64,000 nt of DNA from NCBI GenBank assembly GCA_030157785.1, contig JAOAUC010000017.1, positions 1-64,000 on the forward strand. Direction: 5' to 3'. Shown piece after piece: positions 1 through 64,000 of this stretch. The translations under genes were made by a program, and so were the position numbers. Positions within the stretch are counted from its first letter, which is position 1, and each line of letters starts with the position of its first letter. Under the pieces are notes generated by a model, which ran no database searches, was not told the origin of the DNA, and saw only the letters and a list, made by a program, of their open reading frames with translations. Origin of the DNA: Zoogloea oleivorans. Its GTDB lineage: Bacteria; Pseudomonadota; Gammaproteobacteria; Burkholderiales; Rhodocyclaceae.

Positions 1-391
1 CGTTGGTGATGCCCTGGCCGAGCGGGCCGGTAGTGGTTTCGACGCCGGGCGTGTAGCCGACTTCCGGGTGGCCCGGGGTGCGGCTGTGCAGCTGGCGGAA
101 GTTCTTCAGGTCGTCGATGGACAGATCGTAGCCGGTGAGGTGCAGCAGGCTGTAGATCAGCATCGAGCCGTGGCCGTTGGACTGGACGAAGCGGTCGCGG
201 TCGGCCCACTGGGGGTTGGCCGGATTGTGGCGCAAGTGGTGGCGCCACAGGACTTCAGCGATTTCGGCCATGCCCATCGGGGCGCCAGGGTGGCCGGAAT
301 TGGCCTTCTGGACGGCGTCCATGGCCAGCGCACGGATCGCGCCAGTCAGGGAGTTGAAGACGGGCGGCTTGACGTTACGCGAAGAAGACAT
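1..391 (-). CDS. tkt: Transketolase, N-terminal part (cut by window edge)
   Basis: Only the first 130 codons are present; the gene runs off the left edge. Transketolase moves two-carbon ketol units between sugar phosphates using ThDP, in the pentose phosphate pathway and the Calvin cycle. The family's N-terminal signature is clear: an RALAMDAV helix, then [13 protein letters not shown], a [12 protein letters not shown] stretch and the [18 protein letters not shown] block, whose histidines contact substrate and ThDP. The ATG at 389-391 is the natural family start; only a weak ribosome site precedes it. A phosphoribulokinase gene lies 3.3 kb away on the same strand, so a Calvin-cycle role is possible, but no RuBisCO gene is in the window. 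Confidence 0.95.
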
Positions 392-573
392 CGGGAGAAC
401 CTTGGGCCGGGGGAACGGCGCGCAAAGACCGCAATTATCTTTGATTTCCGGGTACTTGGGTAGCCTTGGCGGGGGATTTGTACCATCCGGGCAGAGGAGG
501 GCGGCGCCGGAAAAACTGCGGCATAATCGCAGCCTGCCCCGAAGCATTACATTTTCTTACATCGCCTCCGCTG
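392..573. other. tkt / lipoprotein intergenic region
   Basis: Divergent gap of 182 bp. A GATAAT hexamer on the minus strand (434-439) is a possible tkt -10 without a good -35; no clear plus-strand promoter was seen. Confidence 0.3.
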
Positions 574-1956
574 ATGCCCTTCCTCCCGCGTCTGACTGCC
601 CTCGTCATTCTCCTGTCCGTCCTGCTTCTCGGGGGCTGCAGCACGATGAAGTACACCGTCGATGATGGGCGCAAGGTTAACGAAACCCTGCTTTCAAACC
701 TGCGCCTGCTGGGGCACGGCGAACGCTCCCTGCGCCCGGCCATCGTGCGTTCGGCGGCGCTCAAGGATCCGGATTGCAGTCACCAGTGGGAGTTGCCCTT
801 CAGTGTGGCGACCAGCTACGAGTGGCCGGAGGATGACCGGGTGGCCTGGGTGCGGGCGCTGCAGGTGGATGAGCGACTCACCGTGGTGGCCGCCGCACCG
901 GATATCGGCCTTCAGCCCGGCGACAAGATTGTCGATATCAAGGGCTTCAAGAAGAACGACGCCAACAAGATGCTGGCTGAGCTGGCCGAGTTGCGGGACG
1001 ACGGCGAGCCCTTTCCGGTCAAGACGGCGGCCGGCAAGACGATCACCGTGAAGCCGCTCCAGGTGTGCCGTGGCTATGCGCGCCTGGCGCCGCCGGTCAC
1101 GCCGGATTACCAGGATTTCCACTGGCTGATGAGCATTCACCCCCTCGAGATTTTCGGGCCGCAGATCACGCCGGACGAGGCCTTGTGGATGGTGCTGTGG
1201 ACCCAGGGCCTGTCCGAGGAGGGCGGCGCCCGCATGAAGACTTATCACTACACCAAGGAAGTCGTGTCTACGCTGTTCGAGATCGCTTCCCTGGCAACCG
1301 GCCTCAATGCTGCCGCGCAGGCCGCCAAGGTGGCGGTCAACCAGGCGGCCCAGGCGGCGGCTGCGGCGGCAGCGAAATCGGCCAGTGAAGCCGTAGCCAA
1401 GCAGGCGCTGCAGGAAGCCGCGCGCAAGATCGCCGAACAGGCCGCCCAGGATTACGCCCAGAAAGTGGGAGAGGAGGTTGTCAAGTCGATGGGGCGGCAG
1501 GCTGGCAACGTGCTGCGGGACACTTTCATGGCACGGGTCGGCATGTCGGTGTCGAGCCTCTCGTGGGTGGCGACCACCGTTTTCGACAATGCCGATCGCT
1601 GGGCCTACGACCGGATCGGCAAGCTCGGCGGCGATCCGCTGGCCGGAGCCACGTTGCATCAGAAGCTTCTCGACAAGACGCTGGTGCGCAATGCGTTTGT
1701 GCTTGACGAAGAGCGCCTTCAGAACGTAGCCGGGCTGGCCCGCCAGACCCAGCGTGAGGACATGCTGGCGGCGGTGCTCAAGGGCGCTTCCCTTGAAGTG
1801 TTTGCCCTGAAGCTTTCCGAGCTGCCCAGCGCTTCCGAGGATGCGGGCCTGGCGATGCAGTCGGAAAGTGATGAATTCCTTGCCCCGCCGGGGGGCGGGA
1901 CGGGAGGTTTGATCGATGCCATGTTGAGAATGCCCCTCGAGTCGGGGGCGGATTGA
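574..1956 (+). CDS. Predicted lipoprotein with PDZ-like segment
   Basis: 460 residues; function not recognised. The ATG at 574 gives a clean type II signal peptide (about 20 hydrophobic residues ending LLGGC), so Cys22 should be lipidated; an earlier in-frame start would bury this signal. Residues about 95-150 look like a PDZ-type peptide-binding fold (core GLQPGDKIVDIKG at 112-124). A long Ala-rich, probably helical stretch (about 245-300) and a mixed C-terminal part follow. The next gene, a MORN-repeat protein, begins 4 nt after the stop, so the two are almost certainly co-translated and may work together in the cell envelope. No catalytic motif was seen. Confidence 0.8.
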   Translation: MPFLPRLTALVILLSVLLLGGCSTMKYTVDDGRKVNETLLSNLRLLGHGERSLRPAIVRSAALKDPDCSHQWELPFSVATSYEWPEDDRVAWVRALQVDERLTVVAAAPDIGLQPGDKIVDIKGFKKNDANKMLAELAELRDDGEPFPVKTAAGKTITVKPLQVCRGYARLAPPVTPDYQDFHWLMSIHPLEIFGPQITPDEALWMVLWTQGLSEEGGARMKTYHYTKEVVSTLFEIASLATGLNAAAQAAKVAVNQAAQAAAAAAAKSASEAVAKQALQEAARKIAEQAAQDYAQKVGEEVVKSMGRQAGNVLRDTFMARVGMSVSSLSWVATTVFDNADRWAYDRIGKLGGDPLAGATLHQKLLDKTLVRNAFVLDEERLQNVAGLARQTQREDMLAAVLKGASLEVFALKLSELPSASEDAGLAMQSESDEFLAPPGGGTGGLIDAMLRMPLESGAD

Positions 1957-1960
1957 TTTC

Positions 1961-3703
1961 ATGAACAAAGCGTGTATTCACGGATTGACCGTTTGCCTGC
2001 TGGCTCTGGTGAGCCTTGGCCCTGTTGCCCCGCTGTTTGCCGCCGAGCCGGCGGCTACCATGCCCGAAGCGTCGGCACCGGCGCCGGAGTGCCCGGTTCT
2101 CATGCAGGAGGCCGAGGCGACGTTCGAGCGCGGCCATCAGGCTGCGGGTGTAAAGCGCTGGAAAGACGCCGTCCCGCTGTTGCGGGAGGCCAGTGGCACT
2201 TTCCTCAAAGTGGCGGCGGGGTGCCCAGCTCTGGCCATCCAGGCCAACAAGCAGGGTGACCGGGCGATGGCCGATCTCAAGCTGGCCGAAGGGGCTGCTA
2301 CCCATCAAAGCGACTGTCTGCCGCGCTTCGACAAGGCCCTCGACCTGGATATCCGGGCTGCCGCCGCCCGCGGTGACAAAGGTGACCCGGCGGAAGTCGA
2401 GCGCCTGCTGGCCGAGGCGGAGAGCACCTGGCGGGAGGCGACAGGCCTGTGCTTGCCGCCTCACCGGGAGAAGGCCGAGAAGAGTCTCGCCGCCACGGTC
2501 CGCACGCGCGCGGCCAACGCCGAACTGCTCAGTGCCGGGCCGGCCTGCGATGGGGCCTGGAAGAATGCCGGGGCGCTCATCGACTACGCCAAGGGTGCCT
2601 GGAAAGATAAGCGCTGGGACGACGCCGCCATGCTTTACAGCAAGGCCGTGATGGCCTGGGAGGGCGCCGCCGACAAGTGCGTCGGAACGCGCCAGCAGCA
2701 GGCCCAGCGTAAGGTCGAGCAGACCCAGATCGATGCCCACAATGCCGAGTTCTGCGGGCCCTTATGGGAGAGTGCCACCGAACAGAGCCAGCGTCTGAAG
2801 GGTTCGGGTTCGAGCGTCTCGGCTAGCGACCGGGACCTGATGTCGGTGAAGGCGGAGGTGGTCTGGCGGGATGCCGTTACTCAGTGCCGGGGTAGTCCGC
2901 AGACCCTCGCCCGCAGCAACGCCGATGCGCTCGCCCGGGAGCGCGGAACCCCCCTCCCGGCCCAGGCAATGGCCATGTATGGCAGCAGGAAGCCGGCGGC
3001 TCCGCCGGTCGTCGTGGTGGCTGTGCCGGCGTCTTCCGGAGCGTCCTTGTCGGCGCCGGCGGCTGTCGTCGTCAAGCCGACGGCTTTGGTGGCCCCCACG
3101 CCGGCGAATGTCGTTGCCACCGAAACCCGGACGACCCCGGCTCCGGCGTCAGCTCCGCCGGCAGTGGCAAGCGATGCGGTGCTGGTGGCTGGTGATACGA
3201 CTTACCGGGGGGCTTTTTCTGTCGATCCGAAAAGCGGTGCAGTGAGTGGCACCGGCATCATCGAATGGACCAACGGGGAAAGCTTTGCGGGCACGCTGAT
3301 GGACGGCCGCAAGCAGGGCAAGGGCCGCTTCAACTGGGTTGGCGGGCAGTGGTACGAAGGCGACTGGGTGGATGACCGTTCCATCGGCCACGGCGTGATC
3401 CAGTTTCCGGGCGGCAACCGCTACGAGGGGGCGGTGAATGACGGTGAGCCCCACGGGCGTGGAACACTGATTTTCTCGACCGGCGACCGCTACACCGGGG
3501 ATTTTGTGCGCGGCGTTTTCCAGGGGCAAGGCACCTACGCCTGGAAGAACGGCAACCGCTATGACGGTGCCTGGAGCCTTGGCAAGAAGCATGGCCAGGG
3601 GCGCCTGACCTGGGCTGGCGGTGATGCCTGGGAAGGGGAGTTCCGCGACGACCAGAAGACCGAATCCGGCAAGAGCGTCGCAGCCGCTGCGACGTCCCGT
3701 TGA
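1961..3703 (+). CDS. Exported MORN-repeat protein
   Basis: 580 residues. The N-terminus is a Sec signal peptide (about 1-27, cut after LFA-A). Residues about 40-340 are helical with regularly spaced Cys, Trp and Ala, resembling TPR-like packing. A Pro/Ala/Val-rich linker (about 345-410) leads to a C-terminal block (about 413-570) of six or seven tandem MORN repeats, recognisable as G-x-x-YEG-x-W/F-x-x-G repeated every 22-24 residues. MORN repeats form elongated beta sheets that bind lipids or proteins. The gene sits 4 nt after the lipoprotein gene in one transcription unit. A periplasmic or outer-membrane scaffold is an inference; no enzyme motif is visible. Confidence 0.82.
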   Translation: MNKACIHGLTVCLLALVSLGPVAPLFAAEPAATMPEASAPAPECPVLMQEAEATFERGHQAAGVKRWKDAVPLLREASGTFLKVAAGCPALAIQANKQGDRAMADLKLAEGAATHQSDCLPRFDKALDLDIRAAAARGDKGDPAEVERLLAEAESTWREATGLCLPPHREKAEKSLAATVRTRAANAELLSAGPACDGAWKNAGALIDYAKGAWKDKRWDDAAMLYSKAVMAWEGAADKCVGTRQQQAQRKVEQTQIDAHNAEFCGPLWESATEQSQRLKGSGSSVSASDRDLMSVKAEVVWRDAVTQCRGSPQTLARSNADALARERGTPLPAQAMAMYGSRKPAAPPVVVVAVPASSGASLSAPAAVVVKPTALVAPTPANVVATETRTTPAPASAPPAVASDAVLVAGDTTYRGAFSVDPKSGAVSGTGIIEWTNGESFAGTLMDGRKQGKGRFNWVGGQWYEGDWVDDRSIGHGVIQFPGGNRYEGAVNDGEPHGRGTLIFSTGDRYTGDFVRGVFQGQGTYAWKNGNRYDGAWSLGKKHGQGRLTWAGGDAWEGEFRDDQKTESGKSVAAAATSR

Positions 3704-3710
3704 TGGCCGA

Positions 3711-4586
3711 TCAGACCCACTGGCGGCGGCGTTCCATCAGTTTCCAGATGAGCGGGGTGAGGATCAGCTGCATGGCCAGATCGAGCTTGCCGCCCGGCAC
3801 CACGAGGGTGTTGGCGCGGGACATGAAGCTGTCGTGGATCATGCGCAGCAGGTAGGGGAAGTCCACCCCCCGCGGATCGCGGAAGCGAATGATCACCATC
3901 GATTCGTCGGCCGTCGGGATGTCGCGGGCGATGAAGGGGTTGGAGGTGTCCACCATCGGCACCCGCTGGAAGTTGATGTGGGTGTGGGAGAACTGCGGCA
4001 CGATGTAATGCACGTAATCGTACATGCGGCGCAGGATGGTTTCCTGCACGGCTTCGAGCGAATAGCCGCGGGTCTTGGTGTCCCGGTGGATCTTCTGTAT
4101 CCACTCCAGGTTGGTAATGGGTGCCACGCCGATCAGCAGGTCTGCATGCCGACAGGTATTTACCCTCTCGGTGATCACCGCGCCGTGAAGGCCTTCGTAG
4201 AAAAGGCAGTCGGTGTCGTGAGGAAGGTCTTCCCAGGGGGTGAAGTCGCCTACTTTCAGGCCGCGCCGGGCTGCTTCTTCGGCGTGATGCAGGTAGAAGC
4301 GGCGCTTGCCGCCACCGGATTCACCGTAGGTGCGAAAGAGTTGCTCGAGGTCTTCGAGCATGTTGGCTTCCGGCCCGAAGTGGCTGATGCCGCGCCGTCC
4401 CTGGCTTTCCGCTTCGATAATGAGGTTGCGGATTTCTTCGCGGGTATAACGGTGAAAGCTGTCGCCCTCGATGATCGCGGCGTTCACCTTCTCGCGCCAG
4501 AAAATGCCTTCAAAGGTGTGCTTTACCGTCGTGGTGCCTGCGCCGGACGAGCCGGTCACCACGATGATGGGGTGCTTCATGGACAT
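3711..4586 (-). CDS. prkB: Phosphoribulokinase
   Basis: 291 residues, the usual size of proteobacterial (class I) phosphoribulokinase. It phosphorylates ribulose 5-phosphate with ATP to give ribulose 1,5-bisphosphate, the acceptor in the Calvin cycle. The Walker A loop GSSGAGTTT lies at residues 12-20; it is followed by EGDSFHRY, the FGPEANML block and the downstream FYEGLHG segment, all typical of the family. The start is ATG at 4584-4586, with a second ATG two codons later. The inositol-phosphatase-family gene lies 113 bp upstream on the same strand. No RuBisCO or other cbb gene is nearby, so the carbon-fixation assignment depends on genes outside the window. Confidence 0.93.
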   Translation of the reverse strand: MSMKHPIIVVTGSSGAGTTTVKHTFEGIFWREKVNAAIIEGDSFHRYTREEIRNLIIEAESQGRRGISHFGPEANMLEDLEQLFRTYGESGGGKRRFYLHHAEEAARRGLKVGDFTPWEDLPHDTDCLFYEGLHGAVITERVNTCRHADLLIGVAPITNLEWIQKIHRDTKTRGYSLEAVQETILRRMYDYVHYIVPQFSHTHINFQRVPMVDTSNPFIARDIPTADESMVIIRFRDPRGVDFPYLLRMIHDSFMSRANTLVVPGGKLDLAMQLILTPLIWKLMERRRQWV

Positions 4587-4699
4587 GGGCTGTTCTCGAA
4601 AGTGAGTAGTTTTGGAGCAGGGCACGGCGCCATGGCCTGTTCCAAAAACACTCGACGAATCTCTTGAGCAAAATCCGGGCCGCCCGGATGTGCGGCTGC

Positions 4700-5506
4700 T
4701 CAGGAGTGGGCGTGCAGCCAGGTTCGCCACTGCTCGAAGAGGGCCGGGCTGCCGGCGGCAATCACCGAGCGCTTGATGGCCGGGCCGGCGGTGAGCGGCG
4801 TGCCGCCCAGGGTGCTGTAGCTGCCGCCGGCTTCTTCGAGGATCAGGCGTCCTGCGGCGTAATCCCACAGCATCTGGCCGCCATGCAGGTACACATCGAG
4901 GCGGCCCGCCGCCACGTAGCACCATTCGAGGGCGCTGGAGCCGAAGTTGCGCTGGGAGTAATAGGGCGGGCGCACCGCCAGCTCGTCGCCCAGGTGATGG
5001 CTGATGCGCTTGAAGTCCACGCCGGCGACGGCGTCCTTGAGGCGCTCGGCCGGCTTGCGCAGGGGCAGCGAGATATCGTTGAGCCAGGCGCCGGCGCCGC
5101 GGCCCGCATAGAAGGCTTCGTCGGTGACCGGGTTGTAGACCACGCCGATCTGGGTCTTGTGATTGACCAGGTAGGCCACTGCGACGCCGAAGAACGGAAT
5201 GCCGTTGGCGAAGTTGGTGGTGCCGTCTATGGGGTCGATGACCCACAGGCCATGGATGCCCTCGTGCCACACGCGGCCCTGCTCTTCGGCGGTCATTTCT
5301 TCACCGAGCACCGGGGCCATGATGAGTGTTGGCAGGCGTTCGACCAGCGCTGCCTGGGATGCCAGGTCGGCTTCGGTGAGCAGGCTGCCATCGGCCTTGT
5401 GCTCGCGCACGGCGCGCAGGTAACGAGGCAGAATGATGTCCTTGGCCATCTGGCGGACCAGTTCGGCGAGGGCGCGGGCGAGTTCGAGGCGCTGGGCGCT
5501 GGTCAT
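4700..5506 (-). CDS. Inositol monophosphatase family protein
   Basis: 268 residues. Members are Mg-dependent, Li-sensitive sugar-phosphate or nucleotide-phosphate phosphatases (SuhB, CysQ, some fructose-bisphosphatases). The three metal-site motifs are present: GEE near 68-70, DPIDGTTNF at 91-99, and the C-terminal WDYAAG. A GTG at 5521 is possible, but ATG at 5504-5506 is preferred because GGAGAG sits about 8 nt upstream. It lies upstream of phosphoribulokinase on the same strand, which allows a role in sugar bisphosphate metabolism; sequence alone does not separate this from inositol-phosphate or PAP hydrolysis. Confidence 0.85.
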   Translation of the reverse strand: MTSAQRLELARALAELVRQMAKDIILPRYLRAVREHKADGSLLTEADLASQAALVERLPTLIMAPVLGEEMTAEEQGRVWHEGIHGLWVIDPIDGTTNFANGIPFFGVAVAYLVNHKTQIGVVYNPVTDEAFYAGRGAGAWLNDISLPLRKPAERLKDAVAGVDFKRISHHLGDELAVRPPYYSQRNFGSSALEWCYVAAGRLDVYLHGGQMLWDYAAGRLILEEAGGSYSTLGGTPLTAGPAIKRSVIAAGSPALFEQWRTWLHAHS

Positions 5507-5682
5507 GGGGTGGCTCTCCACGGGGTGGAGGAGCTGCTGTAAGGGCGCGGCTCCCGCGAAAGGTCGTCGGGTGAAACTGAATCCGGCATCAAGAAGCCGG
5601 AAAGGTGCTGGAGCGTGGTGAAACTAAGCATGATCTTCGTTTCAATCCCGTTGAGGCACGCGGTTTTGCGGATAATAGCATG

Positions 5683-6414
5683 ATGAATCCGCGCTTCTTC
5701 TGCCCTGAGGGCTTGCTCCCCGACTCCGAGATGCCTCTTCCTGCCGCCGTGGCCCACCACGCCGAGCGGGTCTTGCGTTTGGCCGTGGGTGACGAGGTGG
5801 TGTTGTTCGACGGTGCGGGGGGTGAATGTGCCGCAACGCTCCTGGCGCTGGGCAAGCAGCCGGTGGCACGGCTCGGCCCGCGGCTGGCCACGGAGCGCGA
5901 GTCGCCGCTGGCTATTACCCTCGTGCAGGCTTTGGCGAGCGGTGACAAGATGGACTGGATCGTGCAAAAGGCGGTCGAGCTGGGCGCCATTGCAGTACAG
6001 CCGGTGGCGGCCGAGCGTTCGGTGCTCAAGCTCGCCGGCGATCGGGCGATCAAGCGGGTCGCCCACTGGCAGCAGATTGCCGTGTCGGCCTGCGAGCAGT
6101 CGGGCCGCAACCGGGTGCCGGCGGTGGGCGAGATTCTGTCGCTGGCCAAATACCTGGCCCTGCCCGCCGAGGGGACGCGTTTGATCCTGGCGCCGGGTGC
6201 CGAAGGGGCGCTGGCGCGCAAGGCGCGGCCGGATGGCGCCTTGTCGATCTTGATCGGGCCGGAGGGCGGCTGGTCGCCGGCCGAGCTGGCGCTGGCGGAG
6301 CGCGCCGGTTGCGCGCCGCTGGCCCTGGGGCCGCGGGTGTTCCGTACAGAAACTGCCGGGCTTGCTGCGCTGGCCGCATTGCAGACCCTGTGGGGCGATT
6401 TTACGGGAGAGTGA
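5683..6414 (+). CDS. rsmE: 16S rRNA m3U1498 methyltransferase RsmE
   Basis: 243 residues, the normal length. RsmE is a SPOUT-class SAM-dependent enzyme that methylates N3 of U1498 in 16S rRNA. The N-terminal PUA-like part begins MNPRFFCPEG; the C-terminal trefoil-knot motifs are clear (LILAPGAEG, then IGPEGGWSPAE, then LGPRVFRTETA). Two adjacent ATGs (5680 and 5683) are possible starts and neither has a Shine-Dalgarno sequence; a GATAAT hexamer ends 6 nt before the second, so a leaderless message is possible. The stop is 2 nt before the polyphosphate kinase start, so it heads an operon running to the diguanylate cyclase. Confidence 0.93.
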   Translation: MNPRFFCPEGLLPDSEMPLPAAVAHHAERVLRLAVGDEVVLFDGAGGECAATLLALGKQPVARLGPRLATERESPLAITLVQALASGDKMDWIVQKAVELGAIAVQPVAAERSVLKLAGDRAIKRVAHWQQIAVSACEQSGRNRVPAVGEILSLAKYLALPAEGTRLILAPGAEGALARKARPDGALSILIGPEGGWSPAELALAERAGCAPLALGPRVFRTETAGLAALAALQTLWGDFTGE

Positions 6415-6416
6415 CA

Positions 6417-7904
6417 ATGTTTGAGTCCGCGGAATTGGGGCACCGGCTGTCGAAGGCCGACTACGAGCAGATCGAACCGCAACTGCGCATCGATCTGCTC
6501 GAGGCGCAGTTCGAGCTGCTGGAAAAAAAGGGCTTCGCCGCGGTGATTCTGATCAACGGGATCGACGGTGCCGGGCGGGGCGAGACGGTCAACCTGCTCA
6601 ATGAGTGGATGGATCCGCGGCATATCGAGGTGCACGCTTTTGACAAGCCCACCGACGAGGAACGCGAGCGGCCTTTCCTGTGGCGTTTCTGGCGGGCCCT
6701 GCCGGCCAAGGGCCGGATCGGCATCTTGTTCGGCAACTGGTATTCCGATCCGATCGGCGACCGGGCCTTCGGGCGCATCAAGAAGGCGCATCTCGATCAG
6801 CGCCTGTCCGATCTTAACCGTTTCGAGGCCATGCTGGCCGCCGAAGGCGTGCTGCTGATCAAGTTCTGGTTCCATCTGTCGCGACAGGGCCAGAAGAAGC
6901 GCCTCAAGGCCTTGGAGGCCAACCCGGATACCCGCTGGCGGGTGCGCGAGGCGGACTGGCTGTTCTACGAAGAATACGACCGTTACCGGGCGGTCGCCGA
7001 GCATGTGCTGCGCCGTACCAGCACCGGCATTGCCCCATGGGTGATCGTCGATGGCACCGACCCGCAATACCGGGCGGCACAGGTGGGGCGAACACTGCTG
7101 GAAGGCTTGCGGCGCAAGATCGAACAGGTCAACAAGGGCTATCGCACCCGCCTGACGGCCGCACCGCTGGCGCCGGCGGTGGATGAGCGCAATCTGCTCA
7201 ATGCGCTGATGCTCAACCAGCCGATGGACAAGAAGGATTACGAGAAGCAACTGGAAAAGCTGCAGGGCCGGCTGGCCATGGCTTTGCGCAGCGAGGCCTT
7301 TGCCAAGCGCAGTCTGGTGCTGGTCTTCGAGGGCATGGACGCGGCCGGCAAAGGGGGCGCGATCCGCCGGGTGACCCAGGCGCTCGATACCCGCCAGTAT
7401 CACGTCTCGCCAATTGCAGCGCCTTCGGACGAGGAGCGTGCCCAGCCCTACCTGTGGCGCTTCTGGCGGCGTTTGCCGCGGCGCGGCAAGGTGACGATAT
7501 TCGATCGCTCCTGGTACGGTCGCGTGCTGGTCGAGCGGGTCGAGGGGTATTGCTCGGAGGCGGACTGGATGCGCGCCTACACCGAGATCAATGATTTCGA
7601 GGACCAGCTGGTGTCCGCTGGGGGCATCGTGCTCAAGTTCTGGCTGTCGGTAAGTGATGAGGAGCAACTCCGGCGCTTCAAGGCGCGGGAGGCGGAAGCG
7701 TTCAAGCGCTACAAGATCACTCCCGACGACTGGCGCAACCGTGAGAAATGGCCGCTCTATGAGCCGGCCGTATGCGACATGATCGACCGGACCAGCACCG
7801 AAAACGCGGGCTGGACGCTGGTCGAAGCAGATAATAAATATTACGCGCGGGTAAAGATCCTGCATGCGCTGGTCGATAAGCTTGAAATAGCATTGAATCA
7901 ATGA
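6417..7904 (+). CDS. pap: Polyphosphate:AMP phosphotransferase (class II PPK2, two fused domains)
   Basis: 495 residues made of two PPK2 domains (about 1-240 and 265-495). Class II PPK2 enzymes use polyphosphate to convert AMP to ADP. The C-terminal domain carries the intact catalytic set: Walker A GMDAAGKGG (about 306-314) and DRSWYGR (about 363-369). In the N-terminal domain the loop is GIDGAGRGE, with Arg for the Walker Lys, and the Walker B region reads GNWYSD, so this half is probably structural. That matches other two-domain members, where only the C-terminal half is active. It follows rsmE by 2 nt and overlaps argA by 4 nt (ATGA). Confidence 0.92.
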   Translation: MFESAELGHRLSKADYEQIEPQLRIDLLEAQFELLEKKGFAAVILINGIDGAGRGETVNLLNEWMDPRHIEVHAFDKPTDEERERPFLWRFWRALPAKGRIGILFGNWYSDPIGDRAFGRIKKAHLDQRLSDLNRFEAMLAAEGVLLIKFWFHLSRQGQKKRLKALEANPDTRWRVREADWLFYEEYDRYRAVAEHVLRRTSTGIAPWVIVDGTDPQYRAAQVGRTLLEGLRRKIEQVNKGYRTRLTAAPLAPAVDERNLLNALMLNQPMDKKDYEKQLEKLQGRLAMALRSEAFAKRSLVLVFEGMDAAGKGGAIRRVTQALDTRQYHVSPIAAPSDEERAQPYLWRFWRRLPRRGKVTIFDRSWYGRVLVERVEGYCSEADWMRAYTEINDFEDQLVSAGGIVLKFWLSVSDEEQLRRFKAREAEAFKRYKITPDDWRNREKWPLYEPAVCDMIDRTSTENAGWTLVEADNKYYARVKILHALVDKLEIALNQ

Positions 7905-9277
7905 AGACAGCTCCGGAACCGCTAGTGAATTCGCCCGATATCGTTCCTGCCGCCGTGCAGGGAGACTACCTTTCCCAGCGTTTCGTCGCCTGGGTGCGCG
8001 CCGCTGCGCCTTACATCCACGCTTTTCGCGGCAAGACCTTCGTGCTCGGCTTTGGTGGTGAAGTGGCAGCTGGCCACCTGGCCCAGACGCTGGCCTACGA
8101 CTGCAACCTGCTCGCCGCACTGGGTGTGCGGCTGGTACTGGTGCACGGGGCGCGTCCCCAGATCGAAGCCGAACTGGCCCGCCGCGGGCTGACCCCGCGC
8201 TATCACAAGGGCCTGCGGGTAACCGACGCCGCGGCGCTCGAATGCGTCAAGGCAGCCATGGCCGTGACCCGCATCGAGGTGGAAGCGCTGTTGTCGCAGG
8301 GCCTGCCCAATACGCCGATGGCCGGCAGCTTCATGCGCGTTACAGGCGGCAACTTCATCACCGCCAAGCCGGTGGGCGTGGTGGATGGCATCGATTACGG
8401 TTTCACGGGTGCCGTGCGCAAGGTGATCGCCGAGGAAATCGCTGCCGATCTGGATCAGCAGAATGTGGTGCTGATGTCGCCCCTTGGCGTATCGCCGGCC
8501 GGCGAGATTTTCAACATGAGCATGGAAGCCGTCGCCGAAGCGGTGGCCATTGCACTGAAGGCCGAAAAGCTGATCTACCTGTGCGATGCGCCCGGTCTGC
8601 TCGACCTGAAAGGGGCGCTGATCGAGGCCATTACCGCCGACGATGCGGAAGCCAAGCTGATTGCCGGCGAGGGCATGACCGAAGACCTGGATTTGTATCT
8701 GCCCTGCGCCATCCGTGCGGTGCGGCAGGGTGTCGGCCGGGCCCACCTGATTGACCGGGACAAGGATGGCGGGGTGCTGCTGGAGTTCTTCACGCCCCAG
8801 GGCGTGGGTACCGTGCTGACCCGTGACCCGCTGTTTCGCCTGCGCGAGGCGACCGTCGAGGACGTGGGTGCGCTGGGTAGCATGATTGCGCCGATGGAGG
8901 CCGACGGTACGCTGGTGCGGCGCAGTCGCGAGCGCCTGGAACAGGAGGTCGAACGTTTTACCGTGGTCGAATACGATGGTCTGCTGGTGGGCTGCGCAGC
9001 CTTGTATCCCTTCATCGACGAACGTGCCGCCGAGATGGCCTGCGTCGCCGTGGTGCCCCAGTATCGCCGCGCCGGCCTGGGTGAGATGCTGCTGGGGCGG
9101 ATGGAGTCGCGGGCCCGTGCCCTCGGTGTGGAGCGCCTTTTTGTGCTCACTACGCGCACTGCCGACTGGTTCCGGGAGCGGGGTTTTCGCGAGGCGCCGC
9201 CGGAGGATCTGCCCCGCCAGAAACGCGAGATGTACGATGTGAGCCGCCGTTCCAAGGTTTTCATGAAGGCATTGTGA
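7901..9277 (+). CDS. argA: N-acetylglutamate synthase ArgA
   Basis: 458 residues. It transfers acetyl from acetyl-CoA to glutamate, the first step of arginine synthesis. The N-terminal amino-acid-kinase domain (about 20-300) contains VLGFGGEV and LVHGARPQI and is the arginine-sensing half; the C-terminal GNAT domain (about 310-458) has the acetyl-CoA loop QYRRAGLGEMLL and the FVLTTRTADWF segment. The ATG overlaps the preceding stop (ATGA) and its own stop overlaps the GTG of the next gene, so translational coupling through the cluster is expected. Confidence 0.94.
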   Translation: MKTAPEPLVNSPDIVPAAVQGDYLSQRFVAWVRAAAPYIHAFRGKTFVLGFGGEVAAGHLAQTLAYDCNLLAALGVRLVLVHGARPQIEAELARRGLTPRYHKGLRVTDAAALECVKAAMAVTRIEVEALLSQGLPNTPMAGSFMRVTGGNFITAKPVGVVDGIDYGFTGAVRKVIAEEIAADLDQQNVVLMSPLGVSPAGEIFNMSMEAVAEAVAIALKAEKLIYLCDAPGLLDLKGALIEAITADDAEAKLIAGEGMTEDLDLYLPCAIRAVRQGVGRAHLIDRDKDGGVLLEFFTPQGVGTVLTRDPLFRLREATVEDVGALGSMIAPMEADGTLVRRSRERLEQEVERFTVVEYDGLLVGCAALYPFIDERAAEMACVAVVPQYRRAGLGEMLLGRMESRARALGVERLFVLTTRTADWFRERGFREAPPEDLPRQKREMYDVSRRSKVFMKAL

Positions 9278-10911
9278 GCGTTCTGTTTTTTCCTTCACGA
9301 CTGAAGTTGGCTGCACTGTCCGCGGCCATGCTGCCGACCGCGCCAGCCTTGGCCGGGCTGCCGGAAAGCATGGCTTCGCCATGGGTAACCGTGACGACAG
9401 GTCTGGCCATGATGCTGGCAGTGGCCGGTGGCGGCTATCTGTTGCTGCTGCGGCAGCGGCTTGCCCGCCTGCAGGAGCAACTGTCTCTTCCCGAGCGCCT
9501 CCCCGTTCAGGTTGGTGAGGCGTCGCCGGAGGGAGAAGGAGGCGCGTCCGAGGACGGGCAGGATCGTTACTTCCGCCTGGCTGCGGAGGCCGGTCATGGG
9601 GTCGAAGGCTGGATCAACCTGGAGGGCCGCCTGTATTGGGTCAATCAGGCGGTCGAGCGGCACACCGGCTACACCGCAGAGGAAATGCTGGCGGAGGATT
9701 TCGTCGAGCTCCTCATCTATGAGCGGGACCGGCGTTATTGTCGCGATCAGATTCGTCAGGCGCTGGAAAGTGGCGTGTCTGCCGACTTTGAGCTGCGGGT
9801 TGTGACCAAGACCGGGAGCCTTCTGTGGATGGCCTGCCACTGGCAGCCGATCCGCAACGAGTCGGGGGCGCTGCTGGGTTTGCGGGCATCGATGCACGAC
9901 ATCCAGGCGCGCAAGGAGGCCGAGTACAAGCTACTCGAGTCCGTCGCCGCGTTGCGCCGGGCCCAGGCCTTGTCCGAACACTATCTGCGCCGCAGCAACG
10001 AGGAGCGCTCCCGCCTGTCGGCACTGCTGGATGTGGTGCGCATGGGCATCCTGTTCATGGATGCTGATCGTCGGGTGGTCTTCTGCAACCGGGCGCTCTA
10101 CGACATCTGGGGCATGCCCGTCGGGGAGAGTTTCGTGGGTGTGCGCGACGTGGTGCTGCAGCAGTATGTGATGGAGTTTCTCGAGGATCCGCTGAGTTAT
10201 CAGCGGCATATCGCTGCGGTGCTCGACCAGCGCGTGCCCAGCGAGCCGTTCGAGATCCAGTTCAAGGACGGGCGGGTGATCACCGATTTCTCACGCGTTG
10301 TTCCCGGCCCGGAAGGCGCGCGGCCGATCGGGCGAATGTGGGTCTTCGAGGATGTTACCGAGCAGCGTCGGGTGGCGGCCCAGCTCATGCGCCTGGCTGA
10401 ACGCGATCCCCTGACCAACTTGTTCAACCGCCGCCGCTTCCATGAAGAACTGGAGCGGATGCTGGCCGACGGCAAGCGTCATCAGGAGGAGGTGGGCTTG
10501 CTGGCCATTGACCTGGATGGCTTCAAGCCGGTGAACGACCGCTACGGCCATCAGGCTGGCGATGAGGTGCTGGTCGGTTTGGCCAATGGCGTGTCTGCGG
10601 TAGTGCGCCGCAACGAGATGTTCTTTCGGATGGGGGGCGACGAATTTGCGATTCTGGTGCCTTCGGGCGGCCCCCAGGAGCTCTCCGAGCTGGCCCGGCG
10701 CGTCTGCGTGTGTATCGCCGGGATGCGCTTTGTCTTCGCCGGGGAGCCGGTGTCCGTGACGGCGAGTATTGGCATTGCGCTTGGCCCGCGTCACGATCAT
10801 GACGGAGAGCGCCTGATCGGCGCGGCGGACAGGGCGATGTACCTGGCCAAGGCGATGGGCGGCAATTGCTGGGAGCTGGCCCGGGAATCGAGCAGCGAGC
10901 GGCTGGCTTGA
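9274..10911 (+). CDS. Membrane-anchored diguanylate cyclase, PAS-PAS-GGDEF
   Basis: 545 residues. The GTG at 9274 overlaps the argA stop (GTGA). It begins with a hydrophobic signal or anchor, then a second membrane segment (about 36-57), two PAS domains (about 95-220 and 245-370) and a GGDEF domain (about 375-535). The active-site GGDEF is intact (about 454-458), as are DxLTxLxNRR-type and DxDxFKxxND-type motifs, so it should make c-di-GMP from two GTP. The inhibitory site nine residues before GGDEF reads RRNE rather than RxxD, suggesting weaker product inhibition. Coupling to argA is unusual; the PAS ligand is unknown. Confidence 0.9.
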   Translation: MSVLFFPSRLKLAALSAAMLPTAPALAGLPESMASPWVTVTTGLAMMLAVAGGGYLLLLRQRLARLQEQLSLPERLPVQVGEASPEGEGGASEDGQDRYFRLAAEAGHGVEGWINLEGRLYWVNQAVERHTGYTAEEMLAEDFVELLIYERDRRYCRDQIRQALESGVSADFELRVVTKTGSLLWMACHWQPIRNESGALLGLRASMHDIQARKEAEYKLLESVAALRRAQALSEHYLRRSNEERSRLSALLDVVRMGILFMDADRRVVFCNRALYDIWGMPVGESFVGVRDVVLQQYVMEFLEDPLSYQRHIAAVLDQRVPSEPFEIQFKDGRVITDFSRVVPGPEGARPIGRMWVFEDVTEQRRVAAQLMRLAERDPLTNLFNRRRFHEELERMLADGKRHQEEVGLLAIDLDGFKPVNDRYGHQAGDEVLVGLANGVSAVVRRNEMFFRMGGDEFAILVPSGGPQELSELARRVCVCIAGMRFVFAGEPVSVTASIGIALGPRHDHDGERLIGAADRAMYLAKAMGGNCWELARESSSERLA

Positions 10912-10943
10912 GTGGCCCCGGCGGGCTAGAATCTTGCTACCTT

Positions 10944-10971
10944 TTCCGGAAGCAGCGACACTGCTCCGGAA
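10944..10971 (+). other. Stem-loop before yggX
   Basis: An inverted repeat TTCCGG/CCGGAA plus inner AGCAG/CTGCT with one bulged A lies between the cyclase stop and yggX. No U-tract follows, so it is more likely a leader structure or RNA-stability element than a terminator. Its role is not known. Confidence 0.35.
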
Positions 10972-10992
10972 TCCCAACTCGAGAGGTGATAC

Positions 10993-11265
10993 ATGGTACG
11001 GATGGTCAATTGTGTGAAGCTCGGTCGTGAGGCCGAAGGTCTGGATTTTCCGCCCCTTCCCGGTGAACTGGGCAAGAAGGTCTTCGAGAACGTGTCGAAG
11101 GAAGGCTGGCAGCAGTGGGTCAAGCACCAGACCATGCTGATCAATGAGAACCGCCTCAATCTGATGGATGCCCGGGCGCGCAAGTATCTTTCCGAGCAGC
11201 TGGAACGTTACTTCTTCGGTGGCGGTGCAGATCAGATCGGCGGTTTCGTTCCGCCCCAGTCCTGA
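10993..11265 (+). CDS. yggX: Fe(2+)-trafficking protein YggX
   Basis: 90 residues, normal for the family. YggX is a cytoplasmic protein linked to iron traffic and protection of Fe-S clusters from oxidants. The diagnostic N-terminus [17 protein letters not shown] with its conserved Cys, the [16 protein letters not shown] block and the C-terminal YFFGGG are all present. A GAGAGGTG Shine-Dalgarno region precedes the ATG. A strong intrinsic terminator follows at 11290-11317, so the plus-strand operon ends here. Confidence 0.96.
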
Positions 11266-11278
11266 GTCTTCAACGGCT

Positions 11279-11596
11279 TCAGCTCGTAGCGGCCCCGGAT
11301 TTCGGGGCCGTTTTGTTGTGGGTGCCCTGTTCGAGGCTGTACAGCCAGGCGAGGAGTTCGGCTACCGCCACGTAGAGTTCCGGCGGGATGCGGGCATCCA
11401 GGTCCACCTGCATGAGCAGGGCGACCAGCTCGGGTGATTCGTGGACGTAAATGCCGGCCTCTTTGGCGCGGGAGACGATTTCGGCGGCGATCAGGCCGCG
11501 GCCCTTGGCAAGCACGGTGGGGGCGGCGTTGCCCGCGTTGTAGGCGAGGGCGACCGCTTCGGCGCGCAGTTCGGCGGGTTGCTCCGGGCTGTTCAC
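11279..11596 (-). CDS. FlhB-like cytoplasmic domain protein (FlhB2/YlqH type)
   Basis: 105 residues, corresponding to the C-terminal cytoplasmic domain of the flagellar export gate protein FlhB without its membrane part. Recognisable features are the AEAVALAYNAG start, the KGRGLIAAEIVSRAKEAGIYVHESPELVALL stretch split around the usual FlhBc helices, and the IPPELYVAVAELLAWLY ending. Where full FlhB has the self-cleaving NPTH motif this protein reads GNAAPT, so it should not autocleave. It overlaps fliK by 4 nt, and FlhBc and FliK act together in the export specificity switch, so it probably modulates substrate switching. Confidence 0.85.
   Translation of the reverse strand: MNSPEQPAELRAEAVALAYNAGNAAPTVLAKGRGLIAAEIVSRAKEAGIYVHESPELVALLMQVDLDARIPPELYVAVAELLAWLYSLEQGTHNKTAPKSGAATS
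11290..11317 (+). terminator. Intrinsic terminator after yggX
   Basis: CGGCCCCG/CGGGGCCG arms (11290-11297 and 11303-11310) with a 5-nt loop, followed by TTTTGTT. It lies inside the 3' end of the convergent flhB-like gene. Confidence 0.85.
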
Positions 11597-12660
11597 GACA
11601 CCTGCCTCAGTTCTGCCACCATGCCGGTGAGGGGTACGTTGGCAGCGGCAAGGGCGTCCGCCAGGCGCGATTCGGCGGCTTCAAGAGTGTTGCGGGTGGC
11701 GCTATCGTCGGCAATCAGACGTACCGCGATGCCGGCCGGCGTGAGGTGCAGGCGCGCTTCAACGCCGCCGAGGCTCGGCAGGGTCAGGCGCAGGGTGGTG
11801 TTCCAGGTGGATTCCGGCTCGTCCCCGCTGCCGTCGCTGTCCCGGGCCGGGTCCTCTATTTCCCATTCCATGTTCTGTCCGGGCCAGACCTGGCCCTGCC
11901 AGACCAGTTGATGGGTGGCGATGGCGTCCAGTTGCTGGTGAACGAGGGGCAGCAGTCTTTCTGCTACCGGGGGGAGGTCGGCTTTGGTGCCGGCCGATGC
12001 GGCGGTGGTCGTGGTCGGGGCTGTGGTCTCTGCCGATTCTGCAGGTGCTGTTGCCAGGGTTTTCAGGGGCGTAGTGGATTCGCGCCCTTGAGGTTCTTTC
12101 AGCAGCGAGGCGGTATCCACCTGTCCGGAGAGCCAGCGAACCTGGTGGGATTCATAGAACAGTCCGCTTTCTGCGACTGCCGCGCCCAGGTTGCTGGCCA
12201 ACTGGGCCGTGGCGGTCGCTGTTTGAGGGGCTGCAGCGAGCAGGGCCTGGCCGCCATTGAGGCTGGCGGTGCCGGCGGCCGGCTGGCCGGTGAGCAGGAA
12301 GCTGATCAGCTTGCCGGTCTGGCTGAGGGCTGTACCGCTGGTGGTGTCGGTAGCCGGCTGGGCCGGGGTGGCGAAAACGGCTTGTGGCGTTACGCGGCTG
12401 ACGATCAGCTCAAGGCTGTCACCGGCCTTGACGCCCTGTGGCAGGGACAGGATGACGTCCCGTCCGTTGATCCGGGCCTGGTAGGTATTGTCCTGAGCGG
12501 TGGCCTGCAGGCTGGCAGTGATGCGCTGGCCGGGGGTGAATTCGGGCAGGTTGGCCGAGATGGCCTTGACGCGGGCGAGCGGGGCAACATTGGGCTCACC
12601 AGAGAAAAAGCTGGCTTCGTTGAGCGTCCGCAAGCGTGCGGCGAGGTCGCTGGGAATCAT
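11593..12660 (-). CDS. fliK: Flagellar hook-length control protein FliK
   Basis: 355 residues. FliK is exported during hook assembly, measures hook length and switches export from rod/hook to filament substrates. The N-terminal half is low in complexity (Ala, Thr, Gln rich), as usual. The C-terminal domain (about 265-355) has the conserved WNTTLRLTLPSLGGVEARLHLTPAGIAVRL pattern, given here in full only by position: it covers roughly residues 285-320. Its stop overlaps the FlhB-like start (ATGA), and it lies 30 bp downstream of fliT. Confidence 0.85.
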   Translation of the reverse strand: MIPSDLAARLRTLNEASFFSGEPNVAPLARVKAISANLPEFTPGQRITASLQATAQDNTYQARINGRDVILSLPQGVKAGDSLELIVSRVTPQAVFATPAQPATDTTSGTALSQTGKLISFLLTGQPAAGTASLNGGQALLAAAPQTATATAQLASNLGAAVAESGLFYESHQVRWLSGQVDTASLLKEPQGRESTTPLKTLATAPAESAETTAPTTTTAASAGTKADLPPVAERLLPLVHQQLDAIATHQLVWQGQVWPGQNMEWEIEDPARDSDGSGDEPESTWNTTLRLTLPSLGGVEARLHLTPAGIAVRLIADDSATRNTLEAAESRLADALAAANVPLTGMVAELRQVS

Positions 12661-12690
12661 GATGCGGCCACTCGCCTGGCTGCCGGGTTG

Positions 12691-13035
12691 TCAGGTGTTG
12701 TCGGTGTCGCCGTAGGCGCTGCGAACGCTGCGTTCGCGCACGCCGCCAGACAGCAACTGGCGAACGTTGTCCATCCAGGGCTCGGTATGAACGCGGACTT
12801 CCTTGTCGTCACTAAGAATGCGCCGGATGAGCGCAATTTTCTTGACGCGTTCGTCTTCGGACATGCGCTTCGGGCGGGACGGAAAGGCAAGGGCCTCCTC
12901 GACACCGATTCGGTCGCGCAGGGAGGCAACCTGTCGTTCGAGGCGGGTGAGGCGGTCCCAATCGTTGGCGCGCGCAGCATCCACCATTTCGGTGGAGTAG
13001 TTGCTCATCTGTTCCAGGAGGGCGAGGGAACTCAT
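12691..13035 (-). CDS. fliT: Flagellar export chaperone FliT
   Basis: 114 residues, helical, with the FliT-type layout: an N-terminal four-helix part carrying WDRLTRLERQVASLR and a basic middle, then RIL-DDKEVR and a tail that autoinhibits the protein in other species. FliT holds the filament-cap protein FliD before export. Identification leans on position (fliD-fliS-fliT order) as well as sequence, because FliT diverges fast. It lies 20 bp after fliS. Confidence 0.8.
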   Translation of the reverse strand: MSSLALLEQMSNYSTEMVDAARANDWDRLTRLERQVASLRDRIGVEEALAFPSRPKRMSEDERVKKIALIRRILSDDKEVRVHTEPWMDNVRQLLSGGVRERSVRSAYGDTDNT

Positions 13036-13055
13036 GAAAAATGTCTCCGGCTGTC

Positions 13056-13469
13056 TTAGCGGTTGGCCTGGTCGGTGGTGCCGATTTCTTCCCAGGCGCC
13101 TTTCAGTTCGGTAAGCAGTTTGACGACTTCGTCCATGGCGGGCCGGCTGTTGTGCAGGTTCGCGTAGAGAAGGCGCTGGCTCATGTAGTCATAGAGAGCG
13201 CCAAGGCGCTGGGCGAGGTCGCCGCCAGCGTCAAAGTCGAGGCTGACCTTGAGCCCGTTGGTGATGATCTCGATGGCTTTGGATATGGCCAGTCCTTTGG
13301 CGGGAATGTTCTTGTTCTCGAGCGCAGCGGCAGCCGTGCCGATCTGAAGGATGGCACCTTCGAAGAGCATCAGGATCAGTTTGTGCGGGTCTGCGGTAGA
13401 GACTCCGGTGGCAACGCCAACCTCGCTGTAGGCAGCGGCGGCACGACGGGCGGCAAGGCCAAACGACAT
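13056..13469 (-). CDS. fliS: Flagellar secretion chaperone FliS
   Basis: 137 residues. FliS binds the C-terminal helix of flagellin and keeps it unfolded for export. Typical features are the N-terminal AYSEVGVATGVSTADPHKLI segment and LILMLFEGAILQIGTA, followed by the IPAKGLAISKAIEIITNGL helix region and LYDYMSQRLLYAN. It sits 18 bp after fliD and 20 bp before fliT on the same strand. Confidence 0.93.
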   Translation of the reverse strand: MSFGLAARRAAAAYSEVGVATGVSTADPHKLILMLFEGAILQIGTAAAALENKNIPAKGLAISKAIEIITNGLKVSLDFDAGGDLAQRLGALYDYMSQRLLYANLHNSRPAMDEVVKLLTELKGAWEEIGTTDQANR

Positions 13470-13487
13470 CTTGTTCTCCGGTCGGGG

Positions 13488-14879
13488 TTAGTTGTTCATG
13501 TTGCTGAGGAGGGTCAGCTGCTGGGACAGGTAGCTGCTTGTCGTGCTCATGCTGCTCATGGAGGTGTCCAGCGCCGTGAATTGGGCGCGGTAGGTTTTCT
13601 CGATGGCGGTCAGGCGCGTATTGAAGGCGTCAATCCGCTTGCTCATGTTCTTGACGCTCGCATTCAGACCATCTGTCCGGCTGGCGATGACGCCCCCGCT
13701 GTCGAGCAGGTTGGTCGTGGTGGTTTTCAGCGCACTGCCGTAGGCGCCGATAGCCGTCGCCACGGCGGCGAAGCCCGTGCTCGACGCTTTTTCGAACTTG
13801 GTCGCATCCATCTTGAGGCTGCCATCGGACTGGAAGGAAATGCCGATATCGCTCAGGGTTCTCACCGAGCTGCCTTCCAGGCTGGCCGGAACACTGGTCA
13901 GGGCGCTGCGGACCTGGGACTGGATGCTGCGCAGGGATGAGTCGCCATTGAGTGCCGCACCGGTTTTGGTGCTGGCGTTGTAGGCACCAAGGCTCTTGAT
14001 GGAAGAGTTGAGGTTGTTATAGGCGGTGACGAAGGCGTCGAGCTTGCCCTTCAGGTCCGTGTTGTCACGGGCAATGGTGAGCGTGGTGGTGCCTGTCTTG
14101 GTGAGATCGAGGGTGACGCCGTCGATGGCGTCGGTGATCCTGTTGCCGCTGGTGGCAATCGATACACCCTGCATTTTCACGGCCGCATCGGTGGCCGCCT
14201 GGGTCTGGGTGAAGGCACTCGCGGCCGCTATCGGGGTGCCCGGTGCGGCCGGATCGATGAAGCTGGCTGTTCCCGAGATGCTGACGGCGTTGGCGGTGCC
14301 GCCGGACGTCGCCGTCAGGAGCAGGTTCTGCTTGCCGCTGGTGTCGGTGACGATTGTTGCATTGACGCCTGCTGCGGCATTGTTGATGGCATCGCGAACA
14401 CCGGCGAGGGTGTTCTGGCTGCTGTCGAGGGTGATGTCGACGGGCGTGCTGCCCTTCGTGATCGTCAGGGTACGGGTGCTGTCCGAGCCGAAGTCCAGAA
14501 CCGCGTCGGTGGATCCGTAGGTTTTGCCCAGCGCCATGCGCTGGTTGGTCGCCAGTGCAGTGACTTCGAGGGAGTAGGTGCCTGCCACCGCAGAGCTGCT
14601 CGTCGTTGCCGTGGCGATGGTCGAATCGGCAATGCTTGCCTTATAGGCGGAAAAAGCTGCCGTCGGGCTCTGCAAGGTTGCCGGTGTGAGGGCCTTGGCT
14701 GCTGTCTGCAGGGCCGCGAGGGAACTCTTCAGGGTGCCGAGGGCGGAGATTTTCGACTGGTAGCTGGTCTGTTGAGCCTGAAGCTTTGAAAGGGGCTGTT
14801 TTTCAACGGACATCAGGCCGGTGATGATCGACTCGACTTGTAGCCCGGAGCCAATACCCGCTGATGAAATGGTCGCCAT
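13488..14879 (-). CDS. fliD: Flagellar filament cap protein FliD
   Basis: 463 residues. FliD forms the cap that guides flagellin polymerisation and can act as an adhesin. The N-terminal domain (GIGSGLQVESIITGLM, then LSKLQAQQTSYQSKISALGTL by position 30-55) and C-terminal heptad region (about 400-463, with RIDAFNTRLTAIEKTYRAQF) are conserved; the Thr/Ala/Ser-rich middle is variable. A sigma-28-type promoter lies 38-65 bp upstream at 14918-14944, giving a fliD-fliS-fliT(-fliK) late transcript. Confidence 0.95.
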   Translation of the reverse strand: MATISSAGIGSGLQVESIITGLMSVEKQPLSKLQAQQTSYQSKISALGTLKSSLAALQTAAKALTPATLQSPTAAFSAYKASIADSTIATATTSSSAVAGTYSLEVTALATNQRMALGKTYGSTDAVLDFGSDSTRTLTITKGSTPVDITLDSSQNTLAGVRDAINNAAAGVNATIVTDTSGKQNLLLTATSGGTANAVSISGTASFIDPAAPGTPIAAASAFTQTQAATDAAVKMQGVSIATSGNRITDAIDGVTLDLTKTGTTTLTIARDNTDLKGKLDAFVTAYNNLNSSIKSLGAYNASTKTGAALNGDSSLRSIQSQVRSALTSVPASLEGSSVRTLSDIGISFQSDGSLKMDATKFEKASSTGFAAVATAIGAYGSALKTTTTNLLDSGGVIASRTDGLNASVKNMSKRIDAFNTRLTAIEKTYRAQFTALDTSMSSMSTTSSYLSQQLTLLSNMNN

Positions 14880-14917
14880 GATGCACCCCCTGTGTTGCTG
14901 TATTGCTAGTGATTTGG

Positions 14918-14944
14918 ATTACGGCCGGCCCCGGAAAAACTTGA
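14918..14944 (-). promoter_or_regulatory. Sigma-28 (FliA) promoter of fliD
   Basis: Reading the minus strand: TCAAGTTT, 11 nt, GCCGTAAT. The FliA consensus is TAAAGTTT-N11-GCCGATAA; 7 of 8 bases match in the -35 and 6 of 8 in the -10, with exact spacing. It lies 39 bp before the fliD start. Confidence 0.8.
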
Positions 14945-15012
14945 GAGTCCCGGCGTTGCTGCAGTTATGTAGCATGGACTGTGCCGGGGGCGCTCGGTTC
15001 TCCTCTAGCAGC

Positions 15013-15040
15013 AAAAAAATCCCACCGCTTGGGTGGGATT
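15013..15040 (-). terminator. Intrinsic terminator after flaG
   Basis: On the minus strand AATCCCACC and GGTGGGATT form a 9-bp stem with a 5-nt loop, followed by a T-run (plus-strand A-run 15013-15019). It lies 28 nt after the flaG stop and separates fliC-flaG from fliD. Confidence 0.9.
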
Positions 15041-15067
15041 AACGTTGCCACGAGAGGGAATTGCCAT

Positions 15068-15457
15068 TCAGGCTTGCTGTTTGACCAGCAGACCCTGCAA
15101 TTTGTCGAGCGCCTTGGCGATATCGAGGACTTCCTCGGAAGGAATCTGGCGAATTACTTTCTTGGATTCGGTGTCGATCACCTTGACCACCGTAACGCCA
15201 ATGTCTTCGTCGATGGAAAACTGGAGGCTGTTGGCTGTCTGCTTGATGACGTCCTGGATCTGTTTGACCGCTTGAGTCAGCTGTTCGCTGCTGGGTGGCA
15301 CCTTTGCGGGGGCTTGTGCAGCGTTCTGGGTTTGCTGGGCGCCGCTCGTTTCGGGAGTGGCTTCCGCCTGTCGTGCTGCACCGACCCCCTGGGAAGCGGG
15401 TGTTTGCACGGGGGGCGCGTATTGCGTTGTCCTCGCGCCGACTGGCTGGATGCTCAT
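15068..15457 (-). CDS. flaG: FlaG family protein
   Basis: 129 residues. FlaG proteins are small factors that influence filament length in polar flagella. The disordered N-terminus (about 1-55, Pro/Ala/Gln rich) is followed by the conserved C-terminal domain: LQFSIDEDIGVTVVKVID, then SKKVIRQIPSEEVLDIAKAL. It lies 77 bp downstream of fliC and shares its transcript; GAGAGGGAGAAG precedes the ATG. Confidence 0.9.
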   Translation of the reverse strand: MSIQPVGARTTQYAPPVQTPASQGVGAARQAEATPETSGAQQTQNAAQAPAKVPPSSEQLTQAVKQIQDVIKQTANSLQFSIDEDIGVTVVKVIDTESKKVIRQIPSEEVLDIAKALDKLQGLLVKQQA

Positions 15458-15534
15458 GATCTTCTCCCTCTCGAGCGAGGCGCGCCGCGCCTGTCAGGGC
15501 GGCGGCGCGTGCCGGGGTTTTGGTGATTAAAGGC

Positions 15535-16395
15535 TTACTGGAGCAGGGACAGCACGTTGTTCGGCATGCTGTTGGCTTGGGCAACCATCGCGGTGCCGGC
15601 CTGTTGCAGGATCTGGCCGCGGGTCATGCTGGCGGTTTCCTTGGCGAAGTCGGCGTCCATGATGCGACCGCGGGAAGCCTGTGCGTTTTCAGACGCAACC
15701 TGCAGGGTCTGCACCACTGAACTGAAGCGGTTTTGTACGGCACCCCAGGTCGCACGCGCGGTGTTCAGGACGTTCAGGGCCGCATCAATTGCCGAGATGG
15801 CGGCCGTTGCGGCTGAAACGCCTGCGCTACCTTGCCCGGAGATCGTGCTGCCGCTGATGGCGCCTGCAGTGGTCGTGCCGAATGTGGCAGAGGCAAGGGT
15901 TACTGCGCTGCCGACGGTGATCGTGTCGGTGGAAGCCGTGCCGGCACCCACCTGGAACGAAAAGCCACCCGAGACTTCACTCAGGACGTTCTGCCCGTTG
16001 AACTGGGTGCCAGAAACGACGCGTGCGATTTCCTGGTTCAGCTGTTGATATTCGGTGTCAAGACTGCCCCGGTCACCGCTGCTGTAGGTGCCGTTGGCGG
16101 CCTGCACAGCCAGCTCGCGCATCCGTTGCAAGTTGTCGGTCACTGCCTGCATCGCGCTTTCAGCGGTCTGCGCCATGGAGATGCCGTCATTGGCGTTGCG
16201 GATCGCCACGTCGAAGCCCTTGGCCTGGGAGTTCATGCGGTCGGCAATTGCCAGGCCGGCGGCGTCGTCCTTGGCGCTGTTAACACGCAGGCCGGAGGAC
16301 AAGCGTTGTACTGACGTTGCCAGGCTGGCCTGGGACGTGGAAAGGTTGCGTTGCGCATTCAGCGACATCGCATTGGTGTTGATTGTGGCAGCCAT
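15535..16395 (-). CDS. fliC: Flagellin
   Basis: 286 residues, a short flagellin. The D0/D1 ends are highly conserved: INTNAMSLNAQRNLSTSQ at the start with LSSGLRVNSAKDDAAGLAIA, and ASRGRIMDADFAKETASMTR with the final ANSMPNNVLSLLQ. The variable middle (about 145-200) is small and dominated by Ser, Thr, Gly and Ala, a plausible O-glycosylation surface. AAGGAG lies 8 nt before the ATG. Two sigma-28-type promoters lie upstream. The long glycan operon on the same strand ends 290 bp upstream. Confidence 0.97.
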   Translation of the reverse strand: MAATINTNAMSLNAQRNLSTSQASLATSVQRLSSGLRVNSAKDDAAGLAIADRMNSQAKGFDVAIRNANDGISMAQTAESAMQAVTDNLQRMRELAVQAANGTYSSGDRGSLDTEYQQLNQEIARVVSGTQFNGQNVLSEVSGGFSFQVGAGTASTDTITVGSAVTLASATFGTTTAGAISGSTISGQGSAGVSAATAAISAIDAALNVLNTARATWGAVQNRFSSVVQTLQVASENAQASRGRIMDADFAKETASMTRGQILQQAGTAMVAQANSMPNNVLSLLQ

Positions 16396-16489
16396 TTTGG
16401 TTCTCCTTAAATCCGTTCAAGATAAGCGTTTCGGCTTAACTTTGGTTCGCCTTGCCCGGGTATGTGTAAGGCAACCGCCGTTGTGATCA

Positions 16490-16516
16490 TTAACGGGGCA
16501 AAGCGAAAAGACTTTA
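16490..16516 (-). promoter_or_regulatory. Sigma-28 promoter of fliC (proximal)
   Basis: Minus strand TAAAGTCT, 11 nt, CCCGTTAA: 7/8 and 6/8 matches to the FliA consensus with exact spacing. Predicted start near 16483 gives a leader of about 90 nt. Confidence 0.82.
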
Positions 16517-16585
16517 GAAATTTGTTGACTTTTTTGCGGTTACCAATTTTTTCATTTTTCTTTGCGGAGTACCGCTTGGCTTGTG

Positions 16586-16612
16586 ATAGCGGCCCCGAAA
16601 ATCAAAGCTTTA
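16586..16612 (-). promoter_or_regulatory. Sigma-28 promoter of fliC (distal)
   Basis: Minus strand TAAAGCTT, 11 nt, GCCGCTAT: 7/8 and 6/8 matches. It lies 96 bp upstream of the proximal copy, so fliC may have tandem FliA promoters. Confidence 0.6.
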
Positions 16613-16628
16613 GGACTGATTTCGTGGG

Positions 16629-16648
16629 CCGGCCGAGTTTTCGGCCGG
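16629..16648 (-). terminator. Possible terminator hairpin after the glycan operon
   Basis: CCGGCCGA/TCGGCCGG 8-bp stem with a 4-nt loop, 38 nt beyond the glycosyltransferase stop. No U-tract follows on the minus strand, so termination may be weak and the operon may read into fliC. Confidence 0.4.
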
Positions 16649-16685
16649 TTTCTGCATATGCCCACGGTCTAGTGAGCGAAGCCCT

Positions 16686-19600
16686 TCAAGGTCCGTAAGC
16701 TGCAAACCAGCTTGCTGCATGGTTCTCGAGGATGAAGCTGTCGTGTACCCATGCTTGCAGGGTGAGTCCGGCTTCGCGCAGCGCGTCGGGCTCGGCGAGT
16801 TGTTCACGAATCGTCTTGATCCACTTTTCGGGCTCGTTGGGAAGCCGGGTTACGGGCGCGTTTTGATACGGGTAAATATCGGTGCAGATCACCGGCCAGC
16901 CCATCGCGCCGTATTCGAGCAGGCGCAGGTTGCTCTTGGCTTCGTTGAAGGGGTGGATGTCGAGGGGGGCGATGGCCAGATCGAGGTCAAGGCTGGCCAA
17001 GGCCTTCGGGTAGGCGCTGAAATCGATTTCGAAGCCGCGGGATTCGTGGACGAAGGGTTTCAGGGCCTCCGGGCACATGCCCATGAAGATCCAGTCGACC
17101 TCGTCGGCCAGGGCTTCGACCACGGAGTAGATGAGTTCCAGGTCGCCCTGGTGTTGCTGGGCGCCGGCCCAGCCGACCCGGGGCTTCTTGCGCGGCAGGC
17201 GCGGCGGCACGGCATCGCCCCATACTGCCCATTCCAGGCAGTTGGGCATGACCCGGATGTCTTCGATCATGTCGACGCACAAGTCGGCCAGCGGCCGGGT
17301 GCTGACAACGAGGCGGTCCATCAGGGCCAGATTGCGGCGCAGGCGCTGGCGCCCGTCCTTGTAGCCGGACTTGTAGAGCGGGTGCTTCTTGGGCAGATCG
17401 GTGACCAGGTCGTCGATGGTGAGAATCCGCCGGACCTTGGGCAGGTAGCGGGCGTAGTTTTCGATGGCGTCGCTCTGCGTGTCGTCGAGGGGTTGGTGCA
17501 GAACGAGGGCATCCGGCGCGGCGCGGGCGATCTCGACCGGCGAGAGGATGCGCATGGCGAAGGCCTTGGGGGACTCGCAGATCATGGTCTGGGCGAGCCC
17601 GGCCTGTCCGACGATGCGTAGTGGTGCCCGCAGGCGGTATTCGCCGGCGCCGCCGGGGACCGGGATGGCGAGGATCCGCGGCCGGTCGTGGAAGTTGAGG
17701 TCCCAGTCGGTGGGGGCGACATGCTCGGGCTTGTAGGGCTCGAGCAGGCTCAGGTTGCGGTTGTAGGCCGGGTCGTGGACTAGGCGCGGCATCCAGCGGT
17801 GGATGAGGGTTTCGTTGGCTTGCTGGGCGGCGAGCAGGTCGGTCAGCCGGCCTTCGAGCTTGCGCTGGCGGGCCGTGATGGAGACGCTGCCGTAGTGGAC
17901 CAGTGCGGAGTGGGGGGTGAAGACGATCTTGTGGCCGGCTTCGCCGGCCCGCAGGCACAGGTCGAGGGCGCCATGGACGAGCCCGAAATCGGTGGTGTCG
18001 AAGCCGTGCAGTTGCACGTAGGCGCTGCGGCGCACGAGCAGGGCCGAACCGCTGGCCGCACTGACGTTCTGGTCGCACAGGGCGCGACCCATGTAGCCGG
18101 GGTCGGAGAGCTCGAGCTGGTTGTCCCAGGGGCTGCCCGCGGTTCCGTAGAGTCCGAGGATCGAGCAGCCCTGCTGGACCCGGCCGGTTTCGGGGTAGGT
18201 GAGGCGGGGCGCGACGATGGCGACTTCGGGGCGCTGGGCGATGCTCATCAGCCGCGACAGCCAGTCGTCCTGGACGATGTGGATGTCGTTGTCGAGGAAC
18301 AGCAGGTAGTCGCCGCCGGCGGCTTCGGCGCCGGTGTTGGCGCTGCGGGACCAGTTGAATTCGCCGGGGACGGGCAGCACGCGGGTCGGATGCTTTTGTT
18401 CCGTGGCGGTCAGGCCGGCCAGGTAGCGAACGGTGTCCGGGTCGGTGCTGTCATTGTCGATGACGATGATTTCGTAGTTCGGGTAGCTGGTCCGCTCATG
18501 GAGGCTGTCGAGGAGCGGGCGCAGGTACTCTTCCCGGTCGCGGGTCGGGATGATGATGCTGACCCTGGGCGTCGCGGCCCACTTGTAGTGGATGCGGCGG
18601 GTGCCGAAGAGCGCGCCGTCGAGGACTTCGGTGTCGAGGCCGCAGCGCGCCAGATGGTCTGCGACGGCGGCTTTTTCGGCTTCGGGCTGCATGGCCCGTT
18701 GCGAGTCGCGCGACAGGTGGGCGAGCATCTGGTCGATGTGGCCGATGCTCCGCTCTCCGGTCTGGTCGAGGATGCGCAGGCTGAGGTCGTAGTTCTCGGC
18801 GCCGGTCTTGTCGCCGTAACGGCCGGCCGCCAGGAAGGCCTGTTTCTCGACGACGACGAAGCAGCCGAAGTAGGCCTGGGCACGCAGCAGGTCAAGGTTG
18901 AAGTCGGGCTTGAAGAGCGGCTGGGTGAAGCTGTCGTCGGCTTCACGGGTGTCTTCGTCGCAGTAGATGAGGCGCCAGTCGGGTTTCTCGTTGATGTAGT
19001 CGGCGACGACCTGCAGGGCCTGGGGCTCGAAGGTAAGGCCCGGATCAATGCGGGTCAGCCAGCTGCCCGGCGAGGCGGCGGCCATTTCGTCGATGACGTA
19101 GTCGATGTGGGCTTCGTCGCGCAGGGCCAGCCACTGGATGTTGGGCGTCTCGCCGAGGCCGTCGGGCGTCGGCAGGGCCGTCACGATGGTCAGCAGCCAT
19201 TCGGGGTAGAGCTGGGCGGCGAGGCTGTCGAGGGTATCGGCGAGGAGGGCTTCTTCGCCATTGCGCAGGGCAAGCAGCAGGTGGATGCCGGGGCGGGTTT
19301 TCCATTTCAGCACCATGCGCTCGGCGAGCAGCTGGGCGTCGATCTCCTGGAGGGTCTTGCGGCGGCGCCAGGTGGCGTAGCGCTGGATGGCTTCGGCCTG
19401 GACCGGATCGTCGCCGGGGAGCTTCGGGACTTCATGCACGGGCATGGCCTGGGTGGCCGTCACGAAGTGGTCGAGCTGCCCCCAGAAACGTTCTTCTGCC
19501 GCCCGGTAGGTATCCTTCATCTGGCCGACGGTGCGCTTGGCGAAGGCGATTTCTTCCGGCGAATCATTGACGGCAATGCCTTCGCGACCGATCTCCTCCT

Positions 19601-20315
19601 CACTGAGCAGGGTGCCGTTGAAGAAGGGCGAGGGTAGGAGGATGGCCGGGCAGCCGCACAGGATGGCTTCGAGCGCGATGGCGGTGGATTCGAAGCAGTA
19701 GACGGCCTCGCTACGCCGGAACAGATCGGCCATGTCCTGGTGGGACTCGGGCCATGCGGAGGTGATCAGCGTGGCTTCGGCGGCCAGTTCCGGGTAGCGC
19801 GCAAGCCCTGCCTGATGGCGCCCGGGGTAGAGCAGGACGCCGCTGCGCTGGCTGTCGAGGGGGTTGTCCAGGTTGTTGAAGACCTGGGTGTCGATGGGCG
19901 GCAGGAAGAGGATGTTGGCCTGGTCGGCACCCTCGGGCAGCACGTTGCGGCCGTAGCCGAAAACGAGTTCCGTTTCGGCGTAGGCCTTGTCGCCGCCGAG
20001 CAGCCCGGCCTTGTTGAGGACGTAGCGCACCACCGAGCCTGCCCGGCGCGGGTTGCCGGTAACGACTTCCGGATAGACGACGATCGGTTCCCGCCCGGCT
20101 TTCTTGTGACGCTCGGCGATTTCGGCGGTCAGTATCGGGGTGTCGAGTTCCGGGCTTGTCGTCGTGTTGTAGACGTAGGCCTCTTCGCCGATGCTGTTGA
20201 GGGCATGGCACAGGAGGTGCAATACCCGGATGCCGGCCGATGTGCGCCGGTAGGCCGGTGCGTCGATGTAGTACGGACGGCGAGGCTGCGAGTAGAGATG
20301 GCGCGTGGCGGACAT
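16686..20315 (-). CDS. Large multidomain glycosyltransferase
   Basis: 1209 residues, last gene of the glycan operon and nearest to fliC. Four regions can be seen. Residues 1-300 look GT-B-like (PAYRRTSAGIRVLHLLCHAL; IALEAILCGCPAILLPSPFF). Residues about 342-575 are GT2-like with YCDEDT and the PLFKPDFNLDLLRAQAYFG block. Residues about 583-810 are a second, complete GT2 fold (RVSIIIPTRDREEYLRPLL, then DNDSTDPDTV and LFLDNDI for metal binding). Residues about 895-1209 are another GT-B-like part (VGWAGAQQHQGDLELI; LRLLEYGAMGWPVICTD). It probably builds several linkages of one glycan. The acceptor (flagellin or lipopolysaccharide) is not proven by sequence. Confidence 0.85.
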   Translation of the reverse strand: MSATRHLYSQPRRPYYIDAPAYRRTSAGIRVLHLLCHALNSIGEEAYVYNTTTSPELDTPILTAEIAERHKKAGREPIVVYPEVVTGNPRRAGSVVRYVLNKAGLLGGDKAYAETELVFGYGRNVLPEGADQANILFLPPIDTQVFNNLDNPLDSQRSGVLLYPGRHQAGLARYPELAAEATLITSAWPESHQDMADLFRRSEAVYCFESTAIALEAILCGCPAILLPSPFFNGTLLSEEEIGREGIAVNDSPEEIAFAKRTVGQMKDTYRAAEERFWGQLDHFVTATQAMPVHEVPKLPGDDPVQAEAIQRYATWRRRKTLQEIDAQLLAERMVLKWKTRPGIHLLLALRNGEEALLADTLDSLAAQLYPEWLLTIVTALPTPDGLGETPNIQWLALRDEAHIDYVIDEMAAASPGSWLTRIDPGLTFEPQALQVVADYINEKPDWRLIYCDEDTREADDSFTQPLFKPDFNLDLLRAQAYFGCFVVVEKQAFLAAGRYGDKTGAENYDLSLRILDQTGERSIGHIDQMLAHLSRDSQRAMQPEAEKAAVADHLARCGLDTEVLDGALFGTRRIHYKWAATPRVSIIIPTRDREEYLRPLLDSLHERTSYPNYEIIVIDNDSTDPDTVRYLAGLTATEQKHPTRVLPVPGEFNWSRSANTGAEAAGGDYLLFLDNDIHIVQDDWLSRLMSIAQRPEVAIVAPRLTYPETGRVQQGCSILGLYGTAGSPWDNQLELSDPGYMGRALCDQNVSAASGSALLVRRSAYVQLHGFDTTDFGLVHGALDLCLRAGEAGHKIVFTPHSALVHYGSVSITARQRKLEGRLTDLLAAQQANETLIHRWMPRLVHDPAYNRNLSLLEPYKPEHVAPTDWDLNFHDRPRILAIPVPGGAGEYRLRAPLRIVGQAGLAQTMICESPKAFAMRILSPVEIARAAPDALVLHQPLDDTQSDAIENYARYLPKVRRILTIDDLVTDLPKKHPLYKSGYKDGRQRLRRNLALMDRLVVSTRPLADLCVDMIEDIRVMPNCLEWAVWGDAVPPRLPRKKPRVGWAGAQQHQGDLELIYSVVEALADEVDWIFMGMCPEALKPFVHESRGFEIDFSAYPKALASLDLDLAIAPLDIHPFNEAKSNLRLLEYGAMGWPVICTDIYPYQNAPVTRLPNEPEKWIKTIREQLAEPDALREAGLTLQAWVHDSFILENHAASWFAAYGP

Positions 20316-20324
20316 GGGCTGTGC

Positions 20325-21371
20325 TCAGGAGTGTTGATGGGGCGTGGTGCAGGCGGCGGTGAGGCGGATGGCCTGGTCGAGAGGCGTCCAGACGTCCAGC
20401 CCGAGTTCGCTGCGGGCACGGTCGATGGCGGGGATGTAGCGGGAGCGCAGGGCGTTGTCGGGCGCGCTGCGGGTGATCTGCACGGCTTGTCCGGGGCTCA
20501 GGGCGTCGCGTACGGTTTCTGCGAGTTCACGGATCGAGACGGCCCGGTCGGAGCCCACGTTGTAGGCCTGTCCGTGGGCGCCCTGGAGCAGGATCTTGAG
20601 CAGCCAGATGGCCAGGTCGGCGCCGTAGAGATAGCTGCGCAGCGGGGTGCCGTCGCCATTGACGCGGATCGGGCGGCCGGCGAGGGCGTCGCCGATGAAG
20701 TTGCCAATGGCGAAATGCCCGTTGAGGGGCAGGCCGGCGCCGACAAACGCAAAGCAGCGGGCGATGGGAATGGCAATGCCGTGTGCCAGGCCGAATTGCA
20801 CGCACCACTGTTCCGCACCGCGCTTGGCCGAGCCATAGGCGCTGTCCGGATGGGTGGCGTCGCAGGCACAGGAGGCGGACTCCGGGAGCTGTTCCATATC
20901 CGCCGGCTGCACGCCGTACACCGCCCCGGAGCTGACGTAGAGAACCCGGCTGACGCCGCTGGATACGGCATGGGCGAGGGTGTGGCGGGTGCCGAGCAGG
21001 ATGTTGTCCATGATCGCCAGCGGATCCCGGTGGGCGGCGGCGTCGGTGTCGGTGGCGGCGTGGATGAGCAGGTCGGCGGGGATGGCATCCGCAAAGCTCT
21101 TGACGTCACCCTGCACGCAGCTGACCCACGGCTGCGCGGCGAAGTAAGGTGCCATGGCGGCAAAGGCGGCCGGGTTGCGGGACAGCAGGCGCACCCGGAC
21201 GTCTACGCCGCGTTGCTGGAGCAGATCGAAGAGGCTCAGCATCCAGTAGCCGAAAAAACCGGTGCCGCCGGTGATGAACACCGTCCGGCCGGCCAGCGGC
21301 GCGGCATCCAGGTGGTCGAGCAGGGCCGTCAGGCGACCCTGGACGGACGGGCTGCGGGGATCGGGTTGCAT
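20325..21371 (-). CDS. NAD-dependent epimerase/dehydratase (extended SDR)
   Basis: 348 residues. Rossmann motif GGTGFFG (about 34-40) and catalytic YGSAK (Y-x-x-x-K, near residue 180) are intact, so it should act on a nucleotide sugar as an epimerase, dehydratase or reductase. In yersiniose-type pathways the sugar carrying a two-carbon branch is finally reduced by an SDR enzyme (YerF); this gene could fill that step, since a ThDP enzyme is in the same operon. It lies 28 bp after the NeuB-like gene and 9 bp before the glycosyltransferase. Confidence 0.85.
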   Translation of the reverse strand: MQPDPRSPSVQGRLTALLDHLDAAPLAGRTVFITGGTGFFGYWMLSLFDLLQQRGVDVRVRLLSRNPAAFAAMAPYFAAQPWVSCVQGDVKSFADAIPADLLIHAATDTDAAAHRDPLAIMDNILLGTRHTLAHAVSSGVSRVLYVSSGAVYGVQPADMEQLPESASCACDATHPDSAYGSAKRGAEQWCVQFGLAHGIAIPIARCFAFVGAGLPLNGHFAIGNFIGDALAGRPIRVNGDGTPLRSYLYGADLAIWLLKILLQGAHGQAYNVGSDRAVSIRELAETVRDALSPGQAVQITRSAPDNALRSRYIPAIDRARSELGLDVWTPLDQAIRLTAACTTPHQHS

Positions 21372-21399
21372 GGCGCTGGGCGCTCGGTAGCTGGCGGGC

Positions 21400-22491
21400 T
21401 TACAGGCCGCGGTCGTAGATCAGCTTGCGCAGCACTTCGTTCTGCGAATAGGGGCTCTCCACGTCGTCGATGGAGAGCGCCGTGTCCTTGGTCACGGGAC
21501 GGGTCAGCTTGAGGCCGTTCATCGTCTCGCGGCAGGACAACTGCCCCTTCTGCAGCGGGATGGCCAGGTAGAAGTCGTCCTCGAGGTTCTGGTGCTGCAG
21601 CTCGTAGCCGGCGGGCAGGTCGCGCTTGGCATACACGCCACGGACGAGACCGTCGAGGTATTCGGTTTCCTTCTTCTTCGGCACGCGCTTGGAGGTGCCG
21701 GTGCCGCCGCACATCTCGACGGCCTTGTGATAGGCCTTGAACCATTCGTCGATCTGGTGCGGCAGCGAGCAGTAGGGCGCCACGGGGATGCCGCCTTCCT
21801 CGATGTCGATGTGGCGCTCCCAGGTGCGGGCGCCCTTGGCATAGGAGACCAGCATCGACGAGGTCCAGTCGTGATATTCGTGGGTGGACAGACCGACGAC
21901 GTTCTTCGGGTAGCGCTGGCGCAGGAAGTCGATCTGGTTGAGCTCCAGTTCGTCGTCTTCGCTCGGGTAGATCGAGACGCAGTGATTTACCGCCAGCGGA
22001 ATGTTGCGGTTGGCGAAGAAGGTCACCATGTCATCGACGTCCTTTTGCGTGGACCCGCCGGTGGACACGATGACCGGCTTGCGCGTCTCGGCGATGCGCT
22101 CGATGAGGAACCAGTCGTTGATGTCGGAACTGGCGATCTTGATGATCGGCAGATCGAGCTCTTCGCACAGGTCCACCGAGGCTTCGTCGAAAGCGGTGGC
22201 CATCGGAATGCAGTTGCGCTCCCGGATGGCCTTCACCAGCGTCCGATACTCGGCCTTGCTGAGCCGGGTGGCCTCGGTTTTCTTGATGTAGCGGATGTCC
22301 TCGCGACCGCGGAAGTCCTTGTGGATGAAGTGGTCGGCCTCGCGGAACTGCAGCTTGATGGCGGCCCGCACATTGTTGAAACGGACCACCTGGGCGAAGT
22401 CATTGACGATGCGCAGCCCCCGGTCCATACGGCCCCAGTGGTTGTTGGCCAGTTCGAGGATGAACAGGTTTTCAAAGATGTCGTTGTTCAT
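21400..22491 (-). CDS. NeuB-family nonulosonate synthase, divergent
   Basis: 363 residues. The family condenses phosphoenolpyruvate with an aldose to make nine-carbon acids (sialic, pseudaminic, legionaminic). The barrel motifs are recognisable but shifted: ELANNHWG for the usual EIGxNHNG, IKIASSD, PVIVSTGGS, then GLSTHEY for GYSDHT and ERHIDIE for EKHFTLD. A C-terminal SAF-like domain (about 290-345, RGVYAKRDLPAGYEL) is present. No CMP-sugar synthetase (NeuA) or UDP-GlcNAc 2-epimerase (NeuC) is in the operon, so the substrate may not be a standard hexosamine. Confidence 0.85.
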   Translation of the reverse strand: MNNDIFENLFILELANNHWGRMDRGLRIVNDFAQVVRFNNVRAAIKLQFREADHFIHKDFRGREDIRYIKKTEATRLSKAEYRTLVKAIRERNCIPMATAFDEASVDLCEELDLPIIKIASSDINDWFLIERIAETRKPVIVSTGGSTQKDVDDMVTFFANRNIPLAVNHCVSIYPSEDDELELNQIDFLRQRYPKNVVGLSTHEYHDWTSSMLVSYAKGARTWERHIDIEEGGIPVAPYCSLPHQIDEWFKAYHKAVEMCGGTGTSKRVPKKKETEYLDGLVRGVYAKRDLPAGYELQHQNLEDDFYLAIPLQKGQLSCRETMNGLKLTRPVTKDTALSIDDVESPYSQNEVLRKLIYDRGL

Positions 22492-22501
22492 GATTGAGAC
22501 C

Positions 22502-23590
22502 TCAATAAGCGTAGAAGACCGCGTCGAAAGAGTTGTGGGCGTGGATCCGGAAACGCAGCCGGTAGCCCAGGTCGAGGCCGGCGATCCAGGCGGGAATGCG
22601 CCACAGATCGTCCCAGCGGTGGTAACCCGCGATGGCGAGAATTGGCCGGTTGCGGCGAATGAGGGCCTCGGCGCCGGTGAGGGCCTCGATCTCGTGGCCT
22701 TCCACGTCGAGCTTCAGGTAGCCGACGCGGCTGTTGGGCAGGCAGTCGTCGAGCCGGACCACCTGCACATGGCTGTTGCCCTCGCCGCCGAGGGTGCTGG
22801 CCTCGCCGTGGCCACCCGAAAAGGCAAGATTGCCGTTGATGGAGGACACGCCGCAGGGCAGGCACACGGTGGGCATGGGCAGCTTGCCGGCCCGTGCGGA
22901 GAGTTGCGGAAAGTTGCCGGCGTCGGGCTCGAAGGCCCAGGCTTCGCGCAGGGGCAGGTGGGCCGCGGCCTGCTCCAGGGTGTCGCCGTTGTAGGCGCCG
23001 GCATCGACGAAGCCCAGCGGGACGTGATCGATGGTAGTCAGAAAATCCGGGAAATACTGGGTGCCGGCGGCGGGGGCGTCGGCAATCGTTGCGCATGCGC
23101 CGAGCCGGAAACGCAGGATGGCGGCGAAGAAGGCACGGCTCGTTTCGTCTTCCAGACGGGCGAAGGTCGTGCGTAGCTCGCTCTCGCGGGGAGCGTAGCC
23201 GCTGCGTTCGGTGAGCCAGTAACGCCAGCCCAGCCGGGCGCTGACGATTTCAAAATAGTGCTGGGGCAGCCAGGTCTGCGTGAAGCCCGCGCCCGAGCAG
23301 GCCGCGAGGATGGCGGCGTAGTCGGCGGAGGGTTCGCGGTTGAACACGCCGATCCACAGGGGCAGGGCCGTCCAGCCTGTCGGCAAGGCCGTGAGCGGGG
23401 CAAGCGGCAGGCCGGCGCAGGTGCTGGCGGCTCCGCTGGATACGACAAAGCCCCGTACGGAAATGCCTTCGGCTTCCGCGGCGCGGTGCAAGTCCCGCGC
23501 GAAGCTGCCGCAGCCGAAGATCAGGATGCCGCTGTTGCGCGCCTGCGCGGGGGAGGCGGCCTCGAAGGCGAGGGACGGGAAGGTGGTCAC
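22502..23590 (-). CDS. FkbM family methyltransferase
   Basis: 362 residues. An N-terminal Rossmann-like part (GILIFGCGSFARDL, about 21-34) precedes the SAM-binding FkbM domain (about 190-350) with FVDAGAYNGDT and the family signature LKLDVEGHEIEALTGAE. FkbM enzymes usually O-methylate sugars or polyketides. The start ATG overlaps the ThDP-enzyme stop by 4 nt. It probably methylates a hydroxyl of the sugar made by this operon; the position methylated cannot be told. Confidence 0.87.
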   Translation of the reverse strand: MTTFPSLAFEAASPAQARNSGILIFGCGSFARDLHRAAEAEGISVRGFVVSSGAASTCAGLPLAPLTALPTGWTALPLWIGVFNREPSADYAAILAACSGAGFTQTWLPQHYFEIVSARLGWRYWLTERSGYAPRESELRTTFARLEDETSRAFFAAILRFRLGACATIADAPAAGTQYFPDFLTTIDHVPLGFVDAGAYNGDTLEQAAAHLPLREAWAFEPDAGNFPQLSARAGKLPMPTVCLPCGVSSINGNLAFSGGHGEASTLGGEGNSHVQVVRLDDCLPNSRVGYLKLDVEGHEIEALTGAEALIRRNRPILAIAGYHRWDDLWRIPAWIAGLDLGYRLRFRIHAHNSFDAVFYAY

Positions 23591-25389
23591 GGCTGGGCTC
23601 CCGGGTGCGGAAGAGCGCGAATCTGCGCCGCTTCGGCGCGCACCGCAGCGAGTTCTGCGGGTGGCAGGAAGGGGAACATGTCGTCGAGCTCCGGCGTGGC
23701 AAAGCCGCCTTCGGGCAGGGCGCGGGACTTGATGCGCGGCTCGAAGCCCGGTTCGGGATCAACGTGGGCGGCGATGAGGATCGGGCCGCGGCGAGCGAGG
23801 GCGGCGTCGAGGGCCGGCAGATCGTCCTGCGTGGCAAGGCTGACGGCGTCGAGGTCGTAGGCGCGGGCAACCAGCGCGAAATCGGGGAATTCGACGCCCG
23901 AAGCCGGTGTGGCGCCGACGATGCGGCCGAAGAAGTTCTCGTGGGTCTGGCGGATGGACAGGTAGCCGCCGTTGTCGATAAGCACGATCGCCACGTCGAG
24001 GCCGAGGGTTTTGAGGGTTTGCAGCTCCTGGATGTTCATCTGCAGGCTGCCGTCGCCGGCAAAGCACACCACCCGGCGTGTGCCGGCGGCGCGCGCGGCG
24101 CCGATGGCGGCCGGCAGGTCGTAGCCCATCGAGGCCGAGCCGGAGTTGCTGAACATGCGCTGGCCGGCCTTCAGGTGGCCGACCTGGAAGGGCAGGATGC
24201 ACGCCGAGGCGTTGCCGCAGACGATGATGTCGTCGTCACGCAGCTGGTCGAAGATGCGGCTCACCAGCGTGTAGGGGTGGATGCCGGCGCCGGCCGGCGG
24301 CGCGGTGAAGATCGGGTAGCGGGCGCGGATGTCGCGGCACCAGGCGGCCCACGGCGAGTAGTCGGGCAGCGGTGTGGTGCAGGCCTCGCCAAGGCTGTCG
24401 AGGAAGACCAGGGCGTCGCTGGTGACGCGCAGGTCGGGCTGGACGAAGGGTTTGGCGAATTCGGCCGGGTCCACGTCCACCTGGGCGATGAAGGCGTTCT
24501 TGGCGAAGCTGTCCCAGTTGTAGCTGACCTGGCGGATGTTCAGGCGCGAGCCGATGACCAGCACGAAGTCGGCGTTCTGTGTGCAGAAGTTGCCCGCACG
24601 GGTGCCGATGGTGCCGGGGCGGCCGGCGAACAGCGGGTGGTCGCTGGCGATCAGGTCGTGGGTCCAGGCGGTGACTACCGGGATGCCGTGGGCTTCGGCG
24701 AAGGCCAGCAGGGCCTTGTCGGCGCCGGCCAGACGCACGCCGGTGCCGGCCAGGATGAGCGGCCGGTGGGCCTGGCGGAGCTGCTCGACGATCTGCTGGC
24801 AGTTGTCAGCCAGATCAGTGGGAGCGCTGGCGGCGGGCAGGACCAGCGGCGCAATCGCGTCGCATTCGGCCGACTGCACGTCGAGGGGAATATCGAGCCA
24901 CACCGGGCCGGGGCGACCGCCGATGGCGGTGGCCAGCGCGCGGGGCAGCAGGTCGATCAGGGCTTCGGGGCTGGCGACGCTTTCGGCCAGCTTGGTCACT
25001 GGTTTGGCCATGGCGACGACCGGCCCTTCCTGGTCACCCAGCTGGCGCAGGCCGGCCACGGGGGTGTAGTCGAGGCAGGTGGCGCGCTTGACCTGGCCGC
25101 CGATGACGAGCATCGGGATCGAGTCGGTGAAGGCGCCGAACACGCCGTTGAGGGCGTTGATGCCGCCGGGGCCGGTGGTGACCATGACCACCGCCGGCTT
25201 GCCGGCGATGCGCGCGTAGCCTTCGGCGGCCATCGCGCAGGCCTGCTCGTGGTGCATGAAGGTGCAGGTCAGGCGCGGATGGCTGGCGAGGGCCTGGTTC
25301 AGGTACATGGCGCCACCGCCGGTGACGGTGAAGACCTGCTCGATTCCATGGTCGGCCAGCCAGTCGGCGATCCGTTCGGAAACTTTCAT
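23587..25389 (-). CDS. ThDP-dependent enzyme of the acetolactate synthase family
   Basis: 600 residues with the three-domain ThDP layout. The catalytic Glu is in HHEQACAMAAEGYAR (about 46-60), and the ThDP-Mg motif begins GDGSLQMNIQEL (about 445) and ends DNGGY, with NG where the usual motif has NN. The operon also makes a CDP-4-keto-3,6-dideoxy sugar, so the best-fitting precedent is YerE, which adds a two-carbon acetyl branch to such a sugar in yersiniose A synthesis. Housekeeping acetolactate synthase is less likely, because no small subunit or ilvC is nearby. It overlaps both neighbours by 4 nt. Confidence 0.82.
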   Translation of the reverse strand: MKVSERIADWLADHGIEQVFTVTGGGAMYLNQALASHPRLTCTFMHHEQACAMAAEGYARIAGKPAVVMVTTGPGGINALNGVFGAFTDSIPMLVIGGQVKRATCLDYTPVAGLRQLGDQEGPVVAMAKPVTKLAESVASPEALIDLLPRALATAIGGRPGPVWLDIPLDVQSAECDAIAPLVLPAASAPTDLADNCQQIVEQLRQAHRPLILAGTGVRLAGADKALLAFAEAHGIPVVTAWTHDLIASDHPLFAGRPGTIGTRAGNFCTQNADFVLVIGSRLNIRQVSYNWDSFAKNAFIAQVDVDPAEFAKPFVQPDLRVTSDALVFLDSLGEACTTPLPDYSPWAAWCRDIRARYPIFTAPPAGAGIHPYTLVSRIFDQLRDDDIIVCGNASACILPFQVGHLKAGQRMFSNSGSASMGYDLPAAIGAARAAGTRRVVCFAGDGSLQMNIQELQTLKTLGLDVAIVLIDNGGYLSIRQTHENFFGRIVGATPASGVEFPDFALVARAYDLDAVSLATQDDLPALDAALARRGPILIAAHVDPEPGFEPRIKSRALPEGGFATPELDDMFPFLPPAELAAVRAEAAQIRALPHPGAQP

Positions 25390-26588
25390 GGGCGTTCGGT
25401 GATGAAGTGAAGGTTGCGGGTGTGTCCGGGTTCAATACGGCTGATTTCTGCCGCGATTTGATGGGGGTTTACGGCCACGCAGACCAGAACTTGTGCCTCT
25501 GGGTGACGACGTAGTCCCTCGGCAGGGGAAACGACGGGCTTGCCAGCAAAAATCTGCCCCTGCTTGTTGGGGGCTCCGTCGAGAAAGGCCACAACCCGGG
25601 GCAGCGGAATGGCGTTTTGCCCGAGCAGGCGCTGGGCCCACGAGCCGGCGCCCCACACCAGCAACGATGCGGCCGGACCGAGGGGCGGCTGGATCGACAC
25701 GCTGTCGGCGGCGCGGCGGGCGCTGTCGGCGATGTAGGCGCGCAGGCCATCCAGCATGTCGGGGCCGGCTTCCGGTGCGTGGGCTCCCGGCGTGGCGCGG
25801 GCGACGCCGGCGAAGGCCGGGTAGGTGCTGCCGTCGGGCAGGCTCAGGGTGCAGTCGACAAAGGCGGCGGGTGCCAGCCCGGCCGACGCGAACAGCCGGG
25901 CCAGTGCCCGCGGGCTGAAGTGGTTGATGTGCTCGCTGTCGAAGTAATAGAAGGGTGGCCGTGGCCCGCAGCGGTAGCCGCGCGGGTCGGGCACCTCGAC
26001 GTACAGGGCGCCATCGGGGGCGAGCAGGCCGGCCAGTTGCGGCAGCCAGTCGAGATCGCGCAGGTGCTCGGCCACATGCGACAGCACGATCATGTCGAAG
26101 CGTTGCCCGGCGTAGCGCGAAGGGGCGTCGCTGATGAGGCCTTCCTGCACGACAAGGCCGTGGTTGCGGGCGGTGAGAACGGCGGCCGGGTCGGGGTCGA
26201 GCCCTTCGATGCGGGTGTAGCCGCGGGTGGCCAGTGCGGCGAGGAGACCGCCAGCGCCGCAGCCCAGGTCGAGCAGGCGGGCGTCGGGCCCGGGCAGCCA
26301 GGTTTCGATGCGCGTGGCGAGTTGTTTCAGGCGGAGCAGGTCGGCCGGATTCTGACCCGCGCCGGTGCCGGTCGGCCCGCCGTACTTGGCGAGGCTCCGG
26401 TAGTAGTGGTCGTAGGCCGACTGGGGAGCCGGCGTGTCGGCGAAGGCGAAGTCGCAGGCCTTGCAGGCGACAAGACGATAGCCGTCGGGCAGTGGCGAGC
26501 CGCTGGGTTGGGGCAGGGCCAGGGGCGCCAGCGTCTCCAGCGTGCGGCTGGCGCACACGGGGCAGGGGCGGTGGAGGGCGGCGGCCAT
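25386..26588 (-). CDS. SAM methyltransferase with Zn-ribbon start (sugar C-methyltransferase type)
   Basis: 400 residues. The N-terminus has two CxxC pairs (CPVC near 9-12 and CKAC near 41-44), a rubredoxin-like zinc knuckle. A class I SAM domain follows, with LLDLGCGAGGLLAAL (about 98-112) and FDMIVLSHVAEHL. A C-terminal Rossmann-like part starts near 300 (LLVWGAGSWAQRLL). This three-part build is typical of C-methyltransferases that act on keto-deoxy sugars such as TDP-sugars. It lies between rfbH and the ThDP gene, so a CDP-keto sugar is a fitting substrate. Confidence 0.83.
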   Translation of the reverse strand: MAAALHRPCPVCASRTLETLAPLALPQPSGSPLPDGYRLVACKACDFAFADTPAPQSAYDHYYRSLAKYGGPTGTGAGQNPADLLRLKQLATRIETWLPGPDARLLDLGCGAGGLLAALATRGYTRIEGLDPDPAAVLTARNHGLVVQEGLISDAPSRYAGQRFDMIVLSHVAEHLRDLDWLPQLAGLLAPDGALYVEVPDPRGYRCGPRPPFYYFDSEHINHFSPRALARLFASAGLAPAAFVDCTLSLPDGSTYPAFAGVARATPGAHAPEAGPDMLDGLRAYIADSARRAADSVSIQPPLGPAASLLVWGAGSWAQRLLGQNAIPLPRVVAFLDGAPNKQGQIFAGKPVVSPAEGLRRHPEAQVLVCVAVNPHQIAAEISRIEPGHTRNLHFITERP

Positions 26589-26603
26589 GGCGGGCTTTCT
26601 GAC

Positions 26604-27968
26604 TTACAGGCCGACGCCCAGGAATTGCCCGATGAGTTCGGCGCTGTAGTCGAGCTGGGCGTCGGTGAGCCCCGGCCACACGCCGATCCAGAAGGTGTCG
26701 CGCATGATGCGGTCGGCCACCGGCAGCTCGCCGACGACGCGGAAATTGCGTCCGGCCATGGAGGGCTGGCGGGTGAGGTTGCCGGCGAACAGCAGGCGGG
26801 TGCCGATCTTGTGCTGGTCGAGGTACTGCAGCAGATCGACCCGATTGACGCCGGCTTCGGGCTTCAGCGTGATGGGGTAACCGAACCACGACGGATCGCT
26901 GCCGGGAGTGGCTTCGGGCAGGACCAGGAAGTCGCGGCAGTCGGCCAGCTTGTCGGTGAGGTAGGCGAAGTTGCGCTTGCGGGCTTCGATGAAGCCTTCC
27001 AGCCGGTCGAGCTGGGCGAGGCCACAGGCGGCCTGCATGTCGGTGATCTTCAGGTTGTAGCCGATGTGGCTGTAGGTGTACTTGTGGTCGTAGCCGGGCG
27101 GCAGGCTGCCCAGCTGCCAGCCGAAGCGCTTGCCGCAGGTGTTGTCGCAGCCGGGCTTGCACCAGCAGTCGCGGCCCCAGTCGCGGAAGGATTCGGCGAT
27201 CTGGCGCAGGGTCGGGTCGCTGGTGAGCACCGCGCCGCCCTCGCCCATGGTGATGTGGTGGGCAGGGTAGAAGGACAGTGTGGCGAGGTGGCCGAAGGTG
27301 CCGACCTTGCGGCCTCTCCAGGTGGAGCCAAGCGCGTCACAACAGTCTTCGATCAGCCACAGGTCGTGGGCCTTGGCAAAGGCGCAGACAGCATCCAGGT
27401 CGAAGGGGTTGCCGAGGGTGTGGGCGATCATGATCGCCTTGGTGCGCGGCGACAGGGCGGCTTCGAGCATGGCCACGTCGATGTTGTAGCCGGGCAGGGT
27501 GGCGTCGACAAAGACCGGCACGGCGCCGTTCTGGAGGATCGGATTGACGGTGGTGGGGAAGCCGGCGGCGACGGTGATGACTTCATCGCCGGGCTGAATG
27601 GCGCGGGCGCCGAGCTTGGGCGAGGTGAGCGTCGAGAAGGCCACCAGGTTGGCCGACGAGCCAGAGTTGACGGTGAGGGCGTGGGCCACGCCGACAAACT
27701 TCGCCAGGCGTTCCTCGAAGGCGTCGTTGAAGCGCCCGGTGGTGAGCCAGGCGTCCAGTGCCGCGTCGATCATCGCGTCTTTTTCGGGGTCGCCGACCAC
27801 CTTGCCGGAGGGCGGTACGGCGTCGATGCCGGGCCGCCATGCCTGCGGGGCGGAGGCGCTGCGGGCCGGGCGGACGATGACTTCGAGCTCCTGGCCGGCG
27901 AGTTCCGGCAGGTCGAGCTGGAGGCGGCCGGCGGCGTCGGGGGTGAGGGTCTGGCGGATCAGGCTCAT
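26604..27968 (-). CDS. rfbH: CDP-4-keto-6-deoxyglucose 3-dehydrase (RfbH/E1)
   Basis: 454 residues. This PMP and [2Fe-2S] enzyme removes the C3 hydroxyl from CDP-4-keto-6-deoxyglucose on the way to 3,6-dideoxyhexoses. The diagnostic change of the PLP-binding Lys to His is present in [17 protein letters not shown]. The cysteine cluster motif is also present ([17 protein letters not shown]), both characteristic of E1 rather than of ordinary DegT/DnrJ aminotransferases. The ATG overlaps the rfbG stop (ATGA). The E3 reductase that normally supplies electrons is not in the window. Confidence 0.93.
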
Positions 27969-29020
27969 GAGGGGCTTCCGAAGGCGGCGATTTCGTCGAG
28001 GGTGTAGGTATGCATGTCGGCACCTTTGCGCCAGGCTTGATACCAGTCGAGGCTGCGGGCTACCGCCGTTTCGGCCGGCCAGCGGGGCTGCCAGCCCAGG
28101 CGCGCCCGGGCCTTGCTGCAGTCGAGCTTGAGGATGTGGGCTTCGTGCACCTGGGCTTCGGCGGACACGGCCCAGCGGGCGTCAGGGCACCAGGCGGTGG
28201 CGAGCTGCTCGACGACCCAGGCGACGGTCTTTGCATCGCTGTCGGCGGGGCCGAAGTTCCAGCCTTCGGCCCAGGATTCGCCTTCTTCGACCAGCTTTTG
28301 CGCCAGGCTCAGGTAGCCGGACAGGGGCTCAAGCACGTGCTGCCAGGGGCGGATGGCGCCGGGGTTGCGCAGGGTGACGGGCGTGCCGGCGGCAAAGGCG
28401 GCCAGCACGTCGGGCACCAGCCGGCTGGCGGTCCAGTCGCCGCCGCCAATCACGTTGCCGGCACGGGCGCTGGCTACGGCGACGCCTTGCGCGGCGAGGA
28501 AGGACCGGCGATATGAGGCAACGATCAGCTCGGTGCAGCCCTTGCTGGCCGAGTAGGGGTCGTGGCCGCCCATGGGGTCGGTCTCCCGGTAGCCCTGATC
28601 CTGTTCGCGGTTCTCGTAGCACTTGTCGCTGCTCACTACGACCACCGCCTTGATGCCCGGCACGTGGCGGACGGCTTCGAGCAGATGCACCGTGCCCATC
28701 GCGTTGGTGGCAAAGGTGTCGACCGGCTCGGCGTAGGACAGGGGCACCAGCGGCTGGGCGGCCAGATGCAGGACGATCTCGGGGCGGGCAGCCGCCATGG
28801 CAACGGCAAGGGCGGCGTAGTCGCGCACGTCGCCGATCGTGGAGGTCATGCCCCTGGCGACGCCAGCTACCTCGAAGAGCGCCGGGGTGGTGGCCGGGGC
28901 GAGGGCGTAGCCCGAGACTTCGGCGCCCATGGCCTGCAGCCACAGGCACAGCCAGCTGCCCTTGAAGCCGGTGTGGCCGGTGACGAAAACCCGCCGGCCA
29001 CGCCAGAAGGCCGGATTCAC
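27965..29020 (-). CDS. rfbG: CDP-glucose 4,6-dehydratase
   Basis: 351 residues from the GTG at 29018-29020, which overlaps the rfbF stop as GTGA; a GTG four codons earlier is also possible. The enzyme oxidises C4 and dehydrates C5-C6 of CDP-glucose to CDP-4-keto-6-deoxyglucose. The sequence starts [20 protein letters not shown] with the NAD-binding [10 protein letters not shown] motif; [17 protein letters not shown] and the catalytic [10 protein letters not shown] (Y-x-x-x-K) follow. It is the second step of the CDP-sugar route between rfbF and rfbH. Confidence 0.94.
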
Positions 29021-29787
29021 CAGGTTTTCCACGGCGCCGTTCCGTTGTTCCACATTTCTTCCAGGGTGGTCTTGTCGCGCAGGGTGTCCATGGGGCGCCA
29101 GAAGCCGGTGTGCTGGAAGGCGACGAGCTGGTCGCGGGTGATGAGCTGATTGATCGGCCCGGCTTCCCAGATGCATTGGTCGTCGTCGATCAGCTCGAGC
29201 ACGCTGGGCGACAGGACGAAGAATCCGCCGTTGATGAAGCCGCCGTCGCCGAGGGGTTTTTCGACGAAGGCGCTGACCGAGTCGCCGTTGAGTTCCAGAG
29301 AACCGAAGCGCCCCGGCGGCTGGACGGCGGCCACCGTGGCGGCCTTGCCGTGGGCCCGGTGGAAGGCGATCTGGGCCGAGATGTCGATGTCGGCCACGCC
29401 GTCGCCGTAGGTGAAGCAGAAGGCGTCTTCGTCCTGCAGGTACTGGCGCACCCGACCGAGGCGGCCGCCGGTCTGGGTGGTGTCGCCGGTATCCACGAGG
29501 GTGACGCGCCAGGGTTCGGCGTGGCGCTCGTGGATTTCCATGCGGTTGTTGGTCATGTCGAAGGTGACGTCCGACATGTGCAGGAAGTAGTTGGCGAAGT
29601 ACTCCTTGATCACGTAGCCCATGTAGCCGCAGCAGATCACGAAGTCGTGAATGCCGTGGCTCGAATAGATCTTCATGATGTGCCAGAGAATGGGGCGCCC
29701 GCCGATACCGATCATGGGTTTCGGGCGGTTTACGGTCTCTTCACTGATGCGGGTGCCCAGGCCACCCGCGAGGATCACGGCTTTCAT
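29017..29787 (-). CDS. rfbF: Glucose-1-phosphate cytidylyltransferase
   Basis: 256 residues, normal length. It makes CDP-glucose from CTP and glucose 1-phosphate, the entry step to CDP-dideoxyhexoses. The nucleotidyltransferase signature GGLGTRISEETVNRPKPM begins near residue 8, followed by GGRPILWHIMKIYSSHG and the FTYGDGVADID metal-binding block. It is the first gene of the nine-gene operon; the ATG is at 29785-29787. A G-quadruplex motif and homopolymer tracts lie 43-82 bp upstream. Confidence 0.95.
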   Translation of the reverse strand: MKAVILAGGLGTRISEETVNRPKPMIGIGGRPILWHIMKIYSSHGIHDFVICCGYMGYVIKEYFANYFLHMSDVTFDMTNNRMEIHERHAEPWRVTLVDTGDTTQTGGRLGRVRQYLQDEDAFCFTYGDGVADIDISAQIAFHRAHGKAATVAAVQPPGRFGSLELNGDSVSAFVEKPLGDGGFINGGFFVLSPSVLELIDDDQCIWEAGPINQLITRDQLVAFQHTGFWRPMDTLRDKTTLEEMWNNGTAPWKTW

Positions 29788-29829
29788 CGGCGCTCCAGGG
29801 GAAATATGGGGCCGATGTTATGCGTGGCA

Positions 29830-29869
29830 GGGGGGCGGCTTAGGGTGGAACAGGGGGGGGAAAGGGGGG
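29830..29869 (+). repeat. G-quadruplex motif with G8 and G6 tracts upstream of rfbF
   Basis: Plus strand runs G6 (29830-29835), G3 (29843-29845), G8 (29853-29860) and G6 (29864-29869) with loops of 7, 7 and 3 nt, which meets the standard G3+/N1-7 rule. It lies on the template strand for the rfbF operon, 43 bp before the start codon. The tracts could form a quadruplex or slip during replication. Confidence 0.6.
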
Positions 29870-29897
29870 TAATTCCGCTGCTGGTGGTTTCGCCGCG

Positions 29898-30521
29898 TCA
29901 GCGGGCTGACGGGAACTGGGGCGGGGTGGCGCCGCAGGCGATGTAGTCTGCGTCGCTCATCACCGGCTTGAACTCGCAGGGGGCGGACGGGGCGCGCTGG
30001 CTGTCAGTGAGTTTGGCGAAGCGCGGGTCGGCGGGGCGGCTGGTGATTTCTGCCGGGGCGGCTCCGCTGCGCGTCGGGCGGCCGGCTTCGAAAGTCATGG
30101 CCGTGCCGGCGGGCAAGGGGGCGCCGTTGGGCGTGTCGTAAGCGGAGGGCGCCGGTGTGGGGGCGTCGTGCTCGCGGGCGGCGTTGCGGCGCTGGGCGGC
30201 TTCGATGCGGGAGCGGACAAGGAGCGCGCTGCTTGCGTCCGGCCAGTTGACGTGGCCCTGCATGCTCGCGCGGCTTGCCGGAAGGGCCACGTGTTCGATC
30301 GGGTAGGGCGGCCGGTCGGTGGGTTCGGTGCTGCGGGCTGACGGCGAGGCGCTGTAGCTGGTGTGGGCTGGCGGGCTTGAATGGGTGGAGATGGAGCGGC
30401 TCACGCCGCTGCTGTGCCCGCCTCCAAAGCGGCGTGCCTGCGCGGGGGCCGGGTCGAGCAGTGCCCCGCTGGTCAGGATGGCGAGGGCGATCAGGGCGTT
30501 GAGCGGGGTGGTTTGGGGCAT
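29898..30521 (-). CDS. Hypothetical exported protein
   Basis: 207 residues; family not recognised. A signal peptide (about 1-29, ending AQA-R) is followed by a Ser/His/Gly-rich and then Pro/Ala-rich low-complexity region and a short C-terminal part with two Cys (PCEFKPVMSDADYIACG), which could form a disulfide in the periplasm. The last segment looks more structured than the rest. It lies on the same strand as the glycan operon but 110 bp upstream of rfbF, separated by the G-rich tract. Confidence 0.65.
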   Translation of the reverse strand: MPQTTPLNALIALAILTSGALLDPAPAQARRFGGGHSSGVSRSISTHSSPPAHTSYSASPSARSTEPTDRPPYPIEHVALPASRASMQGHVNWPDASSALLVRSRIEAAQRRNAAREHDAPTPAPSAYDTPNGAPLPAGTAMTFEAGRPTRSGAAPAEITSRPADPRFAKLTDSQRAPSAPCEFKPVMSDADYIACGATPPQFPSAR

Positions 30522-30599
30522 GGCAGGTAGTGGCAGTGGTGTGCGAACGACATAAGTCTAGTGAAAACCACTGCCGGATACCAGCCGGGGGAGGGCGCT

Positions 30600-31256
30600 T
30601 CAGTCTGCCAGCAGCGCCTGGCCCATCTCTTTGGGCGACGCTGCCTGGCGCCAGTGGGCGGGCATTTCGGCCGGGGTGATGCTGCCGTAGCCCCAGGTGG
30701 CGGCGATGAAGGGCAGGTCGTTGGCATCGGCTGATTCGCCGTCCTCGCTGCGGTCGCCGATGTAAATGGCGGCGTCCTTGGGGATATCCCGGTCGGCGAT
30801 CAGGCGCCCGATCATCGCGGCCTTGTGGGGCAGGCGCGGCGCGAAGAGGTCGAGGGCGTACACGTGCTCGAAGAAGCCGCTCCAGCCCAGGTGCGCGAGG
30901 ATCAGGCGGGTCGGGTGGATGCGCTTGTTGGTGGCGATCGACAGCGTGAGGCCGGCAGCCTTGAGCTGGGCGAGCATGGCGCCGACACCGTCGTAGGCGG
31001 CAGTGGCCTTGTAGCCTTCGGTGTCGTAGCTGGCCTTGAAGCCGTCGGCAAGTCGGGCGATGAGGGCCGCGTCGTGGCTGCCGGACAGCAGTTGCAGGGT
31101 TTCCATCAGCGGCGGACCGATGATGCTTTCGTCGATGGCGATGACTGGTTCGATGCCGGCCTTGCTGAAGGCGTCGCGGAAGCTGGCGAGAATGGCCGGG
31201 GCGGAGTCGATCAGGGTGCCGTCGAGGTCAAAGAGGATGTGCGGGTAGCGGGGCAT
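30600..31256 (-). CDS. HAD-family phosphatase (phosphoglycolate phosphatase-like)
   Basis: 218 residues. HAD motif I FDLDGTLIDSAP (nucleophile Asp about 9), motif II SIATNK, and motif III/IV KAAMIGRL then IYIGDRSEDGESA are all present with a C1-type helical cap. The family includes Gph and various sugar phosphatases, and sequence alone does not fix the substrate. If the organism fixes CO2 by the Calvin cycle, phosphoglycolate is a sensible candidate. It is divergent from tcdA. Confidence 0.85.
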   Translation of the reverse strand: MPRYPHILFDLDGTLIDSAPAILASFRDAFSKAGIEPVIAIDESIIGPPLMETLQLLSGSHDAALIARLADGFKASYDTEGYKATAAYDGVGAMLAQLKAAGLTLSIATNKRIHPTRLILAHLGWSGFFEHVYALDLFAPRLPHKAAMIGRLIADRDIPKDAAIYIGDRSEDGESADANDLPFIAATWGYGSITPAEMPAHWRQAASPKEMGQALLAD

Positions 31257-31341
31257 GGCAAGGGGGTGTTTTGGCGGGAATGGCCGGGATTATCGCCTGT
31301 TCGTATATATTTGCGCGCCTGCACAGAACTTGCCCCACACC

Positions 31342-32142
31342 ATGGAAACGACCGAAACCGCTACCCCCGTTGATCCCCGCCGCTTTGGCGGCATTGCCCG
31401 CCTGTATGGCGAGGCGGGGCGTGCCCGGCTGGCGGCGGCACGGGTGTGCGTGGTGGGCATTGGCGGCGTGGGCTCGTGGGCAGCCGAGGCGCTGGCCCGC
31501 AGCGGGGTAGGGCATCTGACCCTGATCGATCTCGATCACGTGGCCGAGTCCAACATCAACCGCCAGATTCACGCCTGCGATGCGACGCTCGGCCAGGCCA
31601 AGGTCGAGGCCATGCGCGAGCGCATCGCAGGGATCAATCCGGCCTGTGTAGTGACGGTGGTCGATGACTTCGTGACCATCGACAACGCCGCCGCGCTTCT
31701 CGGCACCGGCTTCGATTACGTGATCGATGCCATCGACGCGGTGCGCGTGAAGATGGCGATGGTCATGTTTTGCCGCGACACGGGCTTGCCGCTGGTCACC
31801 TGCGGCGCGGCCGGCGGGCAGCTCGACCCGACGCAGATCCGCGTTGCCGACCTGTCGCGCACGGAGCAGGATCCGCTCTTGGCCAAGGTGCGCCGGCAGC
31901 TGCGCCAGAACCATGGCTTTCCCCGCGATGTGCGGAGAAAGTTCGGCATCGAGGCGGTGTACTCGGCCGAGCCGCTGCACTACCCGGTGGCAGAGGCCGC
32001 CTGCGACATGCCGGCCAGCGCACCGGCCGGCCTCAATTGCACCGGCTTCGGTTCGGTGGTGACGGTCACCGCCTGCATCGGCATGTTTGCCGCGGCGCGG
32101 GTGATCAACGGGCTGACGGCGGTGCCGGCTGAGGCCCAATGA
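31342..32142 (+). CDS. tcdA: tRNA threonylcarbamoyladenosine dehydratase TcdA
   Basis: 266 residues from the ATG at 31342; the upstream in-frame extension reads like non-coding DNA. TcdA uses ATP to cyclise t6A37 in tRNA to ct6A. The E1-like nucleotide site VVGIGGVGSWAAEALARSG and LIDLDHVAESNINRQ are intact; the CGAAGGQLDPTQIRVADLSR segment separates it from ThiF/MoeB, and zinc-binding CxxC pairs are absent, as expected for TcdA. The 3' end overlaps the convergent M23 peptidase gene by 38 bp. Confidence 0.92.
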   Translation: METTETATPVDPRRFGGIARLYGEAGRARLAAARVCVVGIGGVGSWAAEALARSGVGHLTLIDLDHVAESNINRQIHACDATLGQAKVEAMRERIAGINPACVVTVVDDFVTIDNAAALLGTGFDYVIDAIDAVRVKMAMVMFCRDTGLPLVTCGAAGGQLDPTQIRVADLSRTEQDPLLAKVRRQLRQNHGFPRDVRRKFGIEAVYSAEPLHYPVAEAACDMPASAPAGLNCTGFGSVVTVTACIGMFAAARVINGLTAVPAEAQ

Positions 32143-33016
32143 ACAGGGCCGGGTCCACCGCCGCGCCGTTCAGGTAGACGCTCCAGTGCAGGTGTGGCCC
32201 GGTAGCCCGGCCGCTACTGCCCGACTGGCCGAGTGCCTCGCCGCGGCGCACCGGCTGGCCGACCTCCACGCTGGCCTGGTTGAGGTGGCAGACCATGCTG
32301 ACGAAACCCTGGCCGTGGTCCACGAACACCGTTTTTCCGTTGAAGTAGAAGTCGCCCACTTCGCTGACCACGCCGTCGGCCGGGGCGCGGATCGGCGTGC
32401 CGGCGGGCACGGCCACGTCGAGGCCGGTGTGGGGCGCACGCGGCTCGCCGTTGAACACCCGGCGCAAGCCGAAGCGGCTCGACAGGCGTCCGCTGGCCGG
32501 CAGACTGAGGTCGGTACGCGTCACCGGCACGTTGCGGAACTGGCTGCGGATGGCGATCTGGCGCTCGCGCTCGGCGTTGATGCGGGTGAGGTCCTGCTCG
32601 TCCGGATTGACCATCTTCGGATTCTTGATGCTCAGCTTCTGCACCGGGTAGGCCTTGGCGGATACCGGGAAGGGCAGCGGATGGCTGTGGCCGTCGGGCC
32701 CGATGTCGAGCTGCTGTTCGCCGATGGGGGTGTCAAGAGGCAGGCCGACCAGCGCATGCCAGCCGTCCTTGCGCTGCTGGAGCAACACCGGTTTGCCGCC
32801 GTAGCGGACTTCCGGGCGGGGCGCGCCGGCCGCCGCGACGGCAATTTCGGCGACGCCGCCGGGTACCGATTCGGGCCGCAACTGGGCGTGGGCGAGAGGT
32901 GTGGCGAGGGCGAGAAAAAGGACAGAATGCACGCGCCGGCGAACTAAATTCGCGGGAAGAGGGACAATGTCACACATGGCTGCAGGAAGGGTTGAGGCGG
33001 AGATGGATTTGAACAT
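32105..33016 (-). CDS. M23 family metallopeptidase
   Basis: 303 residues from ATG 33016; a later ATG at 32977 gives a more compact signal peptide (hydrophobic VLFLALATPLAHA) and may be the true start. An N-terminal beta domain (about 45-140) is followed by the LytM/M23 zinc peptidase domain (about 190-295). The zinc ligands are seen in HTGLDVAVPAG and in the HLHW motif, so it should be an active endopeptidase, probably cutting peptidoglycan cross-links in the periplasm. Its 3' end overlaps tcdA. Confidence 0.9.
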   Translation of the reverse strand: MFKSISASTLPAAMCDIVPLPANLVRRRVHSVLFLALATPLAHAQLRPESVPGGVAEIAVAAAGAPRPEVRYGGKPVLLQQRKDGWHALVGLPLDTPIGEQQLDIGPDGHSHPLPFPVSAKAYPVQKLSIKNPKMVNPDEQDLTRINAERERQIAIRSQFRNVPVTRTDLSLPASGRLSSRFGLRRVFNGEPRAPHTGLDVAVPAGTPIRAPADGVVSEVGDFYFNGKTVFVDHGQGFVSMVCHLNQASVEVGQPVRRGEALGQSGSSGRATGPHLHWSVYLNGAAVDPALFIGPQPAPPSAR

Positions 33017-33162
33017 GATCAGCCGTCTCGGCGGATTAACATCTTGTAAAGACTAATCTAGTTTTTCCCGAGGAGGTCTTGCCCTTGTGGGCAGGGCGAC
33101 GGTGGCTCGCAGGGCGGTAACGCCTTTCGACCTCTCTCTTCGGACCAGATCGGGAGTGTGGA

Positions 33163-33528
33163 ATGTCGCAGCAGGCAATCGTATTGTTCGCCCATGGGGC
33201 ACGGGATCCGGAGTGGGCCTTGCCGGCACGGCGGATTGCTGCGGAGGTGCAGCAGCTGCGGCCAGAGGCGACGGTCATCGTGGCCTTCCTTGAGTTCATG
33301 GAGCCGACCCTGGCCGATGCCGTCGAAACCGTGGCTGCGTCGGGGGCGACGGATGTGCGTGTCGTTCCCCTGTTTCTTGCCCAGGGCGGGCACCTGAAAC
33401 GGGATGTGCCGGTGCTGATGGAGGCAGCACGTGCGAGGCATCCCCAATGCCGCATCGAGTTGGCCCTGGCGGTGGGCGAGGACGAAGGCGTGGTCCGGGC
33501 CATGGCGGCCTATTCGGCAGGCGTTTGA
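33163..33528 (+). CDS. cbiX: CbiX/SirB-type sirohydrochlorin chelatase-like protein
   Basis: 121 residues, the size of the short single-domain CbiX. Such proteins insert Co2+ (or Fe2+/Ni2+) into sirohydrochlorin. The metal-binding histidines are in FAHGARDPEW (near residue 11) and GGHLKRDVP (near 76). A homodimer would complete the two-lobed fold. The stop is 8-44 nt before the next gene, a receiver-HATPase signalling protein, an odd partner for a chelatase. No cobalamin riboswitch was recognised in the 146-bp upstream gap. Confidence 0.85.
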   Translation: MSQQAIVLFAHGARDPEWALPARRIAAEVQQLRPEATVIVAFLEFMEPTLADAVETVAASGATDVRVVPLFLAQGGHLKRDVPVLMEAARARHPQCRIELALAVGEDEGVVRAMAAYSAGV

Positions 33529-33535
33529 ACTGTTT

Positions 33536-34390
33536 ATGCTGCGTCCGGATCGGGGGGCTTACTTGCGTTCGATGGCTAGTCGGGTCTGGCTCGTGGGAGA
33601 CGACCCGCAGATGATGGAAGTGCTTGAGGGGTGGCTGGCGCCGGCGGGTTACGCCTGCGAGCGTCTCGGCAGTGCCGATGCCGGAGCCCGTCTGGCGGCT
33701 GGTCGGCTGGGGGTCGAACGGGTTGTCCTTGATGCCTGCTCCCACTCGGCCTGTGGTGATTTGCTGCAGCCGCTCAAGGGCTCCGGTGTGCCGGTAACCA
33801 TGCTGGTCGAGGCGGAAGATCTGCCGATGATCGAGAGCGGCTTGCGCGCCGGTGCAGCCGGCTTCCTGGTCAAGCCCGTCGAGCCCCGCACGGTGCTGGC
33901 CGCGCTGGGCTTGCCCGGCGGCGAGGCGGCGGCGCAAGCCGGCGGCTACTTTCCGTTCCGGACCCTTGAGGATGTCAGCGGGCTGTCCCAGCTGGTGGCG
34001 GGTTTGTGTCCCGACCCGGAGTCGGTGCAGATCGCCCTTTCCGAATTGATGATCAATGCCGTCGAGCACGGCAACCTCGGCCTGGGTTTCGACCGCAAGG
34101 GCGAGTTGATGGTGATGGGCGGCTGGCGCAACGAGGTGGAGCGCCTGCTCGGCTTGCCGGAGCATGCGGCCCGCTTTGCCTTCCTGCGGGTTGAATGCCG
34201 GCCGCGGGAGATCCGTTTCCTGATCCGCGACCAGGGGCAGGGCTTTGATCCGACGCCCTATCTGAACCTCAATCCGGCCCGTTCCGTGGAGCCTCACGGT
34301 CGCGGGATTGCCATCGCCCGGATGCTGGCGTTTCCGGATCTGGTCTTCCTCGATGGTGGGCGCTGTGTAGAGGGCGTGGTGCGACGCTAG
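33536..34390 (+). CDS. Receiver-HATPase regulator (RsbW-like output), copy 1
   Basis: 284 residues from ATG 33536 (an alternative ATG at 33572 gives 272). The N-terminal receiver (about 14-130) keeps the DD pair (VWLVGDD), a phosphoacceptor Asp in VVLDACSHS and the KP motif (FLVKPVEP), but the Thr/Ser switch is replaced in TMLVEAED. The C-terminal domain is a GHKL ATPase of the anti-sigma type: N-box SELMINAVEHGNLG, D-x-G-x-G as DQGQGFD and GRGIA. There is no HisKA domain, so it is a response regulator whose output is probably a serine kinase or anti-sigma factor. It is a clear paralogue of the protein at 42479. Confidence 0.8.
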   Translation: MLRPDRGAYLRSMASRVWLVGDDPQMMEVLEGWLAPAGYACERLGSADAGARLAAGRLGVERVVLDACSHSACGDLLQPLKGSGVPVTMLVEAEDLPMIESGLRAGAAGFLVKPVEPRTVLAALGLPGGEAAAQAGGYFPFRTLEDVSGLSQLVAGLCPDPESVQIALSELMINAVEHGNLGLGFDRKGELMVMGGWRNEVERLLGLPEHAARFAFLRVECRPREIRFLIRDQGQGFDPTPYLNLNPARSVEPHGRGIAIARMLAFPDLVFLDGGRCVEGVVRR

Positions 34391-34424
34391 CGCTGTAAGT
34401 GTGGCAAGGCGCACCAGCCTTGAC

Positions 34425-34460
34425 GGAGCATAATATTAGTGTACTCTTATATTATGCTCC
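34425..34460. promoter_or_regulatory. 36-bp palindrome over the start of the RND operon
   Basis: Perfect 12-bp arms GGAGCATAATAT and ATATTATGCTCC are separated by 12 nt. A TTGACG -35-like hexamer begins at 34420 and the right arm contains the ATG at 34454, so a repressor bound here would block promoter and start codon. This is typical of TetR/MarR-type operators, but no regulator gene is adjacent. Confidence 0.7.
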
Positions 34461-35500
34461 GATTCCATTCTGCCCTGCCTGCGGCCCTTCTTGTCGCGGC
34501 CGCTTTCCTTCCCGCTGCCGTATTCGCCGCCGATTCCGCCGTGCCGACCGTGCAGCTCAGTGTGCAGGCTCGCGCCCGGACTTACTCCAGTGAAGCGACG
34601 ATAGAGGCGGTTCGTCAGGCCACCGTCGCGGCGCAGGTGCAGGGGCGTGTGCTGGAAACGCGGGTGGATGCCGGCGCCCGGGTGCGCCAAGGCGACATTC
34701 TGATGCGCATCGATACACGCGAGGCGGACCAGGGCGTGGCCGCTGCCAGTGCCAATGTGGCCGCCGCCCAGGCCCGCCTGGTGGATGCCCGCAACGCGCT
34801 GGAGCGCACACGCAGCCTGAAGGCGCGCAATTTTGTCAGCGGCTCGGCCCTCGATCAGGCCCAGGCCGCCTTCGATGCCGCGGCGGCCCAGCACAAGGCT
34901 GCTGAAGCCGGCCGCGCCCAGGCGGATGTTTCACGCGGTTTTGCCAGCGTTACCTCTCCACTTACCGGCGTCGTCGCCCAGCGTCTCACCGAAGTCGGCG
35001 AGATGGCCCAGCCCGGCCGGGCGCTGATGATCGTCTACGAACCCGGCGCCCTGCGCGCGGTGGCCGACGTGCCCCAGTCGCGGCTGGCCGAACTGGGCAA
35101 GGGTGGGTTGAAGGCAAGGATCGAGTTCCCCGAAACCGGGCGCTGGCTGGACGCCGCGTCAGTCATCGTGCTGCCCTCTGCCGATCCGCGTACCCACACG
35201 GCGCGGGTGCGCGTGAATCTGCCGGCCGACGCTGGCGGCGTGGTGCCGGGCATGGCAGCGCGGGTCCATTTTCTGCTCGGCGAGGCGCCGCGGCTGGCGG
35301 TGCCGGCGGCGGCAATCCTGCGCCGCGGCGAGTTGACCGGCGTGTATGTGGCTGACGGCAAGGGCGGCTTCAGCCTGCGCCAGCTGCGCGTCGGCAGCGT
35401 GCTGGAAGACGGCTCGGTCGAGGTGCTGGCCGGGCTGGCCGGCGGCGAAACGGTGGCTCTCGACCCGGTGCGTGCCGGTCTCGTTCGCCGGGCGCACTGA
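34454..35500 (+). CDS. RND efflux periplasmic adaptor (MFP)
   Basis: 348 residues from ATG 34454. A GTG at 34439 with GGAG 10 nt upstream would add five residues; the ATG has no Shine-Dalgarno and could be leaderless. A signal peptide (about 1-26) is followed by the lipoyl/barrel-sandwich half motifs (ATVAAQVQGRVLETRVDAG), a short coiled-coil hairpin (about 75-135), the second lipoyl half (ASVTSPLTGVVAQRL) and a beta-barrel domain. It bridges the inner-membrane pump to an outer-membrane channel, which is not in the window. The pump gene starts 3 nt later. Confidence 0.9.
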   Translation: MLRFHSALPAALLVAAAFLPAAVFAADSAVPTVQLSVQARARTYSSEATIEAVRQATVAAQVQGRVLETRVDAGARVRQGDILMRIDTREADQGVAAASANVAAAQARLVDARNALERTRSLKARNFVSGSALDQAQAAFDAAAAQHKAAEAGRAQADVSRGFASVTSPLTGVVAQRLTEVGEMAQPGRALMIVYEPGALRAVADVPQSRLAELGKGGLKARIEFPETGRWLDAASVIVLPSADPRTHTARVRVNLPADAGGVVPGMAARVHFLLGEAPRLAVPAAAILRRGELTGVYVADGKGGFSLRQLRVGSVLEDGSVEVLAGLAGGETVALDPVRAGLVRRAH

Positions 35501-35503
35501 GCC

Positions 35504-38500
35504 ATGGGAATCTCCGGACGCATCGCGGCGCTGTTCCAGCGCAACGCGCTTACCCCCCTGCTGGCCCTGGTGCTGATGCTCCTTGGTGTGTTCGCCACGA
35601 TCATCACACCAAAGGAAGAAGAGCCGCAGATCGACGTGACCATGGCCGACGTGATGGTGGCCTTTCCGGGCGCCTCGGCGAAGGACGTGGAGGCATTGGT
35701 CGCCCGCCCGGCCGAGCAGGTGCTGTCGCGCATCACCGGCATGGACCACGTCTATTCCGTATCGCGCCCCGGCATGGCGGTGATCACCGTGCAGTTCAAG
35801 GTGGGGGTGCCCAACCAGGACGCCATCCTGCGCCTGTACGACACCATCCACAGCCACCGGGACTGGATTTCGCCGGAGCTGGGGGTGGGCGAGCCGATCA
35901 TCAAGCCCAAGGGTATCGACGATGTACCGATTGTCGCGCTGACGCTGTGGACCCGCGATCCGGCCCGTTCGGCCTTCGAGCTGCAGCAAGTGGGGCGGGC
36001 CGTCGAACTGGAGCTCAAGCGGGTCAAGGGCACACGGGACGTGAGCACCATCGGCGGGCCCGGGCATGTGGTTCGGGTGTTGATGGACGCCGGGCGGATG
36101 AACGGCTTCGGCGTTACGCCGCAGGATTTGAAGGGCGCGCTGCTGCTCGCCAATGCGTCCCAGCCGAGCGGCACGCTGGCCAGCGGCAACCGGGAGGTGC
36201 TGGTGCAGACCGGCACCTACCTGGCCAGTGCCGATGATGTGCGGCGCCTGGTGGTGGGGGTGTCGGCCGGCAAGCCGGTGTACATGGCCGACGTGGCCAG
36301 CGTGGTGGATGGGCCGGACCAGCCGTCCCGCTACGTCTGGCATGGCCTCGGCAAGGCTTCGCCGGGGGCGGCGGAGGCCGGTAACGAGCGCTTTCCGGCG
36401 GTGACCCTGTCGATTTCCAAGAAGCCCGGCGAGAACGCCGCCGATGTGGCTGACGGGGTGATCCAGCGCATGGAAGCCCTGAAGGGCAGCATCGTGCCGG
36501 ACGGCGTCGAGGTGGCGGTGACCCGCAACTACGGCGCGACGGCCACCGAAAAAGCCGACAAGCTGATCGGCAAGCTGGTCTTTGCGACCTCGGCGGTGGT
36601 GTTGCTGGTGTTCTTCGCGCTGGGCCGGCGCGAGGCGGTGATCGTCGGTGCGGCGGTGACGCTGACGCTGGCGGCCACGCTGTTCGCTTCCTGGGCGTGG
36701 GGCTTCACCCTCAACCGGGTGAGTCTGTTTGCGCTGATTTTCTCCATCGGCATCCTGGTGGACGACGCCATCGTGGTCGTCGAGAACATCCATCGCTGGC
36801 ACGCGCTGGAGCCGGACAAACCCCTGTGGGAGCTGATCCCCAAGGCCGTGGACGAGGTTGGCGGGCCGACCATTCTGGCCACCTTCACGGTGATTGCGGC
36901 GCTGCTGCCGATGGCCTTCGTCAGCGGCCTGATGGGGCCCTACATGAGCCCGATCCCGATCAATTCGTCGATGGGCATGTTCATCTCGCTGGCGGTGGCT
37001 TTCATCGTCACGCCCTGGCTGGCCGGCAAGCTGATGAAGGGCGCAGGCCATGCCACAGCGGCAGGCGGCCACGCGCCGGACAAGCTGACGCAGAAGCTCG
37101 AAGCCCTGTTCCGCCGCATCATGACGCCGCTGCTCGACCCGCGCACCGGCGGGCGGGCGCGGGCCAAACTGTGGTTTGGCGTGTTGCTGGCAATCGTGCT
37201 GTCGGTGTCGCTGGCGGTGGTACAGCTTGTCGTGCTGAAGATGCTGCCCTTCGACAACAAGAGCGAATTCCAGGTGGTGCTCGACATGCCCGTCGGTACG
37301 CCGGTGGAGCGCACCGCCGAAGTGTTGCGCGAGATGGGCGACGAGCTGGCGAAGGTGGACGAGGTGACCGACTTCCAGGCCTACGCCGGCACCGCTGCGC
37401 CGATCAACTTCAACGGCCTGGTGCGCCAGTATTACCTGCGTGCCTTGCCGGAAATGGGCGACATCCAGGTGAACCTGGTGGACAAGCACCAGCGCAGCCG
37501 CAAGAGTCACCAGATTGCGATCTCGGTGCGTGATGCGGTTGCCGCCATTGCGAAAAAGCACGGCGGCAATGCCAAGGTGGTCGAAGTGCCGCCCGGCCCG
37601 CCGGTGCTGTCGCCCATTGTCGCCGAGGTGTACGGGCCGGATTACGCCGGTCAGGTGGCCGTGGCCGCCAAGGTGCGGGCGGCCTTCGAGGCGACGCCGG
37701 ACATTGTCGGCGTGGACGACACGGTGGACGAGGAGGCGCCCAAGCTGGTGCTGCGTGTCAATCAGGCCAAGGCGGCGCAACTGGGCGTGGCCCAGGCCGA
37801 CATCGTCGAGGTGGTGCGTCTGGCCCTCGGTGGCGAGAACGTCACCCCGGTGCATGGCGGCGACAACAAGTACGAGATCCCGGTGCGCCTCACTCTGCCA
37901 CCGGAGCGCCTGTCGAGCGTCGATCAACTTCTGCAGATGAAGGTGCGGGCGCGGGCGGCCGAAGCGGGCGGGGCGCTGGTGCCGGTGTCCGAGCTGGTCC
38001 AGGTGTTGCCGGTGACGCGCGAGCAGGTGATTTACCACAAGGACTTGCTGCCGGTGGTGTACGTGACCGGCGACATGGGCGGCAAGCTGGATTCACCGCT
38101 CTACGGCATGTTCGACATCCGTAGCCGCCTGAAGGATCTGCCGCTGGTCGGCGAGCGCCTGGGCGGCACGCTTGGCGAGTGGTTCATCCACCAGCCGGAC
38201 GACCCCTACGCCGGCTACGCCATCAAGTGGGACGGCGAGTGGCAGGTGACCTACGAGACTTTCCGCGACATGGGCGCCGCTTACGCGGTGGGGCTGATCC
38301 TGATCTACGTGCTGGTGGTGGCCCAGTTCAAGAGCTACCTGGTGCCGTTGATCATCATGGCGCCGATCCCGCTGACCCTCATCGGGGTGATGCCCGGCCA
38401 TGCCTTGCTGGGCAGCCAGTTCACCGCCACCAGCATGATCGGGATGATTGCGCTGGCCGGGATCATCGTGCGCAACTCGATCCTGCTGGTGGATTTCATC

Positions 38501-38764
38501 GACCAGCAGGTGGCCGCCGGCACGGCCCTGGCCGAGGCGACCATCCATGCCGCCGCCGTACGCGCCAAGCCCATCGGCCTGACCGGCCTGGCGGCGATGA
38601 TCGGGGCGATGTTCATCCTCGACGATCCGATCTTCAACGGGCTGGCGATCAGCATGATCTTCGGCGTGCTGGTGTCCACGCTGCTGACTCTCGTCGTGAT
38701 TCCGGTTCTTTACTTTGCGGCGAACCACAAGCGGCTTGCCGCCCAACAGGGAGTCTCCCCATGA
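35504..38764 (+). CDS. RND efflux pump, AcrB family inner-membrane transporter
   Basis: 1086 residues, typical for the family: a first membrane helix (about 14-33), a large periplasmic loop, a helix bundle, a second loop and a final helix bundle. The TM4 proton-relay region is recognisable in FALIFSIGILVDDAIVVVEN, with the paired acidic residues. The GxxxG-rich end (SMIGMIALAGIIVRNSILLV) is also typical. Drugs, solvents or biocides are likely substrates; HME-type metal signatures were not recognised. It overlaps the DUF2892 gene by 4 nt. Confidence 0.93.
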   Translation: MGISGRIAALFQRNALTPLLALVLMLLGVFATIITPKEEEPQIDVTMADVMVAFPGASAKDVEALVARPAEQVLSRITGMDHVYSVSRPGMAVITVQFKVGVPNQDAILRLYDTIHSHRDWISPELGVGEPIIKPKGIDDVPIVALTLWTRDPARSAFELQQVGRAVELELKRVKGTRDVSTIGGPGHVVRVLMDAGRMNGFGVTPQDLKGALLLANASQPSGTLASGNREVLVQTGTYLASADDVRRLVVGVSAGKPVYMADVASVVDGPDQPSRYVWHGLGKASPGAAEAGNERFPAVTLSISKKPGENAADVADGVIQRMEALKGSIVPDGVEVAVTRNYGATATEKADKLIGKLVFATSAVVLLVFFALGRREAVIVGAAVTLTLAATLFASWAWGFTLNRVSLFALIFSIGILVDDAIVVVENIHRWHALEPDKPLWELIPKAVDEVGGPTILATFTVIAALLPMAFVSGLMGPYMSPIPINSSMGMFISLAVAFIVTPWLAGKLMKGAGHATAAGGHAPDKLTQKLEALFRRIMTPLLDPRTGGRARAKLWFGVLLAIVLSVSLAVVQLVVLKMLPFDNKSEFQVVLDMPVGTPVERTAEVLREMGDELAKVDEVTDFQAYAGTAAPINFNGLVRQYYLRALPEMGDIQVNLVDKHQRSRKSHQIAISVRDAVAAIAKKHGGNAKVVEVPPGPPVLSPIVAEVYGPDYAGQVAVAAKVRAAFEATPDIVGVDDTVDEEAPKLVLRVNQAKAAQLGVAQADIVEVVRLALGGENVTPVHGGDNKYEIPVRLTLPPERLSSVDQLLQMKVRARAAEAGGALVPVSELVQVLPVTREQVIYHKDLLPVVYVTGDMGGKLDSPLYGMFDIRSRLKDLPLVGERLGGTLGEWFIHQPDDPYAGYAIKWDGEWQVTYETFRDMGAAYAVGLILIYVLVVAQFKSYLVPLIIMAPIPLTLIGVMPGHALLGSQFTATSMIGMIALAGIIVRNSILLVDFIDQQVAAGTALAEATIHAAAVRAKPIGLTGLAAMIGAMFILDDPIFNGLAISMIFGVLVSTLLTLVVIPVLYFAANHKRLAAQQGVSP

Positions 38765-38985
38765 GCCTGACCGTCAACCAGTTTGTCCGTGTCTTCGCCG
38801 GTTCCTTTGTGCTGATCTCGCTGGCCCTCGGGGTGGAGGGCAGTCCGCTTTTTGTCAGCAGTAAATTCCTGTGGTTTACGGCCTTTGTGGGGGCCAACCT
38901 GCTGCAGAGCGGCTTTACCCGGTTTTGCCCGCTGGAAAGCGTGCTGCGCAAGTTCGGCGTGAAGGATGGGCCGGGCTGCAACTGA
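38761..38985 (+). CDS. Small DUF2892 membrane protein
   Basis: 74 residues, overlapping the pump stop as ATGA. The sequence MSLTVNQFVRVFAGSFVLIS starts a two-helix membrane protein ending with the family's C-terminal NLLQSGFTRFCPLE and FGVKDGPGC. Members are often found fused or adjacent to rhodanese or transport genes (YgaP-type); function is unknown. Its two Cys are conserved in the family. Co-translation with the pump suggests an accessory role. Confidence 0.85.
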   Translation: MSLTVNQFVRVFAGSFVLISLALGVEGSPLFVSSKFLWFTAFVGANLLQSGFTRFCPLESVLRKFGVKDGPGCN

Positions 38986-39006
38986 CTTTTGTGGCATGAC
39001 AATGTC

Positions 39007-39023
39007 TGAGGGAAAACCCCTCA
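39007..39023 (+). other. Hairpin after the RND operon
   Basis: TGAGGG/CCCTCA 6-bp stem with a 5-nt loop lies 22 nt after the DUF2892 stop and before the histidine kinase gene. No U-tract follows; it may be a weak terminator or simply RNA structure. Confidence 0.3.
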
Positions 39024-39056
39024 AGCTTTGAGGCTGCGGGCCGTTCACCACGCGTG

Positions 39057-42000
39057 ATGAGCCCGAGCCCTGCGTCCCCACTGAGAATCCGCCTTGCTGC
39101 CTGGCGAGGCAGTTGCCTGCTGCGTGCGCAGGGGCACTGGTTTGCCATTGCTCTGGGCCTCGGTTTTCTCGTCACTGCCTGGGGCTGGTGGCATCTGCGT
39201 GCCCATGAAGCTGAACTCGATCAGGTACGCCATGCGGCTGCCGCCGATAGCCTGGAGCACCATCTCGCCGAGCGGCTCGGCAAGGTGGATTTCATCCTGC
39301 GCGGTGTGGCGGGGTTGTTTGGCGCCCAGAATCTGGTCGAGCGGCGGGAGTTTGAGACTTACGTTGCCGGACTGAAGCCAACCGATGCGCTGCCGGAAGT
39401 CCTGGCTATCGGACTGCTCCGGCGTGTCGAGGTGGCTCGCGTCGAGGCCGTCGAGGCCGTGCTGTCGGCGAGCTATGACCGGGAAATCCATATTTATCCC
39501 AAGCCGGATCCGGCGCGGGTCAAGGACACCTTTCCGATTTCATATGTGTGGCCCCTGGACTCCCAGACCCGCGGTGTGATCGGTTTCGACGGATACAGCG
39601 AGCCCAATCGTCGCCTTGCAATAGACCTTGCCATCAACTCCGGCGCGATGGCCATGACCCCGCCGGTCACATTGCGTGCGCTGGAAACCGGGCAGAGCGT
39701 ACGTGGCGTGCTGCTTTACCGGGTGGCCCGCTCGGCGGACGATGAGCTGAGTGTGTCGGTGGGGCCGGAAGGCCTGGTAGGCCTCGGGATCAGCGTCGGA
39801 ACCCTGTTCGACGACGTGCGCAGTGCCTCTATTGCCGGATATGGATTGCGGGTGGCCGACGTGACCGGTGAGGTGCCGCTTCCTCTTTACGGTGAGGAGG
39901 GGGCCGTGGAGTCGGAGGCGGTCGTGGTTCGTCAGGTCCGCTTTGGCGATCGGGAGTGGCGCCTCTCGGTGATGGCGCCGCCCTCCGATGGCGAGATCGC
40001 GGCCTCGACGTTGGCAGGCTTGGGCGGATTGCTGGCAAGCGGCCTGGTGGCCTTCAGTCTGGCGACGTTGTCGGGGCAGCAAAGGCGTGCCGAGCGTATC
40101 GCCGAAGCGATGACTGTCGAGTTGCGTGGCAGCGAGAAACGTTTCGAGCTGGCGGTGTCGGCGACCGATGAAGGTATCTGGGAGTGGCGGGCAGGCATGG
40201 CCCGAGTTTTCCTGTCTCCCCGCTGCGACCGTTTGCTGGGCTATCCCGAACAGGGCCTGCCGCGCAGTGCGCGGGGCATTCTGCGGTCAATGGCGCGCCC
40301 GGTGCGGCGTGAGTTTCTGCAGGCTTTTCGCCGCCATACGCGAGGTCAGGGGCCGCTGGACTGCGTCTTGCCGCTCCGTCGTATCGACGGCAGCCTGGGC
40401 TGGTTTCATCTGGCCGGAAAAACAGAGTTCGATACCGCCGGCCACCCCCTGCGCACGGCGGGTGCCGCTTCAGACGTCACCGCCCTGCGCCGTGCCCAGC
40501 AGGCCGTTATCGATTCTCATGCCAAGCTGGATGCGTTGTATCGGCATGCCTCCCTGGGTATGGCCCTGGTGGATAGCGCCGGACGCTACCTGCAGGCCAA
40601 CGAGGCTTTCTGCCAGATCAGCGGCTATTCTGAAGAAGAGTTGCTCAGTAGTGCCTGCCCGTCCCTGAGTCCGCCCGAATATGCCAGTCAGGATGCGCGG
40701 GCGGTAGTTGAAGCGTGTCTGGGCGCGCCGACCTGTGCTTACGAGAAGGAGTTTGTCCGCAAGAACGGCGCGAGGGTGCCAGTGGTGGTGACCACCACGA
40801 TGGTGAGCGGTAGCGACGGCGATCGCTGGGTGATCGTCGAGGACGTCACGGTCCGCAAGGTGGAGCAGCAGGCCATCCAGGAGGCCCATGCGACCAACGA
40901 GTCGCTGATCGAAGCCATGCCCGACATGTTGTTCCAGCTGGACGGGGCGATGCGCATCATCCGCTACCACGCCGGCAGCCGGGAGGATCTGTCGATGCCG
41001 CCGGAGGCTTTCCTGGGCAAGCGTCTTGACGAATCCCTGTCGCCGGACATGGCGCGCCGCTTTGGCGCGGCAGCGCTGGCGGCTTCCCGTAGCGGTCAGT
41101 TGCAGCGGATCGAGTATTCATCCCGTCGCGGTGGTGGCGAACGGCACTTTGAAGCCCGCTTTCGCGCCGTGCGCACGGGCGGCGCCCTGTCAGTGATCCG
41201 TGACGTGACGGAGAGGAAGGAGGCCGAACTGGCCTTGCGGGAAAGTGAAGCCCGCTGGCAGTTCGCGCTGGATGGCGCCGGCGATGGCGTGTGGGACTGG
41301 AACATCGTTACCGGCAAGGTCTTTCGATCGCCACGCTGGCTGCACATGCTGGGCTACGCCGACGGTGAGCTGGCGGAGGGTATCGATGACTGGGCTATTC
41401 GCGTGCATCCGGATGATCTGGTTGCAGTGCTGGCTGCCCAGGATGCCCATTTGAGCGGTGAAAGCCCCATGTTCATGCATGAAGTCCGGCTGCGCTGCAA
41501 GAACGGCAACTACAAGTGGATCCTGGCCCGGGGGCTGGTGGTGGAGCGGGATGACAACGGGCGCCCGCTGCGCATGATCGGCACCCAGAGCGACATTGAC
41601 GAGGCCAAGGCCCGGGAGGCCCAGATACTCGATCACAACCTCAACCTGGCCAGCCTGGTGGCGGCCCGCACGCAGGATCTCCAGGCCGCCAAGGAGGCTG
41701 CCGAGGCGGCCAACGAGGCCAAGTCGGCCTTCCTTGCCAACATGTCCCACGAACTGCGCACGCCGATGCACGGGGTGCTCAGCTATGCCCGTCTCGGCGA
41801 AACCCGGGTGGCCCAGGCGGGGCACGAGAAGCTGCGCAGCTACTTCCACCGGATCCGCATCAGTGGCGAGCGCCTGCTGCTGCTCGTCAACGACTTGCTC
41901 GATCTGGCCAAGTTCGAGGCCGGGAGGATGGTCCTGAACATGGGGCCAATGCGCCTCAATGCGCTGGTGCAGGACATCATTCATGAGTTTGATGCCTTGC

Positions 42001-42482
42001 TTCATGCGCGGCAGCTGCACGTCGAATTCGAACAGGAGCCCGGCATGCCGGATATTTCGGGTGATGCGGCGCGGATCGGCCAGGTGGTGCGCAACCTGCT
42101 CTCCAATGCGGCCAAGTTCACGCCGGAAGGGAGGGGTATCCATATCAGCCTGGCGACGACAGTGCTGGAAGGGCGTGATGGCGGGGGCGTGGCAGGCGCG
42201 CCTGCGGTACGCCTCAGCATTTCGGACGAAGGGGTCGGCATTCCCCCGGAGGAACTCGACGCTGTTTTCGACAAGTTTGTGCAAAGCAGTCGCACCCGTA
42301 CCGGTGCCGGTGGAACGGGGCTCGGGCTGGCAATCTGCCAGGAGATCGTCGATGCGCACCGGGGCCGGATCATGGCCCGCAACAACGCTGCTGGCGGGGC
42401 GGAATTCATAGTTGTTTTGCCGCTGGGCAAGGTCCAGGAGCGCCTGTTTCCGGCGCTGACGGCACAAGGAGAAAGTGTATGA
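39057..42482 (+). CDS. CHASE-PAS histidine kinase
   Basis: 1141 residues from the ATG at 39057 (a GTG one codon earlier is possible). Order: membrane helix (about 24-43), periplasmic CHASE domain (about 70-270, with FDGYSEPNRR), second membrane helix (about 320-342), four PAS/PAC domains (about 355-860), HisKA with FLANMSHELRTPMHG (phospho-His about 898) and HATPase with NLLSNAAKF, DEGVGIP and GTGLGLAI. It senses a small molecule through CHASE and redox or ligand cues through PAS. It overlaps the next gene by 4 nt and has no receiver of its own, so the receiver-HATPase and receiver-PP2C proteins downstream are its probable targets. Confidence 0.92.
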   Translation: MSPSPASPLRIRLAAWRGSCLLRAQGHWFAIALGLGFLVTAWGWWHLRAHEAELDQVRHAAAADSLEHHLAERLGKVDFILRGVAGLFGAQNLVERREFETYVAGLKPTDALPEVLAIGLLRRVEVARVEAVEAVLSASYDREIHIYPKPDPARVKDTFPISYVWPLDSQTRGVIGFDGYSEPNRRLAIDLAINSGAMAMTPPVTLRALETGQSVRGVLLYRVARSADDELSVSVGPEGLVGLGISVGTLFDDVRSASIAGYGLRVADVTGEVPLPLYGEEGAVESEAVVVRQVRFGDREWRLSVMAPPSDGEIAASTLAGLGGLLASGLVAFSLATLSGQQRRAERIAEAMTVELRGSEKRFELAVSATDEGIWEWRAGMARVFLSPRCDRLLGYPEQGLPRSARGILRSMARPVRREFLQAFRRHTRGQGPLDCVLPLRRIDGSLGWFHLAGKTEFDTAGHPLRTAGAASDVTALRRAQQAVIDSHAKLDALYRHASLGMALVDSAGRYLQANEAFCQISGYSEEELLSSACPSLSPPEYASQDARAVVEACLGAPTCAYEKEFVRKNGARVPVVVTTTMVSGSDGDRWVIVEDVTVRKVEQQAIQEAHATNESLIEAMPDMLFQLDGAMRIIRYHAGSREDLSMPPEAFLGKRLDESLSPDMARRFGAAALAASRSGQLQRIEYSSRRGGGERHFEARFRAVRTGGALSVIRDVTERKEAELALRESEARWQFALDGAGDGVWDWNIVTGKVFRSPRWLHMLGYADGELAEGIDDWAIRVHPDDLVAVLAAQDAHLSGESPMFMHEVRLRCKNGNYKWILARGLVVERDDNGRPLRMIGTQSDIDEAKAREAQILDHNLNLASLVAARTQDLQAAKEAAEAANEAKSAFLANMSHELRTPMHGVLSYARLGETRVAQAGHEKLRSYFHRIRISGERLLLLVNDLLDLAKFEAGRMVLNMGPMRLNALVQDIIHEFDALLHARQLHVEFEQEPGMPDISGDAARIGQVVRNLLSNAAKFTPEGRGIHISLATTVLEGRDGGGVAGAPAVRLSISDEGVGIPPEELDAVFDKFVQSSRTRTGAGGTGLGLAICQEIVDAHRGRIMARNNAAGGAEFIVVLPLGKVQERLFPALTAQGESV

Positions 42483-43384
42483 GCGTGGCGAAGATTCTGG
42501 TGGTGGACGATGAGCCGTTCAATCTGGATATCGTCGGGGAGTACCTGGACGAGATGGATTTCGACCTGGTGATGGTGGAGTCGGGTGAGGCGGCCTGGGA
42601 TGCGTTGTGCGAGCCCGAGTCGAACTTCGATCTGGTTCTGCTCGACCGCATGATGCCGGGCATGGACGGCATCATGCTGCTCCGGAACATCAAGGCCGAC
42701 GAGCGGCTGCGATCGATCCCGGTGATCATGCAGACAGCTGCCACGTCGCCCGAGCAGGTTCGCGAGGGGCTGGCGGCCGGAGCGTTCTACTACCTGACCA
42801 AGCCTTTCGAGGGCGAGGCACTGCAGACCATCATTCGCTCTGCCCTCGACGACATGCGTACGCGGCGCGAGCTGAATGCCAATCTGGCAGGTCACGCCCA
42901 CGCGCTATCGTGCATCACCCAGGGAGAGTTCTCCATCCGCACCCTTGAGGAGGCGCGGTCGCTGGCATCTTTCATTGCCCTGCTGGGGCCGCAGCCGGAA
43001 ACCCTGGCCATGGGCTTGTCGGAATTGCTGGTGAATGGCGTGGAACACGGCAACCTGGGCATCGACTTTGCCGAGAAAAGTCGCCTGCGCGAGGCCGATC
43101 GGTGGGAGGAGGAGGTTGCCCATCGCCTGGCCCTGCCCGAGAACCGGCGCAAGGCGGTGCGTCTGCGGGTGCGCGGCGATGAGACCCGCTGGGTGTTCGA
43201 GATCAGCGATGACGGGTCGGGCTTCGACTGGCGGCGTTTTCTCGATTTCGATCCGGAGCGCGCCTTTGCGCCCAACGGACGCGGCATTGCCCTGTCGCGC
43301 CAGCTTTCCTTTGATAGCCTGACTTATCTGCCTCCGGGAAACCAGGTCGTGGTGACCGTTGTAAAGGGCGGGGGCCGGTCGTGA
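42479..43384 (+). CDS. Receiver-HATPase regulator (RsbW-like output), copy 2
   Basis: 301 residues, starting within the kinase stop (ATGA). A complete receiver (1-125: VVDDEP, phosphoacceptor Asp56 in LLDRMMPGMDG, Thr in MQTAAT and Lys in LTKPFEG) is joined to a GHKL ATPase of the RsbW/SpoIIAB type: SELLVNGVEHGNLG, DDGSGFD and NGRGIALSRQL. A phosphorelay would therefore control a serine-kinase or anti-sigma activity. Its likely substrate, a STAS-domain anti-anti-sigma protein, is not encoded in the window. The downstream PP2C protein could reverse its action. Confidence 0.88.
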   Translation: MSVAKILVVDDEPFNLDIVGEYLDEMDFDLVMVESGEAAWDALCEPESNFDLVLLDRMMPGMDGIMLLRNIKADERLRSIPVIMQTAATSPEQVREGLAAGAFYYLTKPFEGEALQTIIRSALDDMRTRRELNANLAGHAHALSCITQGEFSIRTLEEARSLASFIALLGPQPETLAMGLSELLVNGVEHGNLGIDFAEKSRLREADRWEEEVAHRLALPENRRKAVRLRVRGDETRWVFEISDDGSGFDWRRFLDFDPERAFAPNGRGIALSRQLSFDSLTYLPPGNQVVVTVVKGGGRS

Positions 43385-43442
43385 TGATCAATTGCACTGG
43401 TCACGGTTGGTGCCGTGGCTTGCCAACAGCAGAAGGCCTGTG

Positions 43443-45002
43443 ATGGTTGAAAAAGCACTTCGGGTCCTGGTGGCTGACGACATTGCATCCAACCGGACCA
43501 TCGTCGGGTCCTTTCTCGCCCATTTGAACTGCATTCCCCTGTATGCCGAGGATGGCGTGGAGGCGGTCGATGTATTCCGGAGAGAGTCGCCGGATGTGGT
43601 CCTGATGGATCTGATGATGCCGCGCATGGATGGTTTCGAGGCCATCCAGCAGATTCGGGCCCTCTCCGATGATCACTGGGTTCCGATCATCATCCTGTCG
43701 GCCCTCAGTGGCGAGGGGGACATCGTGCATGGGCTGGATGTCGGCGCTGATGATTACCTGGCCAAGCCCCTGTCGTTTCCGGTCTTTGCGGCGCGCTTCA
43801 AGGCCCTGCGCCGGCTGCTCGACATGCAGCGACGTCTGGCGGGTTCGCTGGAACAGGTGCGTGCCGTGGCCAACGGGGTTATCGACGGAATCATTTCGTC
43901 AGACGAAAAGGGCAACATCCTGTCGGTGAACCGGGCGGCCAGCCAGATATTCGGTTATTCCGCCAACGAGATGGTCGGGCAAAACCTGCGCATGCTGATG
44001 CCTGAAGGCGTCGGGGGCAGCCACAATGGCCACATGGAGCATTATCTGAAGACGGGCGAGAACTCGGTGATCGGCCAGATTCGCGAACTGGTTGGACGGC
44101 GCAAGGATGGCCGGACTTTTCCGATGGAGATCGGTGTATCCGACCTGCAGTTGCCCAACCGGCGGATGTTCATTGGCGTGGTGCGCGACATTTCCGAGGC
44201 GCGCCGCATCCAGCGTCAGTTGGCCGAGGATGCGGCGCGCCTGCAGCGCTATCACGACGAGTCCGAGCGGGAGCAGGAGCTTGCCATGAGCATCATGGAA
44301 CGGCAGATCCGCAGTGACTGGCTTCATGACGGCGCTGTCCAGTATGCCGTGATGCCGGCGCGCAATTTCTCCGGCGACGTGGTGGCGGTGGCCCGGGCGT
44401 CGGACGGCTCGCTCTATGCGATGCTTGCCGATGCCACCGGGCATGGGCTGGCGGCAGCGGTCAGCGTGCTGCCGGCGCTGGGCGCCTTCTACCGTGGCGC
44501 GGCGCGCAATGCACCGCTGGCGTCGCTGGTCACCGAGCTCAACGACATGCTCTGTGGCCTGTTGCCGCCGGGGCGTTTCGTGGCTTCGGCGCTGGTGCGC
44601 CTCGAGGCCGGACGTCGGGCCGGGCAGATCTGGGTAGGCGGTGTGCCGGATGTGCTCCGCGTTAGTGACGGGGGGCAGGTGGTACAGCGCTTCATTTCGC
44701 GCCAGTTGCCGCTGGGTATCCTGCCATCGGCCGAGGCCGGCGCCGATTGCGAGACCTTCAGTTGGGACGAACCGTGCCAGATCGTGCTGTGTTCGGACGG
44801 GCTTACCGAGGCCGAAAGCGCCAGCGGCGAACCCTTTGGCACCCACGGGCTGGAGCTGGCCTTGCTTACGGCACCCCGGGCTTTGCGGGTTGCAGGTTTG
44901 CGCAAGGCACTGACGCGGCACCTGGGGCGCCAGCCTGCCGGGGACGATGTGTCGGTGCTCATTCTCGATTGCCTGATGGGGGGGGGTGGGGAACAGGCTT
45001 AG
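43443..45002 (+). CDS. Receiver-PAS-PP2C (SpoIIE-type) phosphatase
   Basis: 519 residues from the ATG at 43443. A receiver (1-125; ADD, Asp56 in LMDLMMPRMDG and Lys in LAKPLSF), a PAS domain (about 135-250; ILSVNRAASQIFGYSANEM) and a SpoIIE/PP2C phosphatase domain (about 300-515; ADATGHGLAAAV metal site and GDDVSVLIL). Such proteins dephosphorylate STAS-domain regulators. With the preceding receiver-HATPase protein it forms an opposed kinase/phosphatase pair under one sensor kinase. Confidence 0.9.
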   Translation: MVEKALRVLVADDIASNRTIVGSFLAHLNCIPLYAEDGVEAVDVFRRESPDVVLMDLMMPRMDGFEAIQQIRALSDDHWVPIIILSALSGEGDIVHGLDVGADDYLAKPLSFPVFAARFKALRRLLDMQRRLAGSLEQVRAVANGVIDGIISSDEKGNILSVNRAASQIFGYSANEMVGQNLRMLMPEGVGGSHNGHMEHYLKTGENSVIGQIRELVGRRKDGRTFPMEIGVSDLQLPNRRMFIGVVRDISEARRIQRQLAEDAARLQRYHDESEREQELAMSIMERQIRSDWLHDGAVQYAVMPARNFSGDVVAVARASDGSLYAMLADATGHGLAAAVSVLPALGAFYRGAARNAPLASLVTELNDMLCGLLPPGRFVASALVRLEAGRRAGQIWVGGVPDVLRVSDGGQVVQRFISRQLPLGILPSAEAGADCETFSWDEPCQIVLCSDGLTEAESASGEPFGTHGLELALLTAPRALRVAGLRKALTRHLGRQPAGDDVSVLILDCLMGGGGEQA

Positions 45003-45084
45003 GAGACGGACGGGAGGGCGTCATCGCCTGCTGGCGTGCTTCCTGCTTGAGGTTTCAGGGTGTCTTTTGGATTTTCACTCCTCC

Positions 45085-45660
45085 ATGCTCCGAGTCCTCG
45101 TTGTCGATTCCTCCCGCGAGCGCGCAGCCGATGTCTGTGCGGCGGTCGCTCTTGCCGGACATCAGGTTGCGGCAGTGCTTACGAATGCCCTCGATCTGTC
45201 TGATCAGGTGCTTGCCACCAAGCCCGATGTGATCTTCATCCAGGCCGATTCGCCCAGCCGTGACACCCTTGAGCACCTGGCCATCATGAACCGGGACTGC
45301 CCCCGGCCGGTGCTGCTTTTTTCCCAGGATACCGATTCAGCGATGATTCGCCGGGCCGTAAAGGCCGGAGTTTCGTCTTACGTCGTCGATTCGGTGTCAT
45401 CCGAGCGTCTGGATGCGCTGGTCGAAGTAGCCATTGCCCAGTTCGAAGAGTTCCAGCATCTGCGGACTGAACGGGACGACGCCACGCGCAAGCTGTCCGA
45501 GCGCATCGTCGTGGACAAGGCCAAGGGCCTGTTGATGAAGGCGCGCGGGCTGAACGAGGATGCGGCCTACCATGCCCTGCGCAAGCTCGCCATGGAGCGC
45601 GGTCGCAAGCTGGCCGACGTGGCTCAGGATGTGATCGATATGGCGAACTTGTTACTCTGA
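45085..45660 (+). CDS. nasT: ANTAR-domain antiterminator NasT
   Basis: 191 residues from ATG 45085. The N-terminal receiver-like domain (1-125) is degenerate: VDSS replaces VDDD and the phosphoacceptor position in VIFIQADSPSRDTLEHL is Gln, so it is probably not phosphorylated. A coiled linker leads to the C-terminal ANTAR RNA-binding domain (about 135-190; KLSERIVVDKAKGLLM, then ALRKLAMERGRKLADVA). In known systems NasT is held by NasS and released by nitrate, then binds two hexaloop hairpins and prevents termination. The leader of nrtA just downstream has exactly this architecture. NasS is not in the window. Confidence 0.92.
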   Translation: MLRVLVVDSSRERAADVCAAVALAGHQVAAVLTNALDLSDQVLATKPDVIFIQADSPSRDTLEHLAIMNRDCPRPVLLFSQDTDSAMIRRAVKAGVSSYVVDSVSSERLDALVEVAIAQFEEFQHLRTERDDATRKLSERIVVDKAKGLLMKARGLNEDAAYHALRKLAMERGRKLADVAQDVIDMANLLL

Positions 45661-45692
45661 AAGGAGTAGTTGTTTTCAGGTGATGCCTTGAG

Positions 45693-45735
45693 CCGGGGCG
45701 GAAACGGGATGCCGTTTTCGCCCCGGTTTCCTTTT
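45693..45735 (+). terminator. Intrinsic terminator after nasT
   Basis: A 15-bp stem (45693-45707 with 45712-45726, one G-U wobble) with a 4-nt loop, followed by TTTCCTTTT, 32 nt after the nasT stop. Confidence 0.9.
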
Positions 45736-45789
45736 GCAGCGGCCATTTCAAGGGGTGGTGATCCGGAGTGGTGCCACGGTGGCTTGTGC

Positions 45790-45806
45790 TGCACTGCATC
45801 AGTGCA
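45790..45806. promoter_or_regulatory. NtrC-type enhancer site
   Basis: Palindrome TGCAC-TGCATCA-GTGCA fits the NtrC consensus TGCAC-N7-GTGCA exactly. Its centre is about 121 bp before the predicted nrtA transcript start, a normal enhancer distance. Confidence 0.75.
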
Positions 45807-45873
45807 TGGTTTTGGTGTGTTTCAGCTACCTCTTTGGGGGTATGTTTTGTGGTGAATTAAAATTTTTAATATA

Positions 45874-45886
45874 AATCAATAGGTTG
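45874..45886 (+). promoter_or_regulatory. IHF binding site
   Basis: AATCAATAGGTTG matches WATCAA-N4-TTR fully. An A/T-rich tract (45856-45873) lies on its upstream side, as in strong IHF sites. It lies between the NtrC-type site and the sigma-54 promoter, placed to bend the DNA for activator contact. Confidence 0.65.
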
Positions 45887-45893
45887 TATTTCC

Positions 45894-45909
45894 TGGCACA
45901 GTCCTCGCT
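45894..45909 (+). promoter_or_regulatory. Sigma-54 promoter of nrtA
   Basis: TGGCACAGTCCTCGCT against TGGCACGN4TTGCW: the GG (-24) and GC (-12) pairs are intact with correct spacing and only two other bases differ. Transcription should start near 45919-45920. Confidence 0.8.
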
Positions 45910-45921
45910 AAGAGAGCAGTG

Positions 45922-45980
45922 AAGTTGGGCCAACGGCGGCCCGGCTTGATCAGGCGATCAGACTTGGACAAGGGCGTCCA
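45922..45980 (+). promoter_or_regulatory. ANTAR two-hairpin antitermination element in the nrtA leader
   Basis: P1 (45922-45947) is a 10-bp stem with two G-U pairs closing the hexaloop AACGGC. P2 (45965-45980) is a 5-bp stem UGGAC/GUCCA closing the hexaloop AAGGGC. Both loops have A at position 1 and G at position 4, the hallmark of ANTAR targets. P2 shares 45971-45978 with the left arm of the following terminator, so P2 and terminator are mutually exclusive, which is the known NasR/NasT-type switch. Confidence 0.88.
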
Positions 45981-46023
45981 TCCTCTGCAGTTTTTGCAGA
46001 GTGATGTGACGCCCTCTTTTTTT
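45971..46023 (+). terminator. Leader terminator of the nrtA operon
   Basis: AGGGCGTC (45971-45978) pairs with GACGCCCT (46008-46015) around an inner hairpin CTCTGCA/TGCAGAG (45983-46001), followed by T7 (46017-46023). It ends 25 nt before the nrtA start and would stop transcription unless NasT binds. Confidence 0.92.
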
Positions 46024-46047
46024 GCTTTTTTGGATCTGGGGCGAGCT

Positions 46048-47304
46048 ATGAGCGAGCAATTCGACGACACGTTTCTTTCCCGCCGCGGCTTTCTGAAGGC
46101 TGGGGCAACCCTTGGAGGTATGGCAGCAATGGGCACGATGCTCCCCGCAGGTGGTGCATGGGCAGCCGGTTCGGACAAGCCGGAACTGGAGGAAGTCCGG
46201 ATCGGCTTCATTCCGCTGACCGACTGTTCGTCCGTGGTGATGGCTTCCGTAATGGGCTTCGACAAGAAGTACGGCATCAAGATCACCCCGACCAAGGAAG
46301 CCTCCTGGGCCGGCGTGCGCGACAAGCTGGCCAACGGCGAGATCCACGCTGCCCACGTGCTGTACGGTCTGGTTTACGGCCTGCACCTGGGGATCGGCGG
46401 GCCGAAGAAGGACATGGCCGTGCTGATGACGCTGAACAACAACGGTCAGGCGATTACCCTCTCCAACGGCTTGAAGGACAAGGGCGCGACGGATGGTGAG
46501 TCCCTCGCCAAGGTCATCGCCAAGAAGGACAAGGAATACACCTTCGCCCAGACCTTCCCCACTGGCACCCACGCCATGTGGCTGTACTACTGGATGGCTG
46601 CCCACGGCATCGACCCGTTCAAGGACGTCAAGAACATCGTTGTGCCGCCCCCGCAGATGGTCGCCAACATGCGTGTCGGCAACATGGACGGTTATTGCGT
46701 CGGCGAGCCCTGGAACCAGCGCGCCATCGTGGACAAGATCGGCTTCACCGCCGTGACCAGCCAGGACATCTGGCCCGACCACCCGGAAAAGGTGCTGGGC
46801 GCCACCGCCGAGTTTGCCGCCAAGTACCCCAACACCGCCCGGGCGATGATCTGCGCGATCCTCGAAGCCTCCAAGTGGATCGACGCCAGTGCTGCCAACC
46901 GCAGCAAGACGGCCGAAACCGTGGCCGCCAAGAGCTACGTGAATACCGACGTGGATGTGATCCGCAGCCGCATGATCGGCCAGTACGAAAACGGCCTCGG
47001 CAAGAGCTGGTCCGACAAGAACCTGATGAAGTTCTACAACGACGGCCAGGTGAATTACCCCTACCTCTCCGACGGCATGTGGTTCCTCACCCAGCACCGT
47101 CGCTGGGGCCTGCTCAAGCAGGACGTGGATTACCTGGCCGTGGCCAAGGCGATCAACAAGACCGATCTGTACAAGCAGGCCGCCAGCATTGTCGGCGTGC
47201 CGGTTCCCAAGTCCGACTTCCGCACGTCCAAGCTGATCGACGGCGTGGTGTGGGACGGCAAGGACCCGAAGAAGTACGCCGCCGGTTTCAAGATTCACGG
47301 CTGA
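46048..47304 (+). CDS. nrtA: Nitrate ABC transporter substrate-binding protein
   Basis: 418 residues. The N-terminus carries a Tat signal (SRRGFLKAG, then a hydrophobic Ala/Gly stretch to about 40), so it is exported to the periplasm. The mature part is the NrtA/CmpA fold: VRIGFIPLTDCSSVVMAS, then AHVLYGLVYGLHLGIGGPKKDMAVL and VGEPWNQRAIVDKIGF. The Tat signal distinguishes it from NasS, the related cytoplasmic nitrate sensor. It is expressed behind the NasT-controlled leader and followed after an 87-bp repeat-bearing gap by the permease. Confidence 0.92.
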   Translation: MSEQFDDTFLSRRGFLKAGATLGGMAAMGTMLPAGGAWAAGSDKPELEEVRIGFIPLTDCSSVVMASVMGFDKKYGIKITPTKEASWAGVRDKLANGEIHAAHVLYGLVYGLHLGIGGPKKDMAVLMTLNNNGQAITLSNGLKDKGATDGESLAKVIAKKDKEYTFAQTFPTGTHAMWLYYWMAAHGIDPFKDVKNIVVPPPQMVANMRVGNMDGYCVGEPWNQRAIVDKIGFTAVTSQDIWPDHPEKVLGATAEFAAKYPNTARAMICAILEASKWIDASAANRSKTAETVAAKSYVNTDVDVIRSRMIGQYENGLGKSWSDKNLMKFYNDGQVNYPYLSDGMWFLTQHRRWGLLKQDVDYLAVAKAINKTDLYKQAASIVGVPVPKSDFRTSKLIDGVVWDGKDPKKYAAGFKIHG

Positions 47305-47305
47305 C

Positions 47306-47375
47306 CTGTAGGGGCGAATTCCTTCGCCCATCACTGCCAATCCACACCCGCGGGCGAATTTATTCGCCCCTACAG
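47306..47375. repeat. REP-like inverted repeat between nrtA and nrtB
   Basis: 13-bp outer arms CTGTAGGGGCGAA (47306-47318) and TTCGCCCCTACAG (47363-47375). Each half is itself a small palindrome (GGGCGAA-N4-TTCGCCC). This form resembles the REP/BIME repeats of proteobacteria. It could tune the ratio of binding protein to permease mRNA. Confidence 0.7.
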
Positions 47376-47391
47376 AATCCTGGAGATCCTG

Positions 47392-48312
47392 ATGACCACT
47401 GCGACCCTTACCTCCGGCCTCATGGCCGTCCGGCCCGAAGCCGACGCCACCCCAGTCAAGGAAACCGATATGGCTGCAACTTCTGCCGCAACCCCCGCGC
47501 TGGTAAGCACGCCCGACAACTCCGTTTCTTTCGGCGAGCATTTCAGCAACTTCATCCGCGCCGTGCTGCCGCCGCTCATCGGCTTTGCGCTGGTGATTGG
47601 CCTGTGGGCCCTGGTCGCGATGAAGTCCGCCGACTTCCCCAGCCCGGCAAAGACGCTCGATGCCGCCGTCGTGCTCTTCTCCGATCCCTTCTACCAGAAC
47701 GGGCCGAACGACCAGGGCATCGGCTGGAACATCCTGTCGTCCCTCAAGCGCGTCGCCATCGGCTTCGGCTTCGCGGCGCTGGTGGGCATCCCGATGGGCT
47801 TCATCATCGGTCGCTTCGCCTTCATGAACAGCATGCTCGAACCGATCATCAGCATCCTGCGCCCGGTGTCGCCGCTGGCCTGGTTGCCCATCGGCCTGAT
47901 GGTCTTCAAGGCCGCCGATCCGGCGTCCACCTGGACGATCTTCATCTGCTCGATCTGGCCGATGATCCTCAACACCGCCCAGGGCGTGCAGCGCGTGCCG
48001 CAGGATTACCTCAACGTGGCGCGGGTGCTCAACCTGTCCGAGTTCAGGATCATCACCAAGATCCTCTTTCCCTCGGTACTGCCCTACATGCTCACCGGCA
48101 TCCGGCTGTCGATCGGCACCGCCTGGCTGGTGATCGTGGCGGCGGAAATGCTGACCGGCGGCGTCGGCATCGGTTTCTGGGTGTGGGACGAGTGGAACAA
48201 CCTGAAGGTCGAGCACATCCTCATTGCCATCTTCGTGATCGGCATTGTCGGCCTGCTGCTCGAATACCTGCTGCTGCTGATCGCCCGCCGCTTCAGCTAC
48301 GGCACCAACTGA
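47392..48312 (+). CDS. nrtB: Nitrate ABC transporter permease
   Basis: 306 residues. An N-terminal soluble stretch of about 60 residues is followed by a membrane domain with about six helices and the binding-protein-dependent permease loop (EAA-like region near VARVLNLSEFRIITKILFP). AAEMLTGGVGIGFWVWDEWN is the typical NrtB/SsuC/TauC-family end segment. It forms the inner-membrane channel with the ATPase encoded 15 bp downstream. Confidence 0.92.
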   Translation: MTTATLTSGLMAVRPEADATPVKETDMAATSAATPALVSTPDNSVSFGEHFSNFIRAVLPPLIGFALVIGLWALVAMKSADFPSPAKTLDAAVVLFSDPFYQNGPNDQGIGWNILSSLKRVAIGFGFAALVGIPMGFIIGRFAFMNSMLEPIISILRPVSPLAWLPIGLMVFKAADPASTWTIFICSIWPMILNTAQGVQRVPQDYLNVARVLNLSEFRIITKILFPSVLPYMLTGIRLSIGTAWLVIVAAEMLTGGVGIGFWVWDEWNNLKVEHILIAIFVIGIVGLLLEYLLLLIARRFSYGTN

Positions 48313-48327
48313 TTCGGGAGCCCCAAA

Positions 48328-49119
48328 ATGAACGCAATCGTCAAAGTCGAAAACGTCGGCATGGCCTTCGAGACTAAGAAGGGCAGCTTCGTGGCCCTGA
48401 AAGACGTCAATCTGCAGATCCGCACCGGCGAAGTCGTGTCGCTGATCGGCCACTCGGGCTGCGGCAAATCGACGCTGCTCAACCTCATCGCCGGCCTCAC
48501 GCTGCCCACCTCGGGCGTGATGCTGTGCAATGGCCGCGAGATTGCCGGCCCCGGCCCGGAGCGGGCGGTGGTGTTCCAGAACCATTCGCTGCTGCCCTGG
48601 CTCAACTGCTTCGAAAATGTCTATCTGGCCGTCGAGCGGGTCTTCAGCGCCAAGGAAGGCAAGGAGGCGCTGCGGGCGCGCACCCATGCGGCGCTCGAAA
48701 TGGTGCACATGGGCCACGCCGCCCAGAAGCTGCCCCACGAGATTTCCGGCGGCATGAAGCAGCGCATCGGCATCGCCCGCGCCTTCGCGATGGAGCCGAA
48801 GATCCTGCTGATGGACGAGCCCTTCGGCGCGCTGGATGCGCTGACCCGCGCGGCGCTGCAGGACGAGTTGATCGGCGTGATGGAGAAGACCGGTGCCACC
48901 GTGGTGATGGTGACCCACGACGTGGATGAGGCCGTGCTGCTTTCGGACCGCGTGGTGATGATGACCAACGGCCCGGCTGCAACCATCGGCGAGATTCTGG
49001 AGGTGAAGCTGGAGAAGCCCCGCAATCGCCTGCAACTGGCTCACGATCCGCACTTCGCGGAATGCCGGGCGGCGATCCTGGAGTTTCTGTACCAGAAGCA
49101 GATGAAAAAGGCCGCCTGA
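48328..49119 (+). CDS. nrtD: Nitrate ABC transporter ATP-binding protein
   Basis: 263 residues; a single ATPase without the extra solute-binding domain of cyanobacterial NrtC, so NrtD-like. Walker A GHSGCGKSTLL, Q-loop FQNHSLLPWL, signature ISGGMKQRIGIARA, Walker B ILLMDEPFGALD and the switch His in VTHDVDEA are all intact. As no second ATPase gene follows, it probably works as a homodimer. The last codons overlap a minus-strand terminator for the converging hydrolase gene. Confidence 0.92.
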   Translation: MNAIVKVENVGMAFETKKGSFVALKDVNLQIRTGEVVSLIGHSGCGKSTLLNLIAGLTLPTSGVMLCNGREIAGPGPERAVVFQNHSLLPWLNCFENVYLAVERVFSAKEGKEALRARTHAALEMVHMGHAAQKLPHEISGGMKQRIGIARAFAMEPKILLMDEPFGALDALTRAALQDELIGVMEKTGATVVMVTHDVDEAVLLSDRVVMMTNGPAATIGEILEVKLEKPRNRLQLAHDPHFAECRAAILEFLYQKQMKKAA

Positions 49120-49129
49120 TCCGGCGGCC
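49105..49129 (-). terminator. Intrinsic terminator after the SGNH hydrolase gene
   Basis: On the minus strand GGCCGCC and GGCGGCC form a 7-bp stem with a 6-nt loop, followed by TTTTT. It lies within the 3' end of the nitrate ATPase gene. Confidence 0.8.
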
Positions 49130-49135
49130 CCCTCT

Positions 49136-50116
49136 TCAGGTTTTGCGGCGGACGAGGGGCAGGCCGGCAAGGCCGACAAGCAGCAGGGCCAGGCTGCCCG
49201 GCTCCGGTATATCGATGGTCTTCAGCATTGCCGTTGCGATGATCTGGTGACCTGCGGCGGTGGGGTGGATGCCATCCCAGAAGAGCTGATCGTCCACATC
49301 GCACAGGCCGCCGAGGCAGGCGTCGCCGACATTGATCAGGCCGTAATCGGCCGGGTTGGCGGCCACCTTGTCGATGAGCCCGAAGACATCGAAGAGCTTG
49401 ACCTCCGGATCGCCGGTGAAGGTGGCGTACAGCGCCGCGTTCATGCTTTGGGTGATCAGGTGCAGCAGGGCAGAGGTGCCGGGAACGCCCGCCGTGGCAG
49501 CCGGGGTCAGGCCCAGGTCGGGGGTGTCCCACACCACGAAGTTGCGGGCTCCCTCCGCCTTGAGTTTGCCGAGCATGGTGGCAATGTCGCCCAGGAAGTC
49601 CGTTACCGTTGCGGCCAGAATGCTGCTCGGGTCCTGGTTGGCGGCGATGGCGGCACCCATCAGCTCGGCTGCATCGCGGGCGTTGTTGCCGCCGCCGGCG
49701 ATCACGTAGAGCGCATCGGACGGTGCGCTGCCCGGGCGTGCAATAAAAAGGTCCACCTGCTGGCTCAGCGTCGGCACGTTATCCACTCCGCCGGTATTGG
49801 CACCCCCGAAGGCGAAGCCGTTTCCACCCATCAAGGATGGTAGCAGTGTTCCGGTGCTGATCTGCTGGGAGAAGACTTCTGCCCACACCGGGCCGTTGCT
49901 GTAGCGGCCGGACGCGTAGGGCAGAGTCGGGATGAAGTTGTTGCCATTGATGGCGCCGGCCGGTGTGCTTGCACCGCCCACTGCCAGGTAGTTGTTGCCG
50001 ACGTCCGACAGGCTGTCGCCGAATACATAGAGCTGGGAATACCCCGCCGAGGCAAGGGTGCTGGTGAACAGCCCAAGGGCAAGGGCTGCACGCTTGAGGC
50101 AAGGGACAATTTTCAT
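49136..50116 (-). CDS. SGNH/GDSL hydrolase with PEP-CTERM sorting signal
   Basis: 326 residues from ATG 50116 (AGGAG upstream). Signal peptide about 1-24; GDSL block FGDSLSDVGNNY (catalytic Ser), later GGGNN and the C-terminal catalytic pair in FWDGIHPTAAGH (DxxH). The last 23 residues are a PEP-CTERM sorting signal: PEPGSLALLLVGLAG and a basic end, read by exosortase. It is therefore an exported esterase or lipase, displayed or secreted through the PEP-CTERM system. A PEP-CTERM-system acyltransferase is encoded 4.4 kb away; exosortase is not in the window. Confidence 0.9.
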   Translation of the reverse strand: MKIVPCLKRAALALGLFTSTLASAGYSQLYVFGDSLSDVGNNYLAVGGASTPAGAINGNNFIPTLPYASGRYSNGPVWAEVFSQQISTGTLLPSLMGGNGFAFGGANTGGVDNVPTLSQQVDLFIARPGSAPSDALYVIAGGGNNARDAAELMGAAIAANQDPSSILAATVTDFLGDIATMLGKLKAEGARNFVVWDTPDLGLTPAATAGVPGTSALLHLITQSMNAALYATFTGDPEVKLFDVFGLIDKVAANPADYGLINVGDACLGGLCDVDDQLFWDGIHPTAAGHQIIATAMLKTIDIPEPGSLALLLVGLAGLPLVRRKT

Positions 50117-50205
50117 TGAGGAGTCTCCTGGGATGTGGATGTGACGCCGATAGCGGCGTGACATCAGCATTCTAGGTGCTGATCCCCTCGCGTGCAGGAG
50201 TAAGC

Positions 50206-51027
50206 CTACTTAAGGGGGAAACCAAGCCAGTTCAGCGCCTCTACCAGTCTGTCCCGCCCGCTGAGGGCCTGGGTGTCGCGGATGCGCTTGGCCGAGTGAT
50301 TCGACCAGGTCCCGCGGACCTTCATGCCCTGGCTGGTGTAAAAGGCGCGCATCGCCTCGTCGTACTGTTCCAGGCCGGCGGCCTGGGCCGGCAGGGAATA
50401 GGTTTCCTGGTGCAGCACCACCGACTGGGGCGGGCGTGGCTTGACGCTGGCCGGCGCCTGCGGGTCGGGCGTGCCGACGCACAGGCCGAACATGGCGACG
50501 ACCCGCGGCGGCAGTTGCAGCTCGGCCGCCACGTCTTCGGGGCGGTTGCGCATGGCGCCGATGTAAACGGTGCCGAGTCCGAGGGATTCGGCGGCAGTCA
50601 CGGCGTTCTGGGCGGCGAGGGCGGCGTCGATCACGCCGACTTCGAACATTTCCAGGTAGTCCAGCGCCACACAGGGCTCATCGAGCTTGTTTGCGACGTG
50701 TTCAAGACGCGCCAGGTCGGCCAGCCAGATCAGCAGCAGCGGGGCCTGGCGGATGTGTTCCTGATCGCCGGCAAACTCGGCCAGACGGGCCTTGCGTGCC
50801 GGGTCGCGTACCGCCACTACACTCCACGCGTGGAGGTTGGACGAACTGGCCGCAGACTGGGCGGCGGCGATGATGGCGGCGAGGGTGTCGTCGCTGACCG
50901 GATCGGGCAGGTAGGCGCGCACCGAGCAGTGGGCCAGAAGATGGTCGATGACCGGCGAGCCGGCGGCGGGCACGGCCACGTCGGGCGAGCCGTAGCGGGC
51001 CTGGTAGAGAGAGGCGCGGGTGTTCAT
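50206..51027 (-). CDS. NADPH-dependent nitroreductase (NfsA/FRP type)
   Basis: 273 residues, the usual NfsA size. FMN flavoenzyme reducing nitro compounds, quinones or flavins. Typical features: HCSVRAYLPDPVSDDTLAAI near the start, AAQSAASSSNLHAWSVV, ALAAQNAVTAAESLGLGTVYIGA (about 133-155) and GLCVGTP. The ATG is at 51025-51027. No tight operon partner is seen; the gap to the phasin gene upstream is 105 bp. The native substrate is unknown. Confidence 0.9.
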   Translation of the reverse strand: MNTRASLYQARYGSPDVAVPAAGSPVIDHLLAHCSVRAYLPDPVSDDTLAAIIAAAQSAASSSNLHAWSVVAVRDPARKARLAEFAGDQEHIRQAPLLLIWLADLARLEHVANKLDEPCVALDYLEMFEVGVIDAALAAQNAVTAAESLGLGTVYIGAMRNRPEDVAAELQLPPRVVAMFGLCVGTPDPQAPASVKPRPPQSVVLHQETYSLPAQAAGLEQYDEAMRAFYTSQGMKVRGTWSNHSAKRIRDTQALSGRDRLVEALNWLGFPLK

Positions 51028-51132
51028 GGGATTCCTTGCTGGGCTGGCGGCGACGCGGGACCCGGTGTGGCCCCGCGTCTGGGAACCCGTATTTTATCGC
51101 TAAGCGGCAGGAGCGGCCGCCCTGCGCTGGCC

Positions 51133-51711
51133 TTAGTTGCTGCGGGTCCGGCGGCTGCGGGGAGCCGGAGCCGTTTCGGTCGCTTCATCTGCGTCGATGG
51201 TCAGGGCGTCGGATACCTGGCGGACCTGATCCTCCACCAGATCGGCGCCGCGGGCTGCCGCATCGGTCAGTTCGTTGAAGCCGGCTTCGGCCTGACGCAC
51301 GGCGCTTTTCATGTGGTCGATGGCGGCTTCACCGTTGGCATCGGCGCTGCGGGAGGCACGATCCATTTGCTTCATTAACGCCTTGTCGAGCACCGCTACC
51401 TGGTCGCGGGCCATCTGCAGGATGGCCTGATGGGCTTCGCCGATGATTTCGAAATACTCGCGAACGAGCACGGCGGAGTCGCTGCGCCACTCGCTGATGC
51501 GCTCCAGCGGCAAGGGGGCCGTGGTCGGCAGGTTCCTGCTTTCCGCCAGCGCCTGCAGGTGCTCGCTGCCGTTGTCGAGGGCCTGGCGGCCGGCGCGCAG
51601 GGTGAGTTCGGCAAGCTTCTCGGTGGCTTCGACCCACGCCCGGGAGGCGATGTGCAGGTTGTCGATGGTGGCAGAGCGGGTGTGCTGGATGTCGGTGGGG
51701 GACAGGTACAT
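51133..51711 (-). CDS. Phasin family protein
   Basis: 192 residues from ATG 51711, with AGGAG upstream. Almost entirely helical with an amphipathic N-terminal part (about 8-110) and a charged Arg/Thr-rich tail, the general phasin pattern. Phasins coat polyhydroxyalkanoate granules and regulate their size. No PHA synthesis gene is in the window, so the assignment rests on sequence character alone. Confidence 0.75.
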   Translation of the reverse strand: MYLSPTDIQHTRSATIDNLHIASRAWVEATEKLAELTLRAGRQALDNGSEHLQALAESRNLPTTAPLPLERISEWRSDSAVLVREYFEIIGEAHQAILQMARDQVAVLDKALMKQMDRASRSADANGEAAIDHMKSAVRQAEAGFNELTDAAARGADLVEDQVRQVSDALTIDADEATETAPAPRSRRTRSN

Positions 51712-51798
51712 GACGATCTCCTGAAGGGTTTGGGGGCGCTTCAGGCTAAGGCCCGGTGGTTGCAGCGGCATGACAGCCCGCAGCCGGGCCCGGAGTGC

Positions 51799-52182
51799 TT
51801 AATGCCGCGAGAAGAGATCGCGGATCTTGCAGAGGGTGGTGGTGATGTCAAAGCGCGCGTCGGGCAGGGCTTCGCCAGCCAGGATGCGGGCGAGGGCAGC
51901 GGCGGGCTCCTTCTCGCCGGTCAGCAGCACCTCGGCACCGCGCTTGGCCATGTGACGGACAAAGCCGTCGCCGGCGCTGGCGGCGATGATCACCTCGACC
52001 CCGTCCAGTGGGTGGGGGCCGTCATCCTCGAAATGGTGGAGGATCTGCTCCTTGGACAGTTCGATGGCCAGGGGCAAAGGCTGCGGCGAGTCGGGCTGGC
52101 AGTCGTAGATCAGCCAGTTGCGCGCCTGGCCGGCGTGGCCGACGACGTGACTGTCGCCGGTGACGGGAATGGCGATCTTCAT
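51799..52182 (-). CDS. NifX/NifB-type Fe-Mo cofactor-binding domain protein
   Basis: 127 residues. The dinitrogenase iron-molybdenum cofactor domain is recognisable from MKIAIPVTGDSHVVGHAGQA at the start and the VEVIIAASAGDGFVRHMAKRG segment, followed by ALARILAGEALPD. Such proteins bind FeMo-co or its precursors during nitrogenase maturation. It follows nifZ by 16 bp and shares its sigma-54 promoter. Whether it is NifX itself or a NafY-like relative cannot be decided here. Confidence 0.82.
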   Translation of the reverse strand: MKIAIPVTGDSHVVGHAGQARNWLIYDCQPDSPQPLPLAIELSKEQILHHFEDDGPHPLDGVEVIIAASAGDGFVRHMAKRGAEVLLTGEKEPAAALARILAGEALPDARFDITTTLCKIRDLFSRH

Positions 52183-52198
52183 CGGTGCGGGGCTCCGC

Positions 52199-52483
52199 TT
52201 AGTGAGCGGCTTTCAGGCTCGCGGCTTCGGCCTCGTCCTGGGTCAGTTCTTCCGGCAGGCAGCCCACCGGCAGGCCCAGCTCCCGGGTTTCATCCTCGAA
52301 GCGGACCAGGTAGATTTCCTCGTTGGGGGAGGCTTCCACGTGGCCGTACTGGACCACCACGCCGCGGGTACCGGCAGCGGCGATCAGCGCACCCTCCTCG
52401 ATGCCGGGCAGGCCGCCGTCGTTGAACAGGTCTTCGCGACAGAACACGGCGTCGCCGAGCTGGAATTGAACGAGGTCTTCCAT
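52199..52483 (-). CDS. nifZ: NifZ-family protein
   Basis: 94 residues from the ATG at 52481-52483. The NifZ domain is seen in the LGDAVFCREDLFNDGGLPG start, GTRGVVVQYGHVEASPNEEIYLV (split across residues about 42-64) and FEDETRELGLPVGCLPEEL. NifZ helps mature the P-clusters of the MoFe protein. A sigma-54 promoter at 52524-52539 precedes it, and the NifX-like gene follows. Most nif genes, including nifHDK, must lie outside the window. Confidence 0.85.
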   Translation of the reverse strand: MEDLVQFQLGDAVFCREDLFNDGGLPGIEEGALIAAAGTRGVVVQYGHVEASPNEEIYLVRFEDETRELGLPVGCLPEELTQDEAEAASLKAAH

Positions 52484-52523
52484 GAGTCTTCTCCGGATGG
52501 GTTTGTGTCGATGGATCGAATTC

Positions 52524-52539
52524 AGCAAGTTCGATGCCA
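52524..52539 (-). promoter_or_regulatory. Sigma-54 promoter of nifZ
   Basis: Minus strand TGGCATCGAACTTGCT: TGGCA and TTGC with intact -24 GG and -12 GC and exact spacing. It ends 40 bp before the nifZ start. Confidence 0.75.
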
Positions 52540-52543
52540 AGCC

Positions 52544-52559
52544 AGGCACGCTTCTCGCT
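52544..52559 (+). promoter_or_regulatory. Sigma-54 promoter of the hemerythrin gene
   Basis: AGGCACGCTTCTCGCT: GGCACG and TCGC with correct spacing; only two consensus bases differ. It lies 4 bp from the opposite nifZ promoter and 48 bp before the hemerythrin ATG. Confidence 0.7.
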
Positions 52560-52607
52560 GAAGTCCCGGCAGGCGCCCGCTCTGGTGGCGCAAACCGGGA
52601 GAATTCG

Positions 52608-52997
52608 ATGGAATGGTCCGATGAGCGACACGTGCTTGGCCTGGCGGCAATGGATGACACCCATCGGGAGTTCTTCGCGCTCGTGAATGCAGCAGAAGCG
52701 GCTGCGGGGCCGGCATTTGTCGAGGCGTTCGCGGCCCTCTGTGCCCACACCGAGGTCCACTTTGCCAACGAGGACACGTGGATGCAGGAGAGCGCCTTTC
52801 CTGCCCTTGATGAGCATTTGAACGAGCACCGGCGGGTGTTGCGGGATCTGCGCCGTTTCAACGAACGGGTGGCGAAGGGTTCGACGATGATGGCCAGGGC
52901 CTACATCCGCGAGCAGGTGGCCGAGTGGTTCGAGCTGCACGCGTCCACCATGGATGCCGCGCTGGCGGCGCACCTGAAGGCGCGCGCCATGGCCTGA
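52608..52997 (+). CDS. Bacteriohemerythrin
   Basis: 129 residues from ATG 52608. O2-binding di-iron four-helix protein. The iron ligands fit the family: HxxF-type DDTHREF (near 19), HTEVHFANED with H and E ligands (near 50-58), and HLNEHRRVL (near 73-77), with a final D in the last helix. It faces nifZ across paired sigma-54 promoters, so it may buffer oxygen while nitrogenase is made. Confidence 0.9.
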   Translation: MEWSDERHVLGLAAMDDTHREFFALVNAAEAAAGPAFVEAFAALCAHTEVHFANEDTWMQESAFPALDEHLNEHRRVLRDLRRFNERVAKGSTMMARAYIREQVAEWFELHASTMDAALAAHLKARAMA

Positions 52998-53007
52998 ACC
53001 TGCCGGA

Positions 53008-53451
53008 TCAGCCGCCGAGGATCACTTCGTAGGCTTTTCGGAGCAGATCCAGCTCCACCTGGGGGCAGCCACGGGTTTCGGTGATCGCGATGAAGCGGGC
53101 GCCAGCGGCCGTGATGGCCTCGAAAGGCGGGTCGGTGGTGGTGAAACGGGCCAGGTGCACCTCGACGCGGGTTCCGCCGGTTTCCACGCACAAGCGGAAT
53201 TCCGGCTCGATCTTCAGGCTGCCGGAAGGCAGGCCTAGGCGCTTCTCGGCATCGGCCAGATAGATCGAGGGCAGGGTGACGACTGCCGGAGACGGGGTGT
53301 CGTCCTCGGCGCACACGTGGGCGTCGGCCGCAAAGGGTTCGAAGCCGAGCATGCCGTGGGTGAAACGGACAAAACGCAGCCGGCCGCTGATGGATTGGGT
53401 GTGGGCGAAGATCAGGCGGGCGCCGCCAGATGTGCCGGGGGCGCCGCTCAT
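53008..53451 (-). CDS. Conserved protein of unknown function downstream of nifF
   Basis: 147 residues from ATG 53451; family not recognised with confidence. It lacks a signal peptide and membrane segments, looks beta-rich and globular, and has Cys at about 47 (HVCAEDD) and two more in LCVETGG and TRGCPQVELD. It lies 76 bp downstream of nifF on the same strand and converges on the hemerythrin gene 10 bp away. Its place between nif genes suggests a role in nitrogen fixation, perhaps a redox or maturation factor. This is inference from position only. Confidence 0.6.
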   Translation of the reverse strand: MSGAPGTSGGARLIFAHTQSISGRLRFVRFTHGMLGFEPFAADAHVCAEDDTPSPAVVTLPSIYLADAEKRLGLPSGSLKIEPEFRLCVETGGTRVEVHLARFTTTDPPFEAITAAGARFIAITETRGCPQVELDLLRKAYEVILGG

Positions 53452-53495
53452 GGACGCCCCCGACCTGTGGCATGCCTGACACCCTGCCCGCCGAT

Positions 53496-53511
53496 TGTCG
53501 CGTTTGCGACA
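53496..53511. promoter_or_regulatory. TGT-N10-ACA palindrome (NifA-type upstream site or hairpin)
   Basis: TGTCGC-GTTT-GCGACA fits the NifA enhancer pattern TGT-N10-ACA and is also a 6-bp hairpin just after the nifF stop. No good sigma-54 promoter was found between it and the next gene, so it could equally be an attenuating hairpin. Confidence 0.35.
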
Positions 53512-53527
53512 GGCGCGGGCGCGTCCA

Positions 53528-54037
53528 TCAGGCGAGCAATGCGGACTTGATTTCGCCGAGCCAGTCGTCGAGGCGCTCGTCGGTTTCGTCCTTCTGGTTG
53601 TCGTTGTCGAGGGCCAGGCCCACGAATTTGCCATCCACCACGGCCTTCGACTTGGAGAACTCGTAGCCGTCGGTGCCCCAGCTGCCGATGATCGTGGCGC
53701 CCTGCGCCTTGGCGGCGTTGTAGAGGATGATCATCGCGTCACAGAACTCGTGACCGTAGGCGTCCTGGTCGCCGAAGCCATAGATGGCAACGGTTTTTCC
53801 CGTCAGATCAATGCCTTCGAAGGTCGGAAAGAATTCTTTCCAGGAGTCCACCAGCTCGCCGTCGCCAAGGGTCGGCGTGGCCAGGATGATCGAGCTGAAC
53901 TTGGCGAAATCGTCGGGCGTGGCCTTGGTAACATTGAAAAGCTCGACCGCATCGTCGCCGAGCTTTTTCACGATGGATTTGGCCACCTTGCGGGTGTTGC
54001 CCGTCTCGCTACCGTAAAAAAGACCGATCTTGCTCAT
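53528..54037 (-). CDS. nifF: Long-chain flavodoxin, nif-associated
   Basis: 169 residues, long-chain type. Single-electron carrier with FMN, able to feed nitrogenase reductase. The phosphate-binding loop GSETGNTRKVAKSI (about 8-21), the first FMN loop ATPTLGDGELVDSW (about 53-66) and second loop YGFGDQDAYGHEFCD (about 90-104) are clear. A sigma-54 promoter 51-66 bp upstream supports the nifF assignment over a general housekeeping flavodoxin. Confidence 0.9.
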   Translation of the reverse strand: MSKIGLFYGSETGNTRKVAKSIVKKLGDDAVELFNVTKATPDDFAKFSSIILATPTLGDGELVDSWKEFFPTFEGIDLTGKTVAIYGFGDQDAYGHEFCDAMIILYNAAKAQGATIIGSWGTDGYEFSKSKAVVDGKFVGLALDNDNQKDETDERLDDWLGEIKSALLA

Positions 54038-54087
54038 GAGGGATTCTCCTAGGACAGTGTGGGTTTAGTGAGTGCTGAACCATCCTT

Positions 54088-54103
54088 TGCAAGAGACGGG
54101 CCA
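54088..54103 (-). promoter_or_regulatory. Sigma-54 promoter of nifF
   Basis: Minus strand TGGCCCGTCTCTTGCA: one mismatch to TGGCACGN4TTGCA. Predicted start near 54076, about 40 nt before the flavodoxin ATG. No TGT-N10-ACA site was found in the next 200 bp upstream. Confidence 0.85.
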
Positions 54104-54178
54104 GCCACCCGGCGTGTCCGGGGAACCTCGGGGCAAAGTACCTGCCTTATTGTTGTAAACGCACGCGGAGAGAACACC

Positions 54179-54511
54179 ATGAACTGGCTGAAGCGGCTGC
54201 CCGGGAGCCGCAGGGAAGTACCGGGTTTCGAGTGGCGCCTGCTGCGCAAGCTGCCGCTGATTGCTCTGGTCGGCACGCTGCTGCCGGCCCTCTACGCTCT
54301 GAATGCGCGGCTTTTTGATGGCGGGCTGGCCGGGGCGGAGGCGCTGAAGGCGGTCCAGTCGGCCGATATCGTCGCCATTGCAACGGTGGTCCTGCACTGG
54401 ACGGTGGTGTTCACGCTGGCCATCGGCTGCGTGATCGTCGTGGTGATGAAGGGCCACGGCTATATCGCCGACGCCTATCCCCTGCAGGAGCGGGACGCGC
54501 CCCTGGAGTGA
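54179..54511 (+). CDS. Small two-helix membrane protein
   Basis: 110 residues from ATG 54179 with GGAGAG 7 nt upstream. Two hydrophobic helices (about 26-44 and 66-88) with a short loop, a basic N-terminus (in) and a charged C-terminal tail. Family not recognised. It is divergent from nifF, so it may share a nif-related function; no promoter of its own was identified. Confidence 0.65.
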   Translation: MNWLKRLPGSRREVPGFEWRLLRKLPLIALVGTLLPALYALNARLFDGGLAGAEALKAVQSADIVAIATVVLHWTVVFTLAIGCVIVVVMKGHGYIADAYPLQERDAPLE

Positions 54512-54520
54512 ATTCCGGCG

Positions 54521-55294
54521 TCAGCGCGCCGACAGGAAGGCCGGCCGGCCGGTTTTTGTGTAGCCGTCGTCGATCTGCTCGTTGATGACCCGCCAGATGG
54601 GTTTCACGAAAAAGCGCAGGTTTTTGACGATGGCGTTCACGTCCATCATCGACGGTACGCGGATGCCCCGGTGTTCCACCGGACCGCCGATCTGGGTGAT
54701 CTTGACGCCAAGTTTGGAGAAGTGGTCGGCGAGGCGCGGCTCGGTGAGCACGAAAAGCGTCTCGATGCCCTCCCGCTTGGCAAGCGCGACGATGGCCAGG
54801 TAGAGGCCGATGGGAATGTACGGGAAACGGGGCTGGTCCTTGGTGCCGAAGTCGTCGTCGCTGAGCGCCAGCGCGGACTTGGTTTCACCTTTACGCCGCC
54901 GGTAGTGGTGGCGCACGGCCAGTCGCGACACCTCTGCAATGCTGCCGCGGGGCAGGCGGGCGGGATCGATGATGGAGCGGTCCAGCGTGGCGGCGCAGGT
55001 GCGCTCGAAAGGCAGGGGGTAATCCGGCTCTTCGGGGCGGGCGACGACCAGGCGGTTGCAGCCGACGAGGTTTACCGGCGCGGTGGAGGTGCGCATCAGG
55101 CAGTGCAGGCTGTGGCGATCGTATTCGTCCGTCTCCATGCGGTCGGGGCGCACGGGCTCGAAGCCGAGTTCCTCGCAATACACTTCGTGACGTATGCCGA
55201 AGACTTCATTGCGGCCGGTTTCGTCGAACGCAGTGGCGACTTCGAAATATTTCTTGAATCCTTCGCCGAGACTGAAGCGGTCAAGTAGCGACAT
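54521..55294 (-). CDS. PEP-CTERM/exosortase system-associated acyltransferase
   Basis: 257 residues. It belongs to the GNAT-like group related to autoinducer synthases that travels with exosortase and PEP-CTERM genes. The family pattern is visible: KKYFEVATAFDETGRNEVFGIRHEVYCEELGF at about 14-45, then NLVGCNRLVVARPEEPDYPLPFE (about 75-97) and EVSRLAVRHHYRRRKGE. Some members make N-acyl amino acids. The PEP-CTERM hydrolase at 49136 is a candidate partner system; exosortase itself is not in the window. Confidence 0.88.
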   Translation of the reverse strand: MSLLDRFSLGEGFKKYFEVATAFDETGRNEVFGIRHEVYCEELGFEPVRPDRMETDEYDRHSLHCLMRTSTAPVNLVGCNRLVVARPEEPDYPLPFERTCAATLDRSIIDPARLPRGSIAEVSRLAVRHHYRRRKGETKSALALSDDDFGTKDQPRFPYIPIGLYLAIVALAKREGIETLFVLTEPRLADHFSKLGVKITQIGGPVEHRGIRVPSMMDVNAIVKNLRFFVKPIWRVINEQIDDGYTKTGRPAFLSAR

Positions 55295-55490
55295 GGTACG
55301 TCCCTATGTAATCAGGCATTGCTGCAACGTTTGTTTACGACCAGAAGGGGCAAAAGCTTGAAGGCGCCCGTTTCCCGGGAGATTACCACCATCATGATCC
55401 TGGTATATCAGCTGTTGATGCCGCCGCCGCTGAGGGCTGGTGTCGAACTGTCGTATCATTGTGTTTCCCTGTCTGACGGAGACATTCAGC

Positions 55491-56363
55491 ATGTCCAGCG
55501 GCGCTTTCCATTACGACGAAGCCTTCTCCCGCAACATCGGCTGGGTGACCCAGGCCGAGCAGGCCACCTTGCGGGGCAAGCGGGTGGCGATTGCCGGCGT
55601 CGGCGGCGTCGGCGGGGTGCATCTGCTGACCCTGGTCCGGTTGGGCATCAGCGCTTTTCATATTGCCGACATGGACACTTTCGACCTGGTGAACTTCAAT
55701 CGCCAGGCCGGGGCGATGATGTCGACCATCGGACGTCCCAAGGCCGAGGTAATGGCTGAAATGGCGCGGAACATCAACCCCGAAGTCGACATCCGTGTCT
55801 TTGATAAAGGGGTGAGTGCCGACAACCTGGGCGAGTTCCTCGAGGGGGTCGATCTGTACGTGGACGGCCTCGATTTCTTTGCCTTCGACGCTCGTCGCCA
55901 CACCTTTCGGGCTTGCCAGGAGCGTGGCGTGCCGGCAGTCACCGCGGCGCCTCTGGGCATGGGCACGGCGGTGCTGAGCTTTCTGCCGGGCAAGATGTCT
56001 TTTGAAGAATACTTCCGCCTGGACGGCTGCGACGAGGACGAAATGGCCGTGCGCTTTCTGCTTGGCCTGTCGCCGGCGATGCTTCAGCGCGGCTACCTGG
56101 CCGACCCGTCGCGGGTTAACTTTGAAGAGCGTCGCGGCCCCAGCACCATCGCGGCCTGTCAGTTGTGTGCCGGCGTGACGGCCGTCGAAGTGCTCAAGAT
56201 TCTCCTCGGTCGCGGTGACGTGATCCACGCGCCGTGGGGCTTCCAGTTCGACGCCTACCGCAACCGCTACGTTAAAACCTGGCGCCCGGGTGGCAACCGC
56301 AATCCGATCCAGCGCATCGGGTTGTTCATCGCCCGTCGCCAGTTGCGCGCCATGCGCGGCTGA
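55491..56363 (+). CDS. ThiF-family adenylyltransferase
   Basis: 290 residues from ATG 55491. E1-like fold with the ATP site VAIAGVGGVGGVHLLTLVRLG (about 32-52) and DMDTFDLVNFNRQ (the Arg of the RxxxR/NRQ motif). A single C-x-x-C (CQLC, about 224) is seen instead of the full zinc pairs, and the C-terminus ends in a basic helix. E1-like proteins adenylate the C-terminus of a ubiquitin-like or sulfur-carrier protein, or a small acid. The partner is not obvious in this neighbourhood. It is not TcdA, which is at 31342. Confidence 0.82.
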   Translation: MSSGAFHYDEAFSRNIGWVTQAEQATLRGKRVAIAGVGGVGGVHLLTLVRLGISAFHIADMDTFDLVNFNRQAGAMMSTIGRPKAEVMAEMARNINPEVDIRVFDKGVSADNLGEFLEGVDLYVDGLDFFAFDARRHTFRACQERGVPAVTAAPLGMGTAVLSFLPGKMSFEEYFRLDGCDEDEMAVRFLLGLSPAMLQRGYLADPSRVNFEERRGPSTIAACQLCAGVTAVEVLKILLGRGDVIHAPWGFQFDAYRNRYVKTWRPGGNRNPIQRIGLFIARRQLRAMRG

Positions 56364-56393
56364 AAACCTGCAGCATATCCCCGACCTGACCTG

Positions 56394-57326
56394 ATGAACC
56401 ACGAGCACGGCCCCGCCTGCAGCCATGGGCACGCCCATCATCACCACGGCCCGGCTTCCTACGACCGGGCCTTCGCCGTCGGCATCTGCCTGAACATCGC
56501 CTTTGTCGTCATTGAGGCCTATTACGGCTGGCGTTCCGATTCCCTGGCCCTGCTGGCCGATGCCGGCCACAACCTGTCGGATGTGGCGGGGCTGATTCTC
56601 GCCTGGGGGGCGGCGCTGGCCGGACGCCTGCGTCCGACCCATGTGCGTACCTACGGCTGGCAGCGGGCCTCGATTCTGGCTGCGCTGGCCAACGCTGTGC
56701 TGCTCCTGGTGGCGATGGGCGCGCTGGCCCTTGAGGCCTTCCAGCGTTTCAATTCGCCCGAGCCGGTGGCGGGCTGGACGGTGATCGTGGTGGCCGCCAT
56801 CGGTGTGGTGGTCAATGGCATCACCGCGGCCCTGTTCATGGCCGGCAGCAAGGACGATCTGAACATTCGCGGGGCCTTCCTGCACATGGCCGGCGACGCG
56901 CTGGTGTCGCTTGGCGTGGTGGCTGCCGGTGCGCTGTATCTCAAGTTCGGCTGGGTCTGGCTCGACCCGCTGGTCAGTCTGGCGATTGCGGTGGTGATCG
57001 TCCTGGGCACCTGGGGCCTGTTCCGCCAGTCCCTGCACCTTGCTTTCGATGGCGTGCCGGAGAGCATCGATCTCATCGAAGTCCATGCCTGGCTGCGCAG
57101 CCAGCCCGGCGTCAGCAGCGTGCATGACCTGCATGTGTGGGCGCTGGGCACGTCGGACGTGGCCCTCACCGTGCACCTTGTGATGCCCGCCGGCCACCCT
57201 GGCGATGCCTTCTTCAAGACGCTGGCCCACGATCTCGAGCATCGTTTCCGCATCCAGCACCCCACCATCCAGATCGAGATTGATGGCCTCGACGACGGCT
57301 GCGTGCCGCCTTCGCAACTGAGCTGA
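56394..57326 (+). CDS. CDF-family cation exporter (CzcD/ZitB type)
   Basis: 310 residues. A His-rich N-terminal tail (HGHAHHHH region, about 10-20) precedes six predicted membrane helices with the zinc site motifs SDSLALLADAGHNLSD (HxxxD in TM2) and FLHMAGDALVS (HxxxD in TM5). The cytoplasmic C-terminal domain (about 215-300) contains VHDLHVWAL. It should export Zn2+, Co2+ or a similar divalent metal in exchange for protons. It starts 30 bp after the ThiF-family gene on the same strand. Confidence 0.92.
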   Translation: MNHEHGPACSHGHAHHHHGPASYDRAFAVGICLNIAFVVIEAYYGWRSDSLALLADAGHNLSDVAGLILAWGAALAGRLRPTHVRTYGWQRASILAALANAVLLLVAMGALALEAFQRFNSPEPVAGWTVIVVAAIGVVVNGITAALFMAGSKDDLNIRGAFLHMAGDALVSLGVVAAGALYLKFGWVWLDPLVSLAIAVVIVLGTWGLFRQSLHLAFDGVPESIDLIEVHAWLRSQPGVSSVHDLHVWALGTSDVALTVHLVMPAGHPGDAFFKTLAHDLEHRFRIQHPTIQIEIDGLDDGCVPPSQLS

Positions 57327-57438
57327 TCCGGGAAGTGTAGGTTGACTCAGTTAGTGAAAAGCCAGTGATTGGTTCAAGATCTGTTTTTCATTTTCCGTGC
57401 CAACACCATGCCGTAAACATTAGGCAACGAGAACATCA

Positions 57439-57867
57439 ATGAGCAGCAAGCACCACGGGTCATGTCTGTGCAAAGGCATTCGCTTCACCATCGAAGGCCA
57501 TCTTGCACCCATCCAGATTTGCCATTGCTCGCAATGTCGGCAGGCCCAGGGCGGCCCCTTTGCAACCAACATTCCCGTTGAAACAGGCAAGCTTACTTTC
57601 ATCTCGGGCGAAGACTTGCTTCAGCACTATGAGTCATCGCCAGGTAAGGTCAGAGCGTTCTGCAAAGTCTGCGGCTCACCCATTTTCAGCAAGCGCGCAT
57701 CCTTACCCGGCGTCGTTCGCATCCGTGCCGGCCTATTATCCGAACCAGTCGCAGCCCGGCTTGACTTCCACGCATATGTGGCATCAAAGGCCAGTTGGTG
57801 GGAACTGCATGACGGTCTGCCAGCGTACGCTGAGGGCTACGTGGCTGAGCCACAGGAAAGGCGATGA
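57439..57867 (+). CDS. GFA family protein
   Basis: 142 residues. Zinc-binding fold of the glutathione-dependent formaldehyde-activating (GFA) family: GSCLCKGIRF with C-x-C, HCSQCRQAQG with CxxC and FCKVCGSPIF with CxxC, placed as in the family. Function outside true GFA enzymes is unclear. Codon choice is less GC-biased than in neighbours, and the gene stands between unrelated units, so it may be acquired. Confidence 0.88.
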   Translation: MSSKHHGSCLCKGIRFTIEGHLAPIQICHCSQCRQAQGGPFATNIPVETGKLTFISGEDLLQHYESSPGKVRAFCKVCGSPIFSKRASLPGVVRIRAGLLSEPVAARLDFHAYVASKASWWELHDGLPAYAEGYVAEPQERR

Positions 57868-57958
57868 GTGAAGCACAAACCCAATGCAGTCAGGCACGTT
57901 GCCTGACAGGGCGCTAGCCGTCTTGGCACCGGCAGGCCCACGCAGAGATTCGTGTTCA

Positions 57959-58324
57959 TCAAGCTTGGCTCCTCGGATCGCCGTAGCCGAGTTCGCCGAA
58001 GCAAGGGATTTCCTGGCGCCACAGGCCAACCAGCATTTCCAATTCTCGTGCGGCATTGAACGCTGGGTCTTCGCTGGGTTTGACCATGTCGAGTACGTCG
58101 AAGAGAAAGTTGGCCTCGCCGTGTTCGACCCAGTCCTGCACAAGCCTCGCATTGCGATGCAGTCCGTCCTGCAGTTCAAAACGATGCCGGTTGAGTGTGC
58201 CCTGAACGTTCGTACTTCCTGCGATCAACGCCCGGCCCGTGATCTGGTTACGGATCGCATAGACACCGGCTCGGGTTTTCGTCTCCAGATACTGTCGTTT
58301 CAGCGTCTTTCTGTTTGTCATCAT
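57959..58324 (-). CDS. GIY-YIG nuclease-like protein
   Basis: 121 residues from ATG 58324 (a second ATG follows at once); AAGGAGAGG lies just upstream. The GIY-YIG fold is suggested by AGVYAIRNQITGRALIAGSTN (starting near residue 18) followed by RHRFELQDGLHRNARLVQDW. The first motif reads GVY and the second has IAG in place of YIG; the later catalytic Glu is plausible at NAARELEM. It follows the DUF2239 gene on the same strand (23 bp apart), a pair that seems to move together. Confidence 0.75.
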   Translation of the reverse strand: MMTNRKTLKRQYLETKTRAGVYAIRNQITGRALIAGSTNVQGTLNRHRFELQDGLHRNARLVQDWVEHGEANFLFDVLDMVKPSEDPAFNAARELEMLVGLWRQEIPCFGELGYGDPRSQA

Positions 58325-58347
58325 CAATCCTCTCCTTCTCGAATGAG

Positions 58348-58986
58348 TCACGGTGCAAGCGATGGCACTTCTGTCGGCGGCAGTGGATACGCCAGGTACC
58401 TGACGTAATCACGAACGTCAGCCGGCCAAGCTTCGGTCAGTTGGCGGAACTTTGCCGCGTCGTTTGCGAACAGCGCACGCGAGGCCTCTTCAAAGCCAGC
58501 CATATCACCAGCCATGACTGACATGAAGTGGTAAGCACATTCACTCGCCCGGCGTTGCCGGTCTCGGTCCACGTTGGCCCGGCGTGCCTCATCAACCAGT
58601 TTCCGCAAAGTCACCGATGCACCGCCTGGCTGTGCAGCCAACCAATCCCAGTGGCGCGGCAGTAGCGTGACTTCTCGCGCGACAACCCCAAGCTTCGGCC
58701 TGCCACGGCTACGTGGCTCATCAGATTCCCCGGAATCGATCAGTGCCGATTTGTCTCCTTGAAGCTGGGGCCCCTCTGGAGGTAGACGTGCCAACATCTC
58801 GGCATCGCTTCCTCGAATGTCGATATCGACAACTTGACCAGTCTGGTCGCAGAAGATTAATAGCGGACTGGGTGCGTCGGACGCCAGAGCGTGTTTCACA
58901 GCCAATGCATTGACCGTCAAGCTGCCAGAGGCGATGCGCTTGTGGCCGTTGAAGCTGGTATAGGAAGGACTAGTGGTATCAATCAC
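58348..58986 (-). CDS. DUF2239 family protein
   Basis: 212 residues. The DUF2239 pattern is visible: a short N-terminal part with FNGHKRIASGSL, a charged linker, the RGRPKLGVVAREVTLLPRHW block (about 93-112) and SVTLRKLVDEARR. The family lacks a known function; the RGRPKLGV stretch resembles an AT-hook/transcription-factor-like arm. It is transcribed from a sigma-70 promoter overlapping two ACCCGGGT repeats. Confidence 0.85.
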   Translation of the reverse strand: MIDTTSPSYTSFNGHKRIASGSLTVNALAVKHALASDAPSPLLIFCDQTGQVVDIDIRGSDAEMLARLPPEGPQLQGDKSALIDSGESDEPRSRGRPKLGVVAREVTLLPRHWDWLAAQPGGASVTLRKLVDEARRANVDRDRQRRASECAYHFMSVMAGDMAGFEEASRALFANDAAKFRQLTEAWPADVRDYVRYLAYPLPPTEVPSLAP

Positions 58987-59014
58987 AGTAAGGTCAGTCT
59001 TGAATTGGATGAGC

Positions 59015-59060
59015 TAATAATACCCGGGTTAAATTGCCGTGTAAATAATACCCGGGTAAA
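59015..59060 (-). promoter_or_regulatory. Promoter and tandem ACCCGGGT operator of DUF2239
   Basis: Minus strand TTTACA (59040-59045), 17 nt, TATTAT (59017-59022). Two copies of AATACCCGGGTWA are centred 28 bp apart (palindromic cores 59021-59030 and 59049-59058), one in the spacer/-10 region and one upstream of the -35. Placement suits a repressor binding twice on the same DNA face. Confidence 0.65.
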
Positions 59061-59148
59061 AATTGGCGGTCGTGCTTCTGTGACTGCCGTATCAGTACTG
59101 CCGAGTCTTCCTGTCTTGCTCGACAACACCGGGTTGGATCAACTTCAT

Positions 59149-59196
59149 GCGTCAATTCTTCATTTGACGCGGTTCAATATTTCGACAATACTCGAA
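59149..59196 (+). promoter_or_regulatory. Arsenic operon promoter and ArsR operator candidates
   Basis: TTGACG (59164-59169), 17 nt, AATACT (59187-59192). Inverted repeat GCGTCAA/TTGACGC (59149-59155, 59164-59170) covers the -35; a second, TTCGA-N6-TCGAA (59181-59196), covers the -10. No Shine-Dalgarno precedes the arsR ATG, which sits about where transcription should start, so the message may be leaderless. Confidence 0.55.
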
Positions 59197-59198
59197 TC

Positions 59199-59570
59199 AT
59201 GGAAACGTTAAACGCAGCCGAATCCCTCGCCGCCCTCGGACACGAGACCCGCCTTGCCATCTTCCGCGTCCTCGTGCAGGTCGGGCCGGAAGGGCTCAAT
59301 GCTGGTGCTATCGGCGAGAAGCTCGGCCTTGCGCCGGCGACCCTGTCCTTCCATCTGTCGCACCTGAGCCGGGTCGGCCTGATCCGCGGGCGACAGGAAA
59401 GCCGCTTCATCTTTTATTCGGCGGACTACAGCGCGATGGACGATCTGATCGCCTTTCTGACCGCCAACTGCTGCCAGGGCAATACCTGCCTGACGAAAAC
59501 CGCCAGCTGCGAAAGCACCGACAAGCGCCGGAGCGCTAAACCTGCCTGCGAAGGAGAGTCCTGTGAGTGA
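59199..59570 (+). CDS. arsR: ArsR/SmtB-family arsenic repressor
   Basis: 123 residues. Winged-helix repressor (LGLAPATLSFHLSHLSRVGL recognition helix, about 43-62). As(III)-binding cysteines are C-terminal: Cys91, Cys92 and Cys97 (NCCQGNTC), the arrangement known from Acidithiobacillus-type ArsR, with further Cys near the end (CEGESCE). It probably represses the whole ars operon and releases DNA on binding As(III)/Sb(III). It overlaps arsC1 by 8 nt. Confidence 0.93.
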   Translation: METLNAAESLAALGHETRLAIFRVLVQVGPEGLNAGAIGEKLGLAPATLSFHLSHLSRVGLIRGRQESRFIFYSADYSAMDDLIAFLTANCCQGNTCLTKTASCESTDKRRSAKPACEGESCE

Positions 59571-60072
59571 ACGTATCTACAACGTACTTTTTCTGTGCAC
59601 TGGCAACTCGGCGCGCAGCATCCTCGCCGAGGCCATCCTCAACCAGATCGGCAAGGGCCGCTTCCGCGCCTACAGTGCCGGCAGTCACCCGGCCGGCAAG
59701 GTCAATCCTTACGTTCTGGAAATGCTGGCAGCCCAGAACCTGCCGGTGGCCGAGCTGCGCAGCAAGAGCTGGGACGAGTTCGCGGCGCCCGGCGCCCCGG
59801 CGCTGGATTTCGTGTTCACCGTTTGCGACAACGCCGCAGGCGAGGTTTGCCCGGTATGGCCGGGTCAGCCGGTCTCGGCGCATTGGGGTATCGAGGATCC
59901 TGCGGCCGTCCAGGGCGACGACGCGGCCAGGCGTCACGCGGTGCACACCGCGCTGCAACTTCTGAACCGCAGGATTTCCGTATTCATCAACCTGCCCTTT
60001 GCCAAGCTCGACAAGATGGCCCTCAAGCAGGAAGTGGACAGCATCGGTCGCCTGCGCGAGCAGGGGCAATAA
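59563..60072 (+). CDS. arsC: ArsC-like low-molecular-weight phosphatase-family arsenate reductase
   Basis: 169 residues. The P-loop LFLCTGNSARS (C-x5-R) is intact. The Cys pair expected in thioredoxin-linked ArsC occurs in VCDNAAGEVCPVWPG with one extra residue of spacing, and the P-loop lacks the second Cys after S, so its mechanism may differ from that of the next gene. It reduces arsenate to arsenite or acts on a phosphate-like intermediate. The start overlaps arsR. Confidence 0.85.
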   Translation: MSERIYNVLFLCTGNSARSILAEAILNQIGKGRFRAYSAGSHPAGKVNPYVLEMLAAQNLPVAELRSKSWDEFAAPGAPALDFVFTVCDNAAGEVCPVWPGQPVSAHWGIEDPAAVQGDDAARRHAVHTALQLLNRRISVFINLPFAKLDKMALKQEVDSIGRLREQGQ

Positions 60073-60094
60073 GCCGTATTTTTGGAACCCCGCA

Positions 60095-60514
60095 ATGACT
60101 CCCACCGTACTCGTACTGTGCACGGGCAACTCGTGCCGCTCCCAGATGGGCGAAGCCATCCTCAACCACGATCTTGCCGGCCGGGTTCGCGCCCTGTCGG
60201 CCGGCACCGTGCCGCAGCCCAAGGTTGCCGACGGCGCCATCGTGGCCCTGCAGCTTGCCGGCCTGCCCACCGACGGCCTGCACCCCAAGCTGATCGACAC
60301 GCTGCTCGATGAATCCATCGACCTCGTCGTCAGCGTGTGTGACAACGCCAAGGAGAGCTGCCCGATCTTCCCGCGTCCGGTGAAACGCATCCACGTGCCT
60401 TTTCACGACCCCCACGGCGAGCCGCTGGACAGCTTCATCGCCGTGCGCGACGAAATCCGCCGCGTGCTGGTGCCGGCCTTGGTCGAGGCCCTGGGGCTGG
60501 AGGCCAAGCCATGA
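60095..60514 (+). CDS. arsC: Thioredoxin-coupled arsenate reductase ArsC
   Basis: 139 residues from ATG 60095, the size of the Bacillus/Staphylococcus ArsC. All three catalytic cysteines fit: P-loop LCTGNSCRSQMGEAIL and the CDNAKESC pair seven residues apart, matching Cys82/Cys89. It converts As(V) to As(III), the form exported by Acr3. It overlaps acr3 by 4 nt. Confidence 0.92.
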   Translation: MTPTVLVLCTGNSCRSQMGEAILNHDLAGRVRALSAGTVPQPKVADGAIVALQLAGLPTDGLHPKLIDTLLDESIDLVVSVCDNAKESCPIFPRPVKRIHVPFHDPHGEPLDSFIAVRDEIRRVLVPALVEALGLEAKP

Positions 60515-61584
60515 GCGCCCAGTGCGAAGCCACGCTGAAGGCCGCTGCGGGCGTGCCGATGAGCGTTTTCGAGCGCTACCTCACGGTCTGGGTGTTCCTG
60601 TGCATTCTCGCCGGCGTGGGCCTTGGCCAGCTGGCGCCGGGCGTCTTCCAGGCCATCGGACGCATGGAGGTGGCGCAGGTGAACCTGCCGGTCGGCCTCC
60701 TGATCTGGGTGATGGTCATCCCGATGCTGGTGAAGGTGGATTTCGGCGCGCTGCATGAAGTGAAGGGCCACATCCGTGGCATCGGCGTCACGCTGTTCGT
60801 CAATTGGCTGGTCAAGCCCTTCTCGATGGCCTTTCTCGGCTGGCTCTTCGTGCGCAACGTGTTTGCGCCGATGCTCCCGGCCGATCAGCTCGACAGCTAC
60901 ATCGCCGGCCTCATCCTGCTGGCGGCGGCGCCGTGCACGGCGATGGTGTTCGTGTGGAGCCGGCTCTCCAACGGCGATCCGCTGTTCACGCTGTCGCAGG
61001 TGGCGCTCAACGACACGATCATGGTGGTGGCCTTTGCGCCGCTGGTGGGCTTTTTGCTGGGCATCTCGGCGATCTCTGTGCCTTGGGATACGCTGATTCT
61101 TTCGGTGGTGCTTTACATTGTGATTCCGGTGATCCTCTCGCAGGTGTGGCGCCAGCTGCTGCTGGCAAAGGGCCGGGCGAGTTTCGATGCGGCGATGGAG
61201 AAGATCGGCCCGTGGTCGATCTGCGCGCTGCTGACCACACTGGTGCTGCTGTTCGCCTTTCAGGGCAAGGCCATCATCGAGCAGCCGCTGGTCATCGCCT
61301 TGCTGGCGGTGCCCATCCTGATCCAGGTCTTCTTCAACTCGGCGCTGGCCTACTGGCTCAACCGGGTGGTCGGCGAGAAGCACAGCGTGGCAGGCCCGTC
61401 AGCGCTGATCGGCGCCTCCAACTTTTTCGAGCTGGCGGTGGCCGCGGCCATCGGCCTGTTCGGTTTCGAGTCCGGCGCGGCGCTGGCGACGGTGGTCGGT
61501 GTGCTCATCGAGGTGCCGGTGATGCTGCTGGTGGTCAAAGTGGTGAATTCCAGCAAGGGCTGGTACGAAAGGAGTCCCGCATGA
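60511..61584 (+). CDS. acr3: Arsenite exporter ACR3
   Basis: 357 residues with about ten membrane helices. The conserved Cys in LAAAPCTAMVFVWS and the GxxNFFELAVAAAI segment identify Acr3 rather than ArsB. It expels As(III), using proton motive force. The gene is in the middle of the ars operon; its 3' end overlaps the arsD start (ATGA). Confidence 0.94.
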   Translation: MSAQCEATLKAAAGVPMSVFERYLTVWVFLCILAGVGLGQLAPGVFQAIGRMEVAQVNLPVGLLIWVMVIPMLVKVDFGALHEVKGHIRGIGVTLFVNWLVKPFSMAFLGWLFVRNVFAPMLPADQLDSYIAGLILLAAAPCTAMVFVWSRLSNGDPLFTLSQVALNDTIMVVAFAPLVGFLLGISAISVPWDTLILSVVLYIVIPVILSQVWRQLLLAKGRASFDAAMEKIGPWSICALLTTLVLLFAFQGKAIIEQPLVIALLAVPILIQVFFNSALAYWLNRVVGEKHSVAGPSALIGASNFFELAVAAAIGLFGFESGAALATVVGVLIEVPVMLLVVKVVNSSKGWYERSPA

Positions 61585-61958
61585 AAAAGCTTGAAGTGTT
61601 CGACCCGGCGATGTGCTGCCCGACCGGCGTGTGTGGCGTGGATGTAGACCCGGCGCTGGCGCAGTTTGCCGCCGACCTGAAGTGGGTCGAGGCGCAGGGC
61701 GTGGCGGTGGCCCGTCACAACCTCGGCCAGGAACCCCAGGCTTTCGCTGCCAACCCGGCGGTGATCGCCGAAATGCAGGCCGGCATGGACCGCCTGCCGA
61801 TCCTTGCCGTGGATGGCCAGATCGTGTCCACCGGCCTCTATCCGACCCGCGCCCAGCTGGCCCACAAGCTCGGCCTGCCGCTGGCCACCGCCGACAAGCC
61901 GCGCATCCGCATTCCGGTGGTCGGCGGTGGTTGCGAGCCCGGCTCCGGCTGCTGCTGA
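61581..61958 (+). CDS. arsD: Arsenite metallochaperone ArsD
   Basis: 125 residues. The As(III)-carrying cysteines are present (Cys12, Cys13 and Cys18 in CCPTGVC), with a second set in the C-terminal GGGCEPGSGCC. It hands As(III) to the ArsA ATPase, encoded 10 bp downstream. Confidence 0.95.
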   Translation: MKKLEVFDPAMCCPTGVCGVDVDPALAQFAADLKWVEAQGVAVARHNLGQEPQAFAANPAVIAEMQAGMDRLPILAVDGQIVSTGLYPTRAQLAHKLGLPLATADKPRIRIPVVGGGCEPGSGCC

Positions 61959-61968
61959 GGACGCGATC

Positions 61969-63705
61969 ATGGCGCTGCCCGACGTCCGCACCCGTTACCT
62001 GTTTTTCACCGGCAAGGGCGGCGTCGGCAAGACGTCCCTGTCCTGCGCCACCGGCCTGGCCCTTGCCGAGGCCGGCCGGCGGGTGCTGATCGTCAGTACC
62101 GATCCGGCCTCCAACCTCGATGAAGTGCTCGAAACGCCCCTCGGCGCGACACCGACGCAGGTGCTGCCGGGCCTCTTTGCCCTCAACATTGACCCGGAAG
62201 CGGCTGCGGCGGCCTACCGGGAGCGCATGGTCGGGCCTTATCGCGGGATCCTGCCGGACGCGGCGATCCGCAGCATGGAGGAGCAGTTCTCCGGCGGCTG
62301 TACCGTCGAGATCGCTGCTTTCGACGCCTTCGCCGAGTTGCTTGGCCTGCCGGCGCGCACCGCTGATTTCGATCACGTCATCTTCGATACCGCGCCCACC
62401 GGCCACACCCTGCGCCTGCTGACCCTGCCGTCGGCGTGGTCCGAATTCCTCGACACCAACGCGGGCGGCGCGTCCTGCCTCGGGCCGCTGTCGGGGCTCG
62501 ACAAGCAGAAGGATCTCTACGCCGCCACGGTGGCCGAACTGGCCGACCCGGCGCGCACCACCGTCGTGCTGGTCGCCCGCCCGGAAGCCGCCGCTCTGCG
62601 CGAGGCCGAGCGCACCCGCGCTGAACTTGCCGAGCTGGGGGTGCGCAACCAGTGGCTGGCGGTTAATGGGGTGTTTGTCGCCGGCAGTGACGATGCCATC
62701 GCCACCGCCATGGGTGACCGTCACGCTCTGGCGCTGGCGCACATTCCTGTCGGGCTGAATGAACTGCCGCGCAGTGAAACGCCTTTTGTGGCCCGCGGCA
62801 TGGTTGGGCTGGCAGCTCTGCAGGCGGCCATGCAGCCGGTTGCCGTGGCGCCGAAGGCCTGCGCGATGCCGGATGTTGACCTGCCCGCCGGTCTGGCGCC
62901 CCTCATCGACCAACTGGCCGCCACCGGTCACGGGGTGGTGATGACCATGGGCAAGGGCGGCGTCGGCAAGACGTCGGTTGCCGCTGCGGTCGCCCTGAGC
63001 CTCGCCCGGCGTGGCCACAAGGTGCTGCTGACGACTACCGATCCTGCGGCCCATCTGTCGTGGACGCTGGAAGAAGCCGAGCCGAACCTGCGCATCGGGC
63101 GGATCGACCCGGCTGCCGAAGTCGCCCGTCACCGGGACGATGTGCTGGCGAGGGCTGGCGCGAACCTCGATCCGAACGCCCGCGCCATGCTCGAAGAAGA
63201 CCTGCGTTCGCCCTGTACCGAGGAAATCGCCGTCTTTCACGCCTTCGCCCGCACGGTGGAGGAGGGGCGCGACGCCTTCGTGGTGCTGGATACGGCGCCC
63301 ACCGGCCACACCATCCTGCTGATGGACTCTGCCGAGGCCTATCACCGGGAAGTGCTGCGCACCCGCGGCGACATGCCCGAGGCGGTGCGCCAATTGCTGC
63401 CGCGTCTGCGCGATCCGGACTTCACCCGCGTCCTGATCGTGACCCTCGCCGAGGCCACGCCGGTGCACGAGGCCGAGCGCCTGCAGGCGGATCTGCGCCG
63501 CGCCCAGATCGAGCCCTTTGCGTGGGTCATCAACCAAAGCCTGCTGGCCAGCGGTACCGTTGATCCGGTGCTGGCGGCGCGGGGTGGCTACGAGGCGCCG
63601 TTCATCCGGCGCGTCGGCGAGCTGGCCACGCGGGTGGCGCTGGTGCCCTGGCTGGCCGAAGCGCCGGTCGGTGGTGCGGGGCTGGCGGGAATGATCAGGG
63701 CCTGA
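61969..63705 (+). CDS. arsA: Arsenical pump ATPase ArsA
   Basis: 578 residues from ATG 61969, with the two-domain fold: P-loop 1 [11 protein letters not shown] (about 16-26) and P-loop 2 [13 protein letters not shown] (about 327-339). [12 protein letters not shown] occurs in both halves. The As(III)-site Cys are seen in [10 protein letters not shown] (about 110) and [10 protein letters not shown] (about 416). It energises arsenite export, here with Acr3 rather than ArsB. Its 3' end overlaps the YaiI gene by 11 bp. Confidence 0.95.
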
Positions 63706-64000
63706 GTGCCCTGGCCAGAAAACGGTCCAGCGCTCCGCCAAAGGCCTGCCGGTCGGCCTGACTGAAGGCGTTGGGCCCTCCGGTCTGCACGCCGCTGCTG
63801 CGCAGCTCCTCGAGAAAGTTGCGCATCGACAGGCGTTCGGCAATGTTGGCGGCGGTGTACAGCTCGCCCCGCGGGTTGAGGGCGTGGGCCTGGCGTTCGA
63901 GCACGGCCGAGGCCAGCGGAATGTCGGCGGTGATCACCAGGTCGCCGGCCGCCAGCTGGTCGACGATGTGCGCGTCGGCCACGTCGAAGCCCGACGGCAC
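63695..64000 (-). CDS. YaiI/YqxD (DUF188) family protein, C-terminal part
   Basis: 101 residues of the C-terminal part; the start lies beyond the window, since the terminal codon is an internal Val (GTG). The family pattern is present: [27 protein letters not shown] by position 4-30, then [20 protein letters not shown] (about 41-60) and [14 protein letters not shown]. YaiI/YqxD proteins are predicted nucleic-acid-binding with a PIN-like fold; function is uncertain. Confidence 0.9.

Follow-up and report, generated by a model that had tools for sequence, protein, structure and literature searches.

A NeuB-family synthase gene paired with a YerE-like carboligase gene in a glycan operon next to flagellin in Zoogloea oleivorans: a candidate source of donors for sugar branching

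The window analyzed here, a stretch of 64,000 nt from Zoogloea oleivorans, contains nine glycan genes, all on the minus strand, between positions 16686 and 29787. Their number and order, as described in a previous sequence-only reading, were borne out by the open reading frames together with domain and equivalog matches. From the first gene of the operon to the flagellin gene beyond it, the features are:

29017..29787, minus strand: rfbF, glucose-1-phosphate cytidylyltransferase (TIGR02623 equivalog, 467 bits, cut-off 300)
27965..29020, minus strand: rfbG, CDP-glucose 4,6-dehydratase (TIGR02622 equivalog, 490 bits, cut-off 278)
26604..27968, minus strand: rfbH, CDP-4-keto-6-deoxyglucose 3-dehydrase (NF011936 equivalog, 728 bits, cut-off 423)
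25386..26588, minus strand: SAM methyltransferase (MT) with a cysteine-rich N-terminus (PF13489, 4e-21; cysteine motifs read from the sequence)
23587..25389, minus strand: predicted ThDP-dependent carboligase of the YerE/ErwE/JanthE kind (three TPP domains; 8rph, 3.5e-99)
22502..23590, minus strand: FkbM-family methyltransferase with a GTG start, predicted sugar O-methylation (TIGR01444, 64 bits, cut-off 37.7)
21400..22491, minus strand: NeuB-family PEP-dependent synthase, predicted to make a 3-deoxy-2-ulosonic acid (PF03102, 5e-38)
20325..21371, minus strand: SDR (NAD-dependent epimerase/dehydratase), predicted YerF-like reduction of a branch ketone (PF01370, 2e-30)
16686..20315, minus strand: GT2 glycosyltransferase (GT) of 1209 aa, predicted flagellin glycosylation (PF00535, 1e-25)
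15535..16395, minus strand: fliC, flagellin, the likely acceptor protein (PF00669/PF00700)

Four of the eight joints between the nine genes are 4 bp overlaps, and the other four are gaps of 9–28 bp. The overlap of rfbG with rfbF involves a GTG at position 29020, which is most likely the start of rfbG, rather than the longest-ORF start at 29176. Judged by this packing, the nine genes are likely to be expressed as one transcript, in line with the layout proposed previously. A consensus scan of the operon gave no sigma-70-type promoter, and a terminator scan gave no more terminator-like sites than shuffled sequence, so that co-transcription is judged here from spacing. The proximity to flagellin was also described correctly: the end of the GT gene lies 290 bp from the start of fliC, which is followed by flaG, fliD and fliS. 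In the center of the flagellin, 21 of 60 residues are Ser or Thr.

RfbF, RfbG and RfbH all score above the curated equivalog cut-offs and together represent a module for a CDP-3,6-dideoxy-4-ketohexose, and the assignments of the FkbM methyltransferase, the SDR and the large GT were likewise recovered. The MT, previously called a Zn-ribbon C-methyltransferase, is indeed a class-I methyltransferase with a cysteine-rich N-terminus, but the name C-methyltransferase was dropped because PF08421 and PF08484 were absent at E-values up to 0.1. Relatives of the entire operon were found in Zoogloea and Zoogloeaceae records (L041, L042, L044 and L046) and, in identical gene order, in two Pseudomonas loci (L058 and L097), and a third Pseudomonas locus (L071) contains a relative without the first methyltransferase. 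The gene set is thus not a chance assembly.

The ThDP enzyme has an AHAS-type three-domain fold and scores 312 bits against the acetolactate synthase equivalog, below the cut-off of 538. Compared with solved structures, it scores 336 bits against 8rph, 224 bits against acetolactate synthase isozyme 1 and 214 bits against 5ahk, which we take to be YerE from Pseudomonas. These matches point to a carboligase of the YerE-like kind and not to a true acetolactate synthase; the former label of YerE-like holds for kind and domain structure, although 8rph is closer than 5ahk. This closest solved relative is JanthE from Janthinobacterium sp. HH01 (PMC12188165, excerpts), which has a CDG motif where the Zoogloea enzyme has GDG. 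According to the same excerpts, JanthE takes several 2-oxo acids in vitro, pyruvate included, and its physiological substrates are "not yet identified". Ketone coupling has been demonstrated for both YerE, which uses pyruvate as the donor and creates a C2 branch, and ErwE, whose donors are 4-hydroxy-2-oxo acids instead of pyruvate (PMC12247030, excerpts).

For the presumed NeuB-like synthase, membership in the PF03102 family was confirmed, but the scores are far below the equivalog cut-offs for NeuB (115 bits, cut-off 399.65) and PseI (115.9 bits, cut-off 340.25). The predicted model (pLDDT 91.8) has 3g8r as its top fold match, followed by sialic acid and pseudaminic acid synthases. In a residue comparison that counted 97 of 98 sequences (L030 was left out, and some genomes are represented by two loci), 13 of the 15 compared active-site positions of the sialic acid synthase NmNeuB were invariant. 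The PEP- and metal-binding residues (K53, T110, K129, S132, S154, S213, H215 and H236 of NmNeuB) were invariant in all 97 proteins. Part of this list stems from excerpts of PMC6795526, according to which Arg314 of NmNeuB positions the N-acetyl group of ManNAc. At the position of this arginine, 89 of the 97 proteins have Ile or Val and 8 have Phe; the Zoogloea residue is Ile311. With its PEP and metal residues kept, the Zoogloea protein appears to belong to the superfamily of PEP-dependent 3-deoxy-ulosonate synthases. It has the fold and the PEP- and metal-binding residues in common with the NeuB- and PseI-type nonulosonate synthases, whereas the features expected of a nonulosonate pathway, that is, an equivalog-level score, the N-acetyl-binding arginine and a CMP-sugar synthetase as a partner beside NeuB, are all missing.

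To assess the genomic context of this synthase, the best 80 of 542 NeuB relatives were chosen by NeuB similarity alone. In 74 of these 80 loci, a YerE-like ThDP gene was located within 4.5 kb of NeuB, in 73 of the 74 on the same strand, with a median gap of 1.0 kb. An SDR relative (>150 bits) was detected in 38 of the same best 80 loci and RfbH (>250 bits) in only 43, the latter value being partly caused by short contigs or by RfbH genes located 16–17 kb away (G151, G001 and G018); some NeuB clusters may also use a sugar other than the RfbH product. Genome samples gave a similar picture, with counts that ignore the kinship among the genomes. In the family sample of 199 genomes, RfbH was present in 24 of the 26 genomes with a NeuB-like gene versus 15 of the 173 others, and the ThDP gene in 23 of the 26 versus 5 of the 173; 25 of the 28 genomes with the ThDP gene contained RfbH, as the Zoogloea operon contains RfbFGH. 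In the phylum sample of 398 genomes, 13 had the NeuB-like gene, 19 the ThDP gene and 11 both, compared with an expectation of 0.6; in 8 of these 11 the two genes were within about 1.1 kb, and in 3 they were on separate contigs. Sequence distances of NeuB track those of the ThDP enzyme when RfbH is removed (partial rank correlation 0.38), but not those of RfbH when the ThDP enzyme is removed (0.04), based on 70 and 37 loci without stops in the matched stretch. Exceptions exist: L096 (19.7 kb) and L115 (12.8 kb) carry NeuB without a ThDP gene, and L145 (14.6 kb) carries a NeuB-cupin fusion with neither a ThDP gene nor a CMP-sugar synthetase. Altogether, NeuB and the ThDP gene are associated in many distant bacteria. 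The neighborhood survey of RfbH, ThDP and NeuB suggested by the sequence-only reading therefore revealed recurrent co-occurrence, and what had been regarded as an unusual mix contains a pair that recurs across records from many phyla.

The NeuB proteins of this type fall into two groups, with labels set by identity, length and domain make-up and not by a tree: a NeuB-like group with 61–97% identity and no cupin, and a group with about 35–44% identity that is fused to a D-lyxose/D-mannose-isomerase-like cupin. The cupin was identified by domain search in three proteins; for the remaining ones, it was recognized from alignments or full-length matches. Such a fusion is expected if a free aldose is made in place.

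Of 43 ordinary NeuB-family matches (a set that leaves out the short NeuB fragment G056:C620), 36 have a gene for a CMP-sugar synthetase (PF02348) at a distance of 20 kb or less, but only 1 of 26 NeuB-like matches does, a contrast weakened by the location of 6 of the 26 on contigs shorter than 18 kb. Four of the seven ordinary matches without a near synthetase have one at a distance of 20.6–37 kb. In the single NeuB-like exception, G109, the synthetase gene adjoins (L131) and the ThDP gene is absent; among the long contigs of the family sample, no other NeuB-like locus is without the ThDP gene. Similarly, G436 of the phylum sample has a NeuB-like gene without a ThDP gene and a CMP-sugar synthetase nearby (L146). 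An apparent cytidylyltransferase near the ThDP gene in L147 and L148 turned out to match only the C-terminal, phosphatase-like part of the query. In Zoogloea, no CMP-sugar synthetase was detected on the NeuB contig, and the genome (assembly 87% complete) has a single PF02348 gene, a strong match on another contig, which presumably encodes the KDO enzyme. The contrast between the two sets rejects, or at least weakens, a CMP-nonulosonate pathway.

In 8 of 13 genomes with the ThDP gene but no NeuB-like gene, another 2-oxo-acid maker was found nearby: an HpcH/HpaI-type aldolase in L121, L137, L139 and L140; a 4-hydroxy-2-oxovalerate aldolase (TIGR03217) with an acetaldehyde dehydrogenase (TIGR03215), both above cut-off, in L141, L142 and L143; and, in L122, a fusion of an ordinary NeuB with a xylose-isomerase-like barrel. 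No other 2-oxo-acid maker was found near the ThDP gene in the remaining five (L123, L124, L127, L138 and L144); the contig of L127 spans 5.4 kb, and RfbFGH was not seen in L123 and L144. The missing CMP-sugar synthetase, the altered acceptor pocket and the aldolase swaps suggest that the donor for the ThDP step is the product of NeuB, whereas nonulosonate chemistry had been viewed before as a separate ingredient. The NeuB-ThDP pairing and the swap pattern also argue, indirectly, against a yersiniose pathway with pyruvate as the donor.

Taken together, these observations lead to a reading of the whole operon that we consider fairly probable, in which the NeuB product feeds the branching of a CDP sugar that is then methylated and placed on flagellin. 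RfbF, RfbG and RfbH would likely produce CDP-3,6-dideoxy-4-ketoglucose. NeuB would condense PEP with an aldose to a free 3-deoxy-2-ulosonic acid that is not CMP-activated, and the ThDP enzyme would decarboxylate this acid and add the remainder to C4 of the CDP sugar. The predicted product is a CDP-3,6-dideoxyhexose whose C4 carries a long, polyhydroxylated branch as in caryophyllose or erwiniose, in contrast to yersiniose, where the branch has two carbons. Reduction of the newly formed branch ketone would fall to the SDR and methylation of the branched sugar to the two methyltransferases, and the 1209-aa GT would transfer it to flagellin. The order of the reactions, their product and flagellin as the target are all putative, and so is any choice of the acceptor aldose: no recurring acceptor-making gene was identified in the NeuB-like loci, where the recurring ORFs are annotated in part. 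By eye, the largest unlabelled clusters of recurring ORFs, beyond the operon and flagellar genes, resemble shadow ORFs for the most part. A branched, methylated deoxy sugar on flagellin had also been the earlier proposal, and lipopolysaccharide, its second candidate target, is kept here as a rival.

That the same branched sugar is destined for lipopolysaccharide or another surface polysaccharide, with fliC as a mere neighbor, seems unlikely to us. The known YerE-type sugars do belong to lipopolysaccharide or lipooligosaccharide (PMC12247030, excerpts), and fliC or fliD was present in only 13 of the best 80 of 542 loci within the fetched stretch. However, glycan genes and a GT adjoin fliC, and this arrangement is kept in relatives: Zoogloea and Pseudomonas loci have related large GT genes close to fliC, including an identical GT-fliC end in three Pseudomonas loci. 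The same-genus genome G133 keeps rfbFGH, the large GT and fliC-fliD, while its cassette between rfbH and the GT gene consists of a NeuB-cupin fusion and a different ThDP enzyme. G036 keeps rfbFGH and most of the GT gene with an SDR gene between them, and its contig stops before the fliC position.

Even less probable are two sugars in one glycan, a yersiniose-like sugar with a pyruvate-derived C2 branch and a nonulosonic acid made by NeuB and CMP-activated by an enzyme whose gene lies elsewhere. Pyruvate is the substrate of YerE (PMC12247030) and is accepted by JanthE (PMC12188165), and NeuB retains its PEP and metal residues; against this stand the lone PF02348 gene of Zoogloea, the 1-of-26 versus 36-of-43 contrast, and a NeuB that tracks the ThDP enzyme too tightly for an independent pathway. 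That the ThDP enzyme is a plain decarboxylase, converting the NeuB product to a 2-deoxy aldose without CDP-sugar branching, is very improbable: the range of 2-oxo acids used by JanthE (PMC12188165, excerpts) would allow it, but the NeuB-ThDP pair is linked to RfbH, and the ketone coupling by YerE and ErwE speaks for branching.

The branching route proposed for Zoogloea has parallels in several known systems. The yersiniose A pathway of the Yersinia O-antigen (DdhABCD, YerE and YerF) has in common the CDP-3,6-dideoxy-4-ketoglucose route and a ThDP carboligase of the same family, and the Zoogloea SDR could be the corresponding reductase; for Pseudomonas WCS417, excerpts of PMC4509608 place yersiniose in the O-antigen and list ddhA-D, yerE and yerF without naming a NeuB. 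In the erwiniose pathway, the same CDP sugar is the partner to which ErwE couples 4-hydroxy-2-oxo acids, donors that are longer than pyruvate; excerpts of PMC12247030 name no donor maker, a position that would be taken by NeuB in Zoogloea and by an aldolase in related clusters. Caryophyllose of the Mycobacterium marinum lipooligosaccharide also involves a YerE-like enzyme (MMAR_2332), although it resides on a lipid. Its C4 branch is 1,3,4,5-tetrahydroxyhexyl (PMC5706390, excerpts), an OH-CH2-OH pattern expected to remain after decarboxylation of a 3-deoxy-2-ulosonic acid. No statement on a NeuB within the gene cluster for caryophyllose was found in the excerpts of PMC5706390, PMC13354803, PMC4403928, PMC12507525, PMC12395582 and PMC4703794. 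In enterobacteria and clostridia, flagellin glycosylation islands have CDP-4-keto-6-deoxyglucose genes near flagellin (PMC4875605 and PMC13317340, excerpts); unlike the Zoogloea operon, the clostridial island was read as encoding paratose synthesis (RfbF, G, H and S), and the word thiamine is absent from both texts. The open-access literature searched (as distinct from subscription papers and preprints) contained no description of the NeuB-ThDP pairing, no paper in which yerE and neuB both occur as complete words, and none joining flagellin, a glycosylation island and acetolactate synthase, in agreement with the earlier statement that the pathway is not a described one.

On balance, we favor a more general view, namely that these proteins represent a widespread, unrecognized NeuB class that supplies 3-deoxy-2-ulosonic acids as acyl-anion donors for YerE/JanthE-type ligases in a modular branching system. 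If so, the keto-acid maker encoded beside the ligase, be it NeuB, a NeuB-isomerase fusion, an HpcH/HpaI aldolase or a DmpG/DmpF pair, would determine how long the C4 branch is and how it is patterned. Such a rule would explain caryophyllose- and erwiniose-type sugars, provide a physiological donor for JanthE, and let the swap of one cassette alter flagellin glycans. It would also assign a second function to the sialic-acid-synthase fold, with the keto acid decarboxylated for carbon branches, predict natural donors of ThDP enzymes studied for tertiary alcohol synthesis, and enable gene-based prediction of branch structures in surface and flagellin glycans. By the counts given above, NeuB-labelled genes of this ThDP-paired type are no sign of sialic-acid-like sugars and would need re-annotation.

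A plasmid search with the Zoogloea NeuB returned 85 records, all with less than 60% identity; among the 20 matches listed, identities were 25–30%.

The operon comprises nine genes on the minus strand of the window:

29787 to 16686, minus strand: rfbF, rfbG, rfbH, a methyltransferase, the ThDP enzyme (a YerE/ErwE/JanthE-like carboligase), an FkbM methyltransferase, a NeuB-family synthase, an SDR and a 1209-aa GT2 glycosyltransferase (GT), in this order

Its eight joints are tight, with a 4-bp overlap in four and 9–28 bp spacing in the other four, and the sole large gap (290 bp) lies between the GT, the last gene, and fliC; flaG, fliD and fliS come after it. The nine genes and their tight spacing bear out the gene set and the position beside fliC given by the sequence-only reading. 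Among the best 80 of 542 NeuB relatives, the closest public ones are from Zoogloea; the operon of the Zoogloea oleivorans locus L041 is 90–98% identical per gene, but only 57% for FkbM. Immediately upstream of rfbF, a 207-aa ORF without a Pfam match (29898–30521) has look-alikes, judged by eye, in the same place in the same-genus loci L132 and L040. Elsewhere in the window, 39054–43384 encodes a large CHASE-PAS sensor histidine kinase and then a response regulator with an ATPase domain.

RfbF, RfbG and RfbH score above curated cut-offs, so that CDP-4-keto-3,6-dideoxyglucose is a safe prediction for their product, in support of the CDP-3,6-dideoxy-4-ketohexose assigned to them earlier. The ThDP enzyme, of AHAS type, is far less similar to 5ahk (Pseudomonas YerE) than to 8rph, its best solved relative. 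The latter is JanthE (PMC12188165). The donor of YerE is pyruvate, ErwE rejects pyruvate and takes longer 2-oxo acids with a 4-hydroxyl, and JanthE accepts both short and long 2-oxo acids (PMC12247030). The NeuB protein carries PF03102, its confident predicted model (pLDDT 91.8) shows a sialic-acid-synthase fold, and it scores far under the NeuB and PseI equivalog cut-offs.

In a family-level sample of 199 genomes, 26 had a NeuB-like gene (at least 190 bits), 11 without an extra C-terminal cupin, including the genome studied here, and 15 with it. RfbH (over its cut-off) was present in 24 of the 26 vs. 15 of the 173 others (Fisher p 1e-18), and the ThDP enzyme (at least 320 bits) in 23 vs. 5 (p 3e-22), neither value being corrected for relatedness. 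The co-occurrence of RfbH, ThDP enzyme and NeuB, which the sequence-only reading had proposed to survey, is thus recurrent. One more of the 26 has a ThDP gene detected by tblastn (G084, locus L036), and the remaining two are G014 (4.6-kb contig) and G109. When titled genome records were scanned with the NeuB sequence alone, 74 of the 80 best loci (of 542 relatives) contained a ThDP gene, on the same strand in 73, with a median gap of 1.0 kb and a maximum of 4.5 kb; four of the six loci without it lie on contigs of less than 5 kb, the exceptions being L096 (19.7 kb) and L115 (12.8 kb). By title, these records, many of them metagenome bins, come from proteobacteria, cyanobacteria, Bacteroidetes, Planctomycetes, Acidobacteria, Verrucomicrobia, Myxococcales and Elusimicrobia. 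Across a phylum-level sample of 398 genomes, 13 had the NeuB-like gene, 19 the ThDP gene and 11 both, vs. 0.6 expected; the two genes are at most about 1.1 kb apart in eight of the 11 (including the genome studied here) and sit on separate contigs of fragmented assemblies in three. NeuB and ThDP distances are correlated (Spearman 0.45, 70 loci; partial 0.38 given RfbH, 37 loci), whereas the correlation between NeuB and RfbH with ThDP accounted for is only 0.04. NeuB and the ThDP enzyme form a recurrent module.

Since cells use nonulosonic acids in the form of CMP sugars, the NeuB genes for these acids usually lie near a CMP-sugar synthetase. In a PF02348 search of 50 genomes, a synthetase was found within 20 kb of 36 of 43 ordinary NeuB-family matches vs. 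one of the 26 NeuB-like genes, a contrast somewhat weakened by six of the 26 lying on contigs of less than 18 kb. The single exception, in G109, is a NeuB-cupin locus without ThDP or RfbH and with the synthetase adjacent (L131). Two more NeuB-cupin genes without a ThDP gene came from the phylum sample, one with a CTP_transf_3 protein nearby (G436, L146) and one, on a 14.6-kb contig, without a CMP synthetase (G247, L145). Conversely, two of the seven ordinary NeuB genes with no synthetase within 20 kb adjoin a ThDP enzyme (G031 contig C26, G170 contig C265). The ThDP enzyme and the CMP synthetase thus largely act as alternatives.

We compared 15 active-site positions of Neisseria NeuB, taken in part from PMC6795526, over 97 proteins. 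Thirteen are invariant; the Asn184 position is Ser, Ala or Gly, and the Arg314 position is Ile or Val in 89 proteins and Phe in eight. Arg314 positions the ManNAc N-acetyl group, and its Ala mutant is inactive (PMC6795526). The cupin of the second NeuB group is similar to D-lyxose/D-mannose isomerases. The replaced Arg314 and the isomerase-like fused cupin point to a neutral aldose as the NeuB acceptor. The NeuB-cupin proteins are about 500 aa long (L032:9917-11422 and relatives in L031-L039 and L128), and their gene is often flanked by rfbH and the ThDP gene. In caryophyllose, C4 of a 3,6-dideoxyhexose bears a 1,3,4,5-tetrahydroxyhexyl branch (PMC5706390); the OH at 1', CH2 at 2' and OH at 3' of this branch match what we would expect a decarboxylated 3-deoxy-2-ulosonic acid to leave behind.

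Loci L121-L124 and L127 of the family sample and L137-L144 of the phylum sample, 13 in all, contain a ThDP gene and come from genomes without this type of NeuB. An HpcH/HpaI-type aldolase is present in four, by Pfam in L121, L137 (barely over the cut-off, yet 58% identical to that of L121) and L140, and by tblastn only, with a stop inside the matched stretch, in L139. Two further arrangements were found:

L141:3164-5051, L142:11777-13703, L143:11977-13919: 4-hydroxy-2-oxovalerate aldolase and acetylating acetaldehyde dehydrogenase, within clusters with RfbH and the ThDP ligase
L122:9882-11849: NeuB-TIM barrel fusion (PF01261), beside the ThDP enzyme, a GHMP kinase with CBS domain and rfbFGH

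The enzymes of the first arrangement (three of the 13 loci) are usually catabolic; both exceed equivalog cut-offs, and L142 has an HpaI-type aldolase as well. The second (one of the 13) is an ordinary NeuB, with Ser at the Arg314 position, fused to a xylose-isomerase-like barrel. In the other five loci, L127 (5.4-kb contig), L138 (57% complete genome), L123, L124 and L144, no alternative 2-oxo-acid maker was found. Any NeuB domain was absent from three of seven genomes searched, including the aldolase genomes G017 and G361. HpcH/HpaI-type aldolases, 4-hydroxy-2-oxovalerate aldolases and NeuB enzymes yield 2-oxo acids with a C4 hydroxyl. ErwE is reported to use donors of this kind (PMC12247030). 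The role of NeuB is indicated most strongly by this exchange: next to one and the same ligase stands a NeuB in some clusters, and either kind of aldolase or a NeuB-isomerase fusion in others. The NeuB step would supply the donor for C4 branching by the ThDP enzyme. The gene mix noted earlier is real, and its interpretation was half right: the combination recurs as a module and most likely makes the donor for C4 branching.

A transketolase-like gene and look-alikes (L123:3569-5622, L125:13749-15883; PF02779 was run on L123:4564-5622 only) lie close to more distant ThDP relatives that have no RfbFGH set, probably a different pathway. Some 3.4 kb away from the main NeuB-cupin/ThDP pair of G170, a second NeuB with Arg314 kept lies beside a second, more distant ThDP enzyme (L126:6044-9012).

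In the open-licence literature, we found no paper on yerE together with neuB, nor one on flagellin with a glycosylation island and acetolactate synthase; RfbH appears there with flagellin glycosylation in a clostridial paratose prediction (PMC13317340), and enterobacterial islands with CDP-4-keto-6-deoxyglucose genes have already been described (PMC4875605).

Downstream of the cluster lie a large GT and fliC in five Zoogloea/Zoogloeaceae loci (L041-L044, L046) and three Pseudomonas loci (L058, L071, L097), and both are present in a different order in L093, L098 and L109. Within the fetched stretches, fliC or fliD occurs in 13 of the 80 loci (best 80 of 542 NeuB relatives). In G036, rfbFGH and the GT (72% over residues 254-1209) are kept with an SDR between them, and the contig stops short of any fliC. 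G133, which carries the same genus label, retains rfbFGH (80-90% identity) and the GT-fliC-fliD end (GT 66%, fliC 80%), with a NeuB-cupin and a different ThDP enzyme in between. The sugar cassette can thus change while the flagellin end stays constant, which favours flagellin as the predicted glycan target.
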